A stretch of DNA of 64,000 nucleotides, from positions 2,108,001-2,172,000 of the forward strand of contig NZ_JPOG01000001.1 in the NCBI RefSeq assembly GCF_000733765.1, read 5' to 3'. Positions 1 through 64,000 of this stretch are shown here, piece after piece. Under the pieces are notes generated by a model. It was not told the DNA's origin. It did not search any database and saw nothing but the letters and a program-made list of their open reading frames with translations. The position numbers were made by a program, and so were the translations under genes. Position 1 is the first letter of the stretch. The number at the start of each line of letters is the position of its first letter. Origin of the DNA: Algiphilus aromaticivorans DG1253 (lineage in GTDB: Bacteria > Pseudomonadota > Gammaproteobacteria > Nevskiales > Nevskiaceae).

Positions 1-1132
1 AGCGATCCGGGTCGAAGACCTCCGGGTTCGGAAACAGGCTCGACATGCGATGCGTCACCGGTGGCGAGGCCCAGACCATGTCCCCCGAGCGAATCGTGTA
101 GCCCTTGAAATTGAGGTCCTCGTTGACCTGGCGCATCAGGATGATCAGCGGTGGATGCAGGCGCAGCACTTCCTTGAGCACGCAGTCCAGCACATGCATC
201 TCGCGCATGTTCTGGTAGGTGATCTCGCCTTCGGCGCCGAGCAGTTCGTCGACCTCCTCGCGTGCCTGCTTGAGGATGTGTGGATGCTTCAACAGCTCGA
301 GCAGCATCCAGGCGGCCGTACCGGAGCTGGTGTGGTGCCCGGCGAAGATGGCACCGATGAGCATGCCGGTGATCTCGTCCTCGGACAGCGCCGTGCCATC
401 GGCGTAGCGCATGTCGATCAGGCTCTGGAACATGTCGTCGGGCTTGTCCGACTGCTCCGCACGCCGCCGTACGATGTCGCCGACAAGCTGCTTCAAGCGC
501 TTGCGCGCCCGGTCGCGGCGGCGGAAGCGCGGAATCGGCAGATTGGGGAAGTGATAGGCGACCGGGTGCACGCCTTGCTCAAGGTCGTGATAGATCTCCG
601 CGAACTCCTCGTTGAGTTCATAGCGAAACTCGCGGCCGAGCAGGCAGTGACTCGCAGTGTTGATCGTCAGCTGCTTCATGAAGGCGACCAGCTCGATCTC
701 GCCCGCCTTCTCCCAGTTCGCGATGAGCTCCTCGACCTCCTGCACGACCTTGGTCGAATGGTTGCGCATGGCCTCCGCACGCAGCGTCGGCATCAGCATG
801 CGCAGCTGCTCATTCTTGCGCTCGATGGGTGCGTCGAAGATGACGCCCTCGCCGAAGACGGGCGTCATCAGTTTATAGGCAGCGGACTGATCCAGCTGCT
901 CATCCGAGCCGCGGTAGAAGACCTCGCTGGCTTCATCGCCGGTGAGCAGCACCACGCGCTGGCCGAGCAGACGGAAAGAGGCGATCTCGCCGCCTCTGCG
1001 CGCAACGTCCGAGACGAAGTGGAAGGGATTCCGGACGAAGGAGATCAGATGACCCGCCCAGGGCAGGCCACCCGGATGCGAGGGCGGATTGGGCCCGCCG
1101 CCGCGCGGTTGTGTCATCGTGTGGGTTGCCAT
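1..1132 (-). CDS. cyp51: CYP51-type sterol 14alpha-demethylase, C-terminus outside the window
   Basis: Cytochrome P450 removing the 14alpha-methyl group of sterols by three O2/NAD(P)H-dependent oxidations. About 377 residues are visible from the ATG at 1132, which has an AGGAGTG ribosome site 6 nt upstream. The B-C loop reads AAYKLMTPVFGEGVIFD (residues 84-100), helix I reads AGHHTSSGTAAW (about 260-272) and helix K carries ExxR as EVLRLHPPL; all closely match the remembered Mycobacterium CYP51 sequence. The haem-cysteine loop lies beyond position 1, so catalytic competence cannot be confirmed here. It is the last visible gene of the minus-strand operon that also carries ERG25-like and NSDHL-like enzymes, which supports a sterol substrate. 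The position of mycobacterial Phe78 is Leu88 here. Family call is by motif reading, not by search. Confidence 0.88.
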   Translation of the reverse strand, partial: MATHTMTQPRGGGPNPPSHPGGLPWAGHLISFVRNPFHFVSDVARRGGEIASFRLLGQRVVLLTGDEASEVFYRGSDEQLDQSAAYKLMTPVFGEGVIFDAPIERKNEQLRMLMPTLRAEAMRNHSTKVVQEVEELIANWEKAGEIELVAFMKQLTINTASHCLLGREFRYELNEEFAEIYHDLEQGVHPVAYHFPNLPIPRFRRRDRARKRLKQLVGDIVRRRAEQSDKPDDMFQSLIDMRYADGTALSEDEITGMLIGAIFAGHHTSSGTAAWMLLELLKHPHILKQAREEVDELLGAEGEITYQNMREMHVLDCVLKEVLRLHPPLIILMRQVNEDLNFKGYTIRSGDMVWASPPVTHRMSSLFPNPEVFDPDR

Positions 1133-1170
1133 GGCTGCACTCCTGTCTGCTCGCTGTGGGGATTGCCGGA

Positions 1171-2544
1171 CTAGCGGCCCGCCCGGGCGGCCGCCTCCGG
1201 CGCGAACTGCTGGGGCCGCATCGGCTGATTGAGACGCCACCAGCCGTCGCCGGCCTCGTTGACCAGGTAGTCCGCCTCGTAGGCGCCCGAGGTCAGGTCG
1301 TGGAAAAGCGAAACGCCGCGCTGGTAGGTCCCCGATTCCTGCGAGTAGAAGTACAGCACCCAGTTGCTGCGCCAAATATTGCCGCGCGTGTCGTAGTTAT
1401 CCGACATGTGCGCCAGCCAGGTGTCCTCGTGCGCATAGATACGCCGCTTGCCGTAGACGTGGCGGTACTCCTCCTTCAGGTAGCCGTCGATGACCCAGAC
1501 GCGATGCAGCTCCCAGCGCACATGCTCGGGGTTGATGGTCTTGGACTGAATGAGCTCGTCGTAGCTGATATCGGGGTCGTTGACCCGGAAGTTGTGGCGC
1601 GGGATGTACATCTCCTTCTTGCCCACCAGCTTCCAGCTATAGCGCTCCGGCGAGCCGTTGAAGATGTAGTCATCGTCGGAGGTCCGCATGCCGGCCGGCG
1701 GCACGGGATAGTCGTGACCGATCTCGGGGGCCTTGCGCACGCGGCGGGTGCCAGGGTTGTACTGCCAGGCCTGCGTCGAGTCGTTGGCGAAGTTGTTCGG
1801 CTGGTAGCCGACGTTGATCTCGCCGCGGTTGCTCGGTGGCGCCAGCAGTTCGATGAAGAGATAGCCGCCAACCTTGTCGCTGAAATAACCGCGCTCGTCC
1901 GGATCGGGATTGGCGCCCGCGTTCATGGTCGTGAAGTCCCATTTCCCCCACGAAACAGTGCCGTCGCCCTGCACGACCGCGATGTCGTAGATCGCGTGTT
2001 CGGTCCAGGCACGGTGCGGCTGGGTGACATTCCAGATCGCTTCCAGCCCATTCTCAGGAAAGGGAAAGGGGTGCGCCCCGGCCATGCCTTCCAGGCCCAG
2101 GCCGTCGTCGACGATCTTGGCGTTCTCGGCGTTGTAGCGAACCGCGTCGCAGACCCAGTCGTGATAACGGAAATCGCGGTGGCTGGAGTAGACATTCATG
2201 CGGAACTGTTCCGGATACTTCTGGAACATCTGCTTAAGACTTTCGCTCAGGCGCTCCGCGTGCTCCTTGTAGTTGTCCGCGGTAATCGTGACGATCGGCT
2301 CTTCGTCGGCGTAGGGTCCGGGTTCATAGCCGTGCGGCTTGCTCTGGCCGGGCCAGGTCTTGAACCATTTGCCGGTGTATTCGGCGACGCCGCTTTCGGT
2401 GCCCTTCCGGGGCGCCCCCATGCAGTTGAGCTCGTCACCGCCCAGCTTGGCGATCTGCTCCTTGGTCGCATCCGCCCATAGCTGTGCCACGGGCGCGCAG
2501 ATTCCGATCATCAAGCCGATGCACGCGGCGCGTTGCATTGTCAT
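1171..2544 (-). CDS. DUF1329 periplasmic/outer-membrane-associated protein, copy 1
   Basis: Member of DUF1329, often labelled outer membrane lipoprotein-sorting protein; biochemical role unproven. The start at 2544 (MTMQRAACIG) is set by an AGGAGG site 6 nt upstream, giving 457 residues; an in-frame start at 2574 lacks such a site. The N-terminus looks like a signal peptide ending near QLWADA. Family-typical stretches are visible: WQYNPGTRRVRKAPE, HDYPVP, FNGSPERYSWKLVGKKEM and HRVWVIDGYLKEEYRHVYGKR. It lies downstream of a DUF1302 barrel, the usual partner, and upstream of cyp51. Inference: the pair moves a hydrophobic sterol or its ester across the outer membrane. A clear paralogue is at 11681-13069. 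Confidence 0.85.
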   Translation of the reverse strand: MTMQRAACIGLMIGICAPVAQLWADATKEQIAKLGGDELNCMGAPRKGTESGVAEYTGKWFKTWPGQSKPHGYEPGPYADEEPIVTITADNYKEHAERLSESLKQMFQKYPEQFRMNVYSSHRDFRYHDWVCDAVRYNAENAKIVDDGLGLEGMAGAHPFPFPENGLEAIWNVTQPHRAWTEHAIYDIAVVQGDGTVSWGKWDFTTMNAGANPDPDERGYFSDKVGGYLFIELLAPPSNRGEINVGYQPNNFANDSTQAWQYNPGTRRVRKAPEIGHDYPVPPAGMRTSDDDYIFNGSPERYSWKLVGKKEMYIPRHNFRVNDPDISYDELIQSKTINPEHVRWELHRVWVIDGYLKEEYRHVYGKRRIYAHEDTWLAHMSDNYDTRGNIWRSNWVLYFYSQESGTYQRGVSLFHDLTSGAYEADYLVNEAGDGWWRLNQPMRPQQFAPEAAARAGR

Positions 2545-2579
2545 GGTCGCCTCCTCAGGTTGTTCGCCTTGCACCGTCC

Positions 2580-2650
2580 TGCATGGTGCGTGGTAGTAAT
2601 TTCTACTCTATTACTGATAATTCGTATTACTCATTCCGGACTAGTGCCGG
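2580..2650 (-). promoter_or_regulatory. AT-rich gap upstream of DUF1329 copy 1, possible internal promoter/operator
   Basis: The 121-nt gap between the DUF1302 and DUF1329 genes holds an AT-rich stretch that stands out in this GC-rich DNA. It contains GTAAT-N9-ATTAC arms (2596-2614) and the 9-mer GTAGTAATT (2593-2601), which recurs in inverted form in the tetR/GMC gap at 9708-9716. It may be a second promoter with a site for the TetR protein. Inferred from sequence only. Confidence 0.3.
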
Positions 2651-2665
2651 GCTGCCGCTCGGGCA

Positions 2666-4624
2666 TCAGAAGAAGTCGTACTCCATGCTCAACCCGATGG
2701 TGTCGCGGTCGGCCAGCGGCCGATCCAGGAAGTGCGGCGCACCACCGAGGAAGCCGCTGTACTGGATGCCGATCGTCAGGCGCTGCTGGCGCGTGAACTC
2801 GAAGCCGATACCGACACGGGTGTCGTTCTCATCGAAGAGCGAGCCAAAACCACCGTTGAGCGGCGAACGGCCTTCGAGGGCCTGTTGATAGGAGATCGGC
2901 ACGGTCAGGTCCCAGCCCGGGAACAGCGAGTAGTGCTGGAGAATGGCGAGCACCGATACCGCCCAGGCCTGCCGATCGAACTGCAGCTCCTTGAAGTACT
3001 CACCTTCCGTATCCCCTTCCTGACTGGGCTGCGCCTGCACATCGGTCGCCTCGACCCAGCCAAGCTCACCGACCAGCGATAGGCTGTCGAAGAGCCACGG
3101 CGGACGGCCGCTGTAGATGGCGTTGACCAGCACTTGATTCGTGTTGGCCCGCGTCGGCGTCGGAATCGGGCCGTTGACGCCGTTGGGCACATCCACGTTG
3201 ACGTCGACCCCACGGCGATGGATGACCTCCGCCGCAACGTTCACGCCGGCGAAGAGGGTCGACAGGCTCATCGCGTAGAGATCGACGTTGTCGAAATAGC
3301 GAATGTTGTAGCTCGCCGGCACGTTGATGCCCAGATCGGCCGTCGTTATCGCCGGTATCAGCGTGGCGCCGGCGATTTCCTGCTCGGGGATGATGGCCAG
3401 CTCGCCGAAGTTGGTGACCACCGCCGGCGTCTTCTGGTGATAGCGCAGGTAGTAGGCTCCGAACTCGGTCACCGGTGTCAGCTGATACTTCAGTCCCGCA
3501 CCGTATTCCGGGTCATCCGACTCGATGTAACCGGCGAAGGTCGGGTTCAGCCCCTCCGGCGCGTCAAGGATGGAGTTCGCCCCGCCCAGCGGCAGACGGA
3601 TCGGCGGCAGGCCGTCGAGCGGCAGCGACAACAACAGGTTCTCCAGTGCCTCCACCGGCAGCTGGTTGTCGAAGAACGCCTCGTCGATGGTCATGACGAG
3701 GCCGGCGATCTGGTCGGGATCGGTGATGTCGAGCTCGGCTAGGTTCTCCGTGTTCAATGGGTTCTTGAGGCCGTAGATCATCTCGGCCCCGGGACCGACG
3801 ACATCGCTGGGCGAATAGAAGCTGCCGATGGGGTCGATCTCGAAGGGCTTGAAGTCGACGATGTATTGACCGAGCAGCGTGAGGCGCCGAGAGAGCGTGA
3901 AGCGGAAGGAGGCCTGGTTGACCGGCAGCAGGATGCTCTTGACGTCGATACCCGGAACCGTCGCGCGCGTCGCATCGGCCGGCGCCTGCGCCTGTGCGAT
4001 ACCGCTGAAGAAGAGACTCTCGCCCCAGGCGGCGATGTGCCGACCCACCCGAACGTTGAGCGCCATCGTGTCGCCGAAGTAGAAATTGCCGTAGACATAG
4101 GCATCGAGCAGGCGCGCGCGACGGTGGCTGCGACTTTCGGCAGCGTCCGTGAAGGTATTGAAGGGCTCCTGCGAGGTATTGATGCTATCCGGCGAATCGT
4201 GATCGTTGCGACCGGCATAGGCGTGGTCGTAAAAGGCGTCGCCGCGGATCAGAAAGCCGTAGTCTCGCCAGGAGAAATCGAGATCCCCGAGCAGCGACGC
4301 TCGGTTGTTGACCATCGCCCACTGGTCGAAATTGCGATTACCGTCGTCGTAGTTGTGCGACTCGGGATACTTCAGAAACTCGGCAACGGGCACCTCCGGG
4401 CTACCCGGCGTATCGATGATGCGCGGGTCCGGATTCTCGAGCCGCCATGCGGCCGCGTAGCTGGCCTTGAGCGAGTACGCGAGGTCGATACCGTAGAAGT
4501 CGGCGCGCCCGGCCTCAGCCGCCGGAAGCCAGCACGCCAACAAGCCGAGCAAACAGCCGGTAACACGCGATGCATGTCGGTGGCGCACCACGTCGCGCCA
4601 CCTCCCCCCAGAATCCTTCTGCAT
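2666..4624 (-). CDS. DUF1302 outer-membrane beta-barrel protein, copy 1
   Basis: Predicted outer-membrane channel of 652 residues, longer than its paralogue at 13080-14684 (534 residues). A GGAGGGG site precedes the ATG. The N-terminus has a basic region and hydrophobic stretch (GCLLGLLACWLPAAEA) fitting a signal peptide, and the C-terminus ends in Phe (SMEYDFF) as in many barrel proteins. Motifs shared with the paralogue include DDGNRNF, VNNRA, AWGESLFF and the QxPADAT segment. DUF1302 and DUF1329 genes are usually neighbours and recur in clusters for hydrophobic substrates such as steroids and alkanes. The place between the NSDHL-like gene and cyp51 suggests sterol import. A structural or purely adhesive role cannot be excluded. 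Confidence 0.85.
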   Translation of the reverse strand: MQKDSGGRWRDVVRHRHASRVTGCLLGLLACWLPAAEAGRADFYGIDLAYSLKASYAAAWRLENPDPRIIDTPGSPEVPVAEFLKYPESHNYDDGNRNFDQWAMVNNRASLLGDLDFSWRDYGFLIRGDAFYDHAYAGRNDHDSPDSINTSQEPFNTFTDAAESRSHRRARLLDAYVYGNFYFGDTMALNVRVGRHIAAWGESLFFSGIAQAQAPADATRATVPGIDVKSILLPVNQASFRFTLSRRLTLLGQYIVDFKPFEIDPIGSFYSPSDVVGPGAEMIYGLKNPLNTENLAELDITDPDQIAGLVMTIDEAFFDNQLPVEALENLLLSLPLDGLPPIRLPLGGANSILDAPEGLNPTFAGYIESDDPEYGAGLKYQLTPVTEFGAYYLRYHQKTPAVVTNFGELAIIPEQEIAGATLIPAITTADLGINVPASYNIRYFDNVDLYAMSLSTLFAGVNVAAEVIHRRGVDVNVDVPNGVNGPIPTPTRANTNQVLVNAIYSGRPPWLFDSLSLVGELGWVEATDVQAQPSQEGDTEGEYFKELQFDRQAWAVSVLAILQHYSLFPGWDLTVPISYQQALEGRSPLNGGFGSLFDENDTRVGIGFEFTRQQRLTIGIQYSGFLGGAPHFLDRPLADRDTIGLSMEYDFF

Positions 4625-4678
4625 AGTCCCCTCCGATGTGCACGTCCACTCTCTTTATTACCGCGCGGGTGGATCGGC

Positions 4679-5686
4679 TCAGGCTGCTGCCCGCAACTGC
4701 TCGACCGTCAGGCGAATCCCCTCTTCAAGGGAAACCGCCGGCTGCCATTCCAGATCGCGCCGAGCCTTGGCGATGCTGAAGTAGTGATGCGTGACCATGT
4801 AGCGGACAGAGAAGCGCGTCATGCCGTTCTCCGCGTTCAGCGTGCCGCCGCGCAGCGTGTCGATGCCCTCCGCCACGGCGGCCGCCGAGTAGGCGATCCA
4901 GTACGGCACCTTTCCCTTGATCGGCGGGTAGCCCATGGCGACCACCAGCTTCTCGATGAAGTCGAAGAAGGCCATGGGCTCGCCGTTGGTTACGAAGTAG
5001 GCCTGACCGCACACCGGTGAGCCGTCCTCCAGCCGCGCCTCAGCGGCAACGACGGCATCGACGAGATTGCTGATGTAGGTGAAGTCGGAAAGCTTGTCGC
5101 GATTGCCCACCGCCTTCGTCAGCTTGCCGGCGGCGGCCTTGTCGAGAATGGCCGGCACGAATCGATTGTCACCGGCACCGAAGACCACGTGCGGGCGGAT
5201 CGCGCAGGTATGTGCACCGCCCTGCCCGCTTTGCGCCAGCACGACCTTCTCGGCGGCGATCTTGCTGTCGGCGTAGGGCGCCTGCGAAATGCGCGAATAG
5301 GGCAGGCTTTCGTCGCCGTATTCGATGTCCTGGCCCTCGTAGACCGCGCTGGCGGAGCTCATGTAGACAAGGCGCGGTATGCCGTGCGCGCGACAGGCCG
5401 CCAGCACATTCTCGGTGCCGGTCAGGTTCACCGCCCACACATCCTCCTCGCGGCTGTGCTTGGTGTGTACCAGCGAGGCGTTGTGAATGACGCTGTCGAC
5501 CCCCGCGAAAGCCGCCTTGACGGCATCGGCGTCGCGGATATCGAGCTTGACGAAGCGGACATCGCCGCGAAAGGGGCGATCGAGCATGTCCGCGCAGATC
5601 ACCCTGAAGCCTTCGTCGGCAAAGCGATCGACCAGCGCGCGCCCGACGAAGCCCTGCCCCCCCGTTATAAGAATCGTTCTGCTCAT
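4679..5686 (-). CDS. NSDHL/ERG26-like 3beta-hydroxysteroid dehydrogenase (C-4 decarboxylase type)
   Basis: NAD(P)-dependent extended SDR of 335 residues. The Rossmann motif is TGGQGFVG (residues 8-15) and the catalytic pair is Y138/K142 in YADSK. The second half resembles eukaryotic NSDHL/ERG26: a GAGDNRFVP segment, SDFTYISNLVDA, FVTNGEPMAFFDFIE and VPYWIAYS. In eukaryotes that enzyme oxidises the 3beta-OH of 4alpha-carboxysterols, which then lose CO2. It lies 15 nt downstream of the ERG25-like gene, so the two probably act on the same carbon. A plain 3beta-hydroxysteroid dehydrogenase/isomerase acting on the sterol 3-OH is the main alternative. Family call is strong; the exact substrate is inferred from neighbours. 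Confidence 0.78.
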   Translation of the reverse strand: MSRTILITGGQGFVGRALVDRFADEGFRVICADMLDRPFRGDVRFVKLDIRDADAVKAAFAGVDSVIHNASLVHTKHSREEDVWAVNLTGTENVLAACRAHGIPRLVYMSSASAVYEGQDIEYGDESLPYSRISQAPYADSKIAAEKVVLAQSGQGGAHTCAIRPHVVFGAGDNRFVPAILDKAAAGKLTKAVGNRDKLSDFTYISNLVDAVVAAEARLEDGSPVCGQAYFVTNGEPMAFFDFIEKLVVAMGYPPIKGKVPYWIAYSAAAVAEGIDTLRGGTLNAENGMTRFSVRYMVTHHYFSIAKARRDLEWQPAVSLEEGIRLTVEQLRAAA

Positions 5687-5701
5687 GCTGCGCTCCCGGA
5701 T

Positions 5702-6376
5702 CTACTTGAAGGTGCCGAAGGCCTGATCCCAGAACGGAAAGATCGAGGCGTAGTTGTATTTCAGCTTGGCGTGATGGATGTCGTGCTTCTCGGCCCAGAA
5801 GTTGAAGAGCCGGAAGGCCGGATGCGGCAGCACGAGATTGCCGTGCACGATGATGTTCACGGTCGAATAGACGAACCAGGTCGTCAGGAACGAGACCGTG
5901 CTGATCGGCCCCAGGATCACGATCGCCAGAACCAGCAGCCCCAGGCCAGCGATGTTCTCGGCCGGATGCAGGAAGATGCTCTCCGGCGCCGTCGGAAACT
6001 TCACGTAGTGGTGGATGCGGTGCACATGCTTGAGCACCCGCGGTTGATGCATGAAGCGGTGCAGGAAGTAGTACATGAAGTCGTAGAGCAACAGCACTGC
6101 GAGCACCTCGCCGATGAAATGCGCCGTGCCCGGCCAGCCCGCATACATCGCCCAATCGCCCAGGTAGAAGAAGAAGGCGGCGAGAACCGACAGCGACAGC
6201 ACATTGTTGAGCTGCGTGTTCACCATCAGACGCGTCTTCGGAATCTGATAGGTGCTGGGCGTGCGGATGCGGTACTTCGAGAAGCGCTCCGACTTGGCCG
6301 CCCAGGACAGCGTCTGCATGAGCACGCCGTCGAAGGCCAGGATGGCCGCGAATGCGATGAAGAAAGCGGTATCCAT
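5702..6376 (-). CDS. Sterol desaturase/fatty acid hydroxylase superfamily, C-4 methylsterol oxidase-like
   Basis: Membrane di-iron oxygenase of 224 residues. All three histidine clusters are present: HRFMH (H106, H110), HVHRIHH (H119, H122, H123) and HDIHH (H198, H201, H202). Hydrophobic segments lie near residues 5-25, 58-80, 88-104 and 143-180. The run from DFMYYFLHRFMH to the HPAEN segment is arranged as in MSMO1/ERG25, which oxidises the C-4 methyl group of sterols. It is shorter than the roughly 300-residue eukaryotic enzyme. It starts 5 nt after the aldehyde dehydrogenase and ends 15 nt before the NSDHL-like gene. C-5 desaturase or another hydroxylase of the superfamily is possible; the CYP51 and NSDHL context favours C-4 methyl oxidation. 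Confidence 0.72.
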   Translation of the reverse strand: MDTAFFIAFAAILAFDGVLMQTLSWAAKSERFSKYRIRTPSTYQIPKTRLMVNTQLNNVLSLSVLAAFFFYLGDWAMYAGWPGTAHFIGEVLAVLLLYDFMYYFLHRFMHQPRVLKHVHRIHHYVKFPTAPESIFLHPAENIAGLGLLVLAIVILGPISTVSFLTTWFVYSTVNIIVHGNLVLPHPAFRLFNFWAEKHDIHHAKLKYNYASIFPFWDQAFGTFK

Positions 6377-6381
6377 GACTC

Positions 6382-8001
6382 CTACCTCGTGGATTGTGTG
6401 GCGCCGGAAGCGCGGTTTCCGCGCATCAGGCTGAGAAGACTCTTGAAACGCTGGCGCCAACCGGTCGCGAAGAGCAGCCGGATGCCGTTGCGCGCCTTGG
6501 CGTAGTCGCCCGCCCCGACCGGATACAGCCGCTGCGGAACGGCGACGGGAAAACGATCGCTGAGCACGGCCTTGGGATTGGTGTAGGCGCGCAAGCCGTC
6601 GCGCCCGTTCATGCGCCCGAAGCCGGAATACTTGACGCCGCCGAAGGGCAGATCCTGATTCAGGTAGCACAGCCCGAAGTCGTTGATGCAGGTCGCGCCC
6701 GCCTCGAGTTCGGCGGCGATGCGCTCGGCGCGCTTACGGTCGCGCGAAAAGACCGAGGACTGCAGACCGAAGTCAATGGCATTGGCGATGCGCACGGCCT
6801 CGGCGTCGTCGGCGGCGCGCATGATCAGCATCACCGGCCCGAAGACCTCCTCGCGGGCGATGCGCATCTCGGGGGTGACATCGACCAGCACCGTCGGCGG
6901 ATAGAAGCTTCCGGAGGCGCCTTCGGGAAGCCGACCGCCGACCAGCGCGCGGGCACCGGACGCCAGCGCATCGCGCACCAGCTCGTCGACGATGCGCACC
7001 TGCTGCGGCGTCGTCATGGCGCCGACATCCAGCGTGCCGGGTTGCTCCGGCACACCCTGGCGCATGTCGCCGGCGATGCGGGTCACCTCTTCGACGAAGC
7101 GGTCAAAAATGCCCGCCTGCACGATGAGGCGCTCGGAGGCGATGCAGTTCTGGCCGAGATTGATGAAGCAGCCGCTCAACGCCGAGTGCACGGCCTGCTC
7201 CAGATGCGCATCATCGCAGATGATCATCGGATCCTTGCCGCCCAGCTCCATGACCACCGGCGTCAGATGCTCGGCACTGCCCTCGATGATCTTGCGGCCG
7301 TTGCCCACCGAGCCGATGAAGAGAATCTTCTGCACCCGGCTGCGCACCAGCGCCGCACCGGTCTCGCCATAACCGTTGATGATCTGCACGGTCTCGGCCG
7401 GGAAACCCTCGGCGACCAGCGCCTCCTCGAAGACCCGCCGGAAGCGCTGCGTCGACCAGGCCACTGCCTCGGAGGCCTTGAGGACCACCGCGTTGCCCGC
7501 CATCAAGGGCGCAACCAGCGAGCCGAAGATGTTCTGGAAAGGATAGTTCCAGGGCACGATGCAGGCCACCACGCCCAGCGGACGATATTCGATGCGCCCC
7601 TTCTTGTGCTTGAGCAGCCCGGACGGCACCGACTCGCTGCGCAGATGCTTCTCGCCGTAGCGGATGATCCAGCGAATCTTGTTGCAGACCGGCATTACCT
7701 CGCCCAGCAACGCGTTCTCCCAGGTCTTGCCGGAATCCGCGACGACAGCGGCGCAGAGCTCGTCGACGTCGTCGAGGATGCTCTGCAGCATGCGGCGCAG
7801 CACCGCCCGGCGCTGGCGGAAGCTGCTCTGCGCCCACTGCTTCTGCGCCGCGCGTGCGCGCTCGACCGCCTCCTGCACCTCCGCCGGGGTGGCGGCGGGC
7901 AGCGTGCCCAGCGTCTCGCCGGTGGCCGGATTGCGACAGTCGATCTCCGTGACCTGGCGGAGCGGCGTCTCGGGCGCTCTTGCCTGTGCTTCGACACTCA
8001 C
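6382..8001 (-). CDS. Aldehyde dehydrogenase
   Basis: NAD(P)-dependent aldehyde dehydrogenase of 539 residues, oxidising an aldehyde to an acid. E252 of MELGGKDP and the nucleophile C286 of GQNCIASE are present, as are VPWNYPFQN and the C-terminal PFGGVKYSGFGR. It is longer than the common 480-500 residues, with a basic C-terminal tail (KARNGIRLLFATGWRQRFK) that may bind the membrane. Its start overlaps the GMC oxidoreductase stop by 4 nt, so the two are probably translationally coupled and may carry out sequential alcohol-to-aldehyde-to-acid steps. Possible substrates are a C-4 formyl sterol or a side-chain aldehyde; the sequence does not decide. Confidence 0.88.
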   Translation of the reverse strand: MSVEAQARAPETPLRQVTEIDCRNPATGETLGTLPAATPAEVQEAVERARAAQKQWAQSSFRQRRAVLRRMLQSILDDVDELCAAVVADSGKTWENALLGEVMPVCNKIRWIIRYGEKHLRSESVPSGLLKHKKGRIEYRPLGVVACIVPWNYPFQNIFGSLVAPLMAGNAVVLKASEAVAWSTQRFRRVFEEALVAEGFPAETVQIINGYGETGAALVRSRVQKILFIGSVGNGRKIIEGSAEHLTPVVMELGGKDPMIICDDAHLEQAVHSALSGCFINLGQNCIASERLIVQAGIFDRFVEEVTRIAGDMRQGVPEQPGTLDVGAMTTPQQVRIVDELVRDALASGARALVGGRLPEGASGSFYPPTVLVDVTPEMRIAREEVFGPVMLIMRAADDAEAVRIANAIDFGLQSSVFSRDRKRAERIAAELEAGATCINDFGLCYLNQDLPFGGVKYSGFGRMNGRDGLRAYTNPKAVLSDRFPVAVPQRLYPVGAGDYAKARNGIRLLFATGWRQRFKSLLSLMRGNRASGATQSTR

Positions 8002-9680
8002 GTGCGTGCTCCCTCAAGAATGAATTCCGCAGCGCGATAACCGACCATCATGCTCGGCGCGTTCAGCGCCGAGACCGGAATTTCCGGAAAGACGGAAGCG
8101 TCGGCCACGCGCACATTGGCCAGGCCCTTCACGCGTAGCTGTGCGTCGACCGGGCTGGCGTCGTCCGTGCCCATGCGGCAGCTGCCGCAGTAGTGAAAGG
8201 TCGTCATCGTGGCCTGGTGGACCCAGCGCCAGCGCTTGCGCGCGTCCTCCGCCACGGCCGCCTTCGACAGCGGCCGGGCGCCGGCAGAAGCCAGCGGCGG
8301 CTGCTCGGCGATGCCCTGTGCCCTGGCGATGGCCGCGTCCATGGCTTCGCGGTCGGCAGCGGTCGCGTAATAGGCCTGGTCGACCAGCGGGCTGTCCTCC
8401 GGCTGCGCCGACGCCAGCCGCACGCGGCCGCGCGAACTCGGCTTGCCCAGAATGACGACGATGCCGAAGATCCTCGATACGAAGCGCTTCAGCGGCGGCA
8501 GCAGGAAGGCACCGCGCACCAGCGCACGCAGCAGGCTGCGCAGCGGCCGCAGCCGGTAGAGCCGGCCGGGCAGCGCCAGGATCGGCAGCATGCGCAGCAT
8601 CGATTCCTTCAGCGAAGCCGGTGCCGCGTAGCAGACAAAGCAGGTATCGGGCGGCGCCGGCTCTGCCCCCCGCTCGCGCGCGGCGCCGAAGGCGTAGATT
8701 TGCGGATAGCGGAAATCGACGGGCACGCGCCCGCGGTAGAAGACGCAGACGTTGGGGTGATCCTGCAGGTTCTCGCCAACACCCGGCGCATCCAGTACCG
8801 GCGCGATGTCGTGCTGCTGCAGATGCACCGCTGGGCCGACGCCGGAGAGCATGAGCAGCTTCGGACTCTCCAGCGCGCCGGCGCAGAGGACGACTTCCTC
8901 CGCGACGTCCACGCGCTGCAGTTCCCCGTTGCGCCGGAACTCGACAGCCACGGCGCGACGCTGTGCATCGAAGATCAGCCGCTGCACCACGGCGCCGCTT
9001 AGAATCTCCAACTGCGCATGCTGCTGACCGTGCAGCCAGACCCGATAGGAACTGCGTCGCTCGTCGCCCTCGTAGTTCATCGCGTTGCAGCCGACGACCT
9101 CGCCGAGGTCGCCGTCGTTCATCCCATCCTTGCGCGCGAAGCCGGCGCCGCGGGAGGCGGCGATGAAGCGCTCGGCGAAGGGCGTGGGCGCACGCGGCCG
9201 GATGCGCAGCCGCGCCTCGATGGCCTCGAAAGCCGGCACGACGTCCTCCCACTGCCAGCCCTGGGGCCAGGCCGCGAAGTCGCGCCGATCGCCTCGCGTA
9301 TAGACCATACCGTTGACGCCACCGCTGCCGCCCAGCACACGGCCGCTGCCCATGTAGAGCGAGCGCCCGCCGCAGCCCTCCTGCGGCACGCTCATGCGAT
9401 GCCACATCAGAGCGTCGTTGGTGAAGCTGTGCTTGAAGCCGTCGGCCGACAGTGTTTCCGGATGCTGCTCGGCGGCGTCGCCGGCCTCGATCAGCAGCAC
9501 GCGCCCGGCTCCGGCTTCGGCCAGCTGACCGGCGAGCACACAGCCCGCCGAGCCGCCGCCGACGATGACGTAGTCGTAGACCGTATCGCCCGCAGCAGCC
9601 TGCGGTGGCAGATCCCGCTGCTCACCGGCTGTCGCACTGCTGTCTCCTCGCGGCTGAGCCACAACGCGCATCGGGCGCAT
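7998..9680 (-). CDS. GMC-family FAD-dependent alcohol oxidoreductase
   Basis: Glucose-methanol-choline oxidoreductase of 560 residues. The ADP-binding motif YDYVIVGGGSAGCVLAG lies near residues 35-51, GSGRVLGGSGGVNGMVYTRG gives the GMC signature, and the C-terminal end carries HYCGSCRMG and SALNAPSMMVGYRAAEFI. It is the first gene of the minus-strand operon and diverges from tetR across 129 nt. A second in-frame ATG at 9671 is possible; neither start has a strong ribosome site. Members oxidise primary or secondary alcohols, and the overlap with the aldehyde dehydrogenase suggests a primary alcohol here. A cholesterol-oxidase-like reaction on the sterol 3-OH is the alternative. Confidence 0.85.
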   Translation of the reverse strand: MRPMRVVAQPRGDSSATAGEQRDLPPQAAAGDTVYDYVIVGGGSAGCVLAGQLAEAGAGRVLLIEAGDAAEQHPETLSADGFKHSFTNDALMWHRMSVPQEGCGGRSLYMGSGRVLGGSGGVNGMVYTRGDRRDFAAWPQGWQWEDVVPAFEAIEARLRIRPRAPTPFAERFIAASRGAGFARKDGMNDGDLGEVVGCNAMNYEGDERRSSYRVWLHGQQHAQLEILSGAVVQRLIFDAQRRAVAVEFRRNGELQRVDVAEEVVLCAGALESPKLLMLSGVGPAVHLQQHDIAPVLDAPGVGENLQDHPNVCVFYRGRVPVDFRYPQIYAFGAARERGAEPAPPDTCFVCYAAPASLKESMLRMLPILALPGRLYRLRPLRSLLRALVRGAFLLPPLKRFVSRIFGIVVILGKPSSRGRVRLASAQPEDSPLVDQAYYATAADREAMDAAIARAQGIAEQPPLASAGARPLSKAAVAEDARKRWRWVHQATMTTFHYCGSCRMGTDDASPVDAQLRVKGLANVRVADASVFPEIPVSALNAPSMMVGYRAAEFILEGART

Positions 9681-9809
9681 AATTTATCTTTCATTTCATG
9701 TAACGACAATTACTACATTAGAATGCCGGCGTACCCGTGTCAACACGCCCGGGCCACAGGCTCGGACGGCTTCGAATCCCCCCCGCCAACCGATGGATAC
9801 AATGACGTC
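9681..9809. promoter_or_regulatory. Divergent promoter region between the GMC/cyp51 operon and tetR
   Basis: This gap should hold promoters for both directions and the TetR operator. The AT-rich part (9680-9722) has ATGTA (9698-9702) and TACAT (9714-9718) as outer arms, with GTAA-N6-TTAC (9700-9713) inside. AATTACTAC (9708-9716) is the inverse of the 9-mer upstream of DUF1329 copy 1. The operator assignment is an inference. Confidence 0.4.
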
Positions 9810-10592
9810 ATGAGCCAGCCCACCAAGACCCCGAAAGGCGGCGAATCGGGCACTTCCAAGCCGAGGAAGGGCCGGCGCCCCCAGGCCAGCGATCTGCGTG
9901 CGGCCAAGGACGAGCTCTATCGCCGCCACATCCTGGCGGTGGCCGAGAGCGTCTTCGCCGAGCAGGGCTTCGCCAGCACCAAGATGCAGGACATCGCGCG
10001 CTCGGCCGGCATCTCGCTCGGCACGCTCTACCAGTCCTATGCCAGCAAGCGCGAGCTGCACCGGAGCGTGCTGATTGCTCGCGATACGGAGATGTTCGAG
10101 GCCGTGATGCAGAAGGGGCAGGCCGTGCTCCAGCAGCCCGAGTCCATCGAGCGGCTGCTATGGCTGCAGCGCACGCATCTGGAATTCATGCTGGAGCATC
10201 CCGACTATCTGCGGATGCAGCTGCACGAAGGCTACGTCTGGTATCACGACGCAGCCTGGCCGAGTTCCGAGGAGCAGCAGCTGTGGATTCGCGGCCTCGA
10301 CGTCATCGAACAGGTCTTCGACTGGGGGCGCCGCCAGGAACTCTTCGTCCCGGGGACTGCGCGTGACGATGCGCGCCTGCTCATGGTCATGCAGCAGACG
10401 CGGCTGGCGAACTGGATGATGGACGAGATGCGGGAATCCCACGAAACCGTGATCGGCCGCGTACTGGCCGATTTCGTCCGGCAGTTCTGCCGCCCGGATG
10501 TCGCCGCCGGGATGCTCTCGGCAGACGGGGCAGCGCTGAGCCCAGCCGCGCAGGAGCGGCTCGGGGCCATCGATCAGAAACTGGGCGCTTGA
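9810..10592 (+). CDS. TetR/AcrR-family transcriptional regulator
   Basis: Regulator of 260 residues. After a basic, disordered N-terminus (KTPKGGESGTSKPRKGRR) comes a TetR helix-turn-helix: HILAVAESVFAEQGFASTK, then MQDIARSAGISLGTLYQSYASK, at residues 38-78. The C-terminal ligand domain is not diagnostic. The start at 9810 is chosen because it puts the helix-turn-helix at the usual distance from the N-terminus; in-frame upstream codons would run into the divergent promoter. It diverges from the GMC-to-cyp51 operon and is followed 91 nt later by an SDR. Most likely it represses both directions and is released by a sterol or an acyl-CoA intermediate, as TetR regulators of steroid catabolism do. 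It is not obviously KstR or KstR2. Confidence 0.85.
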   Translation: MSQPTKTPKGGESGTSKPRKGRRPQASDLRAAKDELYRRHILAVAESVFAEQGFASTKMQDIARSAGISLGTLYQSYASKRELHRSVLIARDTEMFEAVMQKGQAVLQQPESIERLLWLQRTHLEFMLEHPDYLRMQLHEGYVWYHDAAWPSSEEQQLWIRGLDVIEQVFDWGRRQELFVPGTARDDARLLMVMQQTRLANWMMDEMRESHETVIGRVLADFVRQFCRPDVAAGMLSADGAALSPAAQERLGAIDQKLGA

Positions 10593-10683
10593 GAGCTCGA
10601 TAGCCCCCGGGCTCATCCTGTCGGACGAGGACAGGCAGCGGGCGAGCCCGCAATCGTGCCGCCTCCACCAAGGGGAGACCAAG

Positions 10684-11463
10684 ATGACCCAGACGAGCAG
10701 CGGGGATTTTCCGGAAGGCGCCACCATTGTCTTCGGCGGCAGCGGCGGCATCGGCGCCATCATTGCCGAAGGCTTCGCGCAGGCGGGCAGCGATGTCGCT
10801 GTCACCTATCACAGCAAGGCCGAGCGCGCGCAGGAAGTCGCCGCCCGCATTGAGGGCGCCGGCCGCAAGGCAGCAGCGCTGCAGGTCGACGTGCGCGACG
10901 CCGCCCAGGTCGAGCAGGCGTGCGACACCGCCCTAAAGACCTTCGGCAGTGTGCATACGGTCGTCTTCGCTGCGGGACCGGTGGTCGAGCAGAAGCTGCT
11001 CGCCGATACCGAGCCCGAGCTGTGGCAGGCCTCGATGCAGACCGAGATGCAGGGCTTTCTGAACGTCACGCGCAACTTCCTGCCCGCGTTGCGCAGCAGC
11101 CAGGGCAGCTTCGTGCACGTGGGCTCGGCCGGCGATCGCTGGTGGCCACCCAAGGACGGCCTGTCGGTGGTGCCGAAGGCCGCCAACGAGGCGCTGGTCC
11201 GCGGCATTGCCAAGGAGGAGGGCGTTAACGGCGTGCGCGCCAACTCAGTGCTGGTGGGCGTCATCGAAGCCGGCATGTTCCTGGAACTGCTACAGCGCGG
11301 CGTCTTCGACGACGACTGGATCCGCGAGACGCAGAAGCTGCTGGCGCTCAAGCGCTGGGGCAAGCCCGAGGACATCGCCAATGCCGCGGTCTTTCTCGCG
11401 TCCCGACGCGCCGGCTACATCACCGGCGAGCAGCTCAACGTCTCCGGCGGCTTCGGCGTCTGA
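10684..11463 (+). CDS. SDR-fold protein with Ser in place of the catalytic Tyr
   Basis: Classical-length SDR of 259 residues with a GGSGGIG cofactor motif (18-24) and the C-terminal ITGEQLNVSGGFG. The catalytic serine region is present (VHVGSAGDRW), but at the YxxxK site the sequence is SVVPK, giving S161/K165 instead of Tyr/Lys. The codons around 11160-11180 read gac ggc ctg tcg gtg gtg ccg aag, so this is not a frame error. It follows tetR by 91 nt with a strong GGGGAG ribosome site, so both probably form one transcript. It might supply a 3-ketosteroid reductase activity to the neighbouring operon, but the missing Tyr argues for altered chemistry or a binding role. Confidence 0.8.
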   Translation: MTQTSSGDFPEGATIVFGGSGGIGAIIAEGFAQAGSDVAVTYHSKAERAQEVAARIEGAGRKAAALQVDVRDAAQVEQACDTALKTFGSVHTVVFAAGPVVEQKLLADTEPELWQASMQTEMQGFLNVTRNFLPALRSSQGSFVHVGSAGDRWWPPKDGLSVVPKAANEALVRGIAKEEGVNGVRANSVLVGVIEAGMFLELLQRGVFDDDWIRETQKLLALKRWGKPEDIANAAVFLASRRAGYITGEQLNVSGGFGV

Positions 11464-11507
11464 AGCCGGCGCCAGACAGCGGCTGAAGGGACAACCGCAG
11501 GAGGGGG

Positions 11508-11630
11508 AACCACAGATTACGCAGATTGGCGCAGATTGCTTTTTGATCGGATAGCGATCCGACGGCGTCTGGCCGCGAGTCCTGCAGTCAGACAATCAGC
11601 CATCTGCGGTCATCTGCGAAATCTGCGGTT
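11508..11630. repeat. Imperfect 33-bp inverted repeat, REP/MITE-like
   Basis: Left arm 11508-11540 (AACCACAGATTACGCAGATT...) and right arm 11598-11630, read in reverse complement, match at 27 of 33 positions around a 57-nt centre. Each arm is built of three CGCAGATT-like units. It fills most of the 217-nt gap between convergent genes. Similar CGCAGATT-rich repeats are common dispersed intergenic elements in other bacteria. No coding signal is visible. Confidence 0.6.
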
Positions 11631-11680
11631 GCCTTCCTGGTTTCAGCAGTCGCCTGCCGAGCAGTGACCTCCGGCGCACC

Positions 11681-13069
11681 TCACCGCCCCTGCCGGCGCA
11701 GGCCCTCCGGCGAGAATTCGCCCGGCCGCGGCTCGCGGAAGTTGAAGCGCGCGCCGGTGGGCTTCTCGTTGCTCAGCTTCTCGATGCTGTAGGAGCCCGC
11801 GTCGAGGTCGTGATACATGGAGACGTTGTTGTAGTAGCCGCCGGCATCGTAGGCATAGATCATGGCGTCGGTGGAGACGCGCCACAGCTCACCGCGCTTG
11901 TCGTACATGTCGGCGACCACCTTGTGCCAGCTGTCCTCCTCGACGTAGAAGCGGCGCTTCGAGTAGATGTGCCGCGTGCCCTCCTTGAGCGTGCCTTCGA
12001 TCACCCAGACGCGTCGCCGCTCGTAGCGGATGTGCTCGGGATTGGGGTGGCCGATGGGGCCGATGAAATCCTCGTAGTCCAGTTCGCGCGACTCCATGCG
12101 GTAGTTGTGGAAGGGCACGATGAGTTCCTGGCGGCCGACCAGTTTCCACTCGAAGCGATGCGGCGAACCGTTGAAGCCGTTCTGCTCGTCGACCACCCGC
12201 GGGCCCTGCGGCACCGGGTAGTCGTGCTGTACATCCGGCGTCTTGCGCACGCGCCGCGTGCCCGGATCGTACTGCCAGGCCTCGCGCCCGCTACCGTCCC
12301 GGAAATCGTAGGTATTCGCCGACAGCGTCGTGCGCCCCTTGTTGCGGGGCGGCGCCAACTCCTCGCTGAGGCTATAGGCAAAGATGTCGCCGTCCTCCCA
12401 GCCTTCGCGATCGTTGCCGCGCGCATAGGGCGAATAGGTCTTCAGCAAGACCTCCGATTCGGTAACGCTGCCGTTGGCGTGCACATACCTCGAAACCTGC
12501 GGCGCCTCGATCAGCCACGGTGCGGTCGCCGAGATCACGTTGTAGATGATGTGCAGCCCGCTTTCCGGAATCGGGAACGCGGGCCCGCCGTAAGCGCCGC
12601 GCAGGAATTCGCCGTCGTGGGTGAGCTCCGCCTGCTCGGCATTGCGCCGCATGTTCTCGATGCGACGATCCGACGGCCGAAAGTCGCGCCGCGTCGGATA
12701 CACCTGCATCTCGAAGGATTCCGGATAGGCCTCGAAGAGCGCCTTCTGGCCGGGGCTGAGCAGCTCCGCATATTCATCTACGTTGTCGGCGGTGATCGTA
12801 TACAGCGGCTCGTCGTCGGCATAAGGATCGGCGTGAACCTTGCCATCGTGGCTGATATGCGGCGGCACCCCCTGCCACTTGCCGCTCCATTCCGGAATGG
12901 AGTCGTCCTCGTTGGCGGCCGCGACAGCACCGCTGGGAGTAAGCGCACCACCGAGATCCTCGGGACCATACTCGGCCGATGCGGGATCTGCGTGTGCGGG
13001 AAGGGCGAGGCCTAGACCGATGAGGCCGGCGCACAGAAGGAAAAGGAATCGCGATGGGATGGTCGTCAT
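11681..13069 (-). CDS. DUF1329 protein, copy 2
   Basis: Second DUF1329 protein, 462 residues from the ATG at 13069; an in-frame ATG at 13078 is also possible. The start TTIPSRFLFLLCAGLIGLGL followed by ALPAHA is a clear signal peptide. Shared with copy 1 (1171-2544) are WQYDPGTRRVRKTPD, HDYPVP, FNGSPHRFEWKLVGRQEL and RRVWVIEGTLKEGTRHIYSKR, so the two are paralogues. It directly follows its DUF1302 partner. Inference: part of an envelope pathway for a steroid that differs from the substrate of copy 1, or for a different growth condition. Its transcript runs toward the inverted repeat at 11508-11630. Confidence 0.85.
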   Translation of the reverse strand: MTTIPSRFLFLLCAGLIGLGLALPAHADPASAEYGPEDLGGALTPSGAVAAANEDDSIPEWSGKWQGVPPHISHDGKVHADPYADDEPLYTITADNVDEYAELLSPGQKALFEAYPESFEMQVYPTRRDFRPSDRRIENMRRNAEQAELTHDGEFLRGAYGGPAFPIPESGLHIIYNVISATAPWLIEAPQVSRYVHANGSVTESEVLLKTYSPYARGNDREGWEDGDIFAYSLSEELAPPRNKGRTTLSANTYDFRDGSGREAWQYDPGTRRVRKTPDVQHDYPVPQGPRVVDEQNGFNGSPHRFEWKLVGRQELIVPFHNYRMESRELDYEDFIGPIGHPNPEHIRYERRRVWVIEGTLKEGTRHIYSKRRFYVEEDSWHKVVADMYDKRGELWRVSTDAMIYAYDAGGYYNNVSMYHDLDAGSYSIEKLSNEKPTGARFNFREPRPGEFSPEGLRRQGR

Positions 13070-13079
13070 TGCAGGCATC

Positions 13080-14684
13080 TCAGAAGCTGTAGCGCGCGGA
13101 GAAGGAGGCGAAGCTGCGATCGGCGAGCGCGCGGCGATCGACATCGGGACTGCCGTCGAAGAGGTTGTAGGCCAGCTCAATCTGGAAATTGGCCAGATAG
13201 GTGCCGGCGATACCGATGCGATAGCGGCGATCGCCCTGCCCGGTCAGGCTGCCCAGCGACGCCGTCAGCGAAGTCTTGCCCTCGAAGGCGTTGGCGTGAG
13301 CGAAGGTCACCGTCGCGTCCCAACCGGGCAGTACCTGCTGCCAGGTCGCAATAAGCTGGCCCTGGAAGGCCGCCGCGTTTCGGCTGTTACTGAGCTCGTC
13401 GTACTCCTCACCACCGTCCTCGACCGGATCGACGTCGGCGACATGCACCCCGCTGACCTCACCGACCGCGATGAGCTGATCCCAGAACGCAGTGGGCAGG
13501 AAGATGTAGGTGGCACCCAGATTGGCCTGCCAAATATCACCACGCGTCGGCGTCGGCGCTGGCGATCCGGCCAGCGCCGGTGCGTCCACGGTCGTGGCAG
13601 CGTCCCAGCGATGGCTGAGCTCGCTGGTCACTGCCGTGCCGAAGACATCCGTGCTCAGGCTGATCGAGGCTAGACGAATGTCATCGGTATAAGCCACCTG
13701 ATAGCTGCTCTGACCGCCGATCAGCTGTGCCGGTCCCGGATTGTTGAAGACGACCCCGATCGGGTTCTTGTCGTCGTACTCCATGTAGTGGATGGCGACT
13801 TCGGTACCCAGACCGAAGAGATACTTCATCGCCACACCCCAGTCGCCGGTTTCGCCCGGCTTGATGTCCGCCTCGCGCGGCACCTGTACATCGCCCACGA
13901 CTGGCAGTCCCTCGACGATCAGGAACTCGGCGCCCGGCCCCACCACGTCGGTGCTACTGAAATAAGCGCCCACCGGATTGAGCTCGGTGAAGCTGCGCTC
14001 GTACTGGTAGTAGGCCGACACACCAAGACGCGTACCGAGTCCGATCTGCGCGTGCACCTGGCCGACCGGCAGCAGGATCTCCTTGACCTCGGTGCCCGGC
14101 ACGTTCGAGCTGGTGGCGTCGGCGGGACTCTGCGCGCCGCTGGTGTTCGGGAAGAAGAGGCTCTCGCCCCAGGAGACTACCTGCTCACCGGCACGGATAT
14201 TGAAGCTGGTATCGCCGAGGAAAAAGGAGGTGTAGGCGTAGGCGTCCAGCACCCGCGCCCGGCGCCCCAGCCGGCTCTTCATGGCATCGCTGAAGCGATC
14301 CGTCGCGCCGTCGCGATTGCGGCGCTCCGGCGCATCGTGATCGGGCGTGCCGCCCATGATGGCCTCGTCGTAGAAGGCGCTACCGCGCAGGAAGACGCCA
14401 CTGCGCCCGCGCTCGAGCTGCAGCTCGCCCAGCACCGCCGCGCGATTGTTGACCAGCGACTCCCTTTCGAAATTGCGATTGCCGTCATCGCCATTGATAT
14501 TGGCTAGCAAGCGGTCCGATGCGCTCTCGCCGCGCATGGCGGCGCTGTAGGTGAGATTGGCCAGATACTCCATTTGCCAGTGCTCACCGAAGTACAAGGT
14601 GTTCGCGCTCGCCACCGGAAGCGCGGCGGCGGCCGTCAGTCCTGCCAATGCGCCGGCGGCGCGTATCCCCCATTGCCTCGTCAT
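13080..14684 (-). CDS. DUF1302 outer-membrane beta-barrel protein, copy 2
   Basis: Predicted outer-membrane barrel of 534 residues with a signal peptide (AAGALAGLTAAAALPVASA) and a C-terminal aromatic end (SFSARYSF). Segments DDGNRNF, VNNRA, SWGESLFF and SPADAT match copy 1 at 2666-4624. The ATG overlaps the stop of the upstream SDR by 4 nt and has an AGGAGA site, so it is translated from a longer operon rather than alone. Its DUF1329 partner follows. Role as a sterol or steroid channel is inferred from the gene company; the family has no firmly established substrate. Confidence 0.85.
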   Translation of the reverse strand: MTRQWGIRAAGALAGLTAAAALPVASANTLYFGEHWQMEYLANLTYSAAMRGESASDRLLANINGDDGNRNFERESLVNNRAAVLGELQLERGRSGVFLRGSAFYDEAIMGGTPDHDAPERRNRDGATDRFSDAMKSRLGRRARVLDAYAYTSFFLGDTSFNIRAGEQVVSWGESLFFPNTSGAQSPADATSSNVPGTEVKEILLPVGQVHAQIGLGTRLGVSAYYQYERSFTELNPVGAYFSSTDVVGPGAEFLIVEGLPVVGDVQVPREADIKPGETGDWGVAMKYLFGLGTEVAIHYMEYDDKNPIGVVFNNPGPAQLIGGQSSYQVAYTDDIRLASISLSTDVFGTAVTSELSHRWDAATTVDAPALAGSPAPTPTRGDIWQANLGATYIFLPTAFWDQLIAVGEVSGVHVADVDPVEDGGEEYDELSNSRNAAAFQGQLIATWQQVLPGWDATVTFAHANAFEGKTSLTASLGSLTGQGDRRYRIGIAGTYLANFQIELAYNLFDGSPDVDRRALADRSFASFSARYSF

Positions 14685-15577
14685 GCTGTCTCCTGTTGGT
14701 CTGCTGCTCCGCGCGTGTGCGCGCTGTCGGTGCTACCGGCTCCCTGCATCAACGCATCACCGAGCGGCGTTGTTCCATCCAAGGCATGCAAGGGCTGCTG
14801 CAGCATCTGCAGCAGATCCCGGCTCGTGGAAACGACCCCCGCAACGGGGCCCGCGATGGCGCAATAGGCGGCCTCGGCCATCATCTCCACCGGTTCCACC
14901 CACTCCGGCCGGCTGTCGCCCAGGGCCCTGACCACTTCGTCGGCGCCCTCGGTATGCGCAATCTTGCTGGGCAGAATGGCGTTGACGTGCACGCCGCTGC
15001 CGTGCAGCTCGGCGGCGAGCGCCTGGGTGTAACGCTCCAGCGCCGCCTTCGCGGCACCGTAGAGCGCCAGCTTGTGCACGAGCGCCGGCGAGCCCGGATA
15101 GGGAATCGGCGGCTGGCGCGCCGTCTCGCTGCTGATGTTCAGCACGCGCCCCCAGCCCTGCTCGCGCATACCCGGCAGCAGCGCCTGCGTCAGGTCCACT
15201 GCCGCGTGGAAATTGACGGCGAAGGTCGCTTCGCGGGCGGCGCGGTCGATGCGACTCGGCGGCGCAAAGGCAGGTATGGCGGCCGCGTTGTTGACCAGGA
15301 TGTCGATCGGCCCGAAGACCTTCCCAGCGCGGTCGCCGAGCGCCGCGCATTCGTCGGAATCGGCGAGATCGGCGATCACCGCCTTGGCCTTACCACCGAC
15401 AGCACGAATGCGCCGGCAGCTCTCCTCCAGACCCTCGGCCGAGCGCGCAGAGGCGCTGAGCACCACTGCCACACCGTGGGCTGCCAAACGCTGCGCGATA
15501 GCGCGACCGATACCGCGGCTTGCCCCCGTAATCAACGCCACCCGCCCTGTCAGCGCGGTCATGCTCGGTTCGGTCAT
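14681..15577 (-). CDS. SDR family NAD(P)-dependent oxidoreductase
   Basis: Classical SDR, 298 residues from the ATG at 15577, with TGASRGIG near the N-terminus, NNAA in the fourth strand, NISSET for the catalytic serine, and YGAAK as the YxxxK pair. The C-terminal part is longer than usual and includes LHALDGTTPLGDALMQ, which has no known role. An alternative start is 15562. It sits between an MFS carrier and the DUF1302 gene, with a 4-nt overlap to the latter. It probably oxidises or reduces a hydroxy/keto group of an imported steroid, but the substrate cannot be read from the sequence. Confidence 0.8.
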   Translation of the reverse strand: MTEPSMTALTGRVALITGASRGIGRAIAQRLAAHGVAVVLSASARSAEGLEESCRRIRAVGGKAKAVIADLADSDECAALGDRAGKVFGPIDILVNNAAAIPAFAPPSRIDRAAREATFAVNFHAAVDLTQALLPGMREQGWGRVLNISSETARQPPIPYPGSPALVHKLALYGAAKAALERYTQALAAELHGSGVHVNAILPSKIAHTEGADEVVRALGDSRPEWVEPVEMMAEAAYCAIAGPVAGVVSTSRDLLQMLQQPLHALDGTTPLGDALMQGAGSTDSAHTRGAADQQETA

Positions 15578-15620
15578 CGCGGGCCCCGCCGGAGGCCGCG
15601 GCTTCGGACGCCCCCGGATC

Positions 15621-16907
15621 TCATGCCCGTGCCTCGGCGGCGCCCGCAACGGCCGCACGCGCGCCGGCCGGTCTGACTGCCGCTATCAGCAGCGCCGCCA
15701 CCAGCGCGAAGCCGATGAAGGTCCAGAACGCGACGTCATAGCTGCCGAAGCGGTCGAAAACTTCCCCGATGTAACGCACCGAGAAGATCGAAAGCGGCAT
15801 GACGATCAGGCTCATCGTGCCCATTACCGAGCCGAAGGAAGCCGAGCCGAAGGCGTCGGCAAGCAGCGTCATCCACAGCGGGTAGGCGCCGCCCACCGCC
15901 AGCCCCACCGTTGCGCAGGCCACTACCAGGCCTGCGTAGCCGGGCTCGATCAACAGCACGGCCAGGAAAACCAGGTGACAGAAAGCCACCAGTGCAAATA
16001 GCCAGCGCTTGTCAACGCGGTCAGCCAGCGCGCCGATGAGCAGCTTGCCGGCGATCGCCGACACAGTCAGGCAGGACACCAGCAGCGCCGCCTGCTGTGT
16101 GGAATAGCCGGCGTCCTCGCCGAAGGGAACGATGGAGGACAGCAGCGCCTGATCGGCACCGAAGAGCAGGCCACAACCAAGACCGATCAGCCAGAAGTTG
16201 CGATGGCGCAGCAACTCTCCAAGCGACCACCGTCGCGGCGTTTCGCCAGCCGCCCCACCGGCCCCCGGCGCGGGCCCCGCGTCGCCATCCGGCTGCAGGC
16301 CCACGCTCTCGGGCCGATCGCGGACCAGCCAGAGCACCAACCCCAGCATGGCGAGCGCTGCGAACACGCCGTGCACGGCCAGCGCCTGCCGCCAGCCGAA
16401 GCTTTCCAGCAGCGTGGCCAGCAACGGCGGCATGGCGAAGCCCCCTGCCGAGGTCGCCACCGCCAGGATGCCCATTGCCCGCCCGCGCCGGCGCTGGAAC
16501 CAGCGCGAGGTCAGCGTGTTTGCGGCAAGCGCACCGCAAGCCACCGTGCCGAAACCCACCGGCGCGAAGATCGCCAGCCCCAGCAGCCACGGAGTCGGTG
16601 CCAACGACATCATCAGGAAGCCAGCCCCGAAGGCGCCGGCGCCGGCCCCCATAACGGCGCGCGCCGGCAACCGATCCATCAGGCGACCGACGATGGGTGA
16701 CCAGGCCGCCATGCCCAACAGCAGCAGGATGAAGCCCAGGTTCGTGTCGGCGCGCGACAAATCGAAGCTCTCGGCCATCGGCCGCACAAAGAGCCCGAAG
16801 CAGTAGGTGGTGCTGCCGATGGCCAGCATCGTGCAGCCGAAACCCGCCGCCATGACCCACCAACCGCGGAAGATGCCGCTCGGCGCCTGCGCCCCCTGCG
16901 TCGCCAT
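15621..16907 (-). CDS. MFS transporter
   Basis: Major facilitator of 428 residues with about 12 hydrophobic segments and a central loop of about 35 residues (DRPESVGLQPDGDAGPAPGA and on). The loop 2-3 motif is seen as GRLMDRLPAR and repeated in the second half as GALADRVDKR. The start at 16907 (MATQGAQAPSG) places the first membrane segment at GWWVMAAGFGCTMLAIG; in-frame sequence upstream overlaps the amidohydrolase and is not used. It resembles monocarboxylate/oxalate-formate type carriers. Its place among steroid genes suggests uptake or export of an acidic steroid intermediate. Confidence 0.82.
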   Translation of the reverse strand: MATQGAQAPSGIFRGWWVMAAGFGCTMLAIGSTTYCFGLFVRPMAESFDLSRADTNLGFILLLLGMAAWSPIVGRLMDRLPARAVMGAGAGAFGAGFLMMSLAPTPWLLGLAIFAPVGFGTVACGALAANTLTSRWFQRRRGRAMGILAVATSAGGFAMPPLLATLLESFGWRQALAVHGVFAALAMLGLVLWLVRDRPESVGLQPDGDAGPAPGAGGAAGETPRRWSLGELLRHRNFWLIGLGCGLLFGADQALLSSIVPFGEDAGYSTQQAALLVSCLTVSAIAGKLLIGALADRVDKRWLFALVAFCHLVFLAVLLIEPGYAGLVVACATVGLAVGGAYPLWMTLLADAFGSASFGSVMGTMSLIVMPLSIFSVRYIGEVFDRFGSYDVAFWTFIGFALVAALLIAAVRPAGARAAVAGAAEARA

Positions 16908-16918
16908 ATCGGCCCGCC

Positions 16919-18016
16919 TTAGAGCGCGAAGGTGCGCAGCGCGTTGTCGCAGACGATCTTCTTGCGGTCGTGCTCCGGAATGCCGGCCTCGGTGAGCTGA
17001 CTGACAACCTGCTGCTGCGAGTGAGGCCAACAGGTCGCCGGGTGCGGGAAGTCGGTAGACCAGTACAGACAATCGGCGCCGAAGTAGTCGTAGAAGGCCT
17101 TCAGCCCCTTCGGCTCGTACATGAAGGTAGCGCCGCACTGCGCGCGGAAGGTCTCCGAAGGCGGCCGATTCACGCCGGGGAACTCGTAGTGCTCGTGCAT
17201 GCGCGGATCGAGCAGGAACTCGAAGAACCATGGAATCCAGCCCAGGCCCGGCTCGACGAATACCACGCGCAGATTCGGATGCTTCTCCAGCGTGCCGGTC
17301 AGGATCCAGAAACAGATCGCCTCAGCCAGTGGCGCCCAGGGCAACGCCGTGAAAATGCCCTTCTGCGGCGTGGGGTCGCGCCGGAAGATGCTCCACAGCT
17401 CGGTCTTGGGCTCAAGGTGATTCATGATGGTGAGCCCGGTCTCCTCGATGGTCCGCCACAGCGGCTCGTAGACCGGGTCATGAAAATCGGGCAGCCCCAT
17501 ATCCGCCGGGAAGGGCGTGATCTGCACGCAGCGCGCCTTGTGGTCGCGCGCCAGGCGCTCGACCTCGCGGCAGGCGAAGTCCACATCCATCAGCGGTAGC
17601 TGGTAGGCGCAGAGCAGCCGATCCGGGTTGTAGGAGGCGAAGTCGGCCAGCGCCTGGTTATAGCCCTGGAAGACCTCCTTCCAGGCATCCCCCATCAGCG
17701 CCGGATGGCAGACCTTGGCGCCGCCCAGCTCCGGGAAGAGCACCTCGGCCTGCACGCCGTCACGGTCCATGGCCGCCAGCCGCGCACCGGGCTCGCTGTA
17801 GCCGGGGTCCTCGGAGGCCTCGGGATCGACGAAGTCGCGCAGTTCGAGATTGGGCTGCCCGCCGCGCAAATGCTCGGCGGCGTAGGCCTCGGACTTGCGA
17901 CCGGCCTCGTCCCAGACCGCCTGCAGATCGCGCCGAAGGCGCTGCTTGACCCAGTCGCCCGTAAGCAGCACATGGGAATCCGCCGACACCAGCTTTTGCT
18001 GCGCCATCTCGGTCAT
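16919..18016 (-). CDS. Amidohydrolase-related (ACMSD-like) metal-dependent hydrolase or decarboxylase
   Basis: Amidohydrolase 2 family protein of 365 residues. The N-terminal SADSHV replaces the HxH of canonical members, IMNHLEP gives a central histidine, and YWSTDFPHP near the end carries the conserved Asp. This subfamily includes ACMSD-type decarboxylases and hydrolases acting on ring-cleavage products, and its members are frequent in steroid and aromatic clusters. The ATG has a GGAGGAG site. It lies 11 nt before the MFS gene. Substrate unknown; a C-C hydrolase or decarboxylase step on a degraded steroid is a reasonable guess. Confidence 0.8.
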   Translation of the reverse strand: MTEMAQQKLVSADSHVLLTGDWVKQRLRRDLQAVWDEAGRKSEAYAAEHLRGGQPNLELRDFVDPEASEDPGYSEPGARLAAMDRDGVQAEVLFPELGGAKVCHPALMGDAWKEVFQGYNQALADFASYNPDRLLCAYQLPLMDVDFACREVERLARDHKARCVQITPFPADMGLPDFHDPVYEPLWRTIEETGLTIMNHLEPKTELWSIFRRDPTPQKGIFTALPWAPLAEAICFWILTGTLEKHPNLRVVFVEPGLGWIPWFFEFLLDPRMHEHYEFPGVNRPPSETFRAQCGATFMYEPKGLKAFYDYFGADCLYWSTDFPHPATCWPHSQQQVVSQLTEAGIPEHDRKKIVCDNALRTFAL

Positions 18017-18137
18017 GCCTCGTCTCCTCCCGCGATCGCACGCGGATCGTTATATGGAAACGACGCTATGAGCCCCCGGCCGGGCCGGCCTCCCATATTC
18101 GGATGAGACCCGGCACAGCCCGACCGACGACAGGACG

Positions 18138-20468
18138 CTACTGCGAGCGGCGGTAGAACCAGGTACCCAATGCGGGCAACAGGCAGATGGCGCCAAACAT
18201 GTTGACCAGGAACATGAAGGCCAGAAGCAGGCCCATGTCCGCCTGGAACTTCAGCGCCGACATCGTCCAGGTCGCCACACCGATGGACATGGTCAGGGCC
18301 GTGAAGACCACTGCCGCACCGCGTTCGCGCATGCCTTGCTCGAAGGCCGCCCGGAACTCGCTGCCCTCGCCCATGTGGTGTTGGATGCGCTCGAAGAGAT
18401 AGAGGCCGTAGTCGACACCGACACCCACGCCCAGCGCGATCACCGGCAGCGTCGATGTCTTCAGGCCGATGCCGAGCACCGCCATCAGCGCGTTGGCGAA
18501 GACGCAGACCATGGCCAGCGGCACCAGAACGCAGAGCGCGCCGATCCATGAGCGGAAGGAAATCAGGCAGAAGAGCAGCAGCGCGCCGAAGATCGACAGC
18601 AGCATGCGCGCCTCGGCGGCGGCCACGGCTTCGTTGGTGGCCGCCATGACACCGACATTGCCGCTGGCCAACCGGAAGGTCACGTTCTCCGTGTCCTCCT
18701 GCTCGATGAAGCGCTTAGCCTCCTCGACGACGTGTGCAACCCGCTCACCCTCGTGATCCTCAAGGAAGACCATGGCCTGGATCGCCCGACAGCTCTCGGT
18801 ATTGATGCCAAGCTGTGGGTCAAAACCGCGCGAACCCACGGCCATGCCGGCCTGGCTGCGCGGCAGCGCCTGCCATTGCGGATTGCCTTCGTTGAAGGCC
18901 CCCATGATCCGCTTGGTCACGCCCGCCACGCTGACCACCGAGCGCACGCCAGCGACGCCGCGCATATGCAGCTCGAAACGGTCGACGGCATCCATGACTT
19001 CGTAGTGCAGGCAGGAATCGCCCTCGAAGCCCGGCGCCTCGATGATCACCGAGAGGATGTCCGTACCGACGGTGTAGCTCTCCGATATCACGCGTCCGTC
19101 GTAGTTGTAACGCGAGTCCTCGTGCAGCTCCGGCGCGCCGGTGCCGCTGTCGCCGATCACCAGATCCCGCGACAGCCAGGTGGAACCGACCAGAAGCACC
19201 AGAGCGACCACCAGCACCCAGCGCGCGCCCTGCGGCGTGGCGCAGCCCGACAAGCTGGAAAGCAGACGTGTCGCCCAGGGCGGCTCACCCTGGCGGGAAC
19301 GCGCCATGCTCTTTTCTTCCAGCTGCAGACGTGCCAACAGGATCGGCAGGATCATCTTGTTGGTGATGATCATCAGCAGCACACCGATACTGGCCGTGAT
19401 GCCCAGCTCGTGCACGATGGGAATGTCGATCAGCATGATGACGCCGAAACCCAGGGCTTCGGTCAGAAGCGCCACCGAGCCCGGCACGAAGAGCTTGCTG
19501 AAGGCGTTCTTAGAGGCGGTCACTGAGTCGGCACCGCCGATGACCTCCAGACGCCAGGCGCTGGTCATCTGCACGGCGTGGGAGACACCGATGGCGAAGA
19601 TCAGGAAGGGCACCAGGATCGACATCGGATCGATGCCGTAGCCAATCATCGGCAGCACGCCCAGCAGCCAGAGCACCGGAAGCGCCGCGACGAAGGTAGC
19701 GATCCAGGTGATGCGCATGGAGCGCGTATAGAGATAGAGCAGCAGCATCGTCAGCACGAAGGCCAGCGCGAAGAAGGCGATGACCCCGAGCAGACCGTTG
19801 ATGACATCACCCAGCAGGCGCGCGAAGCCGATGATGTTGACTTCGATGTTCTCGTTCTCGAACTTCTCGCGCAGATCCGTGAGCTTCTGCTGAACTTCCC
19901 AGTAGTCGACGTTCTGGCCGTCCTCGCCCCGTTCGAGCAGGTCGGCCTGGATCATCGCCCCCTTCTGGTTATTGGCGACCAGCTGGCCGATCTGCCCGGA
20001 ATGCTCGACGTTGTGTCGAATATCCTCGAGCTGCTCCTCGGTGCCGCTAAAGCGCGCCGGGATAACCGGCTCGCCGCGAAAACCGTAAGGCGTGACCTCA
20101 ATATAGATGGTGTCCGGCGTGAACAGCGAGGAGACGGTTGTGCGGTTTACGCCGGGGATGAAGAAGACCTCGTCGGTCGCTTCCTCCAGCGCGGTCAGGA
20201 ACTCCTCGTTGTAGATGTCGCCCTCGCCCTTCCAGCGCAGATTGACGAGGATCCGGTTAGCGCCGGAGAAGTCGTCCATGTACTCGAACATGGTGTCCAT
20301 GTATTCATGGTTCACCGGGATCAGCTTGAGAAAGCCGGGATCCAGCTCGATGCGGGAGGCGCTGAAGCCGAAGGCGACGGTCACCAACAGGAAGACGGCC
20401 GACAGCGGACGACGGCAATCGATGATGAAGTTGCCGATGCGGTCGATCCAATTGCTTGCGGCGCTCAT
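18138..20468 (-). CDS. MMPL-type RND superfamily transporter
   Basis: Inner-membrane protein of 776 residues with two repeats, each of one segment, a periplasmic domain and five segments. The first repeat holds LLYLYTRSMRITWIATFVAA and the motif FAIGVSHAVQMTSAW; the second holds VIALGVGVGVDYGLYLFERI. This is the class of HpnN, MmpL and Patched proteins, which carry lipids or sterols. It overlaps the YCF48 gene by 1 nt. RND-MMPL/YCF48 pairs commonly occur with DUF1302/DUF1329 genes. Inference: energised movement of a sterol between inner membrane and periplasm in company with the barrel pairs. Direction of transport cannot be told from the sequence. Confidence 0.85.
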   Translation of the reverse strand: MSAASNWIDRIGNFIIDCRRPLSAVFLLVTVAFGFSASRIELDPGFLKLIPVNHEYMDTMFEYMDDFSGANRILVNLRWKGEGDIYNEEFLTALEEATDEVFFIPGVNRTTVSSLFTPDTIYIEVTPYGFRGEPVIPARFSGTEEQLEDIRHNVEHSGQIGQLVANNQKGAMIQADLLERGEDGQNVDYWEVQQKLTDLREKFENENIEVNIIGFARLLGDVINGLLGVIAFFALAFVLTMLLLYLYTRSMRITWIATFVAALPVLWLLGVLPMIGYGIDPMSILVPFLIFAIGVSHAVQMTSAWRLEVIGGADSVTASKNAFSKLFVPGSVALLTEALGFGVIMLIDIPIVHELGITASIGVLLMIITNKMILPILLARLQLEEKSMARSRQGEPPWATRLLSSLSGCATPQGARWVLVVALVLLVGSTWLSRDLVIGDSGTGAPELHEDSRYNYDGRVISESYTVGTDILSVIIEAPGFEGDSCLHYEVMDAVDRFELHMRGVAGVRSVVSVAGVTKRIMGAFNEGNPQWQALPRSQAGMAVGSRGFDPQLGINTESCRAIQAMVFLEDHEGERVAHVVEEAKRFIEQEDTENVTFRLASGNVGVMAATNEAVAAAEARMLLSIFGALLLFCLISFRSWIGALCVLVPLAMVCVFANALMAVLGIGLKTSTLPVIALGVGVGVDYGLYLFERIQHHMGEGSEFRAAFEQGMRERGAAVVFTALTMSIGVATWTMSALKFQADMGLLLAFMFLVNMFGAICLLPALGTWFYRRSQ

Positions 20469-21502
20469 CAGCCTTCTCCCGTGTTGTTGGAGGTCTGCGG
20501 CGACAGGTCGATCAGCCTGGCGCCGGGCTCGCCCCCGACGATGACGCGGCTGTCGCCGGCGCCAAGCACGGTGGCGTAGTTGCCCTGCTTGCTGGGCTGT
20601 ACCACCCGGAAATCGAAAGTATCGGGCTCGGCAACCAGCACGCGTTGCATGCCACCGACGAGCACCACGCGACCGTCGGCGAGCTGCGTGCCGCCGAAGA
20701 GGGTGTCCTCGACGCCGCTGTCGACCTCAGCCCAACTGTCACCGTGATCGCGCGTCTCGAAGACCTTGCCTTCCATGCCGAAGACGATCCAACGCTCTCC
20801 GCCCAGCGGCAGCGCACCGAACATGGAGCCCGGGTAATCGACATCCAGGGCCTCCCAGCTTTCACCGCGATCGCGCGAGCGCAGCACCAGCCCACGCTCG
20901 GCGGCGAGCAGCAGCGTGCCGTCGTCGGCAACAGCCAGGTCGTTGAGATGGCTTCCGTTGAAGACTTCGTGACGGTGCGACTGCCAGTTCTCGCCGCCGT
21001 CATCCGAAACCAGATACTGGCCGAAGCCGCCGACGGCAATCAGGCGTTCACCGTCGGCCGTGACGGCAATATCAAGCAGCGGCTCGGGGATATCCAGGTC
21101 CTCATGCACGCGCTGCCATGTCAGGCCACCATCCTCGCTGCGCTGGATGAGCAAATTGTGGCCGACGGCAAAGAGTGTGCGGTCGTCCACCGTGAGCAGG
21201 CGCGTGATGGCCGAGCCGGTATCGGAGGACGCATCGGCGTTGCGCCAGGGACCATCGGCGCTGTCGGCGATCAGGATGCGTCCCTTGGCGCCACCCGCGA
21301 CGAAGTGATCGCCGCTGCGCGCCAGCCCGTTGATGAGGAGCTGGCCGGCCTGGAGCTGCGTCTCGGGGAAATCCGGCAAGGGGCGCGGCGTGAAGGAATA
21401 GACCGCACCGGCGGCAACCAGCAAGGCGAAGCCGATGGCCGGCCACCCCTTGCGAAAGCTACCGCGCGTTGGCTGCCCGCCGCCTGGCGAATTCTGTTGC
21501 AT
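20468..21502 (-). CDS. YCF48/BNR-repeat beta-propeller protein, membrane-anchored
   Basis: Protein of 344 residues with one N-terminal hydrophobic segment (WPAIGFALLVAAGAVYSF) and at least four BNR/Asp-box repeats: SEDGGLTWQRV, SDDGGENWQSH, SRDRGESWEAL and TRDHGDSWAEV. This makes a beta-propeller of the Hcf136/YCF48 type, facing the periplasm. An AGGAGG site lies 7 nt before the ATG. It precedes and overlaps the RND gene, so it is probably an accessory or assembly subunit of that transporter. The photosystem role of plant and cyanobacterial relatives does not apply here. Confidence 0.83.
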   Translation of the reverse strand: MQQNSPGGGQPTRGSFRKGWPAIGFALLVAAGAVYSFTPRPLPDFPETQLQAGQLLINGLARSGDHFVAGGAKGRILIADSADGPWRNADASSDTGSAITRLLTVDDRTLFAVGHNLLIQRSEDGGLTWQRVHEDLDIPEPLLDIAVTADGERLIAVGGFGQYLVSDDGGENWQSHRHEVFNGSHLNDLAVADDGTLLLAAERGLVLRSRDRGESWEALDVDYPGSMFGALPLGGERWIVFGMEGKVFETRDHGDSWAEVDSGVEDTLFGGTQLADGRVVLVGGMQRVLVAEPDTFDFRVVQPSKQGNYATVLGAGDSRVIVGGEPGARLIDLSPQTSNNTGEG

Positions 21503-21586
21503 GCTCTGGCCTCCTCTCGCTGCCCGATCTGCGTCGGGTTCATCTGCATTGCGTGAAGGAGCGCGACTGCGCTCCGCGTCATCGAC

Positions 21587-22792
21587 CTATTTGCCGACCT
21601 CGAAAAGCCCCGCTGCCCCCATGCCGCCACCGATGCACATCGTGACGACGACGTAGCGTACGCCGCGGCGGCGCCCCTCCAGCAGGGCGTGCCCGACCAT
21701 GCGCGCGCCGGACATGCCGAAGGGGTGCCCGATGGCGATGGCCCCACCGTCGACATTCAGCCGGTCGTTGGGAATGCCCAGCTTGTCGCGGCAGTAGAGC
21801 ACCTGGCTAGCGAAGGCCTCGTTGAGCTCCCACAGCCCGATGTCGTCAACCGACAAGCCGTGCCGCGCCAACAGCTTCGGCACCGCGAAGACCGGGCCGA
21901 TCCCCATCTCCTCCGGCGCACAGCCTGCGACAGCACAACCGCGATAAATGCCGAGCACCGACAAGCCTTCGGCTTCCGCTACATCACGGCGCATGAGCAG
22001 CGTGGCGGCGGCGCCGTCGGACAGCTGCGAGGCATTGCCGGCGGTGATGAACTGCCCCTCGGCCACCCATTTGCCGTCCTTCCAGACCGGCTTCAGCGCC
22101 GACAGGCTCTCCAGCGTGGTATCGGCGCGGTTGCCCTCGTCCTTGCTCAGCAGCGCGTCTTCGTGCCCGGCCGGCTGCTTGTTCTCGTCGAAGACCAGCT
22201 TGCGGCTGGGCAACGGTACGATCTCCTCGTCGAAGCGCCCGGCTGCCTGCGCCTCGGCCGTGCGCTGCTGGCTCTGCAGGGCGTACTCGTCCTGAGCGGC
22301 GCGCGAGATGCCGTAGCGGCTGGCCACCAGCTCGGCGGTCTCGATCATCGGGATGTAGGCACCGGGCTCTTGAGCGATGGCCGCCTCGGAGACCGCGCGA
22401 TGCGTGTTCTTGTGCTTGGTCTGCGTCAGCGAGATCGACTCCAGCCCGCCCGCGATAAGGGCCTCCTGCTCACCGGCGATGATGTTCTTGGCACCGATGG
22501 CAATGCTCATCAGGCCTGACGAGCACTGCCGGTCCAGCGTCATGCCCGGCACGGTCTGCGGCAAGCCGGCCGTGTAGACGCAAAGGCGGCCCAGGTTGTA
22601 GCCCTGCGTGCCCTGCTGCGCGGCCGCGCCCATGATGACGTCCTCGATGCGCTCACCCGTGATGCCGGCGCGCTCCAGGCAGGCGCGCACGACGTGCCCG
22701 CCCAGTACCGGTGCTTCGGTGTCGTTGAAGGCACCCCGGTAGGCCTTGCCGATGGGAGTGCGCGCGACGGAGACGATGGCTGCTTCTGGCAT
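21587..22792 (-). CDS. Acetyl-CoA acyltransferase (thiolase)
   Basis: Thiolase of 401 residues cleaving a 3-ketoacyl-CoA with CoA. Active-site C90 lies in [10 protein letters not shown], and the C-terminal half has [23 protein letters not shown] and [10 protein letters not shown], so all catalytic elements are present. It is distinct from the FadA6-like thiolase at 27762-28913. The 84-nt gap to the YCF48 gene downstream and the 98-nt gap to the MaoC gene upstream are consistent with one operon. Probably a side-chain or ring-fragment beta-oxidation thiolase; substrate not readable. Confidence 0.88.
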
Positions 22793-22890
22793 TACTGAAT
22801 CCTGTTGTTGTTAGCCACGGTTTCTTGGAATTGGAATCGATCGGGGCGCCAACGGCGTTCTCGCAATCCGTACAACCTGTGGTTCCAAAC

Positions 22891-23349
22891 TCAAAAGTAG
22901 TAGCGACTGATGGTGTCGGCGACGCAGGCCGGGCGCTCTTCTCCCTCGACCTCGACGGTGACGCGGATCACGGCCTGCACGCCGCCGTCCTTGGTGGCCT
23001 CGGCGGATAGCATCTCGCCGTGCCCGCGGATGCGCGCGCCGGCCTTCACGGCATTCGGGAAGCGCACCTTCTCGCAGCCGTAGTTCACCCCCATGCGCAG
23101 CTTCTCCAGTGCCACGATCTCGGGCAGGAAGCGGCTGACCAGCGACAGCGTCAGATAACCATGTGCGATGGTCGCGCCGAAGGGGCCTTCGGCCGCTCGC
23201 TTCGGATCGACGTGAATCCACTGATGGTCGTCGGTGGCATCGGCAAAGGTGTCGATGCGCTCCTGCGTCATCGTCATCCATTCGCTGCTGCCGAGCTGCT
23301 GGCCTGCGGCGGCGAGCACGGCGTCTGCGGAGTCGAAGGTCGTTGCCAT
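22891..23349 (-). CDS. MaoC-family (R)-specific enoyl-CoA hydratase
   Basis: Hot-dog fold hydratase of 152 residues. The hydratase motif is seen as FADATDDHQWIHVDPKRA followed by GPFGATIAHGYLTLSL, with the catalytic Asp and His. It is the single-domain size typical of bacterial MaoC/NodN-like proteins. It lies between the thiolase and the IpdF-like gene in the minus-strand steroid block. It should add water to a trans-2-enoyl-CoA of the side chain or ring remnant. Single-domain members act as homodimers, so no partner gene is required. Confidence 0.85.
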   Translation of the reverse strand: MATTFDSADAVLAAAGQQLGSSEWMTMTQERIDTFADATDDHQWIHVDPKRAAEGPFGATIAHGYLTLSLVSRFLPEIVALEKLRMGVNYGCEKVRFPNAVKAGARIRGHGEMLSAEATKDGGVQAVIRVTVEVEGEERPACVADTISRYYF

Positions 23350-23372
23350 ATCTTCTCTTCGTCCTGTTGCGA

Positions 23373-24158
23373 TCAGGGATGCTGGCTGGAGGCCGACAGC
23401 ACCTCGCCCACCAGATAGGAACTGTAGTCGGAGGCCAGCATGACGATGCAGTTGGCGATCTCCCAGACCTCGGCGGCTCGGCCGAAGGCCTCGCGACTGG
23501 CGAGTTGCTCCAGCAACTCCGCCGGCGCGGTCTTGCGCAGATGGTCGTGGAAGGCGATGGAAGGCGCCACGGCATTAATGCGAATGCCGAATTCGGCGGC
23601 CTCCAGCGCGCTGCAGCGCGTCAGTGCCATGACACCGGCCTTGGCGGCAGCGTAATGCGCCTGCTCGACCTGCGCGCGCCAGCCCAGGACCGAGGCGTTA
23701 TTGACGATGGCGCCCGCACCGCGCGGTTGCATGCGCTTGAGCATGGCGCGCGTCATGCGGAAGGTGCCGGTCAACGTCACATCCAGCACCTTGTGCCATT
23801 CCTCGTCGGACATATCGACGACGCGCTTGCTGCCGCCGAGCCCGGCGTTGTTCACCAGCAGATCGACACCACCGCAATGCGACTCGGCGGCTTCGATCAG
23901 CGCCTGTACCTCTTCCTCGACCGTAACGTTAGCGAGCTGGCCGGCAATCGCTGCGTCGGGGAAGTCCGCGCGCAGGGCCTCGACCGCTTCATTCAGGCGT
24001 CGCTCGTGGATGTCCGCGATCATCAGCGCCCGCGCACCTTCCTCCAGCACACGCCGCGCCGTGGCATTGCCGATGCCGCCACCGGCGGCGGCCGTGATCA
24101 GCACGGATTTGCCTGCGAGCAGGCCATGGGCCGGCACGTAGTCGGGGGGCGGGGTCAT
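23373..24158 (-). CDS. ipdF: IpdF-like SDR, 5-hydroxy-HIP-CoA dehydrogenase type
   Basis: SDR of 261 residues closely resembling the remembered sequence of M. tuberculosis Rv3559c (IpdF), which oxidises a hydroxyl on the HIP-CoA C/D-ring intermediate. Matching stretches: AAAGGGIGNATARR, NNAGLGGSKRVVDMSDEEW, NNASVLGWRAQ, HYAAAKAGVMALTRCSALEA and LASDYSSYLVGEV. The YxxxK pair is YAAAK. The start at 24158 has GGAG 6 nt upstream and gives the same N-terminal length as the mycobacterial protein; an upstream ATG at 24182 overlaps the preceding gene by 1 nt and is less likely. It follows the FadE30-like gene, the same order as in Mycobacterium. Confidence 0.85.
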   Translation of the reverse strand: MTPPPDYVPAHGLLAGKSVLITAAAGGGIGNATARRVLEEGARALMIADIHERRLNEAVEALRADFPDAAIAGQLANVTVEEEVQALIEAAESHCGGVDLLVNNAGLGGSKRVVDMSDEEWHKVLDVTLTGTFRMTRAMLKRMQPRGAGAIVNNASVLGWRAQVEQAHYAAAKAGVMALTRCSALEAAEFGIRINAVAPSIAFHDHLRKTAPAELLEQLASREAFGRAAEVWEIANCIVMLASDYSSYLVGEVLSASSQHP

Positions 24159-24181
24159 CGCATCTCCATGATTGGTGGCCA

Positions 24182-25381
24182 TCAGTCCTTCGGCCTCGGC
24201 TCTCGCGGCAGGCCAAGGCCGCGTTCGGCGATCAGGTTGAGCTGGATCTCGTTGCTGCCGGCGTAGATCGTGTCGGCGCGCGAGAAGAAGAAGATCTGCT
24301 GCAGGCGTCGAATGGCGGGGTCCTCGGAAGGCACTTCGCCTTCCGGCCCGAGAATGTCCATGGCGAGCTTCCCCAGCTCGCGGTGCCAATTCGACCAGTA
24401 ATACTTGTAGATCAGCGCCTCCCGCGGCAGCGCCAGATCGTCGCCACCGGCGAGCATGCGCAGCGCGTTGTAGCGCATCACGCGCAGCCCGCCCCATGCC
24501 TCGGCGATGCGCCCGCGAATCGCCGGCTCCACAGCCTGGCCGGTGCGCTTGGCCGCGTCGATGACCAGCTGCAACTCGTGCGCGAAATGCATCTGCTGGC
24601 CCAGCGTGGAGACACCGCGCTCAACCTCCAGCAGCCCCATGGCGACCTTCCAGCCGTCACCAGGCGCACCCACCAGGCAATCGGCCTCGGCCACGGCTTC
24701 GTCGAAGAAGACCTCGTTGAACTCGCTGCCACCGCTCATCTGGCGGATCGGGCGAATACTGATGCCGGGCTGATCGAGTGGCAGCAGCAGAAAACTCAGC
24801 CCGTGCCGTCCCTTGCTGCCGGGCTCGCTGCGCGCGATGACGAAAATCCAGTCGGACTCCTGCGCCAGCGAGGTCCAGATCTTCTGACCCGAGACGCGCC
24901 AGCTGCCGTCGTCGTGCTGCCAGCAACGCGTCTGCACATTGGCCAGATCCGAGCCGGCGTTCGGCTCCGAATAGCCCTGCGCCCAGAACTCGCGGCCTTC
25001 GAGGATGCCCGGCAGGAAGCGCTGCTGCTGCTCCGGGGTGCCGAAGCGGATCAGCGTCGGCCCGAGCAGGCCCTCGCCGATATGCCCCATGCGCCCCGGC
25101 CCACCGACGCGCGCATATTCCTCGTGAAAGATGACCTGCTCTTCGATGGAGAAGCCGCGTCCGCCGAATTCGACCGGCCAGCCGATGCCGGTCCAGCCAC
25201 CGGCGGCCATCTCGCGCTCCCAGCGCTTGCGCAGATCCGGGTCGGCCTCTTCGTCGCCGGGGCCACCACGATGCTTGAGCGACGCGAAGTCGCCGCACAG
25301 ATGCTCGTCCATCCAGGCGGCGATCTCGGCACGCAGATCCGAAGGCGCGGCCTCGCGCGCCGGCTGTGTGGCATCGGCCAT
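24182..25381 (-). CDS. fadE30: FadE30-like acyl-CoA dehydrogenase
   Basis: Acyl-CoA dehydrogenase of 399 residues. It resembles mycobacterial FadE30, which acts on the HIP-CoA propionate chain: FASLKHRGGPG near the N-terminus, WAQGYSEPNAGSDLANV for FAD/substrate contact, EFNEVFFDEA, GVSTLGQQM and RADTIYAGSNEIQLNLIAERGLG at the end. The ATG at 25381 overlaps the stop of the preceding dehydrogenase gene by 1 nt; in-frame sequence beyond it is not used. Together with ipdF it keeps the fadE30-ipdF order of the KstR2 regulon. Assignment by remembered resemblance, so a related FadE is possible. Confidence 0.8.
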   Translation of the reverse strand: MADATQPAREAAPSDLRAEIAAWMDEHLCGDFASLKHRGGPGDEEADPDLRKRWEREMAAGGWTGIGWPVEFGGRGFSIEEQVIFHEEYARVGGPGRMGHIGEGLLGPTLIRFGTPEQQQRFLPGILEGREFWAQGYSEPNAGSDLANVQTRCWQHDDGSWRVSGQKIWTSLAQESDWIFVIARSEPGSKGRHGLSFLLLPLDQPGISIRPIRQMSGGSEFNEVFFDEAVAEADCLVGAPGDGWKVAMGLLEVERGVSTLGQQMHFAHELQLVIDAAKRTGQAVEPAIRGRIAEAWGGLRVMRYNALRMLAGGDDLALPREALIYKYYWSNWHRELGKLAMDILGPEGEVPSEDPAIRRLQQIFFFSRADTIYAGSNEIQLNLIAERGLGLPREPRPKD

Positions 25382-26514
25382 CACGCAGCCTCGTCGTCGA
25401 GAAGATAGGCAGCCACGTTTTCGGCGAGGCGCTCTGGGCGGCCCAGCCAGACGCGAGCGGCCTGCGCGCGCTTGAAGTAGAGCTGCGGGTCGTATTCCCA
25501 GGTGAAGCCGACCCCCCCGTGCAGCTGAATCGCTTCCTGCGCGCAGAAGAAGAAGGCGCGGTCGGCGCGCGCACGCAGCGCAGCGCATTCCGCTGCGAGC
25601 TGGGCATCGTCACCACTCTGCTCGGCCAAACGCGCCGCGCCGAGCACGCCCGAGCGTAGCGCCTCGATCTCCACCATCATCTGGGCACAGCGATGCTTGA
25701 CGGCCTGAAAGGAACCAACCGGGCGCCCGAACTGCTTGCGCTCGGCGACATAGGCCGTCGTGAGATCCAGGCAGCGCTGCGCGCCGCCCAGCGACTCGGC
25801 GGCGATATGCAGCTGTGCGATGGCAGCGGCGCGCCGCAGGCCCGCCTCAGGAGCACCATCAGCGTCCAGGCGCTCGGCCGGCGCGCTATCCAGCGTCCAG
25901 CTACCGAAAACGCGTGTGGCGTCCCAGCCGGGCTGTGCCAACACGCTGACGCCCTTGGCATCGCGGTCGACGGCGAAGAGGCCAAAGGAGCCATCGCCAA
26001 CTTCAGCCAGACAGATCAGCGCATCGACCTGTGCCGCGTCAGGCACGCGCGCCGCCTGGCCCCGCAGGCGCCAAGCGCCGTCGGCGGCCTCGGCGCGTAG
26101 CGTGGCGGCTGCGTCGGCCCAGTTCGGACTATCCGGCAGCGGCGCGCTCAAGCTGCAGCGTCCTTCAGCCACCGCCGGCAGCCAAGTGGCCGCAGCGCTA
26201 TCGGACGACACGTTACGCAGCAGATTCGCACCCAGCGCCACGGTCGAGAACAGCGGCGCGCAGAGCAGATGCGCACCGGACTGCTCGAAAAGCAGGGCCT
26301 CGGTGAGCGTCCCCATGCCCATGCCGCCGTGGGCCTCGTCGATGCCCACCGCGCACCAGCCAAGTTCACCGGCGACCTGCCGCCAGAGCGCACGGTCGAT
26401 GCCCTCGCCCGCCTCACAGCACGCGCGCACAGCCGCGGAATCGGAGGCCGAGGCCAGAACCTCGGCAGCCGCTTCCGCAATCATCCGCTCTTCGTCGCTC
26501 AGGGAAAAAGTCAT
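25381..26514 (-). CDS. Acyl-CoA dehydrogenase, partner-subunit type
   Basis: Acyl-CoA dehydrogenase of 377 residues of the divergent kind that forms alpha2beta2 complexes in steroid catabolism. Seen are FSLSDEERMIAEAAAEVL, YVAERKQFGRPVGSFQAVKHRCAQM and EAIQLHGGVGFTWEYDPQLYFKRA. The middle domain is poorly conserved, with WADAAATLRAEAADG in place of the usual FAD-contact sequence, as in partner subunits. It is upstream of and overlaps the FadE30-like gene by 1 nt, so the two products may associate. Which subunit holds the catalytic Glu was not determined. Confidence 0.8.
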   Translation of the reverse strand: MTFSLSDEERMIAEAAAEVLASASDSAAVRACCEAGEGIDRALWRQVAGELGWCAVGIDEAHGGMGMGTLTEALLFEQSGAHLLCAPLFSTVALGANLLRNVSSDSAAATWLPAVAEGRCSLSAPLPDSPNWADAAATLRAEAADGAWRLRGQAARVPDAAQVDALICLAEVGDGSFGLFAVDRDAKGVSVLAQPGWDATRVFGSWTLDSAPAERLDADGAPEAGLRRAAAIAQLHIAAESLGGAQRCLDLTTAYVAERKQFGRPVGSFQAVKHRCAQMMVEIEALRSGVLGAARLAEQSGDDAQLAAECAALRARADRAFFFCAQEAIQLHGGVGFTWEYDPQLYFKRAQAARVWLGRPERLAENVAAYLLDDEAA

Positions 26515-26728
26515 TTCCGCGTCGTCATATAGCTGTGCGGATTATTGGAGGTGAGTCCGGCTCGCCTCATCACCCGTTGGGATTAGGGTTTTTGACGGGG
26601 ATCGCGCGCGCGCCCTGGATGCACACCGCCAGGCCCGATTGCACAGAGCGAGACAGCCCGCCGCTGGCGCGGCGGACTGTCCTCGGAAAGGCATCTGCCC
26701 TCTGCCGCGCACCGCACGGCGCGCCGCT
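26515..26728. other. Intergenic region with a 13-bp stem-loop at 26651-26680
   Basis: No gene is supported in these 214 nt. The right part has GACAGCCCGCCGC / GCGGCGGACTGTC arms around TGGC (26651-26680). In a minus-strand transcript this is a 13-bp stem with one G-U pair, placed 48 nt after the stop of the Rv3548c-like gene. No T-run follows, so it may be a processing or stability element rather than an intrinsic terminator. The AT-richer left part near 26515-26550 may carry the promoter of the acyl-CoA dehydrogenase gene. Confidence 0.45.
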
Positions 26729-27607
26729 TCAGGTGCCGTAGACCTTCTGCGGCGCCGGCGCCTTGCCGATGAGCTGCTGCACGGCCTCGCCGATCTCGGC
26801 CGGCTCCCAGCGCGCGCTCTTGTCCTGGACCTCACCGGTGCGCCAACCGTCGGCCACCGAGATGCGACCGCCGTCGGCCTCGAAGACGCGCCCCGAGACC
26901 TGCGCCGATTGCGCGCTGCACAGCCAGACGACGATGGGCGAGACATTCTCCGGCGCGAAATGATCGAAACCGTCGTCGGGCTTCTTCATGACATCGGCGA
27001 AGACATCCTCGGTCATGCCCGTGCGCGCCGCCGGGGCAAGCGCATTGGCCGTGATGCCATAACGGCCGAGCTCAGCCGCCTGGATCAGCGTCAGCGTGGC
27101 TATGCCGCCCTTGGCGGCACCGTAGTTACTCTGCCCGATGGAACCCTGCAACCCGGCACCGGAGGTGGTGTTGATGATGCGCGCGTTGACCTTCTCGCCG
27201 CGCTCCTTGACCTGGGCGCGCCAGCGCTTGACCAGCACATTGCTGATGCAGAAGTGGCCCTTGAGGTGGACCTTGATGACGATGTCCCAGTCATCTTCCG
27301 ACATGCTGGCGAACATCTTGTCGCGCAGCACGCCGGCATTGTTGACCACCGCGTGCACGTCGCCGAAAGCCGACTCGGCTGCCGCGACGATCGCCTCGGC
27401 ACCCGCCACCGACGTGATGTCGTCACCATTGGCCACGGCGCGACCGCCAGCTCCGGTGATCTCGGCAACCACGGCCTCGGCGGCTTCGTGGTTGATGTCG
27501 TTGATCAGCACCGCGGCACCCTCGGCCGCCAACGCGAGCGCGTGCGCCCGCCCCAGGCCGGCGCCGGCCCCGGTAATGATCACGTTGCGTCCTTCACAAA
27601 TCGCCAT
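26729..27607 (-). CDS. SDR resembling Rv3548c of the KstR2 regulon
   Basis: SDR of 292 residues from the ATG at 27607. ITGAGAGLGRAHALALAAEG is the cofactor site; NNAGVLRDKM, INTTSGAGLQGSIGQSNYGAAK and APAARTGMTEDVFADVM closely match the remembered sequence of Rv3548c and of peroxisomal multifunctional enzyme type 2 dehydrogenase domains. The YxxxK pair is YGAAK. It should oxidise a 3-hydroxyacyl-CoA or ring hydroxyl in the C/D-ring pathway. The C-terminal 60 residues (GWRTGEVQDKSARWEPAEIG and on) extend past the core fold as in that family. It lies 154 nt downstream of the FadA6-like gene. Confidence 0.82.
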   Translation of the reverse strand: MAICEGRNVIITGAGAGLGRAHALALAAEGAAVLINDINHEAAEAVVAEITGAGGRAVANGDDITSVAGAEAIVAAAESAFGDVHAVVNNAGVLRDKMFASMSEDDWDIVIKVHLKGHFCISNVLVKRWRAQVKERGEKVNARIINTTSGAGLQGSIGQSNYGAAKGGIATLTLIQAAELGRYGITANALAPAARTGMTEDVFADVMKKPDDGFDHFAPENVSPIVVWLCSAQSAQVSGRVFEADGGRISVADGWRTGEVQDKSARWEPAEIGEAVQQLIGKAPAPQKVYGT

Positions 27608-27761
27608 GACTGACGTCTCCCAATAGATGAATAAAAAGCTCTCGAGCCAAAGATTTTTCAGACGGGCGCAGATCGGGTTTCTGCTTGTCCGCTGCTCCGA
27701 CCTCCTGTAGCTCGGGCTGCAGCCGACCTGGGGGGCGGTCTTGAATCTGCGACGTCGGCGA

Positions 27762-28913
27762 CTAAACCAAGCGCTCGATGATGGTGACGTTGGCCACGCC
27801 ACCGCCTTCACACATGGTCTGCAGGCCGTAGCGACCATTGCGACGCTCCAGCTCGTGCAGCAGTGTGGTCATGAGCTTGGTGCCGGTCGCGCCCAGCGGG
27901 TGGCCCAGGGCGATGGCGCCGCCGTTGACGTTGAGCTGCTCGTGGGCAAATCCAGTTTCCTGCATCCAGGCCAGGGGCACCGACGCAAAGGCCTCGTTGC
28001 ATTCGGCAATATCGATGTCAGCCGGCCTCAGGCCGGTCTGCTTCAGCGCCTTCTGCGTCGCAGGAATCGGCGCGGTGAGCATAGCGATGGGGTCATCGCC
28101 CATCAGGCCCATGTAGTGGATGCGCGCGCGCGGTTTCAGACCGTAGCGCTTGAGCGCGGCCTCGGACACCACCATCACGGCCGAGGCACCGTCGCAGGTC
28201 TGGCTAGCGACGGCCGCGGTCAGCGAGCCGCCTTCGGCGAGCACTTCCAGCTCGGCCATCTTCTCCAGCGAGGTCTGGCGCATGGTCTCGTCGCGATCGA
28301 GGCCATTCAACGGCACGATCTCACGTTCGAAACGACCGTCGGCCAGCGCGGCCAATGCCCGTTCGTGGCTAGCCAGCGCAAAGCGCTCCATGGCCTGGCG
28401 GTCCAGGCCCCAGCGATCGGCGATCATCTGCGCACCGTGGAACTGCGTCACCGGCTGATCGCCGAAGCGCTTGCGCCAGCCTTCACTTCCCGAGAAGGGA
28501 TCGTCGAAACCCAAGGGCTTGCCCGCCATCATCGAAGAACCGATCGGCACGCTGCTCATGGTCTGCACGCCGCCGGCGATGACCACGTCCTGGACGCCAC
28601 TCATCACCGCCTGCGCGGCGAAATGCACGGCTTGCTGCGAGGAGCCGCACTGGCGGTCGATGGTTACGCCGGGCACGGATAGCGGCATGTCGGCCGTAAG
28701 CCAGCAGGTGCGGGCGATGTTGCCGGCCATCGGACCGACCGCATCGACGCAGCCAAAGACGACGTCGTCGATCTCTTCGGCCGGCACACTGTTGCGCTCG
28801 ACAATGGCCTTCAGGACATGCGCACCGAGATCGGCGGCGTGAACCTCGGAAAGACTGCCGCGGCGCTTGCCGGTAGGGCTGCGCAAGGCGTCGACGATAT
28901 AGGCTTCAGGCAT
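27762..28913 (-). CDS. fadA6: FadA6-like thiolase
   Basis: Thiolase of 383 residues matching the remembered M. tuberculosis FadA6 along its length: MPEAYIVDALRSPTGKR, GCVDAVGPMAGNIART, PGVTIDRQCGSSQQAV (C89), ARIHYMGLMGDDPIAMLT, GGAIALGHPLGATGTKLM and LQTMCEGGGVANVTIIERL. All catalytic residues are present. FadA6 acts late in C/D-ring degradation, on the ring-opened CoA esters. It sits between the Rv3548c-like SDR and an acyl-CoA dehydrogenase pair in the minus-strand block. Confidence 0.87.
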   Translation of the reverse strand: MPEAYIVDALRSPTGKRRGSLSEVHAADLGAHVLKAIVERNSVPAEEIDDVVFGCVDAVGPMAGNIARTCWLTADMPLSVPGVTIDRQCGSSQQAVHFAAQAVMSGVQDVVIAGGVQTMSSVPIGSSMMAGKPLGFDDPFSGSEGWRKRFGDQPVTQFHGAQMIADRWGLDRQAMERFALASHERALAALADGRFEREIVPLNGLDRDETMRQTSLEKMAELEVLAEGGSLTAAVASQTCDGASAVMVVSEAALKRYGLKPRARIHYMGLMGDDPIAMLTAPIPATQKALKQTGLRPADIDIAECNEAFASVPLAWMQETGFAHEQLNVNGGAIALGHPLGATGTKLMTTLLHELERRNGRYGLQTMCEGGGVANVTIIERLV

Positions 28914-28996
28914 TGAAATTCTCCGGTCTTGGAAGCGCGGTTCTCGCGCTTGAATTCGTTGCGATAGCTTCGATGTGAATCAGCGAAAGCTGCGCT

Positions 28997-30058
28997 TCAG
29001 GTGGTTTCGAATGTGGCGGATGGTCCAAGCGCGGCACCGTCGGCGAAGATGTCCTCGGCCAACCGCGCCTTGAAATGCGGGACGTCCCCCCAGGCGGCAT
29101 CCAGCACCCAGGCGCGCTTCATGAACATCTGCAGGTCGGCTTCCCAGGTGTAGCCCATGGCGCCGTGCACCTGGATGCTGGCGCGTGCGGCCTTGCGCGC
29201 CGCTTCGCTGGCCTGCAGACGCGCCTGGGCAATGGCGCGACCGCGTAGCGACTGGTCGTGGGCCAGCGCATAGGCCGCGCGGTGCACCACGGGTGCGGCA
29301 AAGTCGATGGCGACCTGCACGTCGGCCAGATGATGCTTGACGGCCTGGAAGCTGCCGATGGGCTTGCCGAACTGCTTGCGCTGGGCGGCGTAGTCGACAC
29401 CCAGATCCAGCATGCGTTGCGCCAGACCAACCAGCTGTGCGGAAACCGCCAGTGCGGCGCGGTCACAGGTATCAGCCCAGAGTTGCGCGCCGAGGCGCGC
29501 ATTGGCGATTCGATTGGCCTCGCTCGGCTCCCAGGCCACCGAGAACAGTCGTCGCGACATATCGATGCTCGGCTGAGCCGTCAGCTCAACCTCGTCGGGG
29601 CGAAGCGCGTGCACCGCATCCTCGTGCCACATCAGCAGCAGGTCGGCGGTGCCGGCGTCGGCGACGAAGGGGTTGATGGGATGCCCTACAGCAACACGCG
29701 CGCTACCGTCGGCGATGCGCGGCAGCCATTCGCGCTTGCGCTCGATATCCGAGGACAGATCGCGAATGATGCCGGCGCCGAGATAGGCCGTATCGATCAG
29801 CGAATCGGGAATCGCGTAGTAGCCCAGCTCCTGCTGCACCAGCACCCAATCCAGATCGCCCATCTCGATACCGCCGAAATCCTCCGGCACTGACAGCGCC
29901 GTCAGGCCCTGGTCGGCGAGCTTGGCACGCAGCTCGGCCGAGCGACCGCTCTGCGTTTCCCAGATGTCGCGCAGCATCTCCGGCGCGGCCTCGACGACGA
30001 GGAACTTGCGGATGGCGTCGCGGAAGGCGAGTTGATGGCTCTCGAAAGTGAAATCCAT
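28997..30058 (-). CDS. Acyl-CoA dehydrogenase, FadE32/33-like subunit
   Basis: Acyl-CoA dehydrogenase of 353 residues from the ATG at 30058, which lies 2 nt after the stop of the next dehydrogenase. MDFTFESHQLAFRDAIRKFL opens the N-terminal domain, and YAAQRKQFGKPIGSFQAVKHHLADV with SIQVHGAMGYTWEADLQMFMKR closes the fold. The middle domain is short and lacks the usual SEP/AGSD contact, which fits the small subunit of a heteromeric dehydrogenase. The neighbour at 30061-31227 has that motif, so the two probably form one enzyme acting on a ring-cleavage CoA ester, as FadE31/32/33 do in Mycobacterium. Confidence 0.8.
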   Translation of the reverse strand: MDFTFESHQLAFRDAIRKFLVVEAAPEMLRDIWETQSGRSAELRAKLADQGLTALSVPEDFGGIEMGDLDWVLVQQELGYYAIPDSLIDTAYLGAGIIRDLSSDIERKREWLPRIADGSARVAVGHPINPFVADAGTADLLLMWHEDAVHALRPDEVELTAQPSIDMSRRLFSVAWEPSEANRIANARLGAQLWADTCDRAALAVSAQLVGLAQRMLDLGVDYAAQRKQFGKPIGSFQAVKHHLADVQVAIDFAAPVVHRAAYALAHDQSLRGRAIAQARLQASEAARKAARASIQVHGAMGYTWEADLQMFMKRAWVLDAAWGDVPHFKARLAEDIFADGAALGPSATFETT

Positions 30059-30060
30059 GA

Positions 30061-31227
30061 TCAGCTCCGCGGCAGGTCGAGCACGCGCTCGGCGATGATG
30101 TTGCGCTGGATCTCGTTGGTGCCGGCGTAGATCGGCCCGGCCTGCGCGAAGAGGAAGCCGTCCAGCCACTGGCCGATGCCCGCAGCTTCGGGGGCATGCG
30201 GCAGCAGCTCGCCGCGCGCGCCGAGAATCTGCATGGCCGTCTCGTGCAGCTTCAGATCCAGCTCCGACCAGAAGATCTTGTTGGTGCTGGCTTCGGCGCC
30301 GATGCGCCCGCCCTTCACCAGCTTCGAGGCGGTGCGATAGGTCGACAGCGCGTAGGCCTCGGCCGCGACATAGCCCCGGATCACCGCATCACGGATGCCC
30401 GGATCGCGGTCGGCGCGTTCCTGGTTTGCCTTGTAGAGATTCACCAGCGCCTTGGCGGTCTGCTGGAAGCGGCCCGGCGAACGCAGCATCAGACCGCGCT
30501 CGAAACCGGCCGTGGCCATGGCGATGCGCCAGCCGGCACCCTCGTCGCCGAGGCGATTGCCCGCCGGGACACGCACGTTATCGAAGAAGATCTCGGCAAA
30601 GCCCGGCTGGCCGTTGAGCTGGCGAATCGGCCGGATGCTGATGCCCGGCAGGTCCAGCGGCAGCAGCACGAAGCTCATGCCCTGGTGGCGCGGCGCGGAA
30701 GGGTCGGTGCGGAAGAGGCCGAAGAGCCAGTCGGCATAGACCGCGCGCGTTGACCAGGTCTTCTGGCCGTTGATGATGTAGTCGTCACCGTCGCGCTCGG
30801 CCTTGCAGCGCAGCGCCGCCATGTCCGAGCCGGCACCGGGTTCGGACCAGCCCTGCGCCCAGATGTCCTCGCCCGAAGCCATGCGCGGCAGAAAGCGCGC
30901 CTTCTGCTCGTCCGTACCGTATTCCATCAAGGTGGGCGCGAGCAGGAAGATCCCGTTCTGGTTGACGCGCATCGGCGCACCGGCGCCCCAGTATTCCTCT
31001 TCGAAGATCAGCCAATCGATCAGCCCGAGGCCGCGCCCGCCGTATTCCTTCGGCCAGGTGACCGCGCTCCAGCCGCCATCGAAAAGCGTCTTCTCCCATT
31101 CGCGGTGCTGTTCGAAGCCCTCGGCCGTATCGAGGCTCTGCAGGGGCTTGGCCGGCAGATTGTCCGCCAGCCAGGCGCGCACTTCCTTGCGGAAGACGCG
31201 CTGACTCTGTGTGTATTCCAGTCTCAT
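30061..31227 (-). CDS. Acyl-CoA dehydrogenase, FadE31-like large subunit
   Basis: Acyl-CoA dehydrogenase of 388 residues. N-terminal YTQSQRVFRKEVRAWLADNL, the FAD/substrate contact WAQGWSEPGAGSDMAALRC, GFAEIFFDNVRVP and the end YAGTNEIQRNIIAERVLDLP are all clear. It directly precedes the smaller dehydrogenase subunit, suggesting an alpha2beta2 complex. It lies 21 nt downstream of echA20 and so is part of the C/D-ring block. The exact CoA-ester substrate cannot be read, but the position favours a late ring-opened intermediate. Confidence 0.83.
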   Translation of the reverse strand: MRLEYTQSQRVFRKEVRAWLADNLPAKPLQSLDTAEGFEQHREWEKTLFDGGWSAVTWPKEYGGRGLGLIDWLIFEEEYWGAGAPMRVNQNGIFLLAPTLMEYGTDEQKARFLPRMASGEDIWAQGWSEPGAGSDMAALRCKAERDGDDYIINGQKTWSTRAVYADWLFGLFRTDPSAPRHQGMSFVLLPLDLPGISIRPIRQLNGQPGFAEIFFDNVRVPAGNRLGDEGAGWRIAMATAGFERGLMLRSPGRFQQTAKALVNLYKANQERADRDPGIRDAVIRGYVAAEAYALSTYRTASKLVKGGRIGAEASTNKIFWSELDLKLHETAMQILGARGELLPHAPEAAGIGQWLDGFLFAQAGPIYAGTNEIQRNIIAERVLDLPRS

Positions 31228-31248
31228 GGTGCGTGTCGGGGGTTCGGT

Positions 31249-32022
31249 CTAGTTGTTGTCGGCACGCGCATTGACGTCCGCGTCGCGCTTTTCCACAAAG
31301 GCCCGGCGCGTCTCGGCCGAGTCCGGTTCCATGTAGGCCTGCAGCGTGAAGCCCTGCTCCCAGCGGTACTTGTCCTCGAGGTTGCCGTCCTCGATGCCGT
31401 TGAGGGATTCCTTGGCCAATCGCAGCATGGCCGCGCTCTTGCCGGCAATGCCGCCGGCGATGGCCATGGCCTTGTCGCGCAGCTGCTCGGGGCCGACCAC
31501 AGCCTCGATGGCGCCCAGGCGGTAGGCCTCGGCCGCATCGATGGGCTCACCGGTGAAGTACATCGCGCGCACCTTCTGCACCGGGAACAGCCGCTGCAGA
31601 TGCGCGCCGCCGCCCATGGCGCCACGATCGACCTCGGGCACGCCGAAGCTGGCGTTGTCGGCGGCGACGAGAATGTCCGCCGCACCGGCGATACCGATGC
31701 CCCCACCGAGCACGAAACCGTGCAGTGCCACGATGACCGGCAGCGGATTGCGATGAATCGCCTCGAAGGTCCGGTAGTTGCCGGCGTTGACGTCGACGAT
31801 GCGCTCGGGATGCGCATTCAGCTCCTTGATATCGACACCGGCACAGAAACCCTTGCCCTCGGCGCGGATGACGATGACCCGCAGATCCGAACGCGTACCC
31901 AGCTCATGTATGGCGTCGGCAAGCGCGTGCCAGCCGTGGCTGTCCAGCGCGTTGACCGGCGGCTTGTCGATGACCAGCTCGCCGATGCCCTCATGACATT
32001 CAATGCGGAAAGGGGTGCTCAT
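31249..32022 (-). CDS. echA20: EchA20-like crotonase, C/D-ring CoA ester hydrolase
   Basis: Crotonase-fold protein of 257 residues. GFCAGVDIKELNAHPERIVD, NPLPVIVALHGFVLGGGIG and FGVPEVDRGAMGGGAHLQRLFP fit EchA20, which opens the last steroid ring of HIEC-CoA by hydrolysis in Mycobacterium. It overlaps ipdC by 4 nt. IpdC, EchA20 and IpdAB act consecutively in that pathway and all are in this block, which supports the assignment over a general enoyl-CoA hydratase. Confidence 0.85.
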   Translation of the reverse strand: MSTPFRIECHEGIGELVIDKPPVNALDSHGWHALADAIHELGTRSDLRVIVIRAEGKGFCAGVDIKELNAHPERIVDVNAGNYRTFEAIHRNPLPVIVALHGFVLGGGIGIAGAADILVAADNASFGVPEVDRGAMGGGAHLQRLFPVQKVRAMYFTGEPIDAAEAYRLGAIEAVVGPEQLRDKAMAIAGGIAGKSAAMLRLAKESLNGIEDGNLEDKYRWEQGFTLQAYMEPDSAETRRAFVEKRDADVNARADNN

Positions 32023-33122
32023 GCCGCGTCTCCCTGCTTGTTCGTGGCGGCCGTGGCGCCCTGCGGGCGCGGCATCGCGTCGATGCGTGCGGTGGCCTCG
32101 GCCATGATGTGATCGATCAGCTCAACCACCGGCGGCAGGTCGTCGAGCACCGAAGCCACCTGCCCGCTGGGCAGCACACCCTCGTCCGGATGGCCTTCGA
32201 CCATGGCGCGCTGGATCAGCACCGGCGCGTTGGCCGCCGACAGTGTCTGCGTGATGGAGTCGCCCGAGCGCATGGCTGCGATGAAGGTGCGCAGCATGTG
32301 CAGGACGCTCATGCCGGTGCGCTGCTTCCAGCGCCAGGCGGAAGCCAGCGCGACGAAGAGTCGCCGCAGACCACTGCCGCCCTCAAGCTTCTCTAGATAG
32401 GGGTTGTCGATCATGCGCTGCGGCATGCCGTCGACGGCGGTCGAGGCGCGGATGCGCGCCGCGTCCTGAACCTCCTGGTACTTGGCCAGCGTGCTGCGCG
32501 GCACCGGCGATTCGGCCGTCATCAGAAAGCGCGTCCCCATGGCGATGCCCGCCGCACCCCAGGCCAGCGCAGCGGCGAGCCCGCGGCCATCGTGAAAACC
32601 GCCGGCGGCGACCACCGGCACGTTCACGGCCTTGAGCACCTGTGGCAGCAGCAGCGTCGTCGGCGTCGAGCCGGTGTGACCACCACCCTCGCCGCCCTGC
32701 ACTGTGATGATGTCCGCACCCAGTTCGACGGCCTTCACGGCGTGCTTGAGCGCACCCACCGTCGGCATGCAGAGCACGCCGGCTTGCTTGAACCGCCCGA
32801 TGGTCTCGGCATTCGGCCCGCGCCCGTAACTGACCGCGCGCACGCGATCGGCGTTGGCGAGCACGCGCTCGATGACTTCCTGCGCATTGGGCTGGAACAT
32901 GTGGAAGTTCACGCCGAAGGGCCCATCACAGCTTTCGCGCAGCTCGGACAGGGCGGCGTCCAACTCGGACGTCGACATGGTCGCGGCTGCCAGGAAACCG
33001 AAGCCGCCGGCATTGGTGGTGGCTGCCACCAGCTTGGCATCGGCCACCCAGCCCATGGCCGTCTGCACCACCGGGTGGCGGCAGCCCAGCATCTCGGTCA
33101 GTGGCGTGCGGATCTCCGGCAT
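32019..33122 (-). CDS. ipdC: IpdC-like NAD(P)H-dependent flavin oxidoreductase
   Basis: FMN-dependent nitronate monooxygenase/2-nitropropane dioxygenase superfamily protein of 367 residues. TVQGGEGGGHTGSTPTTLLL and VVAAGGFHDGRGLAAALAWG with GIAMGTRFLMTAES make the FMN and phosphate sites. IpdC reduces an unsaturated C/D-ring CoA ester (5-OH-HIC-CoA type) before EchA20 acts. The ATG at 33122 overlaps the stop of the Ltp-like gene; the in-frame region upstream is inside that gene. A nitronate monooxygenase role is unlikely given the neighbours. Confidence 0.85.
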   Translation of the reverse strand: MPEIRTPLTEMLGCRHPVVQTAMGWVADAKLVAATTNAGGFGFLAAATMSTSELDAALSELRESCDGPFGVNFHMFQPNAQEVIERVLANADRVRAVSYGRGPNAETIGRFKQAGVLCMPTVGALKHAVKAVELGADIITVQGGEGGGHTGSTPTTLLLPQVLKAVNVPVVAAGGFHDGRGLAAALAWGAAGIAMGTRFLMTAESPVPRSTLAKYQEVQDAARIRASTAVDGMPQRMIDNPYLEKLEGGSGLRRLFVALASAWRWKQRTGMSVLHMLRTFIAAMRSGDSITQTLSAANAPVLIQRAMVEGHPDEGVLPSGQVASVLDDLPPVVELIDHIMAEATARIDAMPRPQGATAATNKQGDAA

Positions 33123-34303
33123 CAGCGCTGCACGATGACGCAGGAGCCGTGGCCGAAGAGGCCCTGATTGGCAGTCACGCCCACGCGCGCGCCCTCGATC
33201 TGACGCGAGCCGCTGGTCCCAGTGAGCTGCCAGTGCAGCTCGCAGACCTGGGCGATGGCCTGGGCCGGCACGGCCTCGCCGAAGCAGGCCAGGCCGCCGC
33301 TCGGGTTTACCGGCAGCTTGCCGCCGATGGCTGTATCGCCGCGGCGCAGCCACTGGGCCGCCTCGCCGCGCGGGCACAGGCCGAGATCCTCCATCCAGTC
33401 CAGTTCCAGCGCGGTGGAGAGATCGTAGACCTCGGCCACGTCGACATCCTCAGGGCCGATGCCGGCCTGCTCGAAGGCCGCGCGCGGCATGGTGGCGCGG
33501 AAGGCGTGCGGCTCGGCCGATGCGGCCGAGTCGGTGGCCAGATCCGGCATCTCCACCGTGCTCGACGCGAAGGTCGGCGTGGCAGTGGAAATGGCGGCGA
33601 CACGCGGGCTGTCGGCGCGACCCATGCGACGCGCGTAATCGGCACTGCAGACCACCAACGCGGCGCCGCCGTCGGAGGTCGCGCAGACATCCATCAGCCG
33701 CAGCGGATCCGCCACCGTCGGCGAGTTGGCGACATCCTCGGCCGTGAAGCGCTTGCGATAACGCGCGCGCTCGTTGTCCGCGCCATGCGCGGCGTTCTTG
33801 ACCTTGACCTGTGCGAAGTCCTCCACGGTGTCGCCGTAGAGGGCCATGCGCCGACGCGCATAGAGCGCGAAATAGGTCGGGTTGGTGATGCCGAGCCGGA
33901 AGCGCACCCAGTCCGGATCATCCGGCCGCTCGCCGGCGTTGGGCTTGAGAAAGCCCTTGGGCGTGGTGTCAGCGCCGACCACCAGCGCGACCTCGCACTC
34001 ACCGGCCGCGATCTTGGCGCGCGCGGCGTTCAGCGCCTGCGCGCCGGAGGCACAGGCGGCGTAGGAGGTGTGCACCTGCGCACCCTGCCAGCCCAGCGCC
34101 TGCGCGAAGGTCGCGCCGGCGACATAGCCCGGGTAACCGCAGCGCACCGTGGCCGCGCCAGAGACAAAGCCAACGTCACGCCAGTCCACACCGGACTCGG
34201 CCAGTGCGGCGCGTGCGGCGAACACGCCGTAGCGCGTGAAGTGATGCCCCCACTTGCCCCAGGGGTGCATGCCGGCGCCGAGGATATGGACTGCCGTGCT
34301 CAT
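33122..34303 (-). CDS. Ltp-type thiolase-fold protein, probable steroid side-chain aldolase
   Basis: Thiolase-like lipid-transfer protein of 393 residues. C84 in SYAACASG is kept, but the thiolase GHP histidine is lost: the NPSGG motif is followed by LACFGEAVPAQA. The segment EVYDLSTALELDWMEDLG corresponds to the region bearing a catalytic Tyr in the Ltp2 retro-aldolase, and the C-terminus is LFGHGSCVIVQ. It overlaps the DUF35 gene by 4 nt; Ltp2-ChsH2 and Sal-type aldolases need such a DUF35 partner. It likely cleaves a beta-hydroxyacyl-CoA of the side chain to a 17-ketosteroid and a short acyl-CoA. Its place inside the ipd genes might point to a C/D-ring substrate instead. Confidence 0.78.
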   Translation of the reverse strand: MSTAVHILGAGMHPWGKWGHHFTRYGVFAARAALAESGVDWRDVGFVSGAATVRCGYPGYVAGATFAQALGWQGAQVHTSYAACASGAQALNAARAKIAAGECEVALVVGADTTPKGFLKPNAGERPDDPDWVRFRLGITNPTYFALYARRRMALYGDTVEDFAQVKVKNAAHGADNERARYRKRFTAEDVANSPTVADPLRLMDVCATSDGGAALVVCSADYARRMGRADSPRVAAISTATPTFASSTVEMPDLATDSAASAEPHAFRATMPRAAFEQAGIGPEDVDVAEVYDLSTALELDWMEDLGLCPRGEAAQWLRRGDTAIGGKLPVNPSGGLACFGEAVPAQAIAQVCELHWQLTGTSGSRQIEGARVGVTANQGLFGHGSCVIVQR

Positions 34304-34794
34304 GCGACCCTCTCCCCACCGTCGGCTGCGCCGACGGTTCCCCCCTCTCCCTGAGGGAGAGGGGAAGCAGTCGGACGCCACTTCCAGGTTAGCGCATCGC
34401 CTTCCTCGTCCGAGAACAGCGGCTCCACGACGAGTTCCATTTCCATGCCGACTTGCAGATCCGCCACATCGACGCCGGTCGCGCACTGGCCGAGCACGAC
34501 CATGCGCTCGGCATCGAGCTCCACGGCGGCGATGGCAAAGGGTTCGTAGGGATCACTCACCGGCACGTAGGGTGGCGGCGGCTGATAGGCCGCATTGGTG
34601 TAGCTCCACAGCCGGCCGCGACGCGACAGCGGCGCGTCCTCGAAGGAGTCGCTGTCGCAGTCCGGATGCCGGCAGAAGCTGTCCAACCTCGGAAAATAGA
34701 CCGTGCCGCAAGCGGTGCAGCGGCTGCCCAGCAAATGCGGCACCCCGTCGACTTCGGTGAGATAGCCTTCCAAGGCGGGGCGCTGCGCGCTCAT
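34300..34794 (-). CDS. DUF35 OB-fold zinc-ribbon protein, aldolase partner
   Basis: Protein of 164 residues with a rubredoxin-like zinc ribbon (C26, C29, C41, C46) followed by an OB fold (RRGRLWSYTNAAYQPPPPYV, FAIAAVELDAERMVVLGQ). DUF35 proteins bind thiolase-fold partners such as Ltp2 and are needed for aldolase activity. Its end overlaps the Ltp-like gene start by 4 nt and its start overlaps ipdB by 4 nt. The last 24 residues (from ASPLPQGEGG) are encoded by two strong palindromes (34318-34364) and are probably a repeat-derived extension not needed for the fold. Confidence 0.83.
   Translation of the reverse strand: MSAQRPALEGYLTEVDGVPHLLGSRCTACGTVYFPRLDSFCRHPDCDSDSFEDAPLSRRGRLWSYTNAAYQPPPPYVPVSDPYEPFAIAAVELDAERMVVLGQCATGVDVADLQVGMEMELVVEPLFSDEEGDALTWKWRPTASPLPQGEGGTVGAADGGERVA
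34318..34364. repeat. Two adjacent palindromes inside the 3' end of the DUF35 gene
   Basis: First: ACCGTCGGC-TGC-GCCGACGGT (34318-34338), a perfect 9-bp stem. Second: CCCCTCTCCCT-G-AGGGAGAGGGG (34342-34364), a perfect 11-bp stem; this CCCTCTCCC/GGGAGAGGG type is a widespread dispersed repeat that often encodes SPLPQGEG-like peptides. They lie 15 to 61 nt upstream of the Ltp-like ATG, so in the transcript they could modulate its translation. Confidence 0.65.
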
Positions 34795-35588
34795 GCCGCC
34801 TCCGGAACTGCGGGTGGGTTGTCCTTCACTTGCTTCGCGCGGATGTCATGCGGATCCATGCGCCGGATGATTTCGAGCTGCTCTGCAGTCGGCAGCTGCG
34901 TCGTGCCCATGTCATCAGCCGCCAGCAGCGGGAAGCCGGTGGCGTCCTGCACCTGCTCGAAGCTCACGCCCGGATGCAGGGAGCGCACCCGCGCCGCCTG
35001 ATTAGGTCCGTCGAAGGCCATGACGCAGAGATTGGTGACGACGACGCCCAGGGTCGCGAAGTCACGCCTGGCGCCTTCCAGCCAGCGCTCGGCCTTGGTG
35101 CCAACGCCGCAGACCATATCGACCTCGCCTTCCACGAAGACACGCTTGTTGTGCTGCGGGACGAAGAAGGAATTGCGGTGATTGATGCTGTTGCCGGGCA
35201 GACCACGCACACCCAGGATCGCCGCCTTGGGCTGTTCGTAGCTGCCGCCGACCACCGAAAGATTGGTCTGCGCCCAGCGATCGATCTGCGTCGGTCCGAT
35301 CATGGCGTGGCGCGCCCCGAACCAGACGCACTCGAAGACGCGCTCGAAGGGCAGATAGCCCTCGTACTTCGGCTGGTGGTCGCCCCGCGGCCCCAGCGGC
35401 ACCGGCTCGCTCACCAGGTGCGCCTCGCTGTCGGTCATCAGCAGCTCGGGCGAGTGCGTCAGCTTGGCCAGGCTCGCGCCCAGACGCGGGATCGGGCCGA
35501 TGCCGGAGGCAAAGATTTCGCCGTTGTCGCGCCAGGCTTCGCTGGCCGCGACGATCATCAGCTCTGCAAGTGTCGCCTGCTCAGACAT
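34791..35588 (-). CDS. ipdB: IpdB, COCHEA-CoA hydrolase beta subunit
   Basis: CoA-transferase-like protein of 265 residues. TLAELMIVAASEAWRDNGE, IGPIPRLGASLAKLTHSPEL, NSFFVPQHNKRVFVEGEVDM and GVVVTNLCVMAFD match IpdB. In Mycobacterium IpdAB hydrolyses a carbon-carbon bond of the last ring of the steroid rather than transferring CoA. It lies 42 nt downstream of ipdA and overlaps the DUF35 gene by 4 nt. The Comamonas equivalents are known as ScdL1/ScdL2. Confidence 0.87.
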   Translation of the reverse strand: MSEQATLAELMIVAASEAWRDNGEIFASGIGPIPRLGASLAKLTHSPELLMTDSEAHLVSEPVPLGPRGDHQPKYEGYLPFERVFECVWFGARHAMIGPTQIDRWAQTNLSVVGGSYEQPKAAILGVRGLPGNSINHRNSFFVPQHNKRVFVEGEVDMVCGVGTKAERWLEGARRDFATLGVVVTNLCVMAFDGPNQAARVRSLHPGVSFEQVQDATGFPLLAADDMGTTQLPTAEQLEIIRRMDPHDIRAKQVKDNPPAVPEAA

Positions 35589-35630
35589 GGCGTCCTCTGC
35601 GTGGTTGGTTGGCGGGCAACATCGGCGCGC

Positions 35631-36512
35631 TCAAAACGCCGGCAGCGATAGGCTGCGGATGTGCTCGGCGCCGCCGACGGCCTTCAGGTAGGCGTCCTCG
35701 CCGGGGGCGATGTAGTGGTTGAAGTAGCCCGCCCAGCCATCTTCTTCAGTGGCCGAGGCGTTGTAGGCCTTGAGGTGCGCCATGTCCCAGCCGTAGTCGG
35801 GCCCGAAGTAGGTGGGGTGCGCGCCGCAGGGGGCGTGCACGACACCCTTGACCAGATAGCGCTCGAAGCGGTTGTCCTGGACCGTCTCGGCGTCGAGCTG
35901 CAGCTGATCCTTGATCTGCTCGCAGCTGACGTAGGCGGCATCAGCAGCGCGCGCAAAGAGGTGATCGAAGAAGCGGTCATGGCCGCGCTCCAGCGTGTTG
36001 CCCAGGCGATCGGCGACATTGACGTGCAGCAGGGCCGCATCCAGCTTCAGCGCCGGCATCGCCACATAGACCTCGCCGTCGTCGTAGGGCGAGGCCACCG
36101 TGCGCAGTTCCGGATTGCGCGACATGACGTCGGTCGCCAGACCCACCCGCGTCGGCAGGAAGGACATGCGCATGCCGGCGGCACGCAGGCCCCACTCGAA
36201 CATGCCCTCGTCCAGCTCCATGATCGACAGCTCGCCGCTCTGGCGCGCCTTGCGAAAGTAGGGCTCCAGAGGGATCGCGTCCATGGTGACGAAGGGATAG
36301 ACCAGCCGCTTGACCTTGCCGGCCGCGCACAGCATGCCGACCTCCGGGCCGCCGTAGGCGACCACCGTGAGGTCGGTGACATCCGAGCGCAGCAGCTCGC
36401 GTACCAGCGCCATCGGCTTGCGCCGCGGCCCCCAGCCACCGATGCCCAGCGTCATGCCGCTTTCCAGACGCCCGATGGCCTCGGCCGCCGTCATGCTCTT
36501 GTCCAGCGCCAT
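35631..36512 (-). CDS. ipdA: IpdA, COCHEA-CoA hydrolase alpha subunit
   Basis: CoA-transferase-like subunit of 293 residues. MTLGIGGWGPRRKPMALVRE carries the glycine-rich CoA site; VAYGGPEVGMLCAAGKVKRL, IMELDEGMFEWGLRAAGMRM and FLPTRVGLATDVM fit IpdA. With IpdB it opens the last ring-derived cyclohexenone, releasing a linear CoA ester for beta-oxidation. It lies 9 nt after the HsaC/TesB gene. The order hsaC-ipdA-ipdB makes this the promoter-proximal end of the C/D-ring block. Confidence 0.88.
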   Translation of the reverse strand: MALDKSMTAAEAIGRLESGMTLGIGGWGPRRKPMALVRELLRSDVTDLTVVAYGGPEVGMLCAAGKVKRLVYPFVTMDAIPLEPYFRKARQSGELSIMELDEGMFEWGLRAAGMRMSFLPTRVGLATDVMSRNPELRTVASPYDDGEVYVAMPALKLDAALLHVNVADRLGNTLERGHDRFFDHLFARAADAAYVSCEQIKDQLQLDAETVQDNRFERYLVKGVVHAPCGAHPTYFGPDYGWDMAHLKAYNASATEEDGWAGYFNHYIAPGEDAYLKAVGGAEHIRSLSLPAF

Positions 36513-36521
36513 GTTCGCCCC

Positions 36522-37409
36522 TTACTGGAAGCCGACCGAGAAATCGTGACCCCAGATGCTCACGCTCTCGGTCTTGGTGGTCTCGTGCTTGTCGGGATCG
36601 ACGATCTCGCCGCCCCAGCCGAACTCCAATGCGAAGTTCGAAGGGGTCATCATGTAGAAGGAGGTCATCTTGTCGTTGGTGTGCTGCCCCAGCGTCGCCA
36701 TCAGCTTGACGTCGAAGGCCTGCATGCGGTCGTGCGCCTTGCCGACCTCGGTCATTGAATCGACCTCCACCATGATGTGCACGCAGCCGGCCGGATTCGG
36801 CATCTCGGCCAGCGCCAGGCTGTGATGCCGGCCGTTGATGCAGTGCAGGAAGTGGATGCGCATGCCCGGCGAGCCGTCCGGCGGCTCGAAATTGAATTCG
36901 TCGGAGGCGCCGAAGCCGAGCTTGTCCACGAAAAAGGCGCGCGTCTCGTCGAAGGGAAGCGCAGGCAATACCGTGTGCCCCATGCCGTACTTGCCGGTCT
37001 TGAAGCCCGTCACACCGATGGGCGAGACGAAGGCCGCATTGCCGCCGCTATAGCCATGCGTAAGCTCGTGGCGGTTGCCCGCGGGGTCGAAGAAGGTCGC
37101 GATATCGGTCACCCGACGCGCCTTCTTGAATGCCTCATCGCCGCGCTCCACGCTTTGTCCGGCCGCCTCGATGGCGGCGATGGTCTCGTCGAAAGCCGCC
37201 GCATCGGCCACCTCCCAGCCCGAGGCGAAATACCGGTCCTCGGCGCCGGATATCACGCTGATGCGAAAGTCGCGCTCGTCCATCTTCAACGCGAGCCCGG
37301 TGCCGTCATCCAGCGCCTGCATCCCGAGCACCTGCTCGGCGTAGTCGCGCCAACGCTGGATGTCGGTGGACTCGGCCACGACATAGGCCAGCTGGGAAAT
37401 CTGCGGCAT
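36522..37409 (-). CDS. hsaC: HsaC/TesB-like extradiol dioxygenase
   Basis: Type I extradiol dioxygenase of 295 residues with two vicinal-oxygen-chelate domains; it opens the catecholic A ring of 3,4-DHSA. MPQISQLAYVVAESTDIQRW and YAEQVLGM start domain 1; domain 2 has MGHTVLPALPFDE (first His ligand), NGRHHSLALAEMPN (second His) and NFALEFGWGGEIVD (Glu ligand). The start at 37409 gives the normal family length; longer in-frame extensions run into strong hairpins and are rejected. It is the first gene of the ipd block and diverges from the cyclase-family gene. The hydroxylase and hydrolase partners HsaA, HsaB and HsaD are not in the window. Confidence 0.87.
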   Translation of the reverse strand: MPQISQLAYVVAESTDIQRWRDYAEQVLGMQALDDGTGLALKMDERDFRISVISGAEDRYFASGWEVADAAAFDETIAAIEAAGQSVERGDEAFKKARRVTDIATFFDPAGNRHELTHGYSGGNAAFVSPIGVTGFKTGKYGMGHTVLPALPFDETRAFFVDKLGFGASDEFNFEPPDGSPGMRIHFLHCINGRHHSLALAEMPNPAGCVHIMVEVDSMTEVGKAHDRMQAFDVKLMATLGQHTNDKMTSFYMMTPSNFALEFGWGGEIVDPDKHETTKTESVSIWGHDFSVGFQ

Positions 37410-37762
37410 GGCGTTGTCTGCCCCCTGAATGTGCGCCGCCATTATCGAAACCACCGCCCCCCAAGGCTTCATCCGTTGGGGTGAGTCGCGACCGACTTGC
37501 CGGGGGCAAGTCGCAGCGCGACTCACCGCCGCGGCCATGGATGGCCGCGGCGGAACGAGCGCGAAGCCGATTCTGGCCCCTCCTCGAAGCGAGACTCCGC
37601 ACCAGACGACTTCAACACCATGGGCAGCAGTCTCACGGAAGAGGCCTCCATCGCAGACTTCCACCGCAGAGACCTGACGATACGCCCGACAGGGATCGGG
37701 CCAGTGGCAAACACGGACCACAACTGCTCCAATAACGCCATAACGCACAAGGAGGAGAGACG
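37410..37762. other. 353-nt divergent intergenic region, no gene
   Basis: Separates hsaC (minus) from the cyclase-family gene (plus). It contains two strong tandem stem-loops (37480-37527 and 37526-37553) and must hold promoters for both directions. I see no clear -10/-35 pair. The last part has a strong AAGGAGGAG ribosome site for the plus-strand gene. Apparent ORFs crossing the region are shadows or extensions without ribosome sites. Confidence 0.7.
37480..37553. repeat. Two tandem high-stability stem-loops
   Basis: Stem-loop 1: GGTGAGTCGCG (37480-37490) pairs with CGCGACTCACC (37517-37527), and inside it CGACTTGCC (37493-37501) pairs with GGCAAGTCG (37505-37513) around GGG. Stem-loop 2: CCGCCGCGGCCAT (37526-37538) pairs with ATGGCCGCGGCGG (37541-37553) around GG. 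All arms are perfect. No T-run follows on either side, so these are not ordinary terminators. Confidence 0.75.
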
Positions 37763-38839
37763 ATGCTGCAAGCCGAACTGAACCGGATGACCCGCCTTTC
37801 GGGCGGATTCCTCACCGTGATCGCTGCAACCGGTGCCCTGTTGGCTGCCGCCGCGCCCGCTCCAGCCGAGGCGCAGAAAGAAGCATCCGTCATCGAGCGC
37901 CTGCAGACCGACGCCCCTCGCAATTGGGGTAAATGGGGCGACGCTGACGAGGTCGGCGCGCTGAATTACCTGGACGCCGCGCAAGTTAAGCGCGGCGCGC
38001 AGGCGGTACGCAGCGGCAAGACCTTCACGCTACAGATTCCGATGACGCACGACGACGGCCCGGTCTTTCCGGGGCGCGTGGCCATGCAGCACTACATGTC
38101 GCAGGACGAGGCGCTGTACAGCTCTGGCAAGGCCGACCCGGTGGCCGGCGGCATCAAGTATTCCGACGACGTCGCCTTCATGTACCTGCAGGGCACCACC
38201 CACGTCGATGCGCTGGCGCACGCCTGGTACGGCGAGCAGATCTACGGCGGCACGTCAGCCGACAGCACCGTGCACGGCCATGCGGTGGCAGATGTGGCGG
38301 CGCTCGGCGAGCGCGGCATCGTCGGCCGCGGCACGCTGCTGGATGTGGGCCGGCATCGCGGCGGCGACAACGGCCGCCTGCCGCCGAACACCTGCATTCA
38401 CCTGAAAGACCTTGAAGCCACGGCCAAGGCGCAGGACATCGAAGTCGCCAAGCGCGACATTCTCGTCATCCGCACCGGTTCGCTCGTGCGCTACTACGAG
38501 GACGAACCGGACGCCGAGTGGAACGCGATGAACGAGCCCGGTCTCTGCTACAGCCGCGAGCTGCTGCAATGGCTGGACGCCATGGAAACGCCCGCCATCC
38601 TGATGGACAACATCGCCATCGAGAAGGTGGTGCAGGAGATCGACGGCGAGCAGCTGGTGATCCCGCTGCACGGCGCGCTGATGCGCGACATGGGCATCGT
38701 CCTCAGCGAAATCAACTGGCTGGAGGATCTGGCCGAAGACAGCGCGGATGATGGGCAGTACAGCTTCCTGCTGACGGCCGCTCCGCTGAAGGTGGAAGAG
38801 GGCAGCGGCGCACCGGTGAATCCGGTAGCCGTCAAGTAA
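37763..38839 (+). CDS. Exported cyclase-family (kynurenine formamidase-like) metal hydrolase
   Basis: Protein of 358 residues with a signal peptide (GGFLTVIAATGALLAAAAPA then PAEAQ) and a cyclase/formamidase domain. The metal motif is GTTHVDALAH (H147, D149, H153); further conserved parts are RGTLLDVGRHRG and NIAIEKV. A strong AAGGAGGAG site precedes the ATG. Family members hydrolyse amides, lactones or related bonds. It is probably periplasmic. It diverges from hsaC, which hints at a steroid-related substrate, but nothing in the sequence fixes it. Confidence 0.82.
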   Translation: MLQAELNRMTRLSGGFLTVIAATGALLAAAAPAPAEAQKEASVIERLQTDAPRNWGKWGDADEVGALNYLDAAQVKRGAQAVRSGKTFTLQIPMTHDDGPVFPGRVAMQHYMSQDEALYSSGKADPVAGGIKYSDDVAFMYLQGTTHVDALAHAWYGEQIYGGTSADSTVHGHAVADVAALGERGIVGRGTLLDVGRHRGGDNGRLPPNTCIHLKDLEATAKAQDIEVAKRDILVIRTGSLVRYYEDEPDAEWNAMNEPGLCYSRELLQWLDAMETPAILMDNIAIEKVVQEIDGEQLVIPLHGALMRDMGIVLSEINWLEDLAEDSADDGQYSFLLTAAPLKVEEGSGAPVNPVAVK

Positions 38840-38898
38840 TCCCCGGGATGGCGCGCGGCATCAGGCTTTAGCGACCGGCCCGCGCACCCTTCCCGCTC

Positions 38899-40323
38899 CT
38901 AGTCGGAAGACGGCGGGTCGCCGTCGTCGCTGTCGCCGCGCTCCTTGCGCACGACGGCCGCCTTGCCGGCGATAGTGCCGTCGTCCTCACCCTGGAAAAA
39001 ACGCGTCCCAAAGATCAGCAGGCACAGCACTACACCCACCGGGAAGGCCCAGGCCGCACCCTTGGTGACGAGCACGGCGGCGGTGACGCCGGCAATTCCG
39101 AGGTCGCGCTGGCTCTTCGCCTCCATGATGCCGATGCGCACGCTGACGTAGCCCTGGATGAGCAGCGTCAGGGCCAGCGCCACGGCCAGGATCGGCTCGA
39201 CCAGGCTGACGATGGGCAGCAGCAGCAGGCCCGTATTCGTGCCCCAGCGGAAGGAGCCGGAGCCGCCGAAGATGGAATCCATCGCGGCCCTGCCCTGCTT
39301 GTAGCGCTCGATAACGACGACGTGCATGGCCGACCATAGCGGCCCGCACATGACGACATCCGGGCCGAACATGCTCATGCCGAGATTGCGGCCACCGAAG
39401 AGCAGGTGCGCGCGATCCGCGTTGTAGTCGATCTTCTCGTCGGGCCGAACGCCATCCGCCTCCTCAAGCAGCGCCTTGCTTTGCAACACATCGCCGAAGA
39501 GCACGATGTAGGCAGCCGCCACTGTCGGCACGGCCATCAGGAACATCATCGGCGACGGCAGGCCGACGCCGAAGACGGTGTACTCGGACCACATCAGCGC
39601 GAAGTCGGGCTGGCTGAAGCCCCAGCGGATGTCGGGCCACGGTGCCTCACCGAACAGCGGCGCAATCACCACCGCCAGCGCGATGATCGGGAAGATGCCG
39701 AGCTTGCCAATCTGGCCCCACAAGCCTCCGCGCGCCTTCAGCTGGCCGAAGTGGCGCGAGAACAGCAGATAGAAGGCCAGGCCGATGGCGATGCTGATGG
39801 TGAATGGGAACTGATCGAAGCGGCCGCCCGCCTCGAAGACCACAACTACTGCGGCCAGCCCCGCCCCCATGATGATGCCGGCCTTGATGGCCGAGGGCAC
39901 CAGCCGCACCACCTGTGCGGCCAGCCCGAAACGCCCGAGCACGATGGCAGTCGCGCCTAGCAGCATCTGGAAGGCGATCAGCGCCTGCACGCGCGCCTCT
40001 CCTTCCGGAAAGGTCTCTACGTAAGCGATCAGCAGCGGAATCGCAGGCGTGATCCACCCCGGCACCACCGGATCACCGAGCAGGTGATGCACGAGATAGA
40101 GCAAACCGTTGAGGATGACGATGGCCAGCGCCGCCTCGAAGGGCATGCCCAGAAGCTCGGTCATCAGCGGAATCGCGGCGAGATCCACCGCGCACATCAG
40201 CAGCCCCTGCAGGAAATCGGGCAGCTCGAAGCGGTAGTGCAGGAAAGGCAGCCGAAGCTTGAAGGGCCCGACCGGTATAAAAGGGCTCTCGGCGCCCTCC
40301 GAGCGCTGTTTCCATGCAGGCAT
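38899..40323 (-). CDS. NCS2/SLC23-like permease
   Basis: Polytopic membrane protein of 474 residues with about 11-12 hydrophobic segments, for example GLLMCAVDLAAIPLMTELLG and MFLMAVPTVAAAYIVLFGDV. GPLWSAMHVVVIERYKQGR and the paired ITPAIPLLIAYV region fit the nucleobase/ascorbate or related SLC26-like fold, though the match is loose. A GGGGGAG site precedes the ATG. The C-terminal tail is acidic. It is convergent with the cyclase-family gene. Substrate unknown. Confidence 0.65.
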   Translation of the reverse strand: MPAWKQRSEGAESPFIPVGPFKLRLPFLHYRFELPDFLQGLLMCAVDLAAIPLMTELLGMPFEAALAIVILNGLLYLVHHLLGDPVVPGWITPAIPLLIAYVETFPEGEARVQALIAFQMLLGATAIVLGRFGLAAQVVRLVPSAIKAGIIMGAGLAAVVVVFEAGGRFDQFPFTISIAIGLAFYLLFSRHFGQLKARGGLWGQIGKLGIFPIIALAVVIAPLFGEAPWPDIRWGFSQPDFALMWSEYTVFGVGLPSPMMFLMAVPTVAAAYIVLFGDVLQSKALLEEADGVRPDEKIDYNADRAHLLFGGRNLGMSMFGPDVVMCGPLWSAMHVVVIERYKQGRAAMDSIFGGSGSFRWGTNTGLLLLPIVSLVEPILAVALALTLLIQGYVSVRIGIMEAKSQRDLGIAGVTAAVLVTKGAAWAFPVGVVLCLLIFGTRFFQGEDDGTIAGKAAVVRKERGDSDDGDPPSSD

Positions 40324-40403
40324 GCGGACTCCCCCATCCGGTGATCATTCGTCTCACCGGCGAGTTTGCCACCAGTCGGGTGCGCAGCAGCAGCCGCGGA
40401 TAC

Positions 40404-40429
40404 GCCCGGCGACGGTTACGCCGCCGGGC
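40404..40429 (-). terminator. Stem-loop after the HSD10-like gene
   Basis: GCCCGGCG (40404-40411) pairs with CGCCGGGC (40422-40429), 10 nt after the stop of the SDR gene on the minus strand. There is no T-run, so termination would be weak or factor-dependent. Confidence 0.35.
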
Positions 40430-40438
40430 GGCTCGTTC

Positions 40439-41203
40439 TTAGCGCGGCTGCATGCGGATGCCGCCGTCAACGCGGATGGTCTCGCCGTTGACGTAGGCGT
40501 TCTCGACGATGGACTGCGCCATCTGCGCAATCTCCTCGGGACGGCCCAGGCGCTGCGGGTTCAGCACCTGCTGCGACAGGGCATCGACGACCTTCTCGCC
40601 CAGTGCTTCGAAGAGCGGCGTGTAGATCAAGCCCGGCGCGATGGTGTTGACGCGGATGCCCAGCTGGGCGAGATCGCGCGCGATGGGCAGCGTCATGCCA
40701 ACGATGCCGCCCTTGGAAGCCGAATAGGCGGCCTGACCGATCTGGCCTTCGTAGGCCGCCACCGAGGCCGTGTTGATAATGACGCCGCGCTCGCCTTCAA
40801 CCGGCTCGTTGTTGGCCATCTGCTCGGCCGCCAAGCGCAGAACATTGAAGGTGCCAACCAGATTGATCTGGATGACCTTGTTGAACTGATCCAGCGGGAA
40901 GGGGCCGTCCTTGCCGAGCGTCTTCGACGCGTGCGCGATGCCGGCGAAGTTGAGGCAAACGTGGATGGCACCGAAGGCTTCCATGGCCTTGGCGATCCCG
41001 GCCTGCACGGAGGCTTCGTCGGTGACATTGACCTCGGCGAAGACGGCCTTGTCACCCAGCTCCTTGGCCAGCGCTTCGCCGGCCTCGGCATTCATGTCGA
41101 AGATGGCCACGCGCGCGCCGCGCTCGTGGAAGTACTCGACGTTGGCGCGGCCGATGCCGGAAGCACCGCCGGTGATGACGAAGACGCGATCGTTGATCTG
41201 CAT
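40439..41203 (-). CDS. HSD10-like 3-hydroxyacyl-CoA dehydrogenase (SDR)
   Basis: SDR of 254 residues from the ATG at 41203, with AGGAGA 6 nt upstream. The cofactor site is [14 protein letters not shown] is the YxxxK pair, and [18 protein letters not shown] with [13 protein letters not shown] resembles type II 3-hydroxyacyl-CoA dehydrogenases (HSD17B10 group), which accept both short-chain hydroxyacyl-CoAs and steroids. In-frame sequence upstream of 41203 belongs to another gene's region and is not used. It is flanked by hairpins on both sides, suggesting its own transcript. Confidence 0.83.
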
Positions 41204-41251
41204 GAGGTCTCCTTGGTCGTGAGGGATGAAAGCGGGACAGCCCCTGCTGCC

Positions 41252-41268
41252 GCGCAGCGAAGCTGCGC
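41252..41268. terminator. Short GC stem-loop between the DUF3365 gene and the SDR gene
   Basis: GCGCAGC (41252-41258) and GCTGCGC (41262-41268) around GAA, 66 nt after the stop of the DUF3365 gene. No T-run follows. It may end the DUF3365 transcript or lie in the SDR leader. Confidence 0.3.
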
Positions 41269-41333
41269 AGCGCGTTCCCGGGCCGGATTCCGGGCGGAAG
41301 TCTAGCGCTTCATGCCGGGATCGGGCGGGAGCC

Positions 41334-41936
41334 TCAATCCACTGAAAGCCGCTTGAGCGAGAATGCCCCGCGCAGCTCGCCGGCCGCATAGCCGGTGGCG
41401 CGATCGTGCGGATAGGCTGCTTCCAGGACGTCCTCGATGCCCTCGGCCCGCGCCGCGGCATCGCCGTGGCAGGCCAGGCACACGGGCTGGGTGGGAATCG
41501 CACGCATGTAGCGCGCGACCTGCCCGAGCGGCTCGTCCACCGTCTCGAAATGCTCGTAGGGGCCCGGCCCGGAATCGGCAAAGCGCGCCTCGAAGGCCGC
41601 CAGCTGCCGCTGCTCCCAGACATCGGGCATGCCCAGCATCGGGTTGCGTACGCCGCGGCTAACGCGGCGCACCTGCCAGCCGCTATCGCGCGACAGCTCG
41701 GCCGCGATCGCGGGGGCGACATCGCGACAGACGCTGACGGCCATTTCGGGGCCGCCCTCCTGCATGGCCGCGCGCAGCTCGCCCTGCAGCGTCTCTGCAA
41801 AGCGGTCGACGATCGCGCTGGCCTGCGTGGCGGCCTCCGCCGAATCGGGCGCGGCGTGCGCCGGGCCGATCAGGGTCATCACCAACAGGACAGCAGCAAG
41901 CGCATGACGCGCGGGGATGGTTGATTCGTCGGCCAT
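41334..41936 (-). CDS. DUF3365 (Tll0287-like) exported haem protein
   Basis: Protein of 200 residues from the ATG at 41936. A signal peptide ([17 protein letters not shown]) is followed by a DUF3365 domain with one c-type haem site CLACH (C153, C156, H157). [26 protein letters not shown] and [14 protein letters not shown] are family-typical. Such domains are PAS-like haem modules found alone or on sensor kinases; a redox or gas-sensing role in the periplasm is likely. The AT-rich palindrome at 42003-42022 is 67-86 nt upstream of its start and shares a motif with the prx/crp gap. Confidence 0.82.
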
Positions 41937-42002
41937 GGCTCGCTCCTTACTCCGTCGGGATCGGGCGACCGTCCGACAGAATCTCGTCGAGCAAGCCACC
42001 AT

Positions 42003-42033
42003 ATATTCTATATCAAGAATATACTTATTCTAT
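42003..42033. promoter_or_regulatory. AT-rich palindromic operator upstream of the DUF3365 gene
   Basis: ATATTC (42003-42008) and GAATAT (42017-42022) are perfect arms around 8 nt, so the core is ATTC-N8-GAAT; I recall this pattern for the persulfide sensor SqrR. TATTCTAT occurs twice (42004-42011 and 42026-42033), and AGAATATACTTAT (42016-42028) matches 12 of 13 bases of AGAATATTCTTAT at 48020-48032. Confidence 0.55.
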
Positions 42034-42078
42034 AAATACAACAATTGCCGAGGCGGCCCGCCCTCGGCGCAGTCGCGC

Positions 42079-42873
42079 TCATTCGCCGCGGAATTGGGCG
42101 GGCCGTTTTTCCAGAAAGGCCTGGATGCCTTCGCGCGTGTCGGCGGAATAGCCGACTTCGGTCTGCGTACGCGCTTCCAGCGCGAGTTGGGCCTCGAAGT
42201 CGTTACCGCTACTGGCATCGAGCAAGCGCTTGATGCCGGCCAGCGCCTGCGTCGGCTGTGCGGCCAGCTGTCGCGCGCGCTCGGCAGCCTGCTCGGGCAA
42301 TGCCTCGTCGTCGTGCAGTTCGGCGATCAAGCCCCAGTCCAGCGCCGTCTGCGCATCGAGCGGCTCGCCGCTCATCATCCATTGCATCGCCCGCGCGCGG
42401 CCGATCAGGCGCGGCACAACCCAGCTGCCGCTGGCATCAGGCACCAGACCGATACGCACGAAGGCCTGCATGAAGCGCGCCGAACGCGCCGCCAATACGA
42501 TGTCCGCCGCCAGCGCGATATTGCAGCCCGCGCCTGCCGCCACGCCGTTGACCGCGGCCACCACCGGCTTGGCCATGCCGCGCATCAGGCGCAGCGTCGG
42601 GTGGTAGACGGGTTCCAGCGGCGCGCCGAAATCAATGGGTGAGTCTTTCTCGAAGGCCGGCGCCACTGCGCTCAGATCCGCGCCGGAGGAGAAACCCCGG
42701 CCATTGCCGGTCAGCAATACACAGCGGCAGGCCGGATCGTCGGCCGCCCCCTGCAGCGCGGCCTGCAATGCCTCCATCATCTCGGCGGAAAGCGCATTCA
42801 ATCGCTCCGGCCGATTCATGGTGATGGTGGTCACACCGGCTTCGGAATGCGTCAGCACCGCATCCTGCGTCAT
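42079..42873 (-). CDS. Enoyl-CoA hydratase/isomerase family protein
   Basis: Crotonase of 264 residues. NRPERLNALSAEMMEALQAA, GNGRGFSSGADLS and AVNGVAAGAGCNIALAADIV form the CoA and oxyanion sites; MQAFVRIGLVPDASGSWVVP follows as in the PaaG/2-(1,2-epoxy)-1,2-dihydrophenylacetyl isomerase group. Two ATGs are close: GGAG lies directly against the first (42879) but 6 nt before the second (42873), so the second is taken. It is an isolated minus-strand gene; a general beta-oxidation or aromatic role is possible. Confidence 0.82.
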   Translation of the reverse strand: MTQDAVLTHSEAGVTTITMNRPERLNALSAEMMEALQAALQGAADDPACRCVLLTGNGRGFSSGADLSAVAPAFEKDSPIDFGAPLEPVYHPTLRLMRGMAKPVVAAVNGVAAGAGCNIALAADIVLAARSARFMQAFVRIGLVPDASGSWVVPRLIGRARAMQWMMSGEPLDAQTALDWGLIAELHDDEALPEQAAERARQLAAQPTQALAGIKRLLDASSGNDFEAQLALEARTQTEVGYSADTREGIQAFLEKRPAQFRGE

Positions 42874-42969
42874 GGCCATCTCCGTAATTGACTTGCGTCA
42901 GCTTAGCCGAGGGCCGGCAGCCAGTGCGCCGGTTACCATTCGCAGCCCCATTCGAGCGAGTGACCGACC

Positions 42970-43530
42970 GTGCGCATCGTGCTCACCGACTTCGCCCGGC
43001 CGCGCCTGTTTCCCAGGGACGGCCGGCGCAACGCCATCCTGACCACGCCGGAGGATTTCGAGCAGCGGCTCAACAGCGAGACGCCGCTGAAAGTGCTCGA
43101 CGGCTACGCCGATTTCTGCAAGCTGCACGTGCACCGCAACTGGACGCAAACGCGCTGCGCCACGGTGCGCATCACGCCGGAGAACCAGCACCTGCTGAAA
43201 AGCGACTTTGAGGGCCGCAACGAACGCGAGCTGCCGGTACTCAATCGCTGGTTCGAGGGCGTCGAGCCGCCGGTAGCGAGCTACCTCATCGCCATTCTCT
43301 ACTCGCGCGAGCAGATGGCGAAGGAAGGTGAGCCGGTGGATGCGGATTGGGGTGTGGTCGGCTGTCTGGCCACCGCCGAGCCCGAAGAGACGCCGCTGGC
43401 ACCGATCACCATGCTGCGCAACGCGCTGGGTGTGGACGAAGGCGGCTCCGGTGTGCCGCTGGACCGCGACGCCTACATGAAGGCCGTGGCCTTCTGGCGC
43501 GAGCACGCCAACTGGCGCGACACCCGCTGA
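42970..43530 (+). CDS. DUF3228 family protein
   Basis: Protein of 186 residues with a GTG start and no strong ribosome site. It is soluble-looking, with CKLHVHRNWTQTRCATVRIT, LNRWFEGVEPPVASYLIAIL and DADWGVVGCLATAEPEETPL as conserved-looking parts. It belongs by recollection to DUF3228, for which no function is known. It is divergent from the enoyl-CoA hydratase and convergent with the deacetylase gene (22 nt apart), so the context gives no clear clue. Confidence 0.75.
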   Translation: MRIVLTDFARPRLFPRDGRRNAILTTPEDFEQRLNSETPLKVLDGYADFCKLHVHRNWTQTRCATVRITPENQHLLKSDFEGRNERELPVLNRWFEGVEPPVASYLIAILYSREQMAKEGEPVDADWGVVGCLATAEPEETPLAPITMLRNALGVDEGGSGVPLDRDAYMKAVAFWREHANWRDTR

Positions 43531-43552
43531 GCGCGCCAGCTGCGGTCAGGCT

Positions 43553-44503
43553 TCAGAAGCCGGCATCCGGCTCCATCAATGCCTGGATGTGCACGGTAGC
43601 GGCGCGCCCCAGCGCGGAAAGGTCGTAACCGCCTTCCAGCGTCGACACGGCGCGTAACCCGGCGCTGGCGCGCGTGCGGCGCAGGATCTCGCGGGTGACC
43701 CAGGCGTAGTCGTCCTCGACCAGCCGCAGCTCGGCCAGCGGATCCTCGGCGTGCGCGTCGAAGCCGGCCGAGAACAGGATCAGCTCCGGCGCGAAGCGCT
43801 TCAGCGCCGGAAACCAGCTCGCCGTCACGGCCTCGCGGAAAGCGTCGCCGCCGTCGCCCGCGCGCAGCGTGACGTTGCTCATGCTGGCGGTTTCGCGCGC
43901 CGGCCCCGCCAGCGGATACAGCGGGTACTGATACGACGAGCAGAGCAGCACGCGCGGATCGTCGCCGAGGATGTCCGCCGTGCCGTTGCCGTAGTGCACA
44001 TCGAAATCGACGACGGCCACCCGCTGCAGGCCGTGCGCCTCCAGCGCATGCAACGCGCCGACGGCTACATTGTTATAGAAGCAGAAGCCCATGGCCTGCT
44101 CGCGCTCGGCATGATGGCCCGGCGGCCGCACATTGCAGAAGGCCGCGCCCACGCTCCCGCCCAGCACGAGATCGACGGCCTGCACGGCCGCGCCGGCGGC
44201 GCGCGAGGCCGCCTCCAGCGTGTGCCGGTTCATCGCTGTGTCAGGGTCGACACGCGCCAGTGCCCCGTCCTCGGTCGGCGCCGCAGAGGCCAGTCGATCC
44301 AGATAGGGCTGCGTGTGGGCGCGCACCAACTGCTCCGGCGTCACTGGCTGTGCGTTGTTCTGCTCCAGGAAATCGAAGATCCAGGCGGCCTTGAGCCGAT
44401 CCTCAATGGCCGACACCCGCGCCGGCTGCTCGGGGTGGCCCACCCCCATTTCGTGCGCCAGGCTGGAAGGGTGCGAGATATAGGCTGTGCGTCTTGCGCT
44501 CAT
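43553..44503 (-). CDS. Histone deacetylase family (AcuC-like) protein deacylase
   Basis: Class II-like zinc deacetylase of 316 residues. Active-site elements are all present: RPPGHHAE (H130, H131), DFDVHYGNGT (D168, H170) and SAGFDAHAEDPLAEL with the third ligand Asp. The start at 44503 has a GAGGAGAG site and overlaps the stop of the Pat-type acetyltransferase gene by 4 nt, so the pair is translationally coupled. Inference: it removes the lysine acetylation put on by Pat, for example on acyl-CoA synthetases. Polyamine deacetylase activity is the main alternative. Confidence 0.85.
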   Translation of the reverse strand: MSARRTAYISHPSSLAHEMGVGHPEQPARVSAIEDRLKAAWIFDFLEQNNAQPVTPEQLVRAHTQPYLDRLASAAPTEDGALARVDPDTAMNRHTLEAASRAAGAAVQAVDLVLGGSVGAAFCNVRPPGHHAEREQAMGFCFYNNVAVGALHALEAHGLQRVAVVDFDVHYGNGTADILGDDPRVLLCSSYQYPLYPLAGPARETASMSNVTLRAGDGGDAFREAVTASWFPALKRFAPELILFSAGFDAHAEDPLAELRLVEDDYAWVTREILRRTRASAGLRAVSTLEGGYDLSALGRAATVHIQALMEPDAGF

Positions 44504-47193
44504 GCGGAACTCTCCTCGTCGAGAACCATGCTCGCACGCATGACGCCCCGCTCCTCCGGCGCGCGCCACACCCGAAAGCCGAGCTCGCGGCAGAGCCCGA
44601 GCATAGCGCCGTTGTACTCCAGCACGTCGCCGACCACCTCCCGGATGCCGCGGCTGCGCGCGTAGTCGAGGATGCGACGCATCATTCGACGCCCGATGCC
44701 CTTGCCTCGCATATCGCGCGAAAGGATGATCGCGAACTCCGCGCGCTCGTTGTCCGGTTCGGCGATCAGACGCACGACGCCGTGCAGTGGCGCCTCCCCG
44801 GGCTCGCCCAGCTCGGACAGCACCAGTGCCATCTCGCGGTCGTAGTCGATCTGCGACAGCCGCGCGGCATAGCGATGCGGCAACTGCCTCAGGAAATGAT
44901 GGAAGCGCAGATGAATCTCTTCCGGCGTGAGCTGATCGAAGCCGGCGCGCAGCATCACTTCGTCCTCCGGGCGAATGGGACGCAGCATCAGCCGGCGACC
45001 ATCGTCGAGCTGCACTTCCTCTTCCAGCTCGCGCGGATAGGGGCGGATGCAAAGCCGGTCGGCCCGGTCGGTGGCACGCACGCGGCAGCGCGCATCCAGG
45101 CCCATGGCGCCATCGGCGGTGAGCAGCAACGGGTTGATGTCCAGCTCGCGAATCTGCGGTACATCCACCGCCAGCTGGGAAAGCTTGACCAGAATCAGTG
45201 CCAGCGCCTCGCGATCCAGCGCGCCACGGCCGGAATGCGCCGTCAACAGACGCGCCACCCGCGTGCGATCGATAAGGCCATAGGCCAGCTGCATATTCAG
45301 CGGCGGCAAGGCCAGTGCCGTATCGGCGAGCAGCCGTACTGCCGTGCCGCCGTGGCCGAAGAGGAGGAGCGGACCGAAGAGTGGGTCGTCGCCGATGCCG
45401 ACGATCAGTTCCAGACCATACTGGCCAGGAATCATTGGCTGCACGAGAAAGCCCTGCACATCCAGCTCCGGATGCTCGACCGCCATACGATCACGCAACG
45501 CCGCCGTGGCCGCGCGCACGGCCTCGGCACCGTCCAGATTCAGCAGCACACCACCCGCCGCGGACTTGTGCTTCACCTGAGGCGAGACCAGCTTGACCGC
45601 GACGGGGCGCCCAATCTCGGAGGCAATGGCGGCCGCGCCTTCAGGATCCAGCGCCATACGGCCGGCAACCAGCGGAATGGCATAAGCTCGCAGCACCTGC
45701 GCGCACTGCGCCTCGCTCAGCCACTCGCAGCCATCGGCGATGGCCTCGGCCACGGCCGCACGCGCGGCCGCGACGTCCGGAACAAAGCTCTCCGGCATCG
45801 AAGGCGGTGTCTGCAGCAACTCATCCTGTACCTCGCGGTAGTGCACGAGATGCATATAGGCCGTCGCCGCCTGCGCCGGCCCGGAGTAGCTCGGCAGGCC
45901 ATGCGTGGCCAGCCAACGGCGGGCATGCGCGGCGGTGTGCGCCCCCACCCAGCTCGCCAGCACGGTGCTGCGCGGATGTGCGGCCACGGTTTCCGACACG
46001 CCCTTCGCCGAGGCGATGCTGTCGGCCACGCCTGTGGGTGAATTCAACACAAGCAGCGTCGTGGTCTCCGGCTCGGACAGCAGAATGTCGATGGCGCGCT
46101 GGTAGCGCTCGGCGTCGGCATCGCCGAGGATGTCGATCGGATTGGCGCCCGACCAGTTGGCGGGAAGCACCGCGTCCAGGCGTGCGCGCACCGCCTCCGG
46201 TAGGACTGCAAGCGCCCCGCCCTGCCCCAGCAGCGCATCCGTGGCCAGCACTCCGAGGCCACCGCCGTTGGTGAGGATGGTCAGCTGCTCCCGGTGCGGC
46301 ATCGGTCGCTCGGCGAGCAGGGCTGCCGCGTCGAAGAGACCCTCGATGTCCTGAACGCGCACGATGCCGGCGCGCCGCAGGGCCGCGTCATAGACCGCAT
46401 CCGTGCCAGCCAGGGCGCCGACATGCGTGGCGGCGGCGCGCGCGCTATCGGCAAAGCGGCCCGCCTTGACGACGATCACCGGCTTCTGGCGCGAGGCCGC
46501 ACGCGCCGCGGACATGAATTTGCGCGGCGCAGTCAGCGATTCCATATAGAGCAGGATGGCACCGGTGGCACCGTCGGCGGCGAGATAATCCAGCATGTCG
46601 CCGAAGTCGACATCGGCCATGTCGCCCAGTGACACGAGATGCGAGAAGCCGAGGCCGCGTGGCGCCGCCCAGTCGAGAACCGCCGAGATCACCGCACCCG
46701 ACTGGGCGACGAAGGCCAGACGCCCGGACGCCGGCTGCAGATGCGCGAAGCTGGCGTTCAGCCCGTTGGCGGTGGCCAGAACACCCAGACAATTCGGCCC
46801 GACGATGCGCATCATCGACGGTCGGGCGGCGGCGAGCATGCCTTGCTGCAACTGCTCGCTGGCTTCGGTGCCTAGCTCGCCGAAGCCAGCCGTGATGACA
46901 ATCGCCGCGCGCGTGCCGCGCTCGGCCAGCTCCGCGACGATGTCCGGAACGGCTTCCGGTGGTGTCGCAATCACCGCCAGATCCGGCGCCGCCGGCAGAT
47001 CTGCGATCCGCGCGTGCACCTTCTGACCGCGCAGACGCCGATGCGCCGGATTGACGAAGTCGACCGCTCCAGAGAAGCCTCCGCCCAACAGGTTGGCCGC
47101 CAGCACCGACCCCACCGACCCCTTGCGCGTGCTCGCCCCGATGAGGGCGACACGCTCGGGCCGGAAGACTGCGTCGAGATTGCGGGTGGTCAC
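44500..47193 (-). CDS. Pat-type protein lysine acetyltransferase (acyl-CoA synthetase-like plus GNAT)
   Basis: Protein of 897 residues with an ADP-forming acyl-CoA synthetase-like region (CoA-binding from VALIGASTRKGSVGSVLAAN; ligase segment ATHVGALAGTDAVYDAAL; ATP-grasp part near KLVSPQVKHKSAAGGV) and a C-terminal GNAT domain (LRPIRPEDE to ELGFRV) with the acetyl-CoA loop RGKGIG. This is the YfiQ/PatZ architecture, which acetylates and silences acyl-CoA synthetases. The AT-loop His equivalent to ADP-forming ligases is present (ATHVGALAG). It is followed by a deacetylase in a 4-nt overlap. Strong acetyl- and propionyl-CoA flux from steroid breakdown would be a sensible target. Confidence 0.87.
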   Translation of the reverse strand: MTTRNLDAVFRPERVALIGASTRKGSVGSVLAANLLGGGFSGAVDFVNPAHRRLRGQKVHARIADLPAAPDLAVIATPPEAVPDIVAELAERGTRAAIVITAGFGELGTEASEQLQQGMLAAARPSMMRIVGPNCLGVLATANGLNASFAHLQPASGRLAFVAQSGAVISAVLDWAAPRGLGFSHLVSLGDMADVDFGDMLDYLAADGATGAILLYMESLTAPRKFMSAARAASRQKPVIVVKAGRFADSARAAATHVGALAGTDAVYDAALRRAGIVRVQDIEGLFDAAALLAERPMPHREQLTILTNGGGLGVLATDALLGQGGALAVLPEAVRARLDAVLPANWSGANPIDILGDADAERYQRAIDILLSEPETTTLLVLNSPTGVADSIASAKGVSETVAAHPRSTVLASWVGAHTAAHARRWLATHGLPSYSGPAQAATAYMHLVHYREVQDELLQTPPSMPESFVPDVAAARAAVAEAIADGCEWLSEAQCAQVLRAYAIPLVAGRMALDPEGAAAIASEIGRPVAVKLVSPQVKHKSAAGGVLLNLDGAEAVRAATAALRDRMAVEHPELDVQGFLVQPMIPGQYGLELIVGIGDDPLFGPLLLFGHGGTAVRLLADTALALPPLNMQLAYGLIDRTRVARLLTAHSGRGALDREALALILVKLSQLAVDVPQIRELDINPLLLTADGAMGLDARCRVRATDRADRLCIRPYPRELEEEVQLDDGRRLMLRPIRPEDEVMLRAGFDQLTPEEIHLRFHHFLRQLPHRYAARLSQIDYDREMALVLSELGEPGEAPLHGVVRLIAEPDNERAEFAIILSRDMRGKGIGRRMMRRILDYARSRGIREVVGDVLEYNGAMLGLCRELGFRVWRAPEERGVMRASMVLDEESSA

Positions 47194-47245
47194 GGGAGCC
47201 TCGTTACGGACCTCGCATTGTGTGCAGGCCCAAGGCTACACCCCA

Positions 47246-47294
47246 CCGTGCCCGCAAGCGCAGGCACGGAAGAAGGCCGGCCGCCGCGCCGGCC
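47246..47294 (-). terminator. Double stem-loop downstream of the peroxiredoxin gene
   Basis: Read on the minus strand, GGCCGGC pairs with GCCGGCC (47275-47294) and is followed by TTCTTCC; a second stem CCGTGCC/GGCACGG lies at 47246-47269. It starts 27 nt after the prx stop, as expected for a terminator separating prx from the Pat gene. Confidence 0.5.
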
Positions 47295-47320
47295 TCCGTC
47301 CCGTTATCGTTCCGCTCGGC

Positions 47321-47947
47321 TCAGACCTTGGTCATGCGCAGATAGGGGCGAATCTCGTCCCATCCCTGCGGAAACAGATCCTTGGCCTGCTCATTGGCGA
47401 CGCTCGGCGGGATAATCACCTTGTCGCCCGGCTTCCAGTCAGCCGGACACGCCACCTTGTGCTTGTCGCCCATCTGCAGCGCATCGATGACGCGCAGGAT
47501 CTCGGTAAAGTTGCGGCCAACGCTCATCGGATAGGTCATTGTCAGCCGGATGCGCTTGTTCGGATCAATGATGAAGACCGAGCGCACCGCCGCAGTCTCG
47601 CTCTCGCCGGGGTGGATCATGCCGTAGAGCTGCGCGATCTCGTGATCCTTGTCCGCCACGATGGGGAAGCGCAGCGTCGTGTTCTGCGTGGCATTGACGT
47701 CCTCGATCCACTTCAGATGCTCTTCCACCGAATCCGTGGACAGGCCCAGCGGCTTGACGTTGCGCGCTTCGAACTCGCCGCTGAGCTGGGCGGTGCGCCC
47801 CATCTCCGTGGTGCACACCGGTGTGAAATCCGCCGGGTGGCTGAAGAAGAAGACCCAGGAAGCACCTGCCCAGTCGTGGAAATCGATGTCGCCGGTGGTG
47901 GTTGCGATCTGGAAGTTGAGTGCGATGTCGCCGAGTTTCAGATTCAT
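47321..47947 (-). CDS. 1-Cys (Prx6-type) peroxiredoxin
   Basis: Peroxiredoxin of 208 residues. The peroxidatic Cys is C45 in HPADFTPVCTTEMG, and the Prx6 landmark HKVACPADWKPGDKVIIPP is present. It reduces peroxides in the cytoplasm with an external thiol. An AGAGGAC site precedes the ATG. It diverges from the Crp/Fnr regulator across an AT-rich operator-like gap, so it may belong to the same sulfur/oxidative stress response as the MBL gene. Confidence 0.9.
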   Translation of the reverse strand: MNLKLGDIALNFQIATTTGDIDFHDWAGASWVFFFSHPADFTPVCTTEMGRTAQLSGEFEARNVKPLGLSTDSVEEHLKWIEDVNATQNTTLRFPIVADKDHEIAQLYGMIHPGESETAAVRSVFIIDPNKRIRLTMTYPMSVGRNFTEILRVIDALQMGDKHKVACPADWKPGDKVIIPPSVANEQAKDLFPQGWDEIRPYLRMTKV

Positions 47948-47992
47948 GTTGTCCTCTCTTGCTTAGGGGCCGGGCTGGTGTTTTTACATAAC

Positions 47993-48032
47993 TTCTATTA
48001 ATATTGTTATATACAAAATAGAATATTCTTAT
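47993..48032. promoter_or_regulatory. AT-rich operator region between prx and the crp/fnr-type gene
   Basis: TTCTATT (47993-47999) and AATAGAA (48017-48023) form long-range arms; AGAATATTCT (48020-48029) is a perfect 10-bp palindrome. AGAATATTCTTAT (48020-48032) and ATAGAATA (48018-48025) recur upstream of the DUF3365 gene. The region very likely carries both divergent promoters. The regulator may be the adjacent Crp/Fnr protein or an unlinked sulfide sensor. Confidence 0.55.
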
Positions 48033-48071
48033 CAGCCCGATTGAGTTCCCCTAAGCCGCACCGCCAGCATC

Positions 48072-48746
48072 ATGCCCAACGTCATAGACAAGGATTGGAT
48101 CGCGGCCTTTCCGGCTCTGCAGGCCTTGGATGAGGCGGACCTGCACAGGCTGGCTGCCGGAAGCCACCGCCTGAGCCTGCCGGCGAAGCGCACGATCTTC
48201 GGGGCCGGGACTGCGCCCGATCACCATCTGCTACTGCTCTCCGGCAACGTGCGCGTGCAACAGATCGCGGAGAACGGGCGCGAGATCGTGCTATACCGTG
48301 TCAGCGCCGGCGAGAGCTGCGTCATGACCACCGCCTTTCTGCTCGCGGGGCTGGAACATCACGCCGAGGGCATCGCCGAGACCGCAGTGGAAGCGGTCGC
48401 CGTGCCGCGCACACTCTTTGACGACATGCTCGCGCGCTCGGCGGTGTTCCGGCGCTTCGTCTTCGATACCTACTCGCGACGGATGACCGATCTCTTTCTG
48501 GTGATCGAGGAGGTGGCATTCCGGCGCCTCGACATCCGGCTGGCCCAGCTGCTGCTACGCCGAGCCGGCGACAGCAAGCACGTGCACAGCACGCATCAGC
48601 AACTGGCCACAGAGCTCGGCTCGACCCGCGAGGTGGTTTCGCGCCAGCTCCAGGAATTCCAGCGCCGCGATTGGCTTCGGCTCGGCCGCGGCGAGATCTC
48701 GCTGCTGGACACCGCAGCCATACGTGCCCTTGCCGAGACCCAATGA
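48072..48746 (+). CDS. Crp/Fnr-family transcriptional regulator
   Basis: Regulator of 224 residues: cyclic-nucleotide-type sensor barrel, dimer helix (VFRRFVFDTYSRRMTDLFLV) and winged helix-turn-helix (HQQLATELGSTREVVSRQLQ). The barrel has a single Cys in GESCVMTT (C83), a motif I recall from regulators next to persulfide dioxygenase genes; no N-terminal Fnr iron-sulfur cysteines exist. It is followed 106 nt later by the MBL gene. Likely it controls that gene, itself and perhaps prx and the DUF3365 gene in response to sulfide, persulfide or a related signal. Confidence 0.85.
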   Translation: MPNVIDKDWIAAFPALQALDEADLHRLAAGSHRLSLPAKRTIFGAGTAPDHHLLLLSGNVRVQQIAENGREIVLYRVSAGESCVMTTAFLLAGLEHHAEGIAETAVEAVAVPRTLFDDMLARSAVFRRFVFDTYSRRMTDLFLVIEEVAFRRLDIRLAQLLLRRAGDSKHVHSTHQQLATELGSTREVVSRQLQEFQRRDWLRLGRGEISLLDTAAIRALAETQ

Positions 48747-48754
48747 TGCGCATT

Positions 48755-48769
48755 GGTGACAAAGTCACC
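48755..48769. promoter_or_regulatory. Short perfect palindrome upstream of the MBL gene
   Basis: GGTGAC-AAA-GTCACC (48755-48769) starts 9 nt after the regulator stop and lies 84 nt before the MBL start. It could be an operator or a small hairpin in the transcript. Confidence 0.3.
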
Positions 48770-48852
48770 GACAGCGCGCAACCGATGCGGGAGACTGCTG
48801 CTACAGCGGCATTCACCGCAGCCATCGACAGATCGCAACCCAGGAGGTCGCC

Positions 48853-49740
48853 ATGACGCACTATCCAGTGGATACAAGCATCGAGCCCGAAGTCACCCAT
48901 TTCTTCGACCCGGACAGCAACACCTTCAGCTATGTCGTAAAGGACCCGGGCAGCAAGGCATGCGCCGTCGTCGATTCGGTGATGGACTTCGACTACGCCG
49001 CCGGTCGCACCAGCTATGAGCAGGCCGACGCCATCATCGCCTTCGTGCGCGAAAACGGGCTCGAGGTGGAATGGCTGCTCGAGACGCACGTCCACGCCGA
49101 TCATCTCTCCGCCGCGCCCTACATCCAGCAGGCGGTGGGCGGCAAGCTCGGCATCGGCGAGCAGATCACCACCGTGCAGGAGACCTTCGGCAAGATCTTC
49201 AACGCCGGCACCGAGTTCCAGCGCGACGGCAGCCAGTTCGACCGGCTCTTCCGGGACGGCGACACCTACACCATTGGCAGCATGCCGGCCGTTGCCATGC
49301 ACACGCCCGGTCACACTCCGGCCTGCATGACGCACGTCATCGGCGATGCCGCCTTCGTCGGCGACACGATCTTCATGCCCGATGCCGGCTCCGCGCGCGC
49401 GGACTTCCCGGGCGGCGACGCCGGCACGCTTTACGACTCGGTGCAGAAGATCCTGGCGCTTCCGGACGAAGTGCGCATCTTCATGTGCCACGACTACGGC
49501 CCGGATGGCCGCGAAGTCGCCTTCGAGACCAGCGTGAGCGAGGAAAAGACGCGCAACATCCACGTCGGCGCCGGCAAGAGCCGGGAAGAATTCGTGAAGA
49601 TGCGTACCGAGCGCGATGCCACCCTCGACATGCCGCGGCTCATCCTGCCCTCGCTGCAGGTGAACATGCGGGCCGGCGCCTTGCCGCCAGCCGAGGACAA
49701 CGACACGCGCTACATGAAGATTCCCTTGAACGTGCTCTGA
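48853..49740 (+). CDS. MBL-fold persulfide-dioxygenase-like protein
   Basis: Metallo-beta-lactamase fold protein of 295 residues, Blh/ETHE1-like. Metal motif THVHADH (78-84), then HTPGHT, GDTIF and CHDYGPDG; the rest of the family signature TRNIHVGAGKSREEFVKMR is clear. These enzymes oxidise glutathione persulfide to sulfite using non-haem iron. An AGGAGG site precedes the ATG. No rhodanese or sulfide:quinone reductase gene adjoins it. A general MBL hydrolase is the alternative. Confidence 0.82.
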   Translation: MTHYPVDTSIEPEVTHFFDPDSNTFSYVVKDPGSKACAVVDSVMDFDYAAGRTSYEQADAIIAFVRENGLEVEWLLETHVHADHLSAAPYIQQAVGGKLGIGEQITTVQETFGKIFNAGTEFQRDGSQFDRLFRDGDTYTIGSMPAVAMHTPGHTPACMTHVIGDAAFVGDTIFMPDAGSARADFPGGDAGTLYDSVQKILALPDEVRIFMCHDYGPDGREVAFETSVSEEKTRNIHVGAGKSREEFVKMRTERDATLDMPRLILPSLQVNMRAGALPPAEDNDTRYMKIPLNVL

Positions 49741-49777
49741 GCCGACACCGGAAGCGCCGGGGGGCGCTGCCTCATCG

Positions 49778-50047
49778 TCAACCGGGCGTGCCGATCTTCG
49801 ACGGCGGCGCGCCATCGGCGACCGAGGCGGCGCTCAGTCCGGCGGCTTCCAACCCATCAATCGCTTCACAGGCTACCGGGTCAACGACTTGCAAAGCTTC
49901 GCCGCAGTGCGCACAGCGTTTGGCGCGCACCCAGTAATCGGCGGCCACCAACGAGGGCGCCAACAGGCACTCCTGCTGCGAGCGCCAGCAGTCGATCACG
50001 CAGCGCAGCTCAACCTGACCAATGTATTGCCGATTCATGATCGACAA
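49778..50047 (-). CDS. Possible small CxxC protein
   Basis: Open frame of 89 codons. It includes CAHC (a CxxC pair) and two further cysteines (CVIDC), which could form a metal site. No ribosome site is obvious and no family is recognised. The frame lies between the MBL gene and the nitrilase-family gene with no better use for the space. It may be a real small zinc protein or chance in GC-rich DNA. Confidence 0.35.
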   Translation of the reverse strand: MSIMNRQYIGQVELRCVIDCWRSQQECLLAPSLVAADYWVRAKRCAHCGEALQVVDPVACEAIDGLEAAGLSAASVADGAPPSKIGTPG

Positions 50048-50104
50048 ATCTTAACAAGTGGTCACCGCCGCTCTCACGCCTGTCTCGGCGCTGCGCAATA
50101 GCGC

Positions 50105-51094
50105 TCAGAGTGCGCTGTTGCGCTCGGCCGCTTCCAGGCCACGGGCCCGCCCATAACGGCGATAGGCGCTTCGCCCCGCCACATTCTGCTGGTGCCAATA
50201 GGCCTTCAGGAAGAGCGGCAGCTCGGGAACCCAGAAACGATCCGCTTCAGGCGCAATCACAGGCTCGCCCGTTCCAGGCGTGACCTCGGCGTACACGATG
50301 CCTGGGCCCTCGGCCGTACTGCGGCTGGCCAGCACCCGGCCCGCGGCGTCGACAACCTGCGTGGCACCCACGAAATGCGTGCGGTAGTCGAAGCCGGCGT
50401 CCAGCCCCGGCGCCAGCAGGAACTTGCCGCCAAGCGGCCCGCAGTGGCTGGCCTGCACAACCGGCGCGCCCAGCCTGCGGGCAAACTCCACCGGCGCCTG
50501 CTCGCTCATGTAGCGGTTGTATTGGCCGATGGCGCGCAGCGGCGCGCGCAAGGCGGCCGGCCAGTTCTCCGGCATGGTCCACCAGTGCGTGCCGGTGACG
50601 GCCAGCTCGACGCGGCCGCGCATGCGGGCCAGCGTCTGATGGCGAATCAGCTCCCAGCACACCGCCGCGCCCAGGGTCCCGACACCGGTCTCCCAGACAC
50701 CGTCGTCGCGGCCGCCGGTGTAGAAGACGTTCTCCCACATCGTGGGCAGATCCTTGTCGTGGTAGTGGATCGTGCCGTCCGGCTCGGCGAGCACATAGCG
50801 GTTATAGACCTCGCCGCCTTCGGCCAGCAGCATGGACCCGCCGATACGCCCGCCATGCTTCGCCGCCAGCCGGCGCAGCATGGCGATGGCCGCGTTCTCC
50901 ACCGGCAGCACGATGTCGAAGGCGGTCTCGTCGGGGGCAATCATGCCGGTGAAGAACTCCGGTAACGCCACCAGCTCCGCACCTTCGGCGAAGGCCTGCT
51001 CGGCCAGCCGCTCCGCCGCGGCGATATTGGCCGCGACATCGCCCATGCGCGTCTGCAGCTGTACCGCCGCGATCTTCAATCTTCCTGCCGCCAT
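50105..51094 (-). CDS. Carbon-nitrogen hydrolase (nitrilase superfamily)
   Basis: Nitrilase-superfamily hydrolase of 329 residues from the ATG at 51094. The catalytic triad is E46 (LPEFF), K114 (HDKDLP) and C146 (AVCWELIR). It acts on amides or nitriles in the cytoplasm. The C-terminus after ADRFWVPELPLFLKAYW is longer than the core fold. Upstream in-frame sequence lacks a ribosome site. Neighbours do not reveal the substrate; amidase activity is more common than nitrilase in this subgroup. Confidence 0.85.
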   Translation of the reverse strand: MAAGRLKIAAVQLQTRMGDVAANIAAAERLAEQAFAEGAELVALPEFFTGMIAPDETAFDIVLPVENAAIAMLRRLAAKHGGRIGGSMLLAEGGEVYNRYVLAEPDGTIHYHDKDLPTMWENVFYTGGRDDGVWETGVGTLGAAVCWELIRHQTLARMRGRVELAVTGTHWWTMPENWPAALRAPLRAIGQYNRYMSEQAPVEFARRLGAPVVQASHCGPLGGKFLLAPGLDAGFDYRTHFVGATQVVDAAGRVLASRSTAEGPGIVYAEVTPGTGEPVIAPEADRFWVPELPLFLKAYWHQQNVAGRSAYRRYGRARGLEAAERNSAL

Positions 51095-51149
51095 GTGCGC
51101 CCCTCGAATGGCGCCCTGGAGATAGTCCGGTGGCGCCCAGGCTGCAAGC

Positions 51150-53495
51150 CTAGCGGATGCGCGCGATGCGCTCGGCTTCCTCCCACATGCGCAGCCAGGC
51201 TTCGGCCGACCGGTAGAAGATATCCAGCGCGCGCTGCGCGTCCGGGCCACCGAAGCGGCGCGTATCCTCGATATAGTCGGGATACAGGCCGTAGTGCGCT
51301 ACGCCGCGGCCATCGTAGAGATCGAAGACGCGGTCGCCGGTGACCTGACGATCGAACTCGACACGACCATCGAGGGAGCGGAAGGGATAGTCGATGCGGC
51401 CTTCGCTGAGCTCGGCACCGTCACGCGGGTCGCGCGGCAGACTGGCGATGCCGTTGACATCCGAGGCGATGCCGCCGCCAAAGTAGGGCCGGTCGTCATA
51501 GCGCGCGGCGATGCCCGTCAGGCGCTCCACCCACTGATCGCGCCCGCCGCGGGCGAAGCGACCGAGGAAGCCACCGGCGTCGGTCAGCGCGTTGAGCAGC
51601 GTCTCCGAGCCCAGCCAGTCGTGCGAGCTGATCATGGGATAGCCGCGACCGCGCATATAGGTGATGGCGGCATCGGCCGCGCGGCGGCTCATGTGGTCGA
51701 CATCCACCAGCATGCCGCGCCGCATGAGCTCATCGAGCAGGTAGTAGCCGTGATCGCTGAGCCCGCGGACGTTGCAGAGGTGCTCCGTGCTGGGGCTGGT
51801 GGGGTTCACCTGCTGGATGGTGTACTCAAGCGTCGCCAGCAGCGCGTCCACCACGCCGCCCAGATCCTCGCGCGCGCCGGTCGAGAATTCGTCGTCACCG
51901 TTGTCGTCCAGCGGGCAGTTGCCGACCTCCAGCGGATGACCGGTCTCGAGCAGATTGCCGGCGGTGAGGAATGTGCCCAGGCCGAAGCCGGAGTGCGGCA
52001 GATGCCCGCCGAAGGCGTTGTCGAACTTGTGCACAGGGAAGATCACGCGCACGCCCAGATCCTCGACTTCGTCCAGGCGGCTGCGGATGTCCCCGCGCGT
52101 GCATTCGGGCTGGTCGAGGAATTCGCCGCAGTTCAGCACCTTCGACAGCTCGATGCCCAGCACCACCGCCATCTTGTCGTCGGCGATGACCTTGCGCGCC
52201 TCCGCCGGCGATTCCACGACGCGGAACCAGCCGCGCCCCGGACCCCCATGCTGCGCATCGATGTAGTCCTGCAGCTCGTAGGTGCGCTCGGCCTGCAGCC
52301 GGACATTCTTCATGACGTCGCAGTCGTTGCGCTTGAGCGGATAGACCTGACAGAGGATCTCGTTGTGCGTGATGTGGTTGACGAGAATCTTCTGGCCCGA
52401 GAGGAAGGCGCGCTCGATCCACCGGTAGTAGGTCTGGTGGTGCATCAGGGAGTCGTTGCGCGGCCACTCGTTGTAGGTAGGCCAGCCCACCGTCTCGTGC
52501 GGGCCGAAGGCATCCGTAGAGGTCACCATCTCCAGGATGCCGAGCGTGCCTTCCGGGCCGTGATTGACGGCGCAATTACCTATGGCGTGGTCGACGCCGA
52601 AGCGATGGAAGTTGCTGCCATAGTTGACGCGGCCACCGATGAATTCGTAGGCAGTGATGTGGGCGTGGTCATCGACCCAGCCGTAGACAGCGTCGGGATC
52701 GCCCTCCCAGTGCGTGCGCGGCCCACGCGAGTCGACGAGGCGCGCGTTCAGTCCGGCCTCGGGGTACTCGGCGCAGCCGTCGGCCGGCTCGAAGGTGAAC
52801 AGCGTCTGCGGCGCGAGATCGCCCGCCTCGGTCAAGCCCAGAAAACCCTCGTTGCTGGCCAGCTTCAATCCGGTAGCCTTGGAGGTGAGCTGGAAACGCT
52901 CATCCTGCGGCTCGGCCAGCTCCCAGATGGCGAGATCGCTGGCCTGATCAACCACGGCCAGCGTCGGCGAGACGTTGCCCTCACCTACACGCTCACCGAG
53001 CGAGCCGAGCACATGCCCCAACTCGTTGACCGCCGAGCCCAGCGGGCCCACCGGATCCAGCACCAGATCGAGGATGTCCCCCACCGCGCTGACCAGCACA
53101 CCGACTTCACCTACGAGGCTGCCACTGGCGTCCAGCAGCTGGCCACCAGGATCGGTAATGCCCAGCAATACCTTGCTGCCCGCGTCTCCGTCGGCGGTAG
53201 CGCTTTCCATCAGCTGCTGCGCTTGGCGCTCGTAACCCGAGAGCAGCATGTAGCTGCCCAGATCCGTGGGCTGCATGAAGAAACGCGCCGCATCATCGGC
53301 AGAATCCGCATTGGCCGCGTAGAACTGCTCGTTACGCGCAACGTAACGGCCATCAGCGTCGCGGATGGCCACACACTGGCGCGCCACCTGATAGATACGT
53401 GCAACCGGCTCTTCCCCCGCCGTTTCCGGCACAGGATCGGAACTTCCCCCACAGGCGCCGAGCAACAAGGCCACGCCCAAAGTCAGCTTTCTCAT
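51150..53495 (-). CDS. Large lipoprotein with M19/renal-dipeptidase-like domain
   Basis: Lipoprotein of 781 residues: MRKLTLGVALLLGAC gives a lipobox with C15. Residues 30-270 form an N-terminal region of unknown fold, then a metal-hydrolase-like domain begins at DDHAHITAYEFIGG and continues with IFPVHKFDNAFGG, LVDVDHMSRRAADAAITYM and GYPMISSHDWLG, comparable to the HxD, His and Asp elements of M19 dipeptidases. It is probably anchored on the periplasmic side. The in-frame start upstream of 53495 is rejected because the lipoprotein signal begins there. It could be a dipeptidase or an amidohydrolase of other specificity. Confidence 0.68.
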   Translation of the reverse strand: MRKLTLGVALLLGACGGSSDPVPETAGEEPVARIYQVARQCVAIRDADGRYVARNEQFYAANADSADDAARFFMQPTDLGSYMLLSGYERQAQQLMESATADGDAGSKVLLGITDPGGQLLDASGSLVGEVGVLVSAVGDILDLVLDPVGPLGSAVNELGHVLGSLGERVGEGNVSPTLAVVDQASDLAIWELAEPQDERFQLTSKATGLKLASNEGFLGLTEAGDLAPQTLFTFEPADGCAEYPEAGLNARLVDSRGPRTHWEGDPDAVYGWVDDHAHITAYEFIGGRVNYGSNFHRFGVDHAIGNCAVNHGPEGTLGILEMVTSTDAFGPHETVGWPTYNEWPRNDSLMHHQTYYRWIERAFLSGQKILVNHITHNEILCQVYPLKRNDCDVMKNVRLQAERTYELQDYIDAQHGGPGRGWFRVVESPAEARKVIADDKMAVVLGIELSKVLNCGEFLDQPECTRGDIRSRLDEVEDLGVRVIFPVHKFDNAFGGHLPHSGFGLGTFLTAGNLLETGHPLEVGNCPLDDNGDDEFSTGAREDLGGVVDALLATLEYTIQQVNPTSPSTEHLCNVRGLSDHGYYLLDELMRRGMLVDVDHMSRRAADAAITYMRGRGYPMISSHDWLGSETLLNALTDAGGFLGRFARGGRDQWVERLTGIAARYDDRPYFGGGIASDVNGIASLPRDPRDGAELSEGRIDYPFRSLDGRVEFDRQVTGDRVFDLYDGRGVAHYGLYPDYIEDTRRFGGPDAQRALDIFYRSAEAWLRMWEEAERIARIR

Positions 53496-53723
53496 GAATC
53501 CCCCGACTACGCTATCCATCCGTGGAACAAAGGCGACTGCGTCGCGACAACGCGGACCGATCCACAGATTCGGGCCACGCCAGCGCCTGCGCGAGATTCG
53601 TTTCCCGTAGGGAGAGTTCAGAGGCACGCGCGGCGGACAGCAGCAAGCGCGCTCATCTTAGGCCTTTGTCATCGCTCCTTAACATCGTTGAAATTACGGA
53701 CGCTGCGCCGGTAGTGGCCGCTG

Positions 53724-55166
53724 TCAGCCGGCCGGAAGTCGGAGATCCGCCCTGGCTCCGCCCCCAGCGGCGTTTTCCAGAACGACACCGCCTCCGTGCA
53801 GATCGGCGATCTCGGCGACGAAAGCCAGCCCCAGCCCGGTACTCTTGCGGCCGTCGGCGCGTGGCAGCGAATAGAAGCGCTCGAAGACGCGCTCGCGGGC
53901 GTAATCTGGAATCCCCGGACCCTCGTCGCGAACGGCTACGACCACCGCGCCGGCCTCGGCCTGTGCGCTAACCGTCACGGCGCTGCCTTGCGGCGAAAAA
54001 TCCACGGCATTGGCCAACAGATTGCTCAAGGCCTGCTGCAGCAGGAAGCGGTCGCCTTCCACGGTCAGGGACTCAGCGCCTGCGCGTTGAAGGGTTACGC
54101 CGCGCGCCTCGGCGCGCGGGCGCTCGGCTGCGATGCAATCGGCGATCAGGGCGTCCAATGCGATGGGCTCCGACTGCTGCAAGCCGCGCTGATTCTCCAG
54201 CGTGGCCAGCTCCAGCACGCGACGGACGATGGCCTCGAGCCGACCGGCCTCGCTGTGGATGTTGGCGATGAAGCGCTCGCGGTCGGCCGGCGGCATATCG
54301 GCTTCTAGCAGCTCGGCGGCGCCAGTGATGGCCGCCGTCGAGCTTTTCAGCTCGTGCGCCAGCGACTGCACGTAGTGCTCGACGTACTGCTTGCCATCGA
54401 GGGCGTCGCGCAGCTCCGTCATGGCCGTGCCGATGCGTCCCACCTCATCCTTGCCGAGTTTCGGCGGCGCCTGACGGCGACCACTGCGCAGCGCCACGGC
54501 GTAGCTGTGCAGCCGCTCCAGCGGCTGACTCAGCCAGTGATAGAGCACCGCGCCCAGCAGCAGCGCGACCACCAGCACTGCGGCGGCAGTGAGCACCAGC
54601 CGCTCCACGGCCGAGACGATGAAGCGCTCGGCGTTGCGCGTGGACTTGCCCACACCCACCGCACCCACGACCGTGCCCTGATGGTAGATCGGCGCGGCCA
54701 CGTAAATCGCCGATCCCTTCGGGTACAGCGCGTCACCCTGCGTCGTGCGCGCGCCGTACTCGTCCTGCAGGGCACGGTGAACATCGCGCCACTCGCTGTA
54801 GTCCTCGCCGTAGTCGCGCCCGTTGTCCGAGTCGAAGACAACAATGCCCCGGCGATCGGTGACGTAGAGGCGCAGGCCGATATCGGTCTTCAGCAGACTG
54901 CTGATACGCGCCTGCAGGGCGCGGTCATGCATGGGCGCCAGGCTGTCCGCCAGCAGCGCAGCGCTGGGCGTGATCTCGCCGCCCCGGCGCACCAGCGCGG
55001 TCGCCGCGATCTGCGTGGCCAGCACATGCGCGGTGTCGGCCAGGATGTCCTCCTGCGCCTCCATGTAGCGCGGCAGCATGTCGGCACGCAGCCAGTAGAC
55101 GACGGCACAGATGCCGGCGGTCACAGCCAGCGCAAAGAGCAGATAAGTGCGGCTGCGCAGCGACAC
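53724..55166 (-). CDS. creC: CreC-type sensor histidine kinase
   Basis: Membrane histidine kinase of 480 residues starting at a GTG directly after an in-frame TGA. One segment at 7-25, a periplasmic CreC-type sensor (FDSDNGRDYGEDYSEWRDVH), a second segment at 192-209, HAMP, then a dimerisation domain with H271 in SLAHELKSST, an N-box (LSNLLANAVDF) and G-boxes (VRDEGPGIPDY; STGLGLAFV). The position usually Pro after HELKS is Ser. It lies 62 nt after creB. It presumably controls the divergent sortase genes through CreB. Confidence 0.85.
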   Translation of the reverse strand: MSLRSRTYLLFALAVTAGICAVVYWLRADMLPRYMEAQEDILADTAHVLATQIAATALVRRGGEITPSAALLADSLAPMHDRALQARISSLLKTDIGLRLYVTDRRGIVVFDSDNGRDYGEDYSEWRDVHRALQDEYGARTTQGDALYPKGSAIYVAAPIYHQGTVVGAVGVGKSTRNAERFIVSAVERLVLTAAAVLVVALLLGAVLYHWLSQPLERLHSYAVALRSGRRQAPPKLGKDEVGRIGTAMTELRDALDGKQYVEHYVQSLAHELKSSTAAITGAAELLEADMPPADRERFIANIHSEAGRLEAIVRRVLELATLENQRGLQQSEPIALDALIADCIAAERPRAEARGVTLQRAGAESLTVEGDRFLLQQALSNLLANAVDFSPQGSAVTVSAQAEAGAVVVAVRDEGPGIPDYARERVFERFYSLPRADGRKSTGLGLAFVAEIADLHGGGVVLENAAGGGARADLRLPAG

Positions 55167-55228
55167 TCAGGGCAGCCCGGATTGATTGCCGCGCAGCGGC
55201 GACCGCCCACCCGCCTTCGCTCGCGACA

Positions 55229-55939
55229 TCACTCAGAGCTTCCCTGGCGCTCAGGGCTATAGGCGTAGCCGACGCCGCGACAGGTTCGGATCGGATCCAT
55301 CCCACCGCTGGCCTCGCGCAGCTTGCGGCGCAGCGTCTTGATGTGGGTGTCGACGGTGCGGTCGAAGACACCCACCGGGTCATCCCAGGCCGCCTCCAGC
55401 AGCTGCTCGCGGCTGAAGACACGCTCGGGACGCCGGTACATCGTTGCCAGCAGCCGGAACTCGTAGCGCGTCAGCCCCAGCGGGCTGCCGTTGAAGCGCA
55501 CCGTCTGCGCGGCCTCGTCGACCTCGAAGCCGCCGGCTTCCTCCGGCGGCGACGCCACGGCACCCTGCAGCCGCTGCATGGCGCGCAGATGCGCGCGCAC
55601 CCGCGCGGCCAGCTCGCGCGGGCTGAAGGGCTTGACGACGTAGTCGTCACCGCCAATCTCCAGTCCGACGACACGGTCCACCTCGGTGTCGCGCGCGGTC
55701 AGGAAGATGATGGGCGCGGTCACCTGCTCGCGCATCTGCCGGCAGAGGTCGAAGCCGTTCACATCGGGCAGGCCCACGTCCAGAATCACAAGCGCCGGGG
55801 AAATGTCGGGTAGAAGCGCCAGCGCCTCGCCCCCGGTGCGCGCCCATTGCACGCTCAGGCCATCACCCTCCAGGGCGTAGACGACGTTATCGGCGATGGC
55901 GGGCTCATCCTCCACCAGCAGAACGACGCTGCGCGACAT
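55229..55939 (-). CDS. creB: CreB-type response regulator
   Basis: OmpR/PhoB-family regulator of 236 residues from the ATG at 55939. Receiver: phospho-acceptor D54 (VILDVGLPDVNGFD), LTARD and KPFSPREL. DNA-binding winged helix: TRYEFRLLATMYRRPERVFS and DRTVDTHIKTLRRKL. It diverges from the sortase target gene; a cre-tag-like direct repeat lies between them. A CreBC-like or related dedicated pair beside class GN sortase genes is a recognised arrangement in proteobacteria. Confidence 0.88.
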   Translation of the reverse strand: MSRSVVLLVEDEPAIADNVVYALEGDGLSVQWARTGGEALALLPDISPALVILDVGLPDVNGFDLCRQMREQVTAPIIFLTARDTEVDRVVGLEIGGDDYVVKPFSPRELAARVRAHLRAMQRLQGAVASPPEEAGGFEVDEAAQTVRFNGSPLGLTRYEFRLLATMYRRPERVFSREQLLEAAWDDPVGVFDRTVDTHIKTLRRKLREASGGMDPIRTCRGVGYAYSPERQGSSE

Positions 55940-55973
55940 TGGGAACTCCCCGGAAGCCTCGACGCGTGTGGAC

Positions 55974-55989
55974 TTCACACGGACTTCAT
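55974..55989 (+). promoter_or_regulatory. cre-tag-like CreB binding site
   Basis: TTCAC-N6-TTCAT, one base from the E. coli cre-tag TTCAC-N6-TTCAC. It lies in the creB/sortase-target gap, 58 nt upstream of the target gene ATG and in its orientation, as expected for CreB activation. Confidence 0.62.
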
Positions 55990-56047
55990 TCTAAGCCCCA
56001 GTTTGAAGTCGAGGATGCGTCGCAAGCCCACCCGAAAGGGATTCGCG

Positions 56048-58108
56048 ATGCCCTATCAAGTCTGTTCCACCGACTGTCGCCTGCCCGCCTGGCGGCTCGC
56101 CCTTCTCCTGATCGCATTGCTGGCCGGCGGCCAGGGCTTGGCCGAAGCCGCGCCGAAGGCAAGCGGCAGCATCTCTCTCGACGAAGTCCGCCGCGGCATG
56201 CTGCTGACGCGCAGCGAGGACGGCGGCCACCGCCCGCTACCCGCCGTCGACAGCCATGTGCGCGTGCGCGTCTCCGGAACACTGGCGCGCAGCGTGCTGC
56301 GACAGCGTTTCCGCAATCCCAGCAATGATTGGGTGGAAGCGATCTACGCCTTCCCGCTGCCCGAGGATGCCGCCGTCGATACCCTGCGTCTGCGCATCGG
56401 CGAACGCATCGTCGAGGGCGAGATCCAGGAACGCGAGCAGGCGCGCCGCACCTACGAAGTTGCCCGTGACGCCGGCCAGCGCACGGCACTGGTCGAGCAG
56501 CAGCGACCGAATCTGTTCACGACGGCGGTCGCCAACATCCCGCCCGGCGCCGAGATCACCGTGGAGATCGCCTACCAGCACATGCTCGACTGGCGCGAGG
56601 GCCGCTTCAGCTTGCGCGTACCGATGGCCATCACGCCGCGCTACGCCGGCGGCAAGGCGTCGCCCGGCGCAGAAGAGGCGGCCGCGCCTGCCGGCTGGCC
56701 GCTGCTGCCCGGCGAGCTGCGCAACACCGCCACCTTCGGCGCGGCGCAAGACGCGCGCAGCGCGGTAGACCTCGAGGTCCAGCTACAGCCGGGCTTCGAA
56801 CTCGCCGAGCTGCGCAGTCACTATCACTCCGTGACGCGCGAACAGACCGAGGGCGGCATGCGCATCCGCCTCGATCCCGGCGCCACGGCCGACCGCGACT
56901 TCCTGCTGTCCTGGGCGCCGGCGGACACGGCGGCGGCGCAAGCCGCCTTCTTCAGTGAAACGGTCGACGATCAGGGCTACGGCCTCCTCATGCTGACGCC
57001 GCCGCCACCCGACAGTACGCACCTGCCCGATGCCGCGCGCGAGCTGATCTTCGTGCTGGACGTCTCCGGCTCCATGGCCGGCCTGCCGCTGCGCGCCGCC
57101 AAGGCCGCGCTGCAGCGAGCGCTGGATCGACTGCAGCACCGCGATCGCTTCAATATCGTCATCTTCAATCACGGCAATACCAGCCTGTTTCAGCGCGCGC
57201 AGCCGGCAACGCCGGACACCGTCGCCCGCGCCAAGGGCTGGGTCGACGGGCTTGCCGCCGACGGCGGCACCGAGCTCCTCGGCGGCCTGCGCCGGGCACT
57301 GACCACGCGCGGCGCGGAGACCGAGACGCTGCGCCAGATCGTCTTCATCACCGACGGCGCCATCAGCGAGCACGAGACGCTGTTCCGCGCCATGGATGCG
57401 GAGCTGGGCAGCGACCGGCTGTTCACGGTGGGCATCGGCCACGCGCCAAACACGCATCTGCTGAGCGAGATGGCGCACTTCGGGCGCGGCACCAGCACCT
57501 ATATCGCCGCGCCGGAAGAAGTCGAAGACCGCATGGGCGCCCTCTTCCGCCAGCTGGAGCAACCGGCGCTCACCGATCTGGCGCTGTCGCTGCCGGAAGG
57601 CACCGACATGCTGCCGCGCAAGCTGCCCGACCTCTACGCCGGCGAGCCGCTGATCGTCTTCATGAAGCTCGACGCGCTGCCCGACAGCATCGCCATCGAT
57701 GGTCGACGCGGCGGCGCGGCCTGGCGCCGGACGCTGGCGCTGACCGAGCCCAGTGAGCAGGCCGGTATCGGCAAGGCCTGGGCGCGCGAGAAGCTGCGCC
57801 ACTGGCAACGCGTCGAGGCGCGCGGCGCCGATGGCGAGCTGGTGCGCGAGGCCAGCCTGGCGCTGGCGCTGGAGCACGATCTGGTCAGCCGCTTCACCAG
57901 CCTGGTCGCCGTCGACAAGACGCCGGCGCGGGTGCGCGAGGCCCTGCTCAAGCGTCACGACATTGCGCGCGAGCTGCCGCACGGCATGGGCGCGACCGAG
58001 GTCGGGCTGGCGCAGACCGCCACCCCTGCCCGGCTGCTGCTGATGCTCGCCGCCGCCCTGCTGCTGCTGGCGCTGGCGCTGTGGCTGCCGAGCCGGAGGC
58101 CGGCGTGA
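56048..58108 (+). CDS. Marine-type proteobacterial sortase target protein (VIT and vWA domains)
   Basis: Exported protein of 686 residues. Signal peptide (LALLLIALLAGGQGLAEA), VIT domain at about 45-190 (FRNPSNDWVEAIYAFPLPED; AVANIPPGAEITVEIAYQH), von Willebrand A domain from about 332 with MIDAS DVSGSMAG (338-345), and a C-terminal sorting region: TATPA, a hydrophobic stretch (LLLMLAAALLLLALALWL) and SRRPA. It is the dedicated substrate of the class GN sortase encoded next. The start at 56048 has a GAAAGGG site; an in-frame ATG at 56015 is less likely. Confidence 0.87.
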   Translation: MPYQVCSTDCRLPAWRLALLLIALLAGGQGLAEAAPKASGSISLDEVRRGMLLTRSEDGGHRPLPAVDSHVRVRVSGTLARSVLRQRFRNPSNDWVEAIYAFPLPEDAAVDTLRLRIGERIVEGEIQEREQARRTYEVARDAGQRTALVEQQRPNLFTTAVANIPPGAEITVEIAYQHMLDWREGRFSLRVPMAITPRYAGGKASPGAEEAAAPAGWPLLPGELRNTATFGAAQDARSAVDLEVQLQPGFELAELRSHYHSVTREQTEGGMRIRLDPGATADRDFLLSWAPADTAAAQAAFFSETVDDQGYGLLMLTPPPPDSTHLPDAARELIFVLDVSGSMAGLPLRAAKAALQRALDRLQHRDRFNIVIFNHGNTSLFQRAQPATPDTVARAKGWVDGLAADGGTELLGGLRRALTTRGAETETLRQIVFITDGAISEHETLFRAMDAELGSDRLFTVGIGHAPNTHLLSEMAHFGRGTSTYIAAPEEVEDRMGALFRQLEQPALTDLALSLPEGTDMLPRKLPDLYAGEPLIVFMKLDALPDSIAIDGRRGGAAWRRTLALTEPSEQAGIGKAWAREKLRHWQRVEARGADGELVREASLALALEHDLVSRFTSLVAVDKTPARVREALLKRHDIARELPHGMGATEVGLAQTATPARLLLMLAAALLLLALALWLPSRRPA

Positions 58109-58710
58109 GCCGGCTTCGCGGCCTGCGGCGCTGGCTGGCAGCCGGCGCCGGCCTGGCCGGAGTCGCGCTGGCCGCCTGGTCCCTCAGCATCCCGGCCAAG
58201 GCCGTTCTCGCCCAGATGATGCTGGAGCGCGCCTGGACGCAGACCCTGGCCGAGGGCGGGCGACACCGCTCCTGGCCCGGGGCCGAGCACTGGCCGGTGG
58301 CACGCCTGCGCTTTCCGAGCCTGGATGAGAGCCACATCGTGCTTGAGGGCGACGGCGGCCACGCGCTGGCCTTCGCCCCGGGCCGCAATCCGCGCTCCGG
58401 CATGCCGGGGGAGGCGCGCACCACGATCATCAGCGCGCACCGCGACACCCACTTCCGCCGACTCGGCGAACTGACGGCCGGCGACCTCATCGTTGTCGAA
58501 ACCGCCCGCGGCAGCCTGCGCTACCGCGTCACCGAGACCCGCGTTGTCGACAGTCGGCACACCCGCGCGCGCATTCGCGACGTGCCGGAGCTGCTGCTGG
58601 TGACCTGCTGGCCCCTCGACGCCGTCGATCCCGGCGGCCCGCAGCGCTTCGTGCTGACTGCGGCGCGCGAGCCGGCGCTGCACGCGGCAGCGCCGGCTCG
58701 CCGGGACTAG
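58105..58710 (+). CDS. Class GN sortase
   Basis: Sortase of 201 residues with an N-terminal membrane anchor and catalytic H112 (SAHRDTHF), C168 (LLVTCWPLD) and R181 (GPQRFVL). The GTG start at 58105 overlaps the target gene stop as GTGA and has GGAG 7 nt upstream; the in-frame GTG at 58081 is less likely. This sortase type is found in Gram-negatives with exactly this single neighbour substrate. Its stop overlaps that of the convergent RND gene by 4 nt. Confidence 0.9.
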   Translation: MSRLRGLRRWLAAGAGLAGVALAAWSLSIPAKAVLAQMMLERAWTQTLAEGGRHRSWPGAEHWPVARLRFPSLDESHIVLEGDGGHALAFAPGRNPRSGMPGEARTTIISAHRDTHFRRLGELTAGDLIVVETARGSLRYRVTETRVVDSRHTRARIRDVPELLLVTCWPLDAVDPGGPQRFVLTAAREPALHAAAPARRD

Positions 58711-61700
58711 GCCGCGGCCGTCGCCTGGTGATCCCGCCCGATGAACATGTAGGCGGCGGGCACGACGTAGAGCGTGAACAGCGTGCCCAGCGTCATGCCG
58801 GAGGCGATGATCAGACCGATGGCGAAGCGCGCCGACGCACCCGGCCCACCGGCGATGAGCAGCGGCACCATGGCAAAGACCAGCGCGGCTGTCGTCATCA
58901 GCACCGGACGCAGACGGATCGAGGAGGCTTCCTCGATGGCCTCGCGCTTGGACATACCCTGCTCCTGGAGCTTGTTGGCGAACTCCACGATGAGGATGCC
59001 GTGCTTGGCGATGACGCCGATCAAGGTCACCAGGCCGACCTGGGTGTAGATATTCAGCGTCGCGCCGTTGAGGTTGGTCAGCTGCATGCCGTTGGTGATG
59101 CCGACGATATTCAGCACCAGCAGCGCGCCGGAGATGGACATCGGCACCGTCACCAGCATGATCAGCGGATCGCGGAAGGATTCGAACTGCGCGGCCAGCA
59201 CCAGGTAAATGATGATGAGCGCGAAGCCGAAGGTGGCGAGCAGCGCCTGGCCCTCCTGCACGAACTGACGGGAAGCGCCCGAGTAGTCGATCTGGAACTC
59301 GGCCGGCATGACCTCGCGCGCGATGTTCTCCAGGGTTTGCAGCGCCTCGCCCTGCGAGACGTCCGGCCGCGGCACGGCGACGATGGTGTCGGCGTTGAGC
59401 TGCTGGGCGCGCTCGATGCTGCGCGGCACGACCTGGTCGCGCAGCGTCGCAAAGGTCGACAGCGGTACCAGCACGCCCGATTCGGTGCGTACGCGGAACT
59501 GCTCCAGCTGCCCGGGATTGAGCCGCGAGTCGCGCTCGACCTGCTGGATGACGCGATAGGAGCGGCCATCCAGCGAGAAGCGATTGACCTCGGCTCCGGC
59601 CATGAAGCCGGCGAGATCGGCGTTGAGCTGCGCCATGTCGACGCCCATCAGCGCCGCCTTCTCGCGATCGATCTCGATGACGGTTTCCGGGCGGTCGATG
59701 CGCTGGCGCGGCGCCAGGAAGAAGAACTTCTTTGAATCGCGCGCGCGCTCGATGACCTCGTTGGAGACGCGCGACACCGTCTCCGGATCGAGCGTGGACT
59801 TCAGCACGAACTCCACCGGGTAGCCTTGCCCGGGCGTGGGCAGCGGCGGCGGCTGGATGATCGCCGTGCGGATGCCCGGCACGCCGGCGGTGACCCGTTC
59901 GGTGAGCTCCTCGACGATCTGTCCCGTGCCCATGTCGCGCTCGCTCCACGGCGCCGGGATCAGGCCCGTGAAGCCGGAGCTGCTGCCGGTACCCTGGCCC
60001 GCGTTAAGGGTGAAGATGTGGTCCACGCCCTCGTGGTCGAGCACGATGTCCTCGGCCTGGCGCGTGACCTTGTCGAGATACTCGATGGACGCATAGCCAT
60101 CAACCTCGTTGACGAGAATGGCGAAGCCGCTGTCCTCCTGCGGCGCCAGCTCGGAGTCCGTCGTGATGAAGAGGAAGTAGCAGGAGCCCAGCACGATGGC
60201 GCCGAAGACGGCGACCACGCTCTTGGTCTCCAGCGCGCCGTGCAGGCGTCGCTTGTAGCCGTGACGCAGGGCCTCGAAGCGATCATCGAGCCATGCGGCG
60301 AGCTTGTCGCCGCCATTGTCCGGGTCGCTGTCGTCGTCGCTGGCATGCGTGCGCTTGAGCACCTTGGCGCACATCATCGGCGTCAGCGTCAGCGCGATGA
60401 CGCCGGAGATCACCACCGCGCCGGCCAGCGTGAAGGCGAATTCCGAGAAGAGCTTGCCGGTAATGCCGGAGAGGAAGCCGATGGGCGCGAAGACCGCCAC
60501 CAGCGTCAGCGTCATGGCGATGACCGGGCCGAGCAGCTCGCGCGCGCCCTTGATGGCGGCGTCGAAGGGCGTCATGCCCTCCTCGATGTGGCGGTGAATG
60601 TTCTCCAGAACGATGATGGCGTCATCCACCACCATGCCGATGGCCAGCACCATCGCCAGCAAGGTCAGCAGGTTGATGGTGTAGCCCATGACCAGCATGA
60701 CGAGCATCACACCGACCAGCGACAGCGGCACCGTCACCGCCGGAATCAGCGCGCTGCGCACCGAACCGAGGAAGAGGAAGATGACGATCAGCACGATCAC
60801 CACCGCTTCCAGGATGGTGGCCAGCACTTCCTTGATAGCGTCGCGGATGTAGACCGTGCTGTCGTAGCCGATCTCACCAAAGAGGCCTTCCGGCAGCCGC
60901 GCCTTGATGCCCGGCCAGCGCTCGCGGACCTCGTCGATGACATCCAGCACGTTGGCGTCGGGCCGCACCTGGATGCCGACGAAGATGGCGTTGTCACCGT
61001 CCCAGCGCGCGGAGGCATCGTAGGTCTCCGAGCCCAGCTCCACCTTTGCCACGTCGCCCAGGCGAACGATATCGCCGCTCGAGGAGGCCACCACCATGTC
61101 GCGGAAGCCTTCGGCACTCTGCAGATCGGTATCGGCGGACAGGCCGACACGAACGTAGTTGCCCTTGGTCTCGCCGACGGTGGCCAGCACGTTCTGCTCG
61201 CGCAGAACACCCATGACCTCACCCGCCGTCAGTCCGTGCGCCCCCAGCCGGTCGGGCTGCAACCAGACGCGCATGGCGTAATTCTGGCCGCCGATGATCT
61301 CGGCCGATTCCATGCCCTCGATGCTGTTCAGCTCGGGCTCGACCTCGCGCAGCAGGTAGTCGGCGATCTGGCTGTTGTTGAGCACATCGGAGTAGAAGGA
61401 GAGATACATCGAGGCCGTGCCGCCGCCCTCGGCGATCTCCACCACCGGATCCTCGGCCGCGTCCGGCAGCTGGTTGCGCAGCTTGTTGACCTTGGCCGCG
61501 ATCTCGGTCAGCGCCTCGTTCGGATCCTTGTTCAGAAAGAGGTTGGCCGTGATGACCGACTGCCCGGCGTTGCTCGAGGAGGTCAGGTAGTCGATGCCGT
61601 CGGCGGCAGCGACTTCGCGCTCCAGCGGCCGCGTAATGAAGCCGGCAACCAGCTCAGCGTCGGCGCCGGGATAAGGCACCGTGATGTTGATCTGCGCGTT

Positions 61701-61823
61701 CTGCAGCGCGGGATACTCGCGCACGCTCAGGTCAAAGCCGGCGCGGATGCCCAGCAGCAGGATCACGAGGCTCACCACGGTGGCCAGCACCGGGCGGCGG
61801 ATGAAGATATCGGTGAAATGCAT
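58707..61823 (-). CDS. RND efflux pump inner-membrane subunit (AcrB/MexB family)
   Basis: HAE1-type pump of 1038 residues with 12 membrane segments and two large periplasmic loops. Segment 4 carries the proton-relay Asp pair in VLAIGMVVDDAIIVLENI. N-terminus FTDIFIRRPVLATVVSLVIL is typical. It is the second gene of an adaptor-pump-type operon with a 55-nt gap after the adaptor. It probably exports drugs, bile-acid-like steroids or solvents; local regulators are not in the window. Confidence 0.92.
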   Translation of the reverse strand: MHFTDIFIRRPVLATVVSLVILLLGIRAGFDLSVREYPALQNAQINITVPYPGADAELVAGFITRPLEREVAAADGIDYLTSSSNAGQSVITANLFLNKDPNEALTEIAAKVNKLRNQLPDAAEDPVVEIAEGGGTASMYLSFYSDVLNNSQIADYLLREVEPELNSIEGMESAEIIGGQNYAMRVWLQPDRLGAHGLTAGEVMGVLREQNVLATVGETKGNYVRVGLSADTDLQSAEGFRDMVVASSSGDIVRLGDVAKVELGSETYDASARWDGDNAIFVGIQVRPDANVLDVIDEVRERWPGIKARLPEGLFGEIGYDSTVYIRDAIKEVLATILEAVVIVLIVIFLFLGSVRSALIPAVTVPLSLVGVMLVMLVMGYTINLLTLLAMVLAIGMVVDDAIIVLENIHRHIEEGMTPFDAAIKGARELLGPVIAMTLTLVAVFAPIGFLSGITGKLFSEFAFTLAGAVVISGVIALTLTPMMCAKVLKRTHASDDDSDPDNGGDKLAAWLDDRFEALRHGYKRRLHGALETKSVVAVFGAIVLGSCYFLFITTDSELAPQEDSGFAILVNEVDGYASIEYLDKVTRQAEDIVLDHEGVDHIFTLNAGQGTGSSSGFTGLIPAPWSERDMGTGQIVEELTERVTAGVPGIRTAIIQPPPLPTPGQGYPVEFVLKSTLDPETVSRVSNEVIERARDSKKFFFLAPRQRIDRPETVIEIDREKAALMGVDMAQLNADLAGFMAGAEVNRFSLDGRSYRVIQQVERDSRLNPGQLEQFRVRTESGVLVPLSTFATLRDQVVPRSIERAQQLNADTIVAVPRPDVSQGEALQTLENIAREVMPAEFQIDYSGASRQFVQEGQALLATFGFALIIIYLVLAAQFESFRDPLIMLVTVPMSISGALLVLNIVGITNGMQLTNLNGATLNIYTQVGLVTLIGVIAKHGILIVEFANKLQEQGMSKREAIEEASSIRLRPVLMTTAALVFAMVPLLIAGGPGASARFAIGLIIASGMTLGTLFTLYVVPAAYMFIGRDHQATAAA

Positions 61824-61878
61824 GAGTCTCGGCGCTCGATCGCAGTGCGGTCAGGGAGTCGGGGGGGGCGGCGGCGGC

Positions 61879-63057
61879 CTAGCCCTCCGGCACCTCGGGG
61901 TCGAGCTGCGGCTCGGGCGCCCCGTCGTTGTTGATGATCACCGGCTGCTCGTTGCGCAGCTTGAGCAGGCCGGAGGTCGCGATGCGCTCGCCCGGCTCCA
62001 GGCCGGAAGTCACCGCGATGTAGTCGCCGCGCGCCTCGCCCAGCTCGACGAAGCGCTGCTTGACCATGAGATCGGTATACGGCGGCATGTTCGGGTCCGG
62101 GTCCTCCGGCGGCGGGCCCTTGTCCGGGTCTTCCTGCATGACGAAGACCGAGGCGCCGTAGGAGCTGTACTGCACCGCCGTGCGCGGCACGACGACGTGC
62201 TCGCTTTCCTGCGGCAGCTCCACGCGCACGCGGGCGAAGAGCCCGGGCTGCAGACGGCCGTCGACATTGGGCAGCGAAGCGCGCACGTCGAAGTTGCGCG
62301 TGTCGTTGTTGACGCGCGCGTCCAGCGCCTGGATCTCGCCGGAGAAGACCTCGTCCGGATAGGCATCGACGCGCACGCTGACCGGCATGCCGGCGCGCAC
62401 GCGGCTGAGAGCGGCCTCGGGTAGCGCGAAATCCAGCTCGATGGGGTCGATGGATTCCAGCGCCACCACCGGCTCGCCGGCCGGCAGGAACTGGCCGAGG
62501 CTGACGCGGCGGATACCGAGCTTGCCGTCGAAGGGCGCACGGATGCGCTTCTGCGCGATCAGCGCGCGCTGCGCGCTCGCCGCGGCCCGCGCCACGGCGG
62601 CCTGGCTCTGCGCTTCGTCCAGATCCGAGCGCGAGATCGACTCGCGCTCGAAGAGCCGCTGGCGCCGCTTCAGTGTCAGCTCGGTCAGCTCCGCCTGGGC
62701 TTCCAGCCGCTGCAGCTCGGCCTGCTCGGTGCCTGCGTCCAGGGCAACCAGCAGATCGCCTTTCTCGACCATCTCGCCGGATTCGAAGCGCAGCTCACTG
62801 ACGATGCCAGCCACTTCGCTGGCGATATCCGTGCCGTTAACGGCGCGCAAGCTGCCCACCGAAGTGATGTGCGCCTGCCAGCGCATGGTCTCGGCCTCGC
62901 CAGCCGAGACCGTCGCCGGCGGCGTCGGCATGTTGTCGATGAAATCGTTCATCGCCTTCTGCCCGAACCACTTCATGCCGAAGACGCCGCCGAATACGAC
63001 GCCGGCCAGCACCAGCATGATGATCATTCGCTTCGTGAGAGTTTTCTTGCTCGTCAT
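61879..63057 (-). CDS. RND periplasmic adaptor (membrane fusion protein)
   Basis: Adaptor of 392 residues: N-terminal membrane anchor (RMIIMLVLAGVVFGGVFGMK), lipoyl half-motifs around GSLRAVNGTDIASEVAGIV and IRAPFDGKLGIRRVSLGQFL, a coiled-coil hairpin between, and a beta-barrel. It overlaps the TolC-type gene by 4 nt. The stretch KGPPPEDPDPNMPPYTDL is an unusual acidic/proline insert. A run of eight G residues lies just after its stop (61861-61868). Confidence 0.9.
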   Translation of the reverse strand: MTSKKTLTKRMIIMLVLAGVVFGGVFGMKWFGQKAMNDFIDNMPTPPATVSAGEAETMRWQAHITSVGSLRAVNGTDIASEVAGIVSELRFESGEMVEKGDLLVALDAGTEQAELQRLEAQAELTELTLKRRQRLFERESISRSDLDEAQSQAAVARAAASAQRALIAQKRIRAPFDGKLGIRRVSLGQFLPAGEPVVALESIDPIELDFALPEAALSRVRAGMPVSVRVDAYPDEVFSGEIQALDARVNNDTRNFDVRASLPNVDGRLQPGLFARVRVELPQESEHVVVPRTAVQYSSYGASVFVMQEDPDKGPPPEDPDPNMPPYTDLMVKQRFVELGEARGDYIAVTSGLEPGERIATSGLLKLRNEQPVIINNDGAPEPQLDPEVPEG

Positions 63058-64000
63058 GACGGGCTCTTGGCAGTTGCGGTGTCGGACAGGGGTTCGGGTT
63101 CGCTGAGCAGGGTGTCGATGCGGCGGAAATCGCTGCGGTCGATCTCGCCGGCTACGCTGCGCAGCTGCAGAAGATTCAGCAGCAGCTGGTAGCGGCTGCG
63201 ATTGAGATCGCGACGCGCCTGCGCCACGCGGGAGGTGGCGTCCAGCACGTCGGTGATCGTGCGCGTGCCGGCGTCGTAGCCGTCGCGCGTCGCCTTTTCA
63301 GCGGCCTCGGCAGATTCCAGCGCGCGCGCGAAGGCGCCCATCTCGGCACGCGCCGAAGCCACTGCTCGGTGCGCCTCGCGCACATTACGCCGGATCTCGC
63401 CTGCCAGGCGGTCGAGGGCGGCCACGTTGGTCCGCTTGAGGGCCTCGGCCTCGCGCTCGCGCGCGGCCAGCTGCCCCCCGCTGTAGATCGGCATGCTCAG
63501 CTCGACGCCGATGGTCTGGTCGTCAATACGCTGGCCGAACTGGAAATCGCTGCTGTCGTCGATGCCGGCGCGCGCTACCAGGTCCAGCTCCGGCATGCGC
63601 GCGGCGCGACTGCTGCGCACATCGGCCTCGGCGACGGCGACCTGCTCGCGCTGCGCGATCAGCTCGGGGTTCTGCGCCATGGCCGCCGCTACCCACTTGT
63701 CGGGATCGGCCGGTTCCAGTTCGGGGAAGTCGGGATTCTCGCCAAGCCGGGGCAAGCGCTCCGGCCGGTGACCGGTGGTTTCCTCAAGCGCATCGCGGGC
63801 GTCGGCCAACTCTCGCTCGGCGGTGAGCAGTTGCGCCTGCGCCAGGTCGTAGCGCGACTGCGCCTCCACCAGATCCGTGCGTGGGATGAGTTCGACCTCG
63901 TAGCGGTTGCGCGCATCCTCGTAGGCCTCCTTCAGCGCCTCGGCTTCGCGCCGGCGCTGCGTGACGGCATCTTCGGCGTCGAGCACCGCGAAGTAGCGAT
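63054..64000 (-). CDS. TolC-family outer-membrane efflux protein, N-terminus outside the window
   Basis: About 315 C-terminal residues are visible; the frame is open to the right edge (RYFAVLDAEDAV is inside the protein, not its start). Two long coiled-coil stretches with the repeated pattern RYEVELIPRTDLVEAQSRYD and GYDAGTRTITDVLDATSRVA are typical of TolC/OprM. It is the outer-membrane channel for the downstream adaptor and pump genes. It is first in the visible operon order TolC-adaptor-pump. Confidence 0.88.
   Translation of the reverse strand, partial: RYFAVLDAEDAVTQRRREAEALKEAYEDARNRYEVELIPRTDLVEAQSRYDLAQAQLLTAERELADARDALEETTGHRPERLPRLGENPDFPELEPADPDKWVAAAMAQNPELIAQREQVAVAEADVRSSRAARMPELDLVARAGIDDSSDFQFGQRIDDQTIGVELSMPIYSGGQLAAREREAEALKRTNVAALDRLAGEIRRNVREAHRAVASARAEMGAFARALESAEAAEKATRDGYDAGTRTITDVLDATSRVAQARRDLNRSRYQLLLNLLQLRSVAGEIDRSDFRRIDTLLSEPEPLSDTATAKSPS

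What the first reader, a model, noticed from the sequence alone, without database searches (positions are those of the whole stretch)
1..9680. Operon combining CYP51, an ERG25-like C-4 oxidase and an NSDHL-like decarboxylase with envelope uptake genes: a candidate bacterial sterol demethylation system for catabolism
Seen: seven co-directional, closely spaced genes encode GMC oxidoreductase, aldehyde dehydrogenase, three-His-cluster sterol oxidase, NSDHL-like SDR, DUF1302, DUF1329 and CYP51. Known: eukaryotes remove 4,4,14-trimethyl groups with CYP51, ERG25 and ERG26/ERG27, whereas sterol-making bacteria such as Methylococcus use the Rieske-type SdmA and reductase SdmB for C-4. Inferred: this bacterium imports methylated sterols (lanosterol, cycloartenol, 4-methylsterols) and strips the methyl groups before normal steroid degradation. 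No squalene or oxidosqualene cyclase is seen in the window, so biosynthesis is less likely.
Basis: partly seen in the sequence, partly recalled or inferred. Interest (0 to 1): 0.92.

Follow-up and report, generated by a model that had tools for sequence, protein, structure and literature searches.

The report
Bacterial operon stripping methyls from sterols
A steroid-eating bacterium carries a set of genes that looks built to take up the methylated sterol precursors made by plants, algae and other eukaryotes and cut off their extra methyl groups (and probably open a cyclopropane ring) so that they can be eaten like ordinary steroids.

Summary
Observation confirmed, and larger than described. 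The seven genes are real, co-directional and closely packed; the cluster runs about 8.5 kb past the window start. The P450 is a CYP51-ferredoxin fusion, best PDB match Methylococcus capsulatus CYP51. Outside the window lie an 8,14-sterol reductase orthologue with all six published pocket residues, a membrane protein resembling plant cycloeucalenol cycloisomerase (reference recalled, so a strong lead only) and an Ltp2-like thiolase. The genome has no PF13243 triterpene cyclase but has KshA-, HsaC- and IpdA-like genes. Among 39 genomes with this CYP51, cyclase and IpdA never coincide: 19 cyclase only, 17 IpdA only, 3 neither. The ERG25-like oxidase scores 328 bits or more in 16 of the 20 cyclase-free genomes and in none of the 19 others. 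One palindrome precedes both demethylation modules in a genome that has them on separate contigs. Best reading: catabolic demethylation of 4- and 14-methylsterols. No activity is shown; the C-4 enzymes were not placed by phylogeny.

The parts
7998..9680 (-). GMC-family FAD oxidoreductase, first gene of the operon
   Evidence: Pfam GMC_oxred_N/C; conserved neighbour of ALDH/C4ox/SDR1 in relatives
6382..8001 (-). Aldehyde dehydrogenase; candidate for 4-formyl to 4-carboxyl oxidation
   Evidence: Pfam Aldedh; conserved neighbour
5702..6376 (-). C4ox: ERG25-like di-iron membrane oxidase, candidate sterol C-4 methyl oxidase
   Evidence: Pfam FA_hydroxylase; three His clusters; recalled MSMO1 80 bits against SC5D 36; at >=328 bits in 16 of 22 non-methanotroph-type and 0 of 17 methanotroph-type genomes with CYP51fx
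4679..5686 (-). SDR1: NSDHL-like 3beta-HSD-family dehydrogenase, candidate 4-carboxysterol 3-dehydrogenase/decarboxylase
   Evidence: Pfam 3Beta_HSD; [quoted passage not shown] GxxGFxG and YxxxK; OleD model 252 bits, cut-off 580
2666..4624 (-). DUF1302 protein, probable envelope uptake component
   Evidence: Pfam DUF1302 8.1e-129; uptake role inferred
1171..2544 (-). DUF1329 protein, probable envelope uptake component (ATG taken at 2544)
   Evidence: Pfam DUF1329 8.8e-103; start set; uptake role inferred
1..1132 (-). 5' part of the CYP51-ferredoxin fusion (whole gene C1:2107441-2109132, 563 aa); sterol 14alpha-demethylase. Past the edge follow SDR2, 8,14-Bsr, CPI-like, SDR3, CaiB x2, OB-fold DUF35, Ltp2-like
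9795..10592 (+). TetR-family regulator divergent from the operon (start approximate)
   Evidence: Pfam TetR_N; TetR beside C4-module genes in L024, L025, L029 and L159-L165
9700..9719 (-). Operator-like site, degenerate copy of GTAATTGCAATTAC, in the GMC-TetR gap
   Evidence: three mismatches to the palindrome
35631..36512 (-). IpdA-like CoA-transferase-fold subunit of the steroid ring C/D hydrolase (context)
   Evidence: PDB 6co6, 'Probable CoA-transferase alpha subunit', E 7.6e-80; that this is IpdA is recalled
36522..37748 (-). HsaC-like extradiol dioxygenase (domain from ORF residue 117) (context)
   Evidence: PDB 2zi8/2zyq (named BphC; that this is HsaC is recalled) E 1.5e-55; NCBIfam BphC 276 of 366 bits, HsaC 249 of 450, both under cut-off
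31249..32022 (-). Enoyl-CoA hydratase of model NF005925 (PRK07938) (context)
   Evidence: 368.7 bits, cut-off 260

Best explanation
The cluster is the front end of a catabolic pathway for methylated sterols. An imported 4,4,14-trimethyl or 4-methyl sterol (lanosterol, cycloartenol type) loses its 14alpha-methyl through CYP51fx, whose electrons come through its own fused ferredoxin. The resulting 8,14-diene is reduced and isomerised to the 8(14)-ene by the NTF2-like 8,14-Bsr orthologue. A CPI-like membrane isomerase probably opens the 9beta,19-cyclopropane ring of cycloartenol-type sterols. The ERG25-like oxidase, probably with GMC and ALDH, oxidises a C-4 methyl to the acid. SDR1 then oxidises the 3-hydroxyl, which triggers decarboxylation as in NSDHL; SDR2 or SDR3 may reset C-3 for a second round. 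The nucleus then enters ordinary steroid degradation (Ltp2/DUF35-type side-chain cleavage, KshA, HsaC, IpdAB). DUF1302/DUF1329 probably serve uptake, and the divergent TetR with its palindrome probably controls the genes. Shown by computation: gene content, families, conserved order, residues, mutual exclusion with cyclases, shared palindrome. Inferred: substrates, order of steps, roles of GMC, ALDH, SDR2 and SDR3, uptake, regulation.
For: CYP51fx aligns from residue 16 to 562 of 564, ferredoxin included, with M. capsulatus CYP51 (6mcw, 634.7 bits). The NTF2 protein is 58-67% identical to 11 homologues, six from methanotroph loci; Y49, Y55, Y90, Y92, D145 and D148 are invariant in 12 of 12 rows and are positions 37, 43, 78, 80, 133 and 136 in all six methanotroph rows, the numbers given in PMC13277303. 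No cyclase; the PF08491 match is 25.7 bits and that family also rings in E. coli. KshA, HsaC-like (29), IpdA-like (30), Ltp2-like 6ok1 E 1.5e-129 (96). 39 genomes: cyclase only 19, IpdA at >=52% identity only 17, neither 3, both 0. C4ox >=328 bits in 16 of 20 cyclase-free genomes, 0 of 19 with cyclase. In the own order all 6 of 85 genomes with CYP51fx have the CPI-like protein at >=430 bits (0 of 79 others) and C4ox (3 of 79 others). A palindrome learned from nine TetR-flanking gaps (score 253; 12 shuffles, searched less fully, 139-158) recurs upstream of DUF1329-CYP51fx in L028, a stretch not used in training, in a genome whose C4 module is on another contig. A separate CYP51/CPI lineage in a second phylum sits with KshA- and HsaC-like genes.
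Against: No activity, growth or expression data. SDR1 scores best on OleD among NCBIfam models. A reductase partner for C4ox was neither sought nor found. An 8(14)-ene is not an obvious substrate for later ring chemistry: PMC13277303 reports that a Mycobacterium turned lanosterol into a C19 8(14)-ene steroid, so a further isomerase may be needed. Some members lack parts: Spongiibacter pelagi (G454) has no C4ox match and three cyclase-free genomes have only 104-124 bits. L031 and L037 lie inside the degrader clade of the CYP51 tree although their genomes have cyclases, and L031's genome also has a 182-bit C4ox match. In the second phylum one of the seven cluster-bearing genomes (G499) has a cyclase at 1.5e-55, Bsr is seen in only 4 of those 7 loci, and C4ox in none. 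The palindrome is weak in our own window, and sites of 19-26 bits also occur in ten methanotroph loci.
Confidence: 0.82

Rival explanations
1. Sterol biosynthesis or membrane remodelling: the bacterium makes or trims sterols for its own membranes, as methanotrophs do.
For: CYP51fx and 8,14-Bsr are close to the biosynthetic pair of Methylococcaceae; the degrader clade is sister to the Methylococcus clade in the CYP51 tree. Remodelling of imported sterols needs no cyclase.
Against: No PF13243 match in the own genome or in 19 other CYP51fx genomes; IpdA and cyclase exclude each other in 39 genomes; the cluster runs into CoA-transferase, Ltp2-like and KshA-like genes.
Confidence: 0.08
2. Catabolism of other 4,4-dimethyl terpenoids (pentacyclic triterpenoids, diterpenoids, hopanoids), with CYP51 acting on a non-sterol.
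For: A 4,4-dimethyl-3-hydroxy ring A is common to triterpenoids (recalled); the C4 module occurs without CYP51fx in G370, G415 and G433.
Against: Bsr residues are those of the sterol enzyme; the steroid C/D-ring gene IpdA co-occurs; the module partners are CYP51 and a CPI-like protein.
Confidence: 0.06
3. The membrane protein called CPI-like is not a cycloisomerase but another sterol isomerase or reductase, so the substrates are lanosterol-type only. (This can be true together with the best explanation.)
For: No family, PDB or fold match; the reference was recalled, not fetched.
Against: Full-length 183.7-bit match of the A2 profile to the recalled Arabidopsis CPI1 against 7.1 bits for the best shuffle. 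Homologues of 237-297 bits occur in 5 genomes of the Polyangia MAG's phylum, and all 5 have PF13243 cyclases.
Confidence: 0.25

Closest known systems
CYP51fx and 8,14-Bsr of Methylococcaceae (sterol biosynthesis; PMC13277303)
   Same: CYP51-ferredoxin fusion aligned almost end to end and 8,14-Bsr with the same six residues; in most methanotroph loci, as here, the two genes lie close together
   Different: No PF13243 cyclase; CYP51fx in a separate clade with other degraders; SDR2 lies between the two genes; ERG25-like, NSDHL-like, CPI-like and steroid-degradation genes alongside. In M. capsulatus itself no Bsr match lies within 10 kb of CYP51 (L077)
Mycobacterial CYP51/ferredoxin/8,14-Bsr loci (described in PMC13277303)
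   Same: CYP51 and 8,14-Bsr in a steroid degrader; the paper cites conversion of lanosterol by a Mycobacterium
   Different: Here a C-4 demethylation module and a CPI-like gene are part of the cluster; I did not examine a mycobacterial genome
SdmA/SdmB (and SdmC) bacterial C-4 demethylases
   Same: Same chemical task, removal of C-4 methyls
   Different: Rieske oxygenase route; the four proteins of this region that touch these models score 54-139 bits against cut-offs of 600
Eukaryotic C-4 demethylation complex MSMO1/ERG25 + NSDHL/ERG26 + ERG27
   Same: Members of the same two enzyme superfamilies side by side; NSDHL is SDR1's best PDB match
   Different: Bacterial proteins, extra GMC and ALDH, ERG27 counterpart not identified, catabolic context
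Plant cycloeucalenol cycloisomerase CPI1
   Same: Full-length similarity to a recalled sequence, membrane protein
   Different: Bacterial; identity not checked against a database copy

Membership tests
CYP51 (sterol 14alpha-demethylase), CYP51fx type | Sequence clearly closest to characterised CYP51s, with heme Cys and I-helix AGHHTSS | tested here: met
   Best PDB matches are CYP51s, 634.7 bits to 6mcw; FGGGKHKCSG and FAGHHTSSGT in the own protein
CYP51 (sterol 14alpha-demethylase), CYP51fx type | Fused single-cluster ferredoxin | tested here: met
   Fer4_15, Fer4_13 and Fer4_19 matches within residues 500-563
CYP51 (sterol 14alpha-demethylase), CYP51fx type | 14alpha-demethylation of a sterol | not testable with these tools
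   Needs an assay
8,14-Bsr | Homology to the family and residues Y37, Y43, Y78, Y80, D133, D136 | tested here: met
   Six columns invariant in 12 of 12 rows; exactly these positions in the six methanotroph rows; 59-60% identity to the three Methylobacter rows. The M. capsulatus protein itself was not in the alignment; residue numbers from PMC13277303 section 6
8,14-Bsr | Reduction of the 8,14-diene to the 8(14)-ene | not testable with these tools
   Needs an assay
ERG25/MSMO1 C-4 methyl oxidase | Three His clusters of the FA_hydroxylase superfamily | tested here: met
   HRFMH, HRIHH, HDIHH; PF04116
ERG25/MSMO1 C-4 methyl oxidase | Falls in the MSMO1 clade rather than other branches | tested here: inconclusive
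   Recalled MSMO1 80 bits, recalled SC5D 36 bits; no database references, no tree
NSDHL/ERG26 | 3beta-HSD family with NAD motif and YxxxK | tested here: met
NSDHL/ERG26 | Closer to NSDHL than to OleD and other relatives | tested here: inconclusive
   PDB: NSDHL first, E 2.3e-36 against 2.7e-19 for the next; NCBIfam: OleD first, below its cut-off
SdmA/SdmB | Score over the NCBIfam equivalog cut-off (600 bits) | tested here: not met
   SdmB: 139.2, 102.7 and 54.1 bits (SDR3, SDR2, SDR1); SdmA: 66.3 (KshA-like)
Cycloeucalenol cycloisomerase (CPI) | Homology to plant CPI1 | tested here: inconclusive
   183.7 bits against a recalled CPI1; no database reference reached
Sterol biosynthesis cluster | Oxidosqualene cyclase in the genome | tested here: not met
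   No PF13243 match in the own genome

The most novel reading that the evidence does not exclude
Alpha- and gammaproteobacteria own a catabolic copy of the plant-type post-cyclisation sterol pathway, run for food: cyclopropane opening by a bacterial CPI, C-14 demethylation with 8(14) reduction, and eukaryote-type C-4 demethylation, under one TetR regulon and feeding ring degradation; a second phylum holds the CYP51-CPI part independently. It would contain the first bacterial CPI and the first catabolic ERG25/NSDHL-type C-4 demethylase, and CYP51fx-Bsr would be a pair exchanged between sterol makers and sterol eaters.
Probability: 0.6. Interest if true: 0.88.

Novelty: new variant of a known kind. 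Interest (0 to 1): 0.8.

Why it matters
Methylated sterols (lanosterol, cycloartenol, 4-methylsterols) are intermediates of eukaryotic sterol synthesis, and 4-methylsterols are used as geological biomarkers (PMC6385002, passage). The genes by which bacteria remove the extra methyls in catabolism were not described in any paper listed by my searches (listings and a few passages seen, open-access PMC only); PMC10202945 calls the bacterial C-4 demethylases of sterol makers non-homologous to the eukaryotic ones (passage read). This locus gives a testable gene list, could explain why CYP51 and 8,14-Bsr sit in bacteria that make no sterol, and could supply biocatalysts for making steroids from methylsterol-rich feedstock.

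Tried and rejected
Structure route: AlphaFold models of the CPI-like protein (pLDDT 84.2) and C4ox (85.0) gave no match at E<=0.001, so they neither support nor refute. PDB profile search with C4ox: nothing at E<=1. Plasmid collection with the CPI-like protein: no match. CPI beside OSC in the Polyangia MAG's phylum: CPI-like in 38 of 377 genomes; PF13243 at E<1e-20 in 21 of these 38 and in 4 of 20 CPI-free genomes, the 20 being the ones listed first. In G708 both lie on one contig about 13 kb apart, but the proteins scanned between them are unrelated, and those scanned around CPI in L216 and L217 are not sterol enzymes; weak support only. A second CPI-like subfamily (190-221 bits) in 11 order relatives: three neighbouring Rieske proteins scanned score 48-67 bits on SdmA, cut-off 600; function left open. 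Biosynthesis was rejected.

Rows and limits: one search kept the best 80 of 116 relatives. Searches took the own genome, all of L023-L043 and 17 of the 59 loci L044-L102; L060 was asked for in 48 and 49 but is not held. The 17 are called methanotroph-type: 15 by record name, L044 and L063 only by their CYP51 and cyclases. The tree used 37 of the 80 named loci plus 11 others; three of its 23 'degrader' rows (L020-L022) come from genomes not tested for cyclase. A2 left out 5 of 19 CPI-like loci (two are fragments), A4 used 11 of 68 Bsr loci, A5 left out the cut SDR1 of L040. Motif: one site per locus was forced in the nine training gaps, and the 12 shuffled controls were mononucleotide shuffles searched with fewer seeds and rounds than the real set, so the margin is somewhat flattered. 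Strong sites outside the training stretches: L025, L028, L159; also a 21-bit site at L026:671, just past the end of a 191-aa minus-strand ORF's stretch (681-1256), context not worked out. The low-scoring methanotroph loci with sites have 39-54% G+C against 54-68% in L024, L028 and L029.

The Leu in the CYP51 B-C loop (YKLMTP), as in animal and fungal enzymes, was noted; its meaning for 4,4-dimethyl substrates is recalled and was not used.
Full report
OBSERVATION. The window is C1:2108001-2172000 of a 3.81-Mb, 98.93%-complete genome. All seven genes are on the minus strand as stated, with gaps of -4 to 121 bp. The P450 is cut by the window edge. The complete protein is a CYP51 fused to a ferredoxin, best PDB match Methylococcus capsulatus CYP51 (6mcw; the organism name is recalled), aligned over residues 16-562 of 564. 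The cluster continues outside the window: SDR2, an NTF2-like protein, a 263-aa membrane protein, SDR3, a double CoA-transferase III, an OB-fold ChsH2_C protein and a thiolase whose best PDB match is 6ok1, named Lipid-transfer protein, E 1.5e-129 (that it is Ltp2 is recalled). Further on lie a FadD-like ligase and a KshA-like Rieske protein. Between about 21 and 43 kb of the window lie thiolases, acyl-CoA dehydrogenases and enoyl-CoA hydratases, an IpdA-like protein and an HsaC-like dioxygenase; the PDB records call these a CoA-transferase alpha subunit and BphC, and the names IpdA and HsaC for them are recalled (NCBIfam puts the dioxygenase nearest BphC and next HsaC, both under cut-off).

8,14-STEROL REDUCTASE. 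PMC13277303 (abstract, sections 5, 6, 7, 8, 17 and passages read) identifies an NTF2-family enzyme that reduces the CYP51 product and reports that it often co-localises with fused or linked CYP51-ferredoxin, with homologues in methanotrophs, Mycobacteriales, alpha- and gamma-proteobacteria and myxobacteria. The cluster's NTF2 protein aligns with 11 homologues, six of them from methanotroph loci (58-67% identity), and all six pocket residues examined in that paper are invariant in 12 of 12 rows. In the six methanotroph rows they stand at exactly the published numbers 37, 43, 78, 80, 133 and 136; the M. capsulatus protein itself was not in the set. The sections I read do not describe a C-4 module or a CPI.

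CPI-LIKE PROTEIN. The 263-aa protein has no Pfam or NCBIfam match, no PDB sequence match (best E 0.17) and no fold match. Fifteen homologues align, 49-73% identical to ours. Because the reference was recalled, this is a lead. PMC8172173 (passages) ties CPI to organisms using the cycloartenol pathway; PMC12667688 (passages) notes that plant CPIs act poorly on 4,4-dimethyl substrates, which bears on step order; PMC10968281 (passages) notes an amoebal CYP51 that acts on cycloeucalenol with the ring intact.

COMPARATIVE TEST. One scan of GTDB species gave 80 named loci with CYP51fx (116 relatives, best 80 kept). In one search the Zavarzinia, Stenotrophobium, Ketobacter, HdN1 and other proteobacterial loci mostly share Bsr and the CPI-like gene (CPI-like in 19 of 80, two of them fragments), and nine of the 80 loci also hold C4ox. 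None of the loci L044-L102 held C4ox, GMC or ALDH, and only L060 (Proteobacteria Glo_12) among them held the CPI-like gene. L037, a MAG contig named Methylothermaceae, holds a CPI-like fragment. I then searched 39 genomes (own, 21 of L023-L043, 17 methanotroph-type; L060 not held). PF13243 cyclase: 19 of 39, namely the 17, L031 (Polyangia) and L037. IpdA orthologues at 52-100% identity: 17 of 39; three methanotroph-type genomes have 32% matches, not counted. No genome has both; three MAGs (G450, G453, G465) have neither. C4ox at 328 bits or more: 16 of 39, all cyclase-free; G458 182, G469 124, G468 118, G463 104; G454 and G464 none; one methanotroph-type genome 51.8. Fisher p is 2.6e-8 and 1.5e-7, not corrected for shared ancestry. 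In the own order (85 genomes) CYP51fx is in 6, the CPI-like protein at 430 bits or more in the same 6, and C4ox in those 6 plus 3. Eleven others hold a lower-scoring CPI-like protein.

TWO MODULES, ONE REGULON. A motif learned from nine TetR-flanking gaps, one site forced per gap (score 253; 12 less fully searched shuffles 139-158), centres on GTAATTGCAATTAC. In L028, which was not a training stretch, a perfect palindrome, AGTAATTGCAATTACT, lies about 63 bp before the DUF1329 ORF that precedes CYP51fx, scoring 27.0 where the next separate site in that locus scores 12.9. L025 and L159, also not in training, carry it beside TetR. Across 115 sequences (1.82 Mb) sites of 19 bits or more also appear in ten methanotroph loci (up to 25.8), so the score alone is not specific.

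TREE. In a 48-row tree (quick method) 23 degrader rows (20 from genomes found cyclase-free, three not tested) plus L031 and L037 form one clade (SH-aLRT 100), sister to the Methylococcus group; the other methanotroph rows branch outside. Four CYP51s from the phylum of the Polyangia MAG form a separate lineage; the ORFs in L194 and L196 are 468 and 458 aa, too short for the fused ferredoxin. Of the seven loci L192-L198, all hold CYP51 and the CPI-like gene, four Bsr, six an HsaC-like and six a GMC-like gene, four a KshA-like Rieske gene, three ALDH, none C4ox. Of their seven genomes five have no PF13243 match, G861 a weak one (2.4e-4) and G499 a clear one (1.5e-55). In L194 the Rieske protein matches KshA_C and the dioxygenase BphC_D1.

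C-4 ENZYMES. C4ox has the three His clusters of the superfamily; SDR1 has its NAD and YxxxK motifs. SDR1's best PDB match is human NSDHL (species recalled). Its best NCBIfam match is OleD, under the cut-off; OleD and NSDHL both act on a 3-hydroxy/3-keto carboxylic acid (recalled). Known bacterial C-4 demethylation uses Rieske SdmA with SdmB/SdmC (PMC10202945 and PMC6385002, passages read). The proteins here fail the SdmA and SdmB cut-offs by a wide margin. PMC10152446 (passages) lists ERG25-27 homologues in a Nannocystis by genome mining, so ERG25-like genes in bacteria are not unheard of.

MECHANISM. See Best explanation. Shown by computation: families, residues, gene order, co-occurrence, exclusion with cyclases and the shared site. 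Inferred: substrates, step order, and the roles of GMC, ALDH, SDR2, SDR3, uptake and regulator. A biochemical precedent exists: PMC13277303 cites work in which a Mycobacterium converted lanosterol to a C19 8(14)-ene steroid, and its reference list names microbial transformation of cycloartenol (original papers not read).

LITERATURE. Searches (open-access PMC only; listings seen) showed no title or abstract on a bacterial CPI or a catabolic ERG25/NSDHL-type C-4 demethylase, and none of the passages I read describes one; subscription papers are not covered. Also read in passages: PMC6678751, PMC11279926, PMC10714780.

Noticed in passing
window 11681-14684: A second DUF1329/DUF1302 pair lies beyond the TetR and an SDR, on the same strand as the operon.
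   Followed up: partly
window 18138-21502: MMPL-family protein followed by a BNR/YCF48-type protein, next to the steroid genes; possibly further uptake components.
   Followed up: no
L154-L158 (order relatives): A second, more distant CPI-like subfamily (190-221 bits, 11 of 85 genomes) sits near KshA-like Rieske genes in four of the five stretches looked at (one of them 70% identical to our KshA-like protein) and near DUF1302/DUF1329 in the fifth; none of these genomes has CYP51fx.
   Followed up: partly
L163, L164, L165 (G370, G415, G433): C-4 module genes with TetR occur in genomes without CYP51fx or the high-scoring CPI-like gene, suggesting an independent use on 4-methyl substrates.
   Followed up: partly
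L192-L198: In the phylum of a Polyangia MAG, CYP51 with a CPI-like gene and, in part, Bsr, KshA-, HsaC- and GMC-like genes forms an independent cluster.
   Followed up: partly
L037: A 3.8-kb contig of a Methylothermaceae MAG carries a degrader-type CYP51fx-Bsr with a CPI-like fragment; possible misbinning or transfer.
   Followed up: no
window 38899-40323: 474-aa minus-strand ORF with no Pfam or NCBIfam match inside the steroid region; not shown to be a gene.
   Followed up: no
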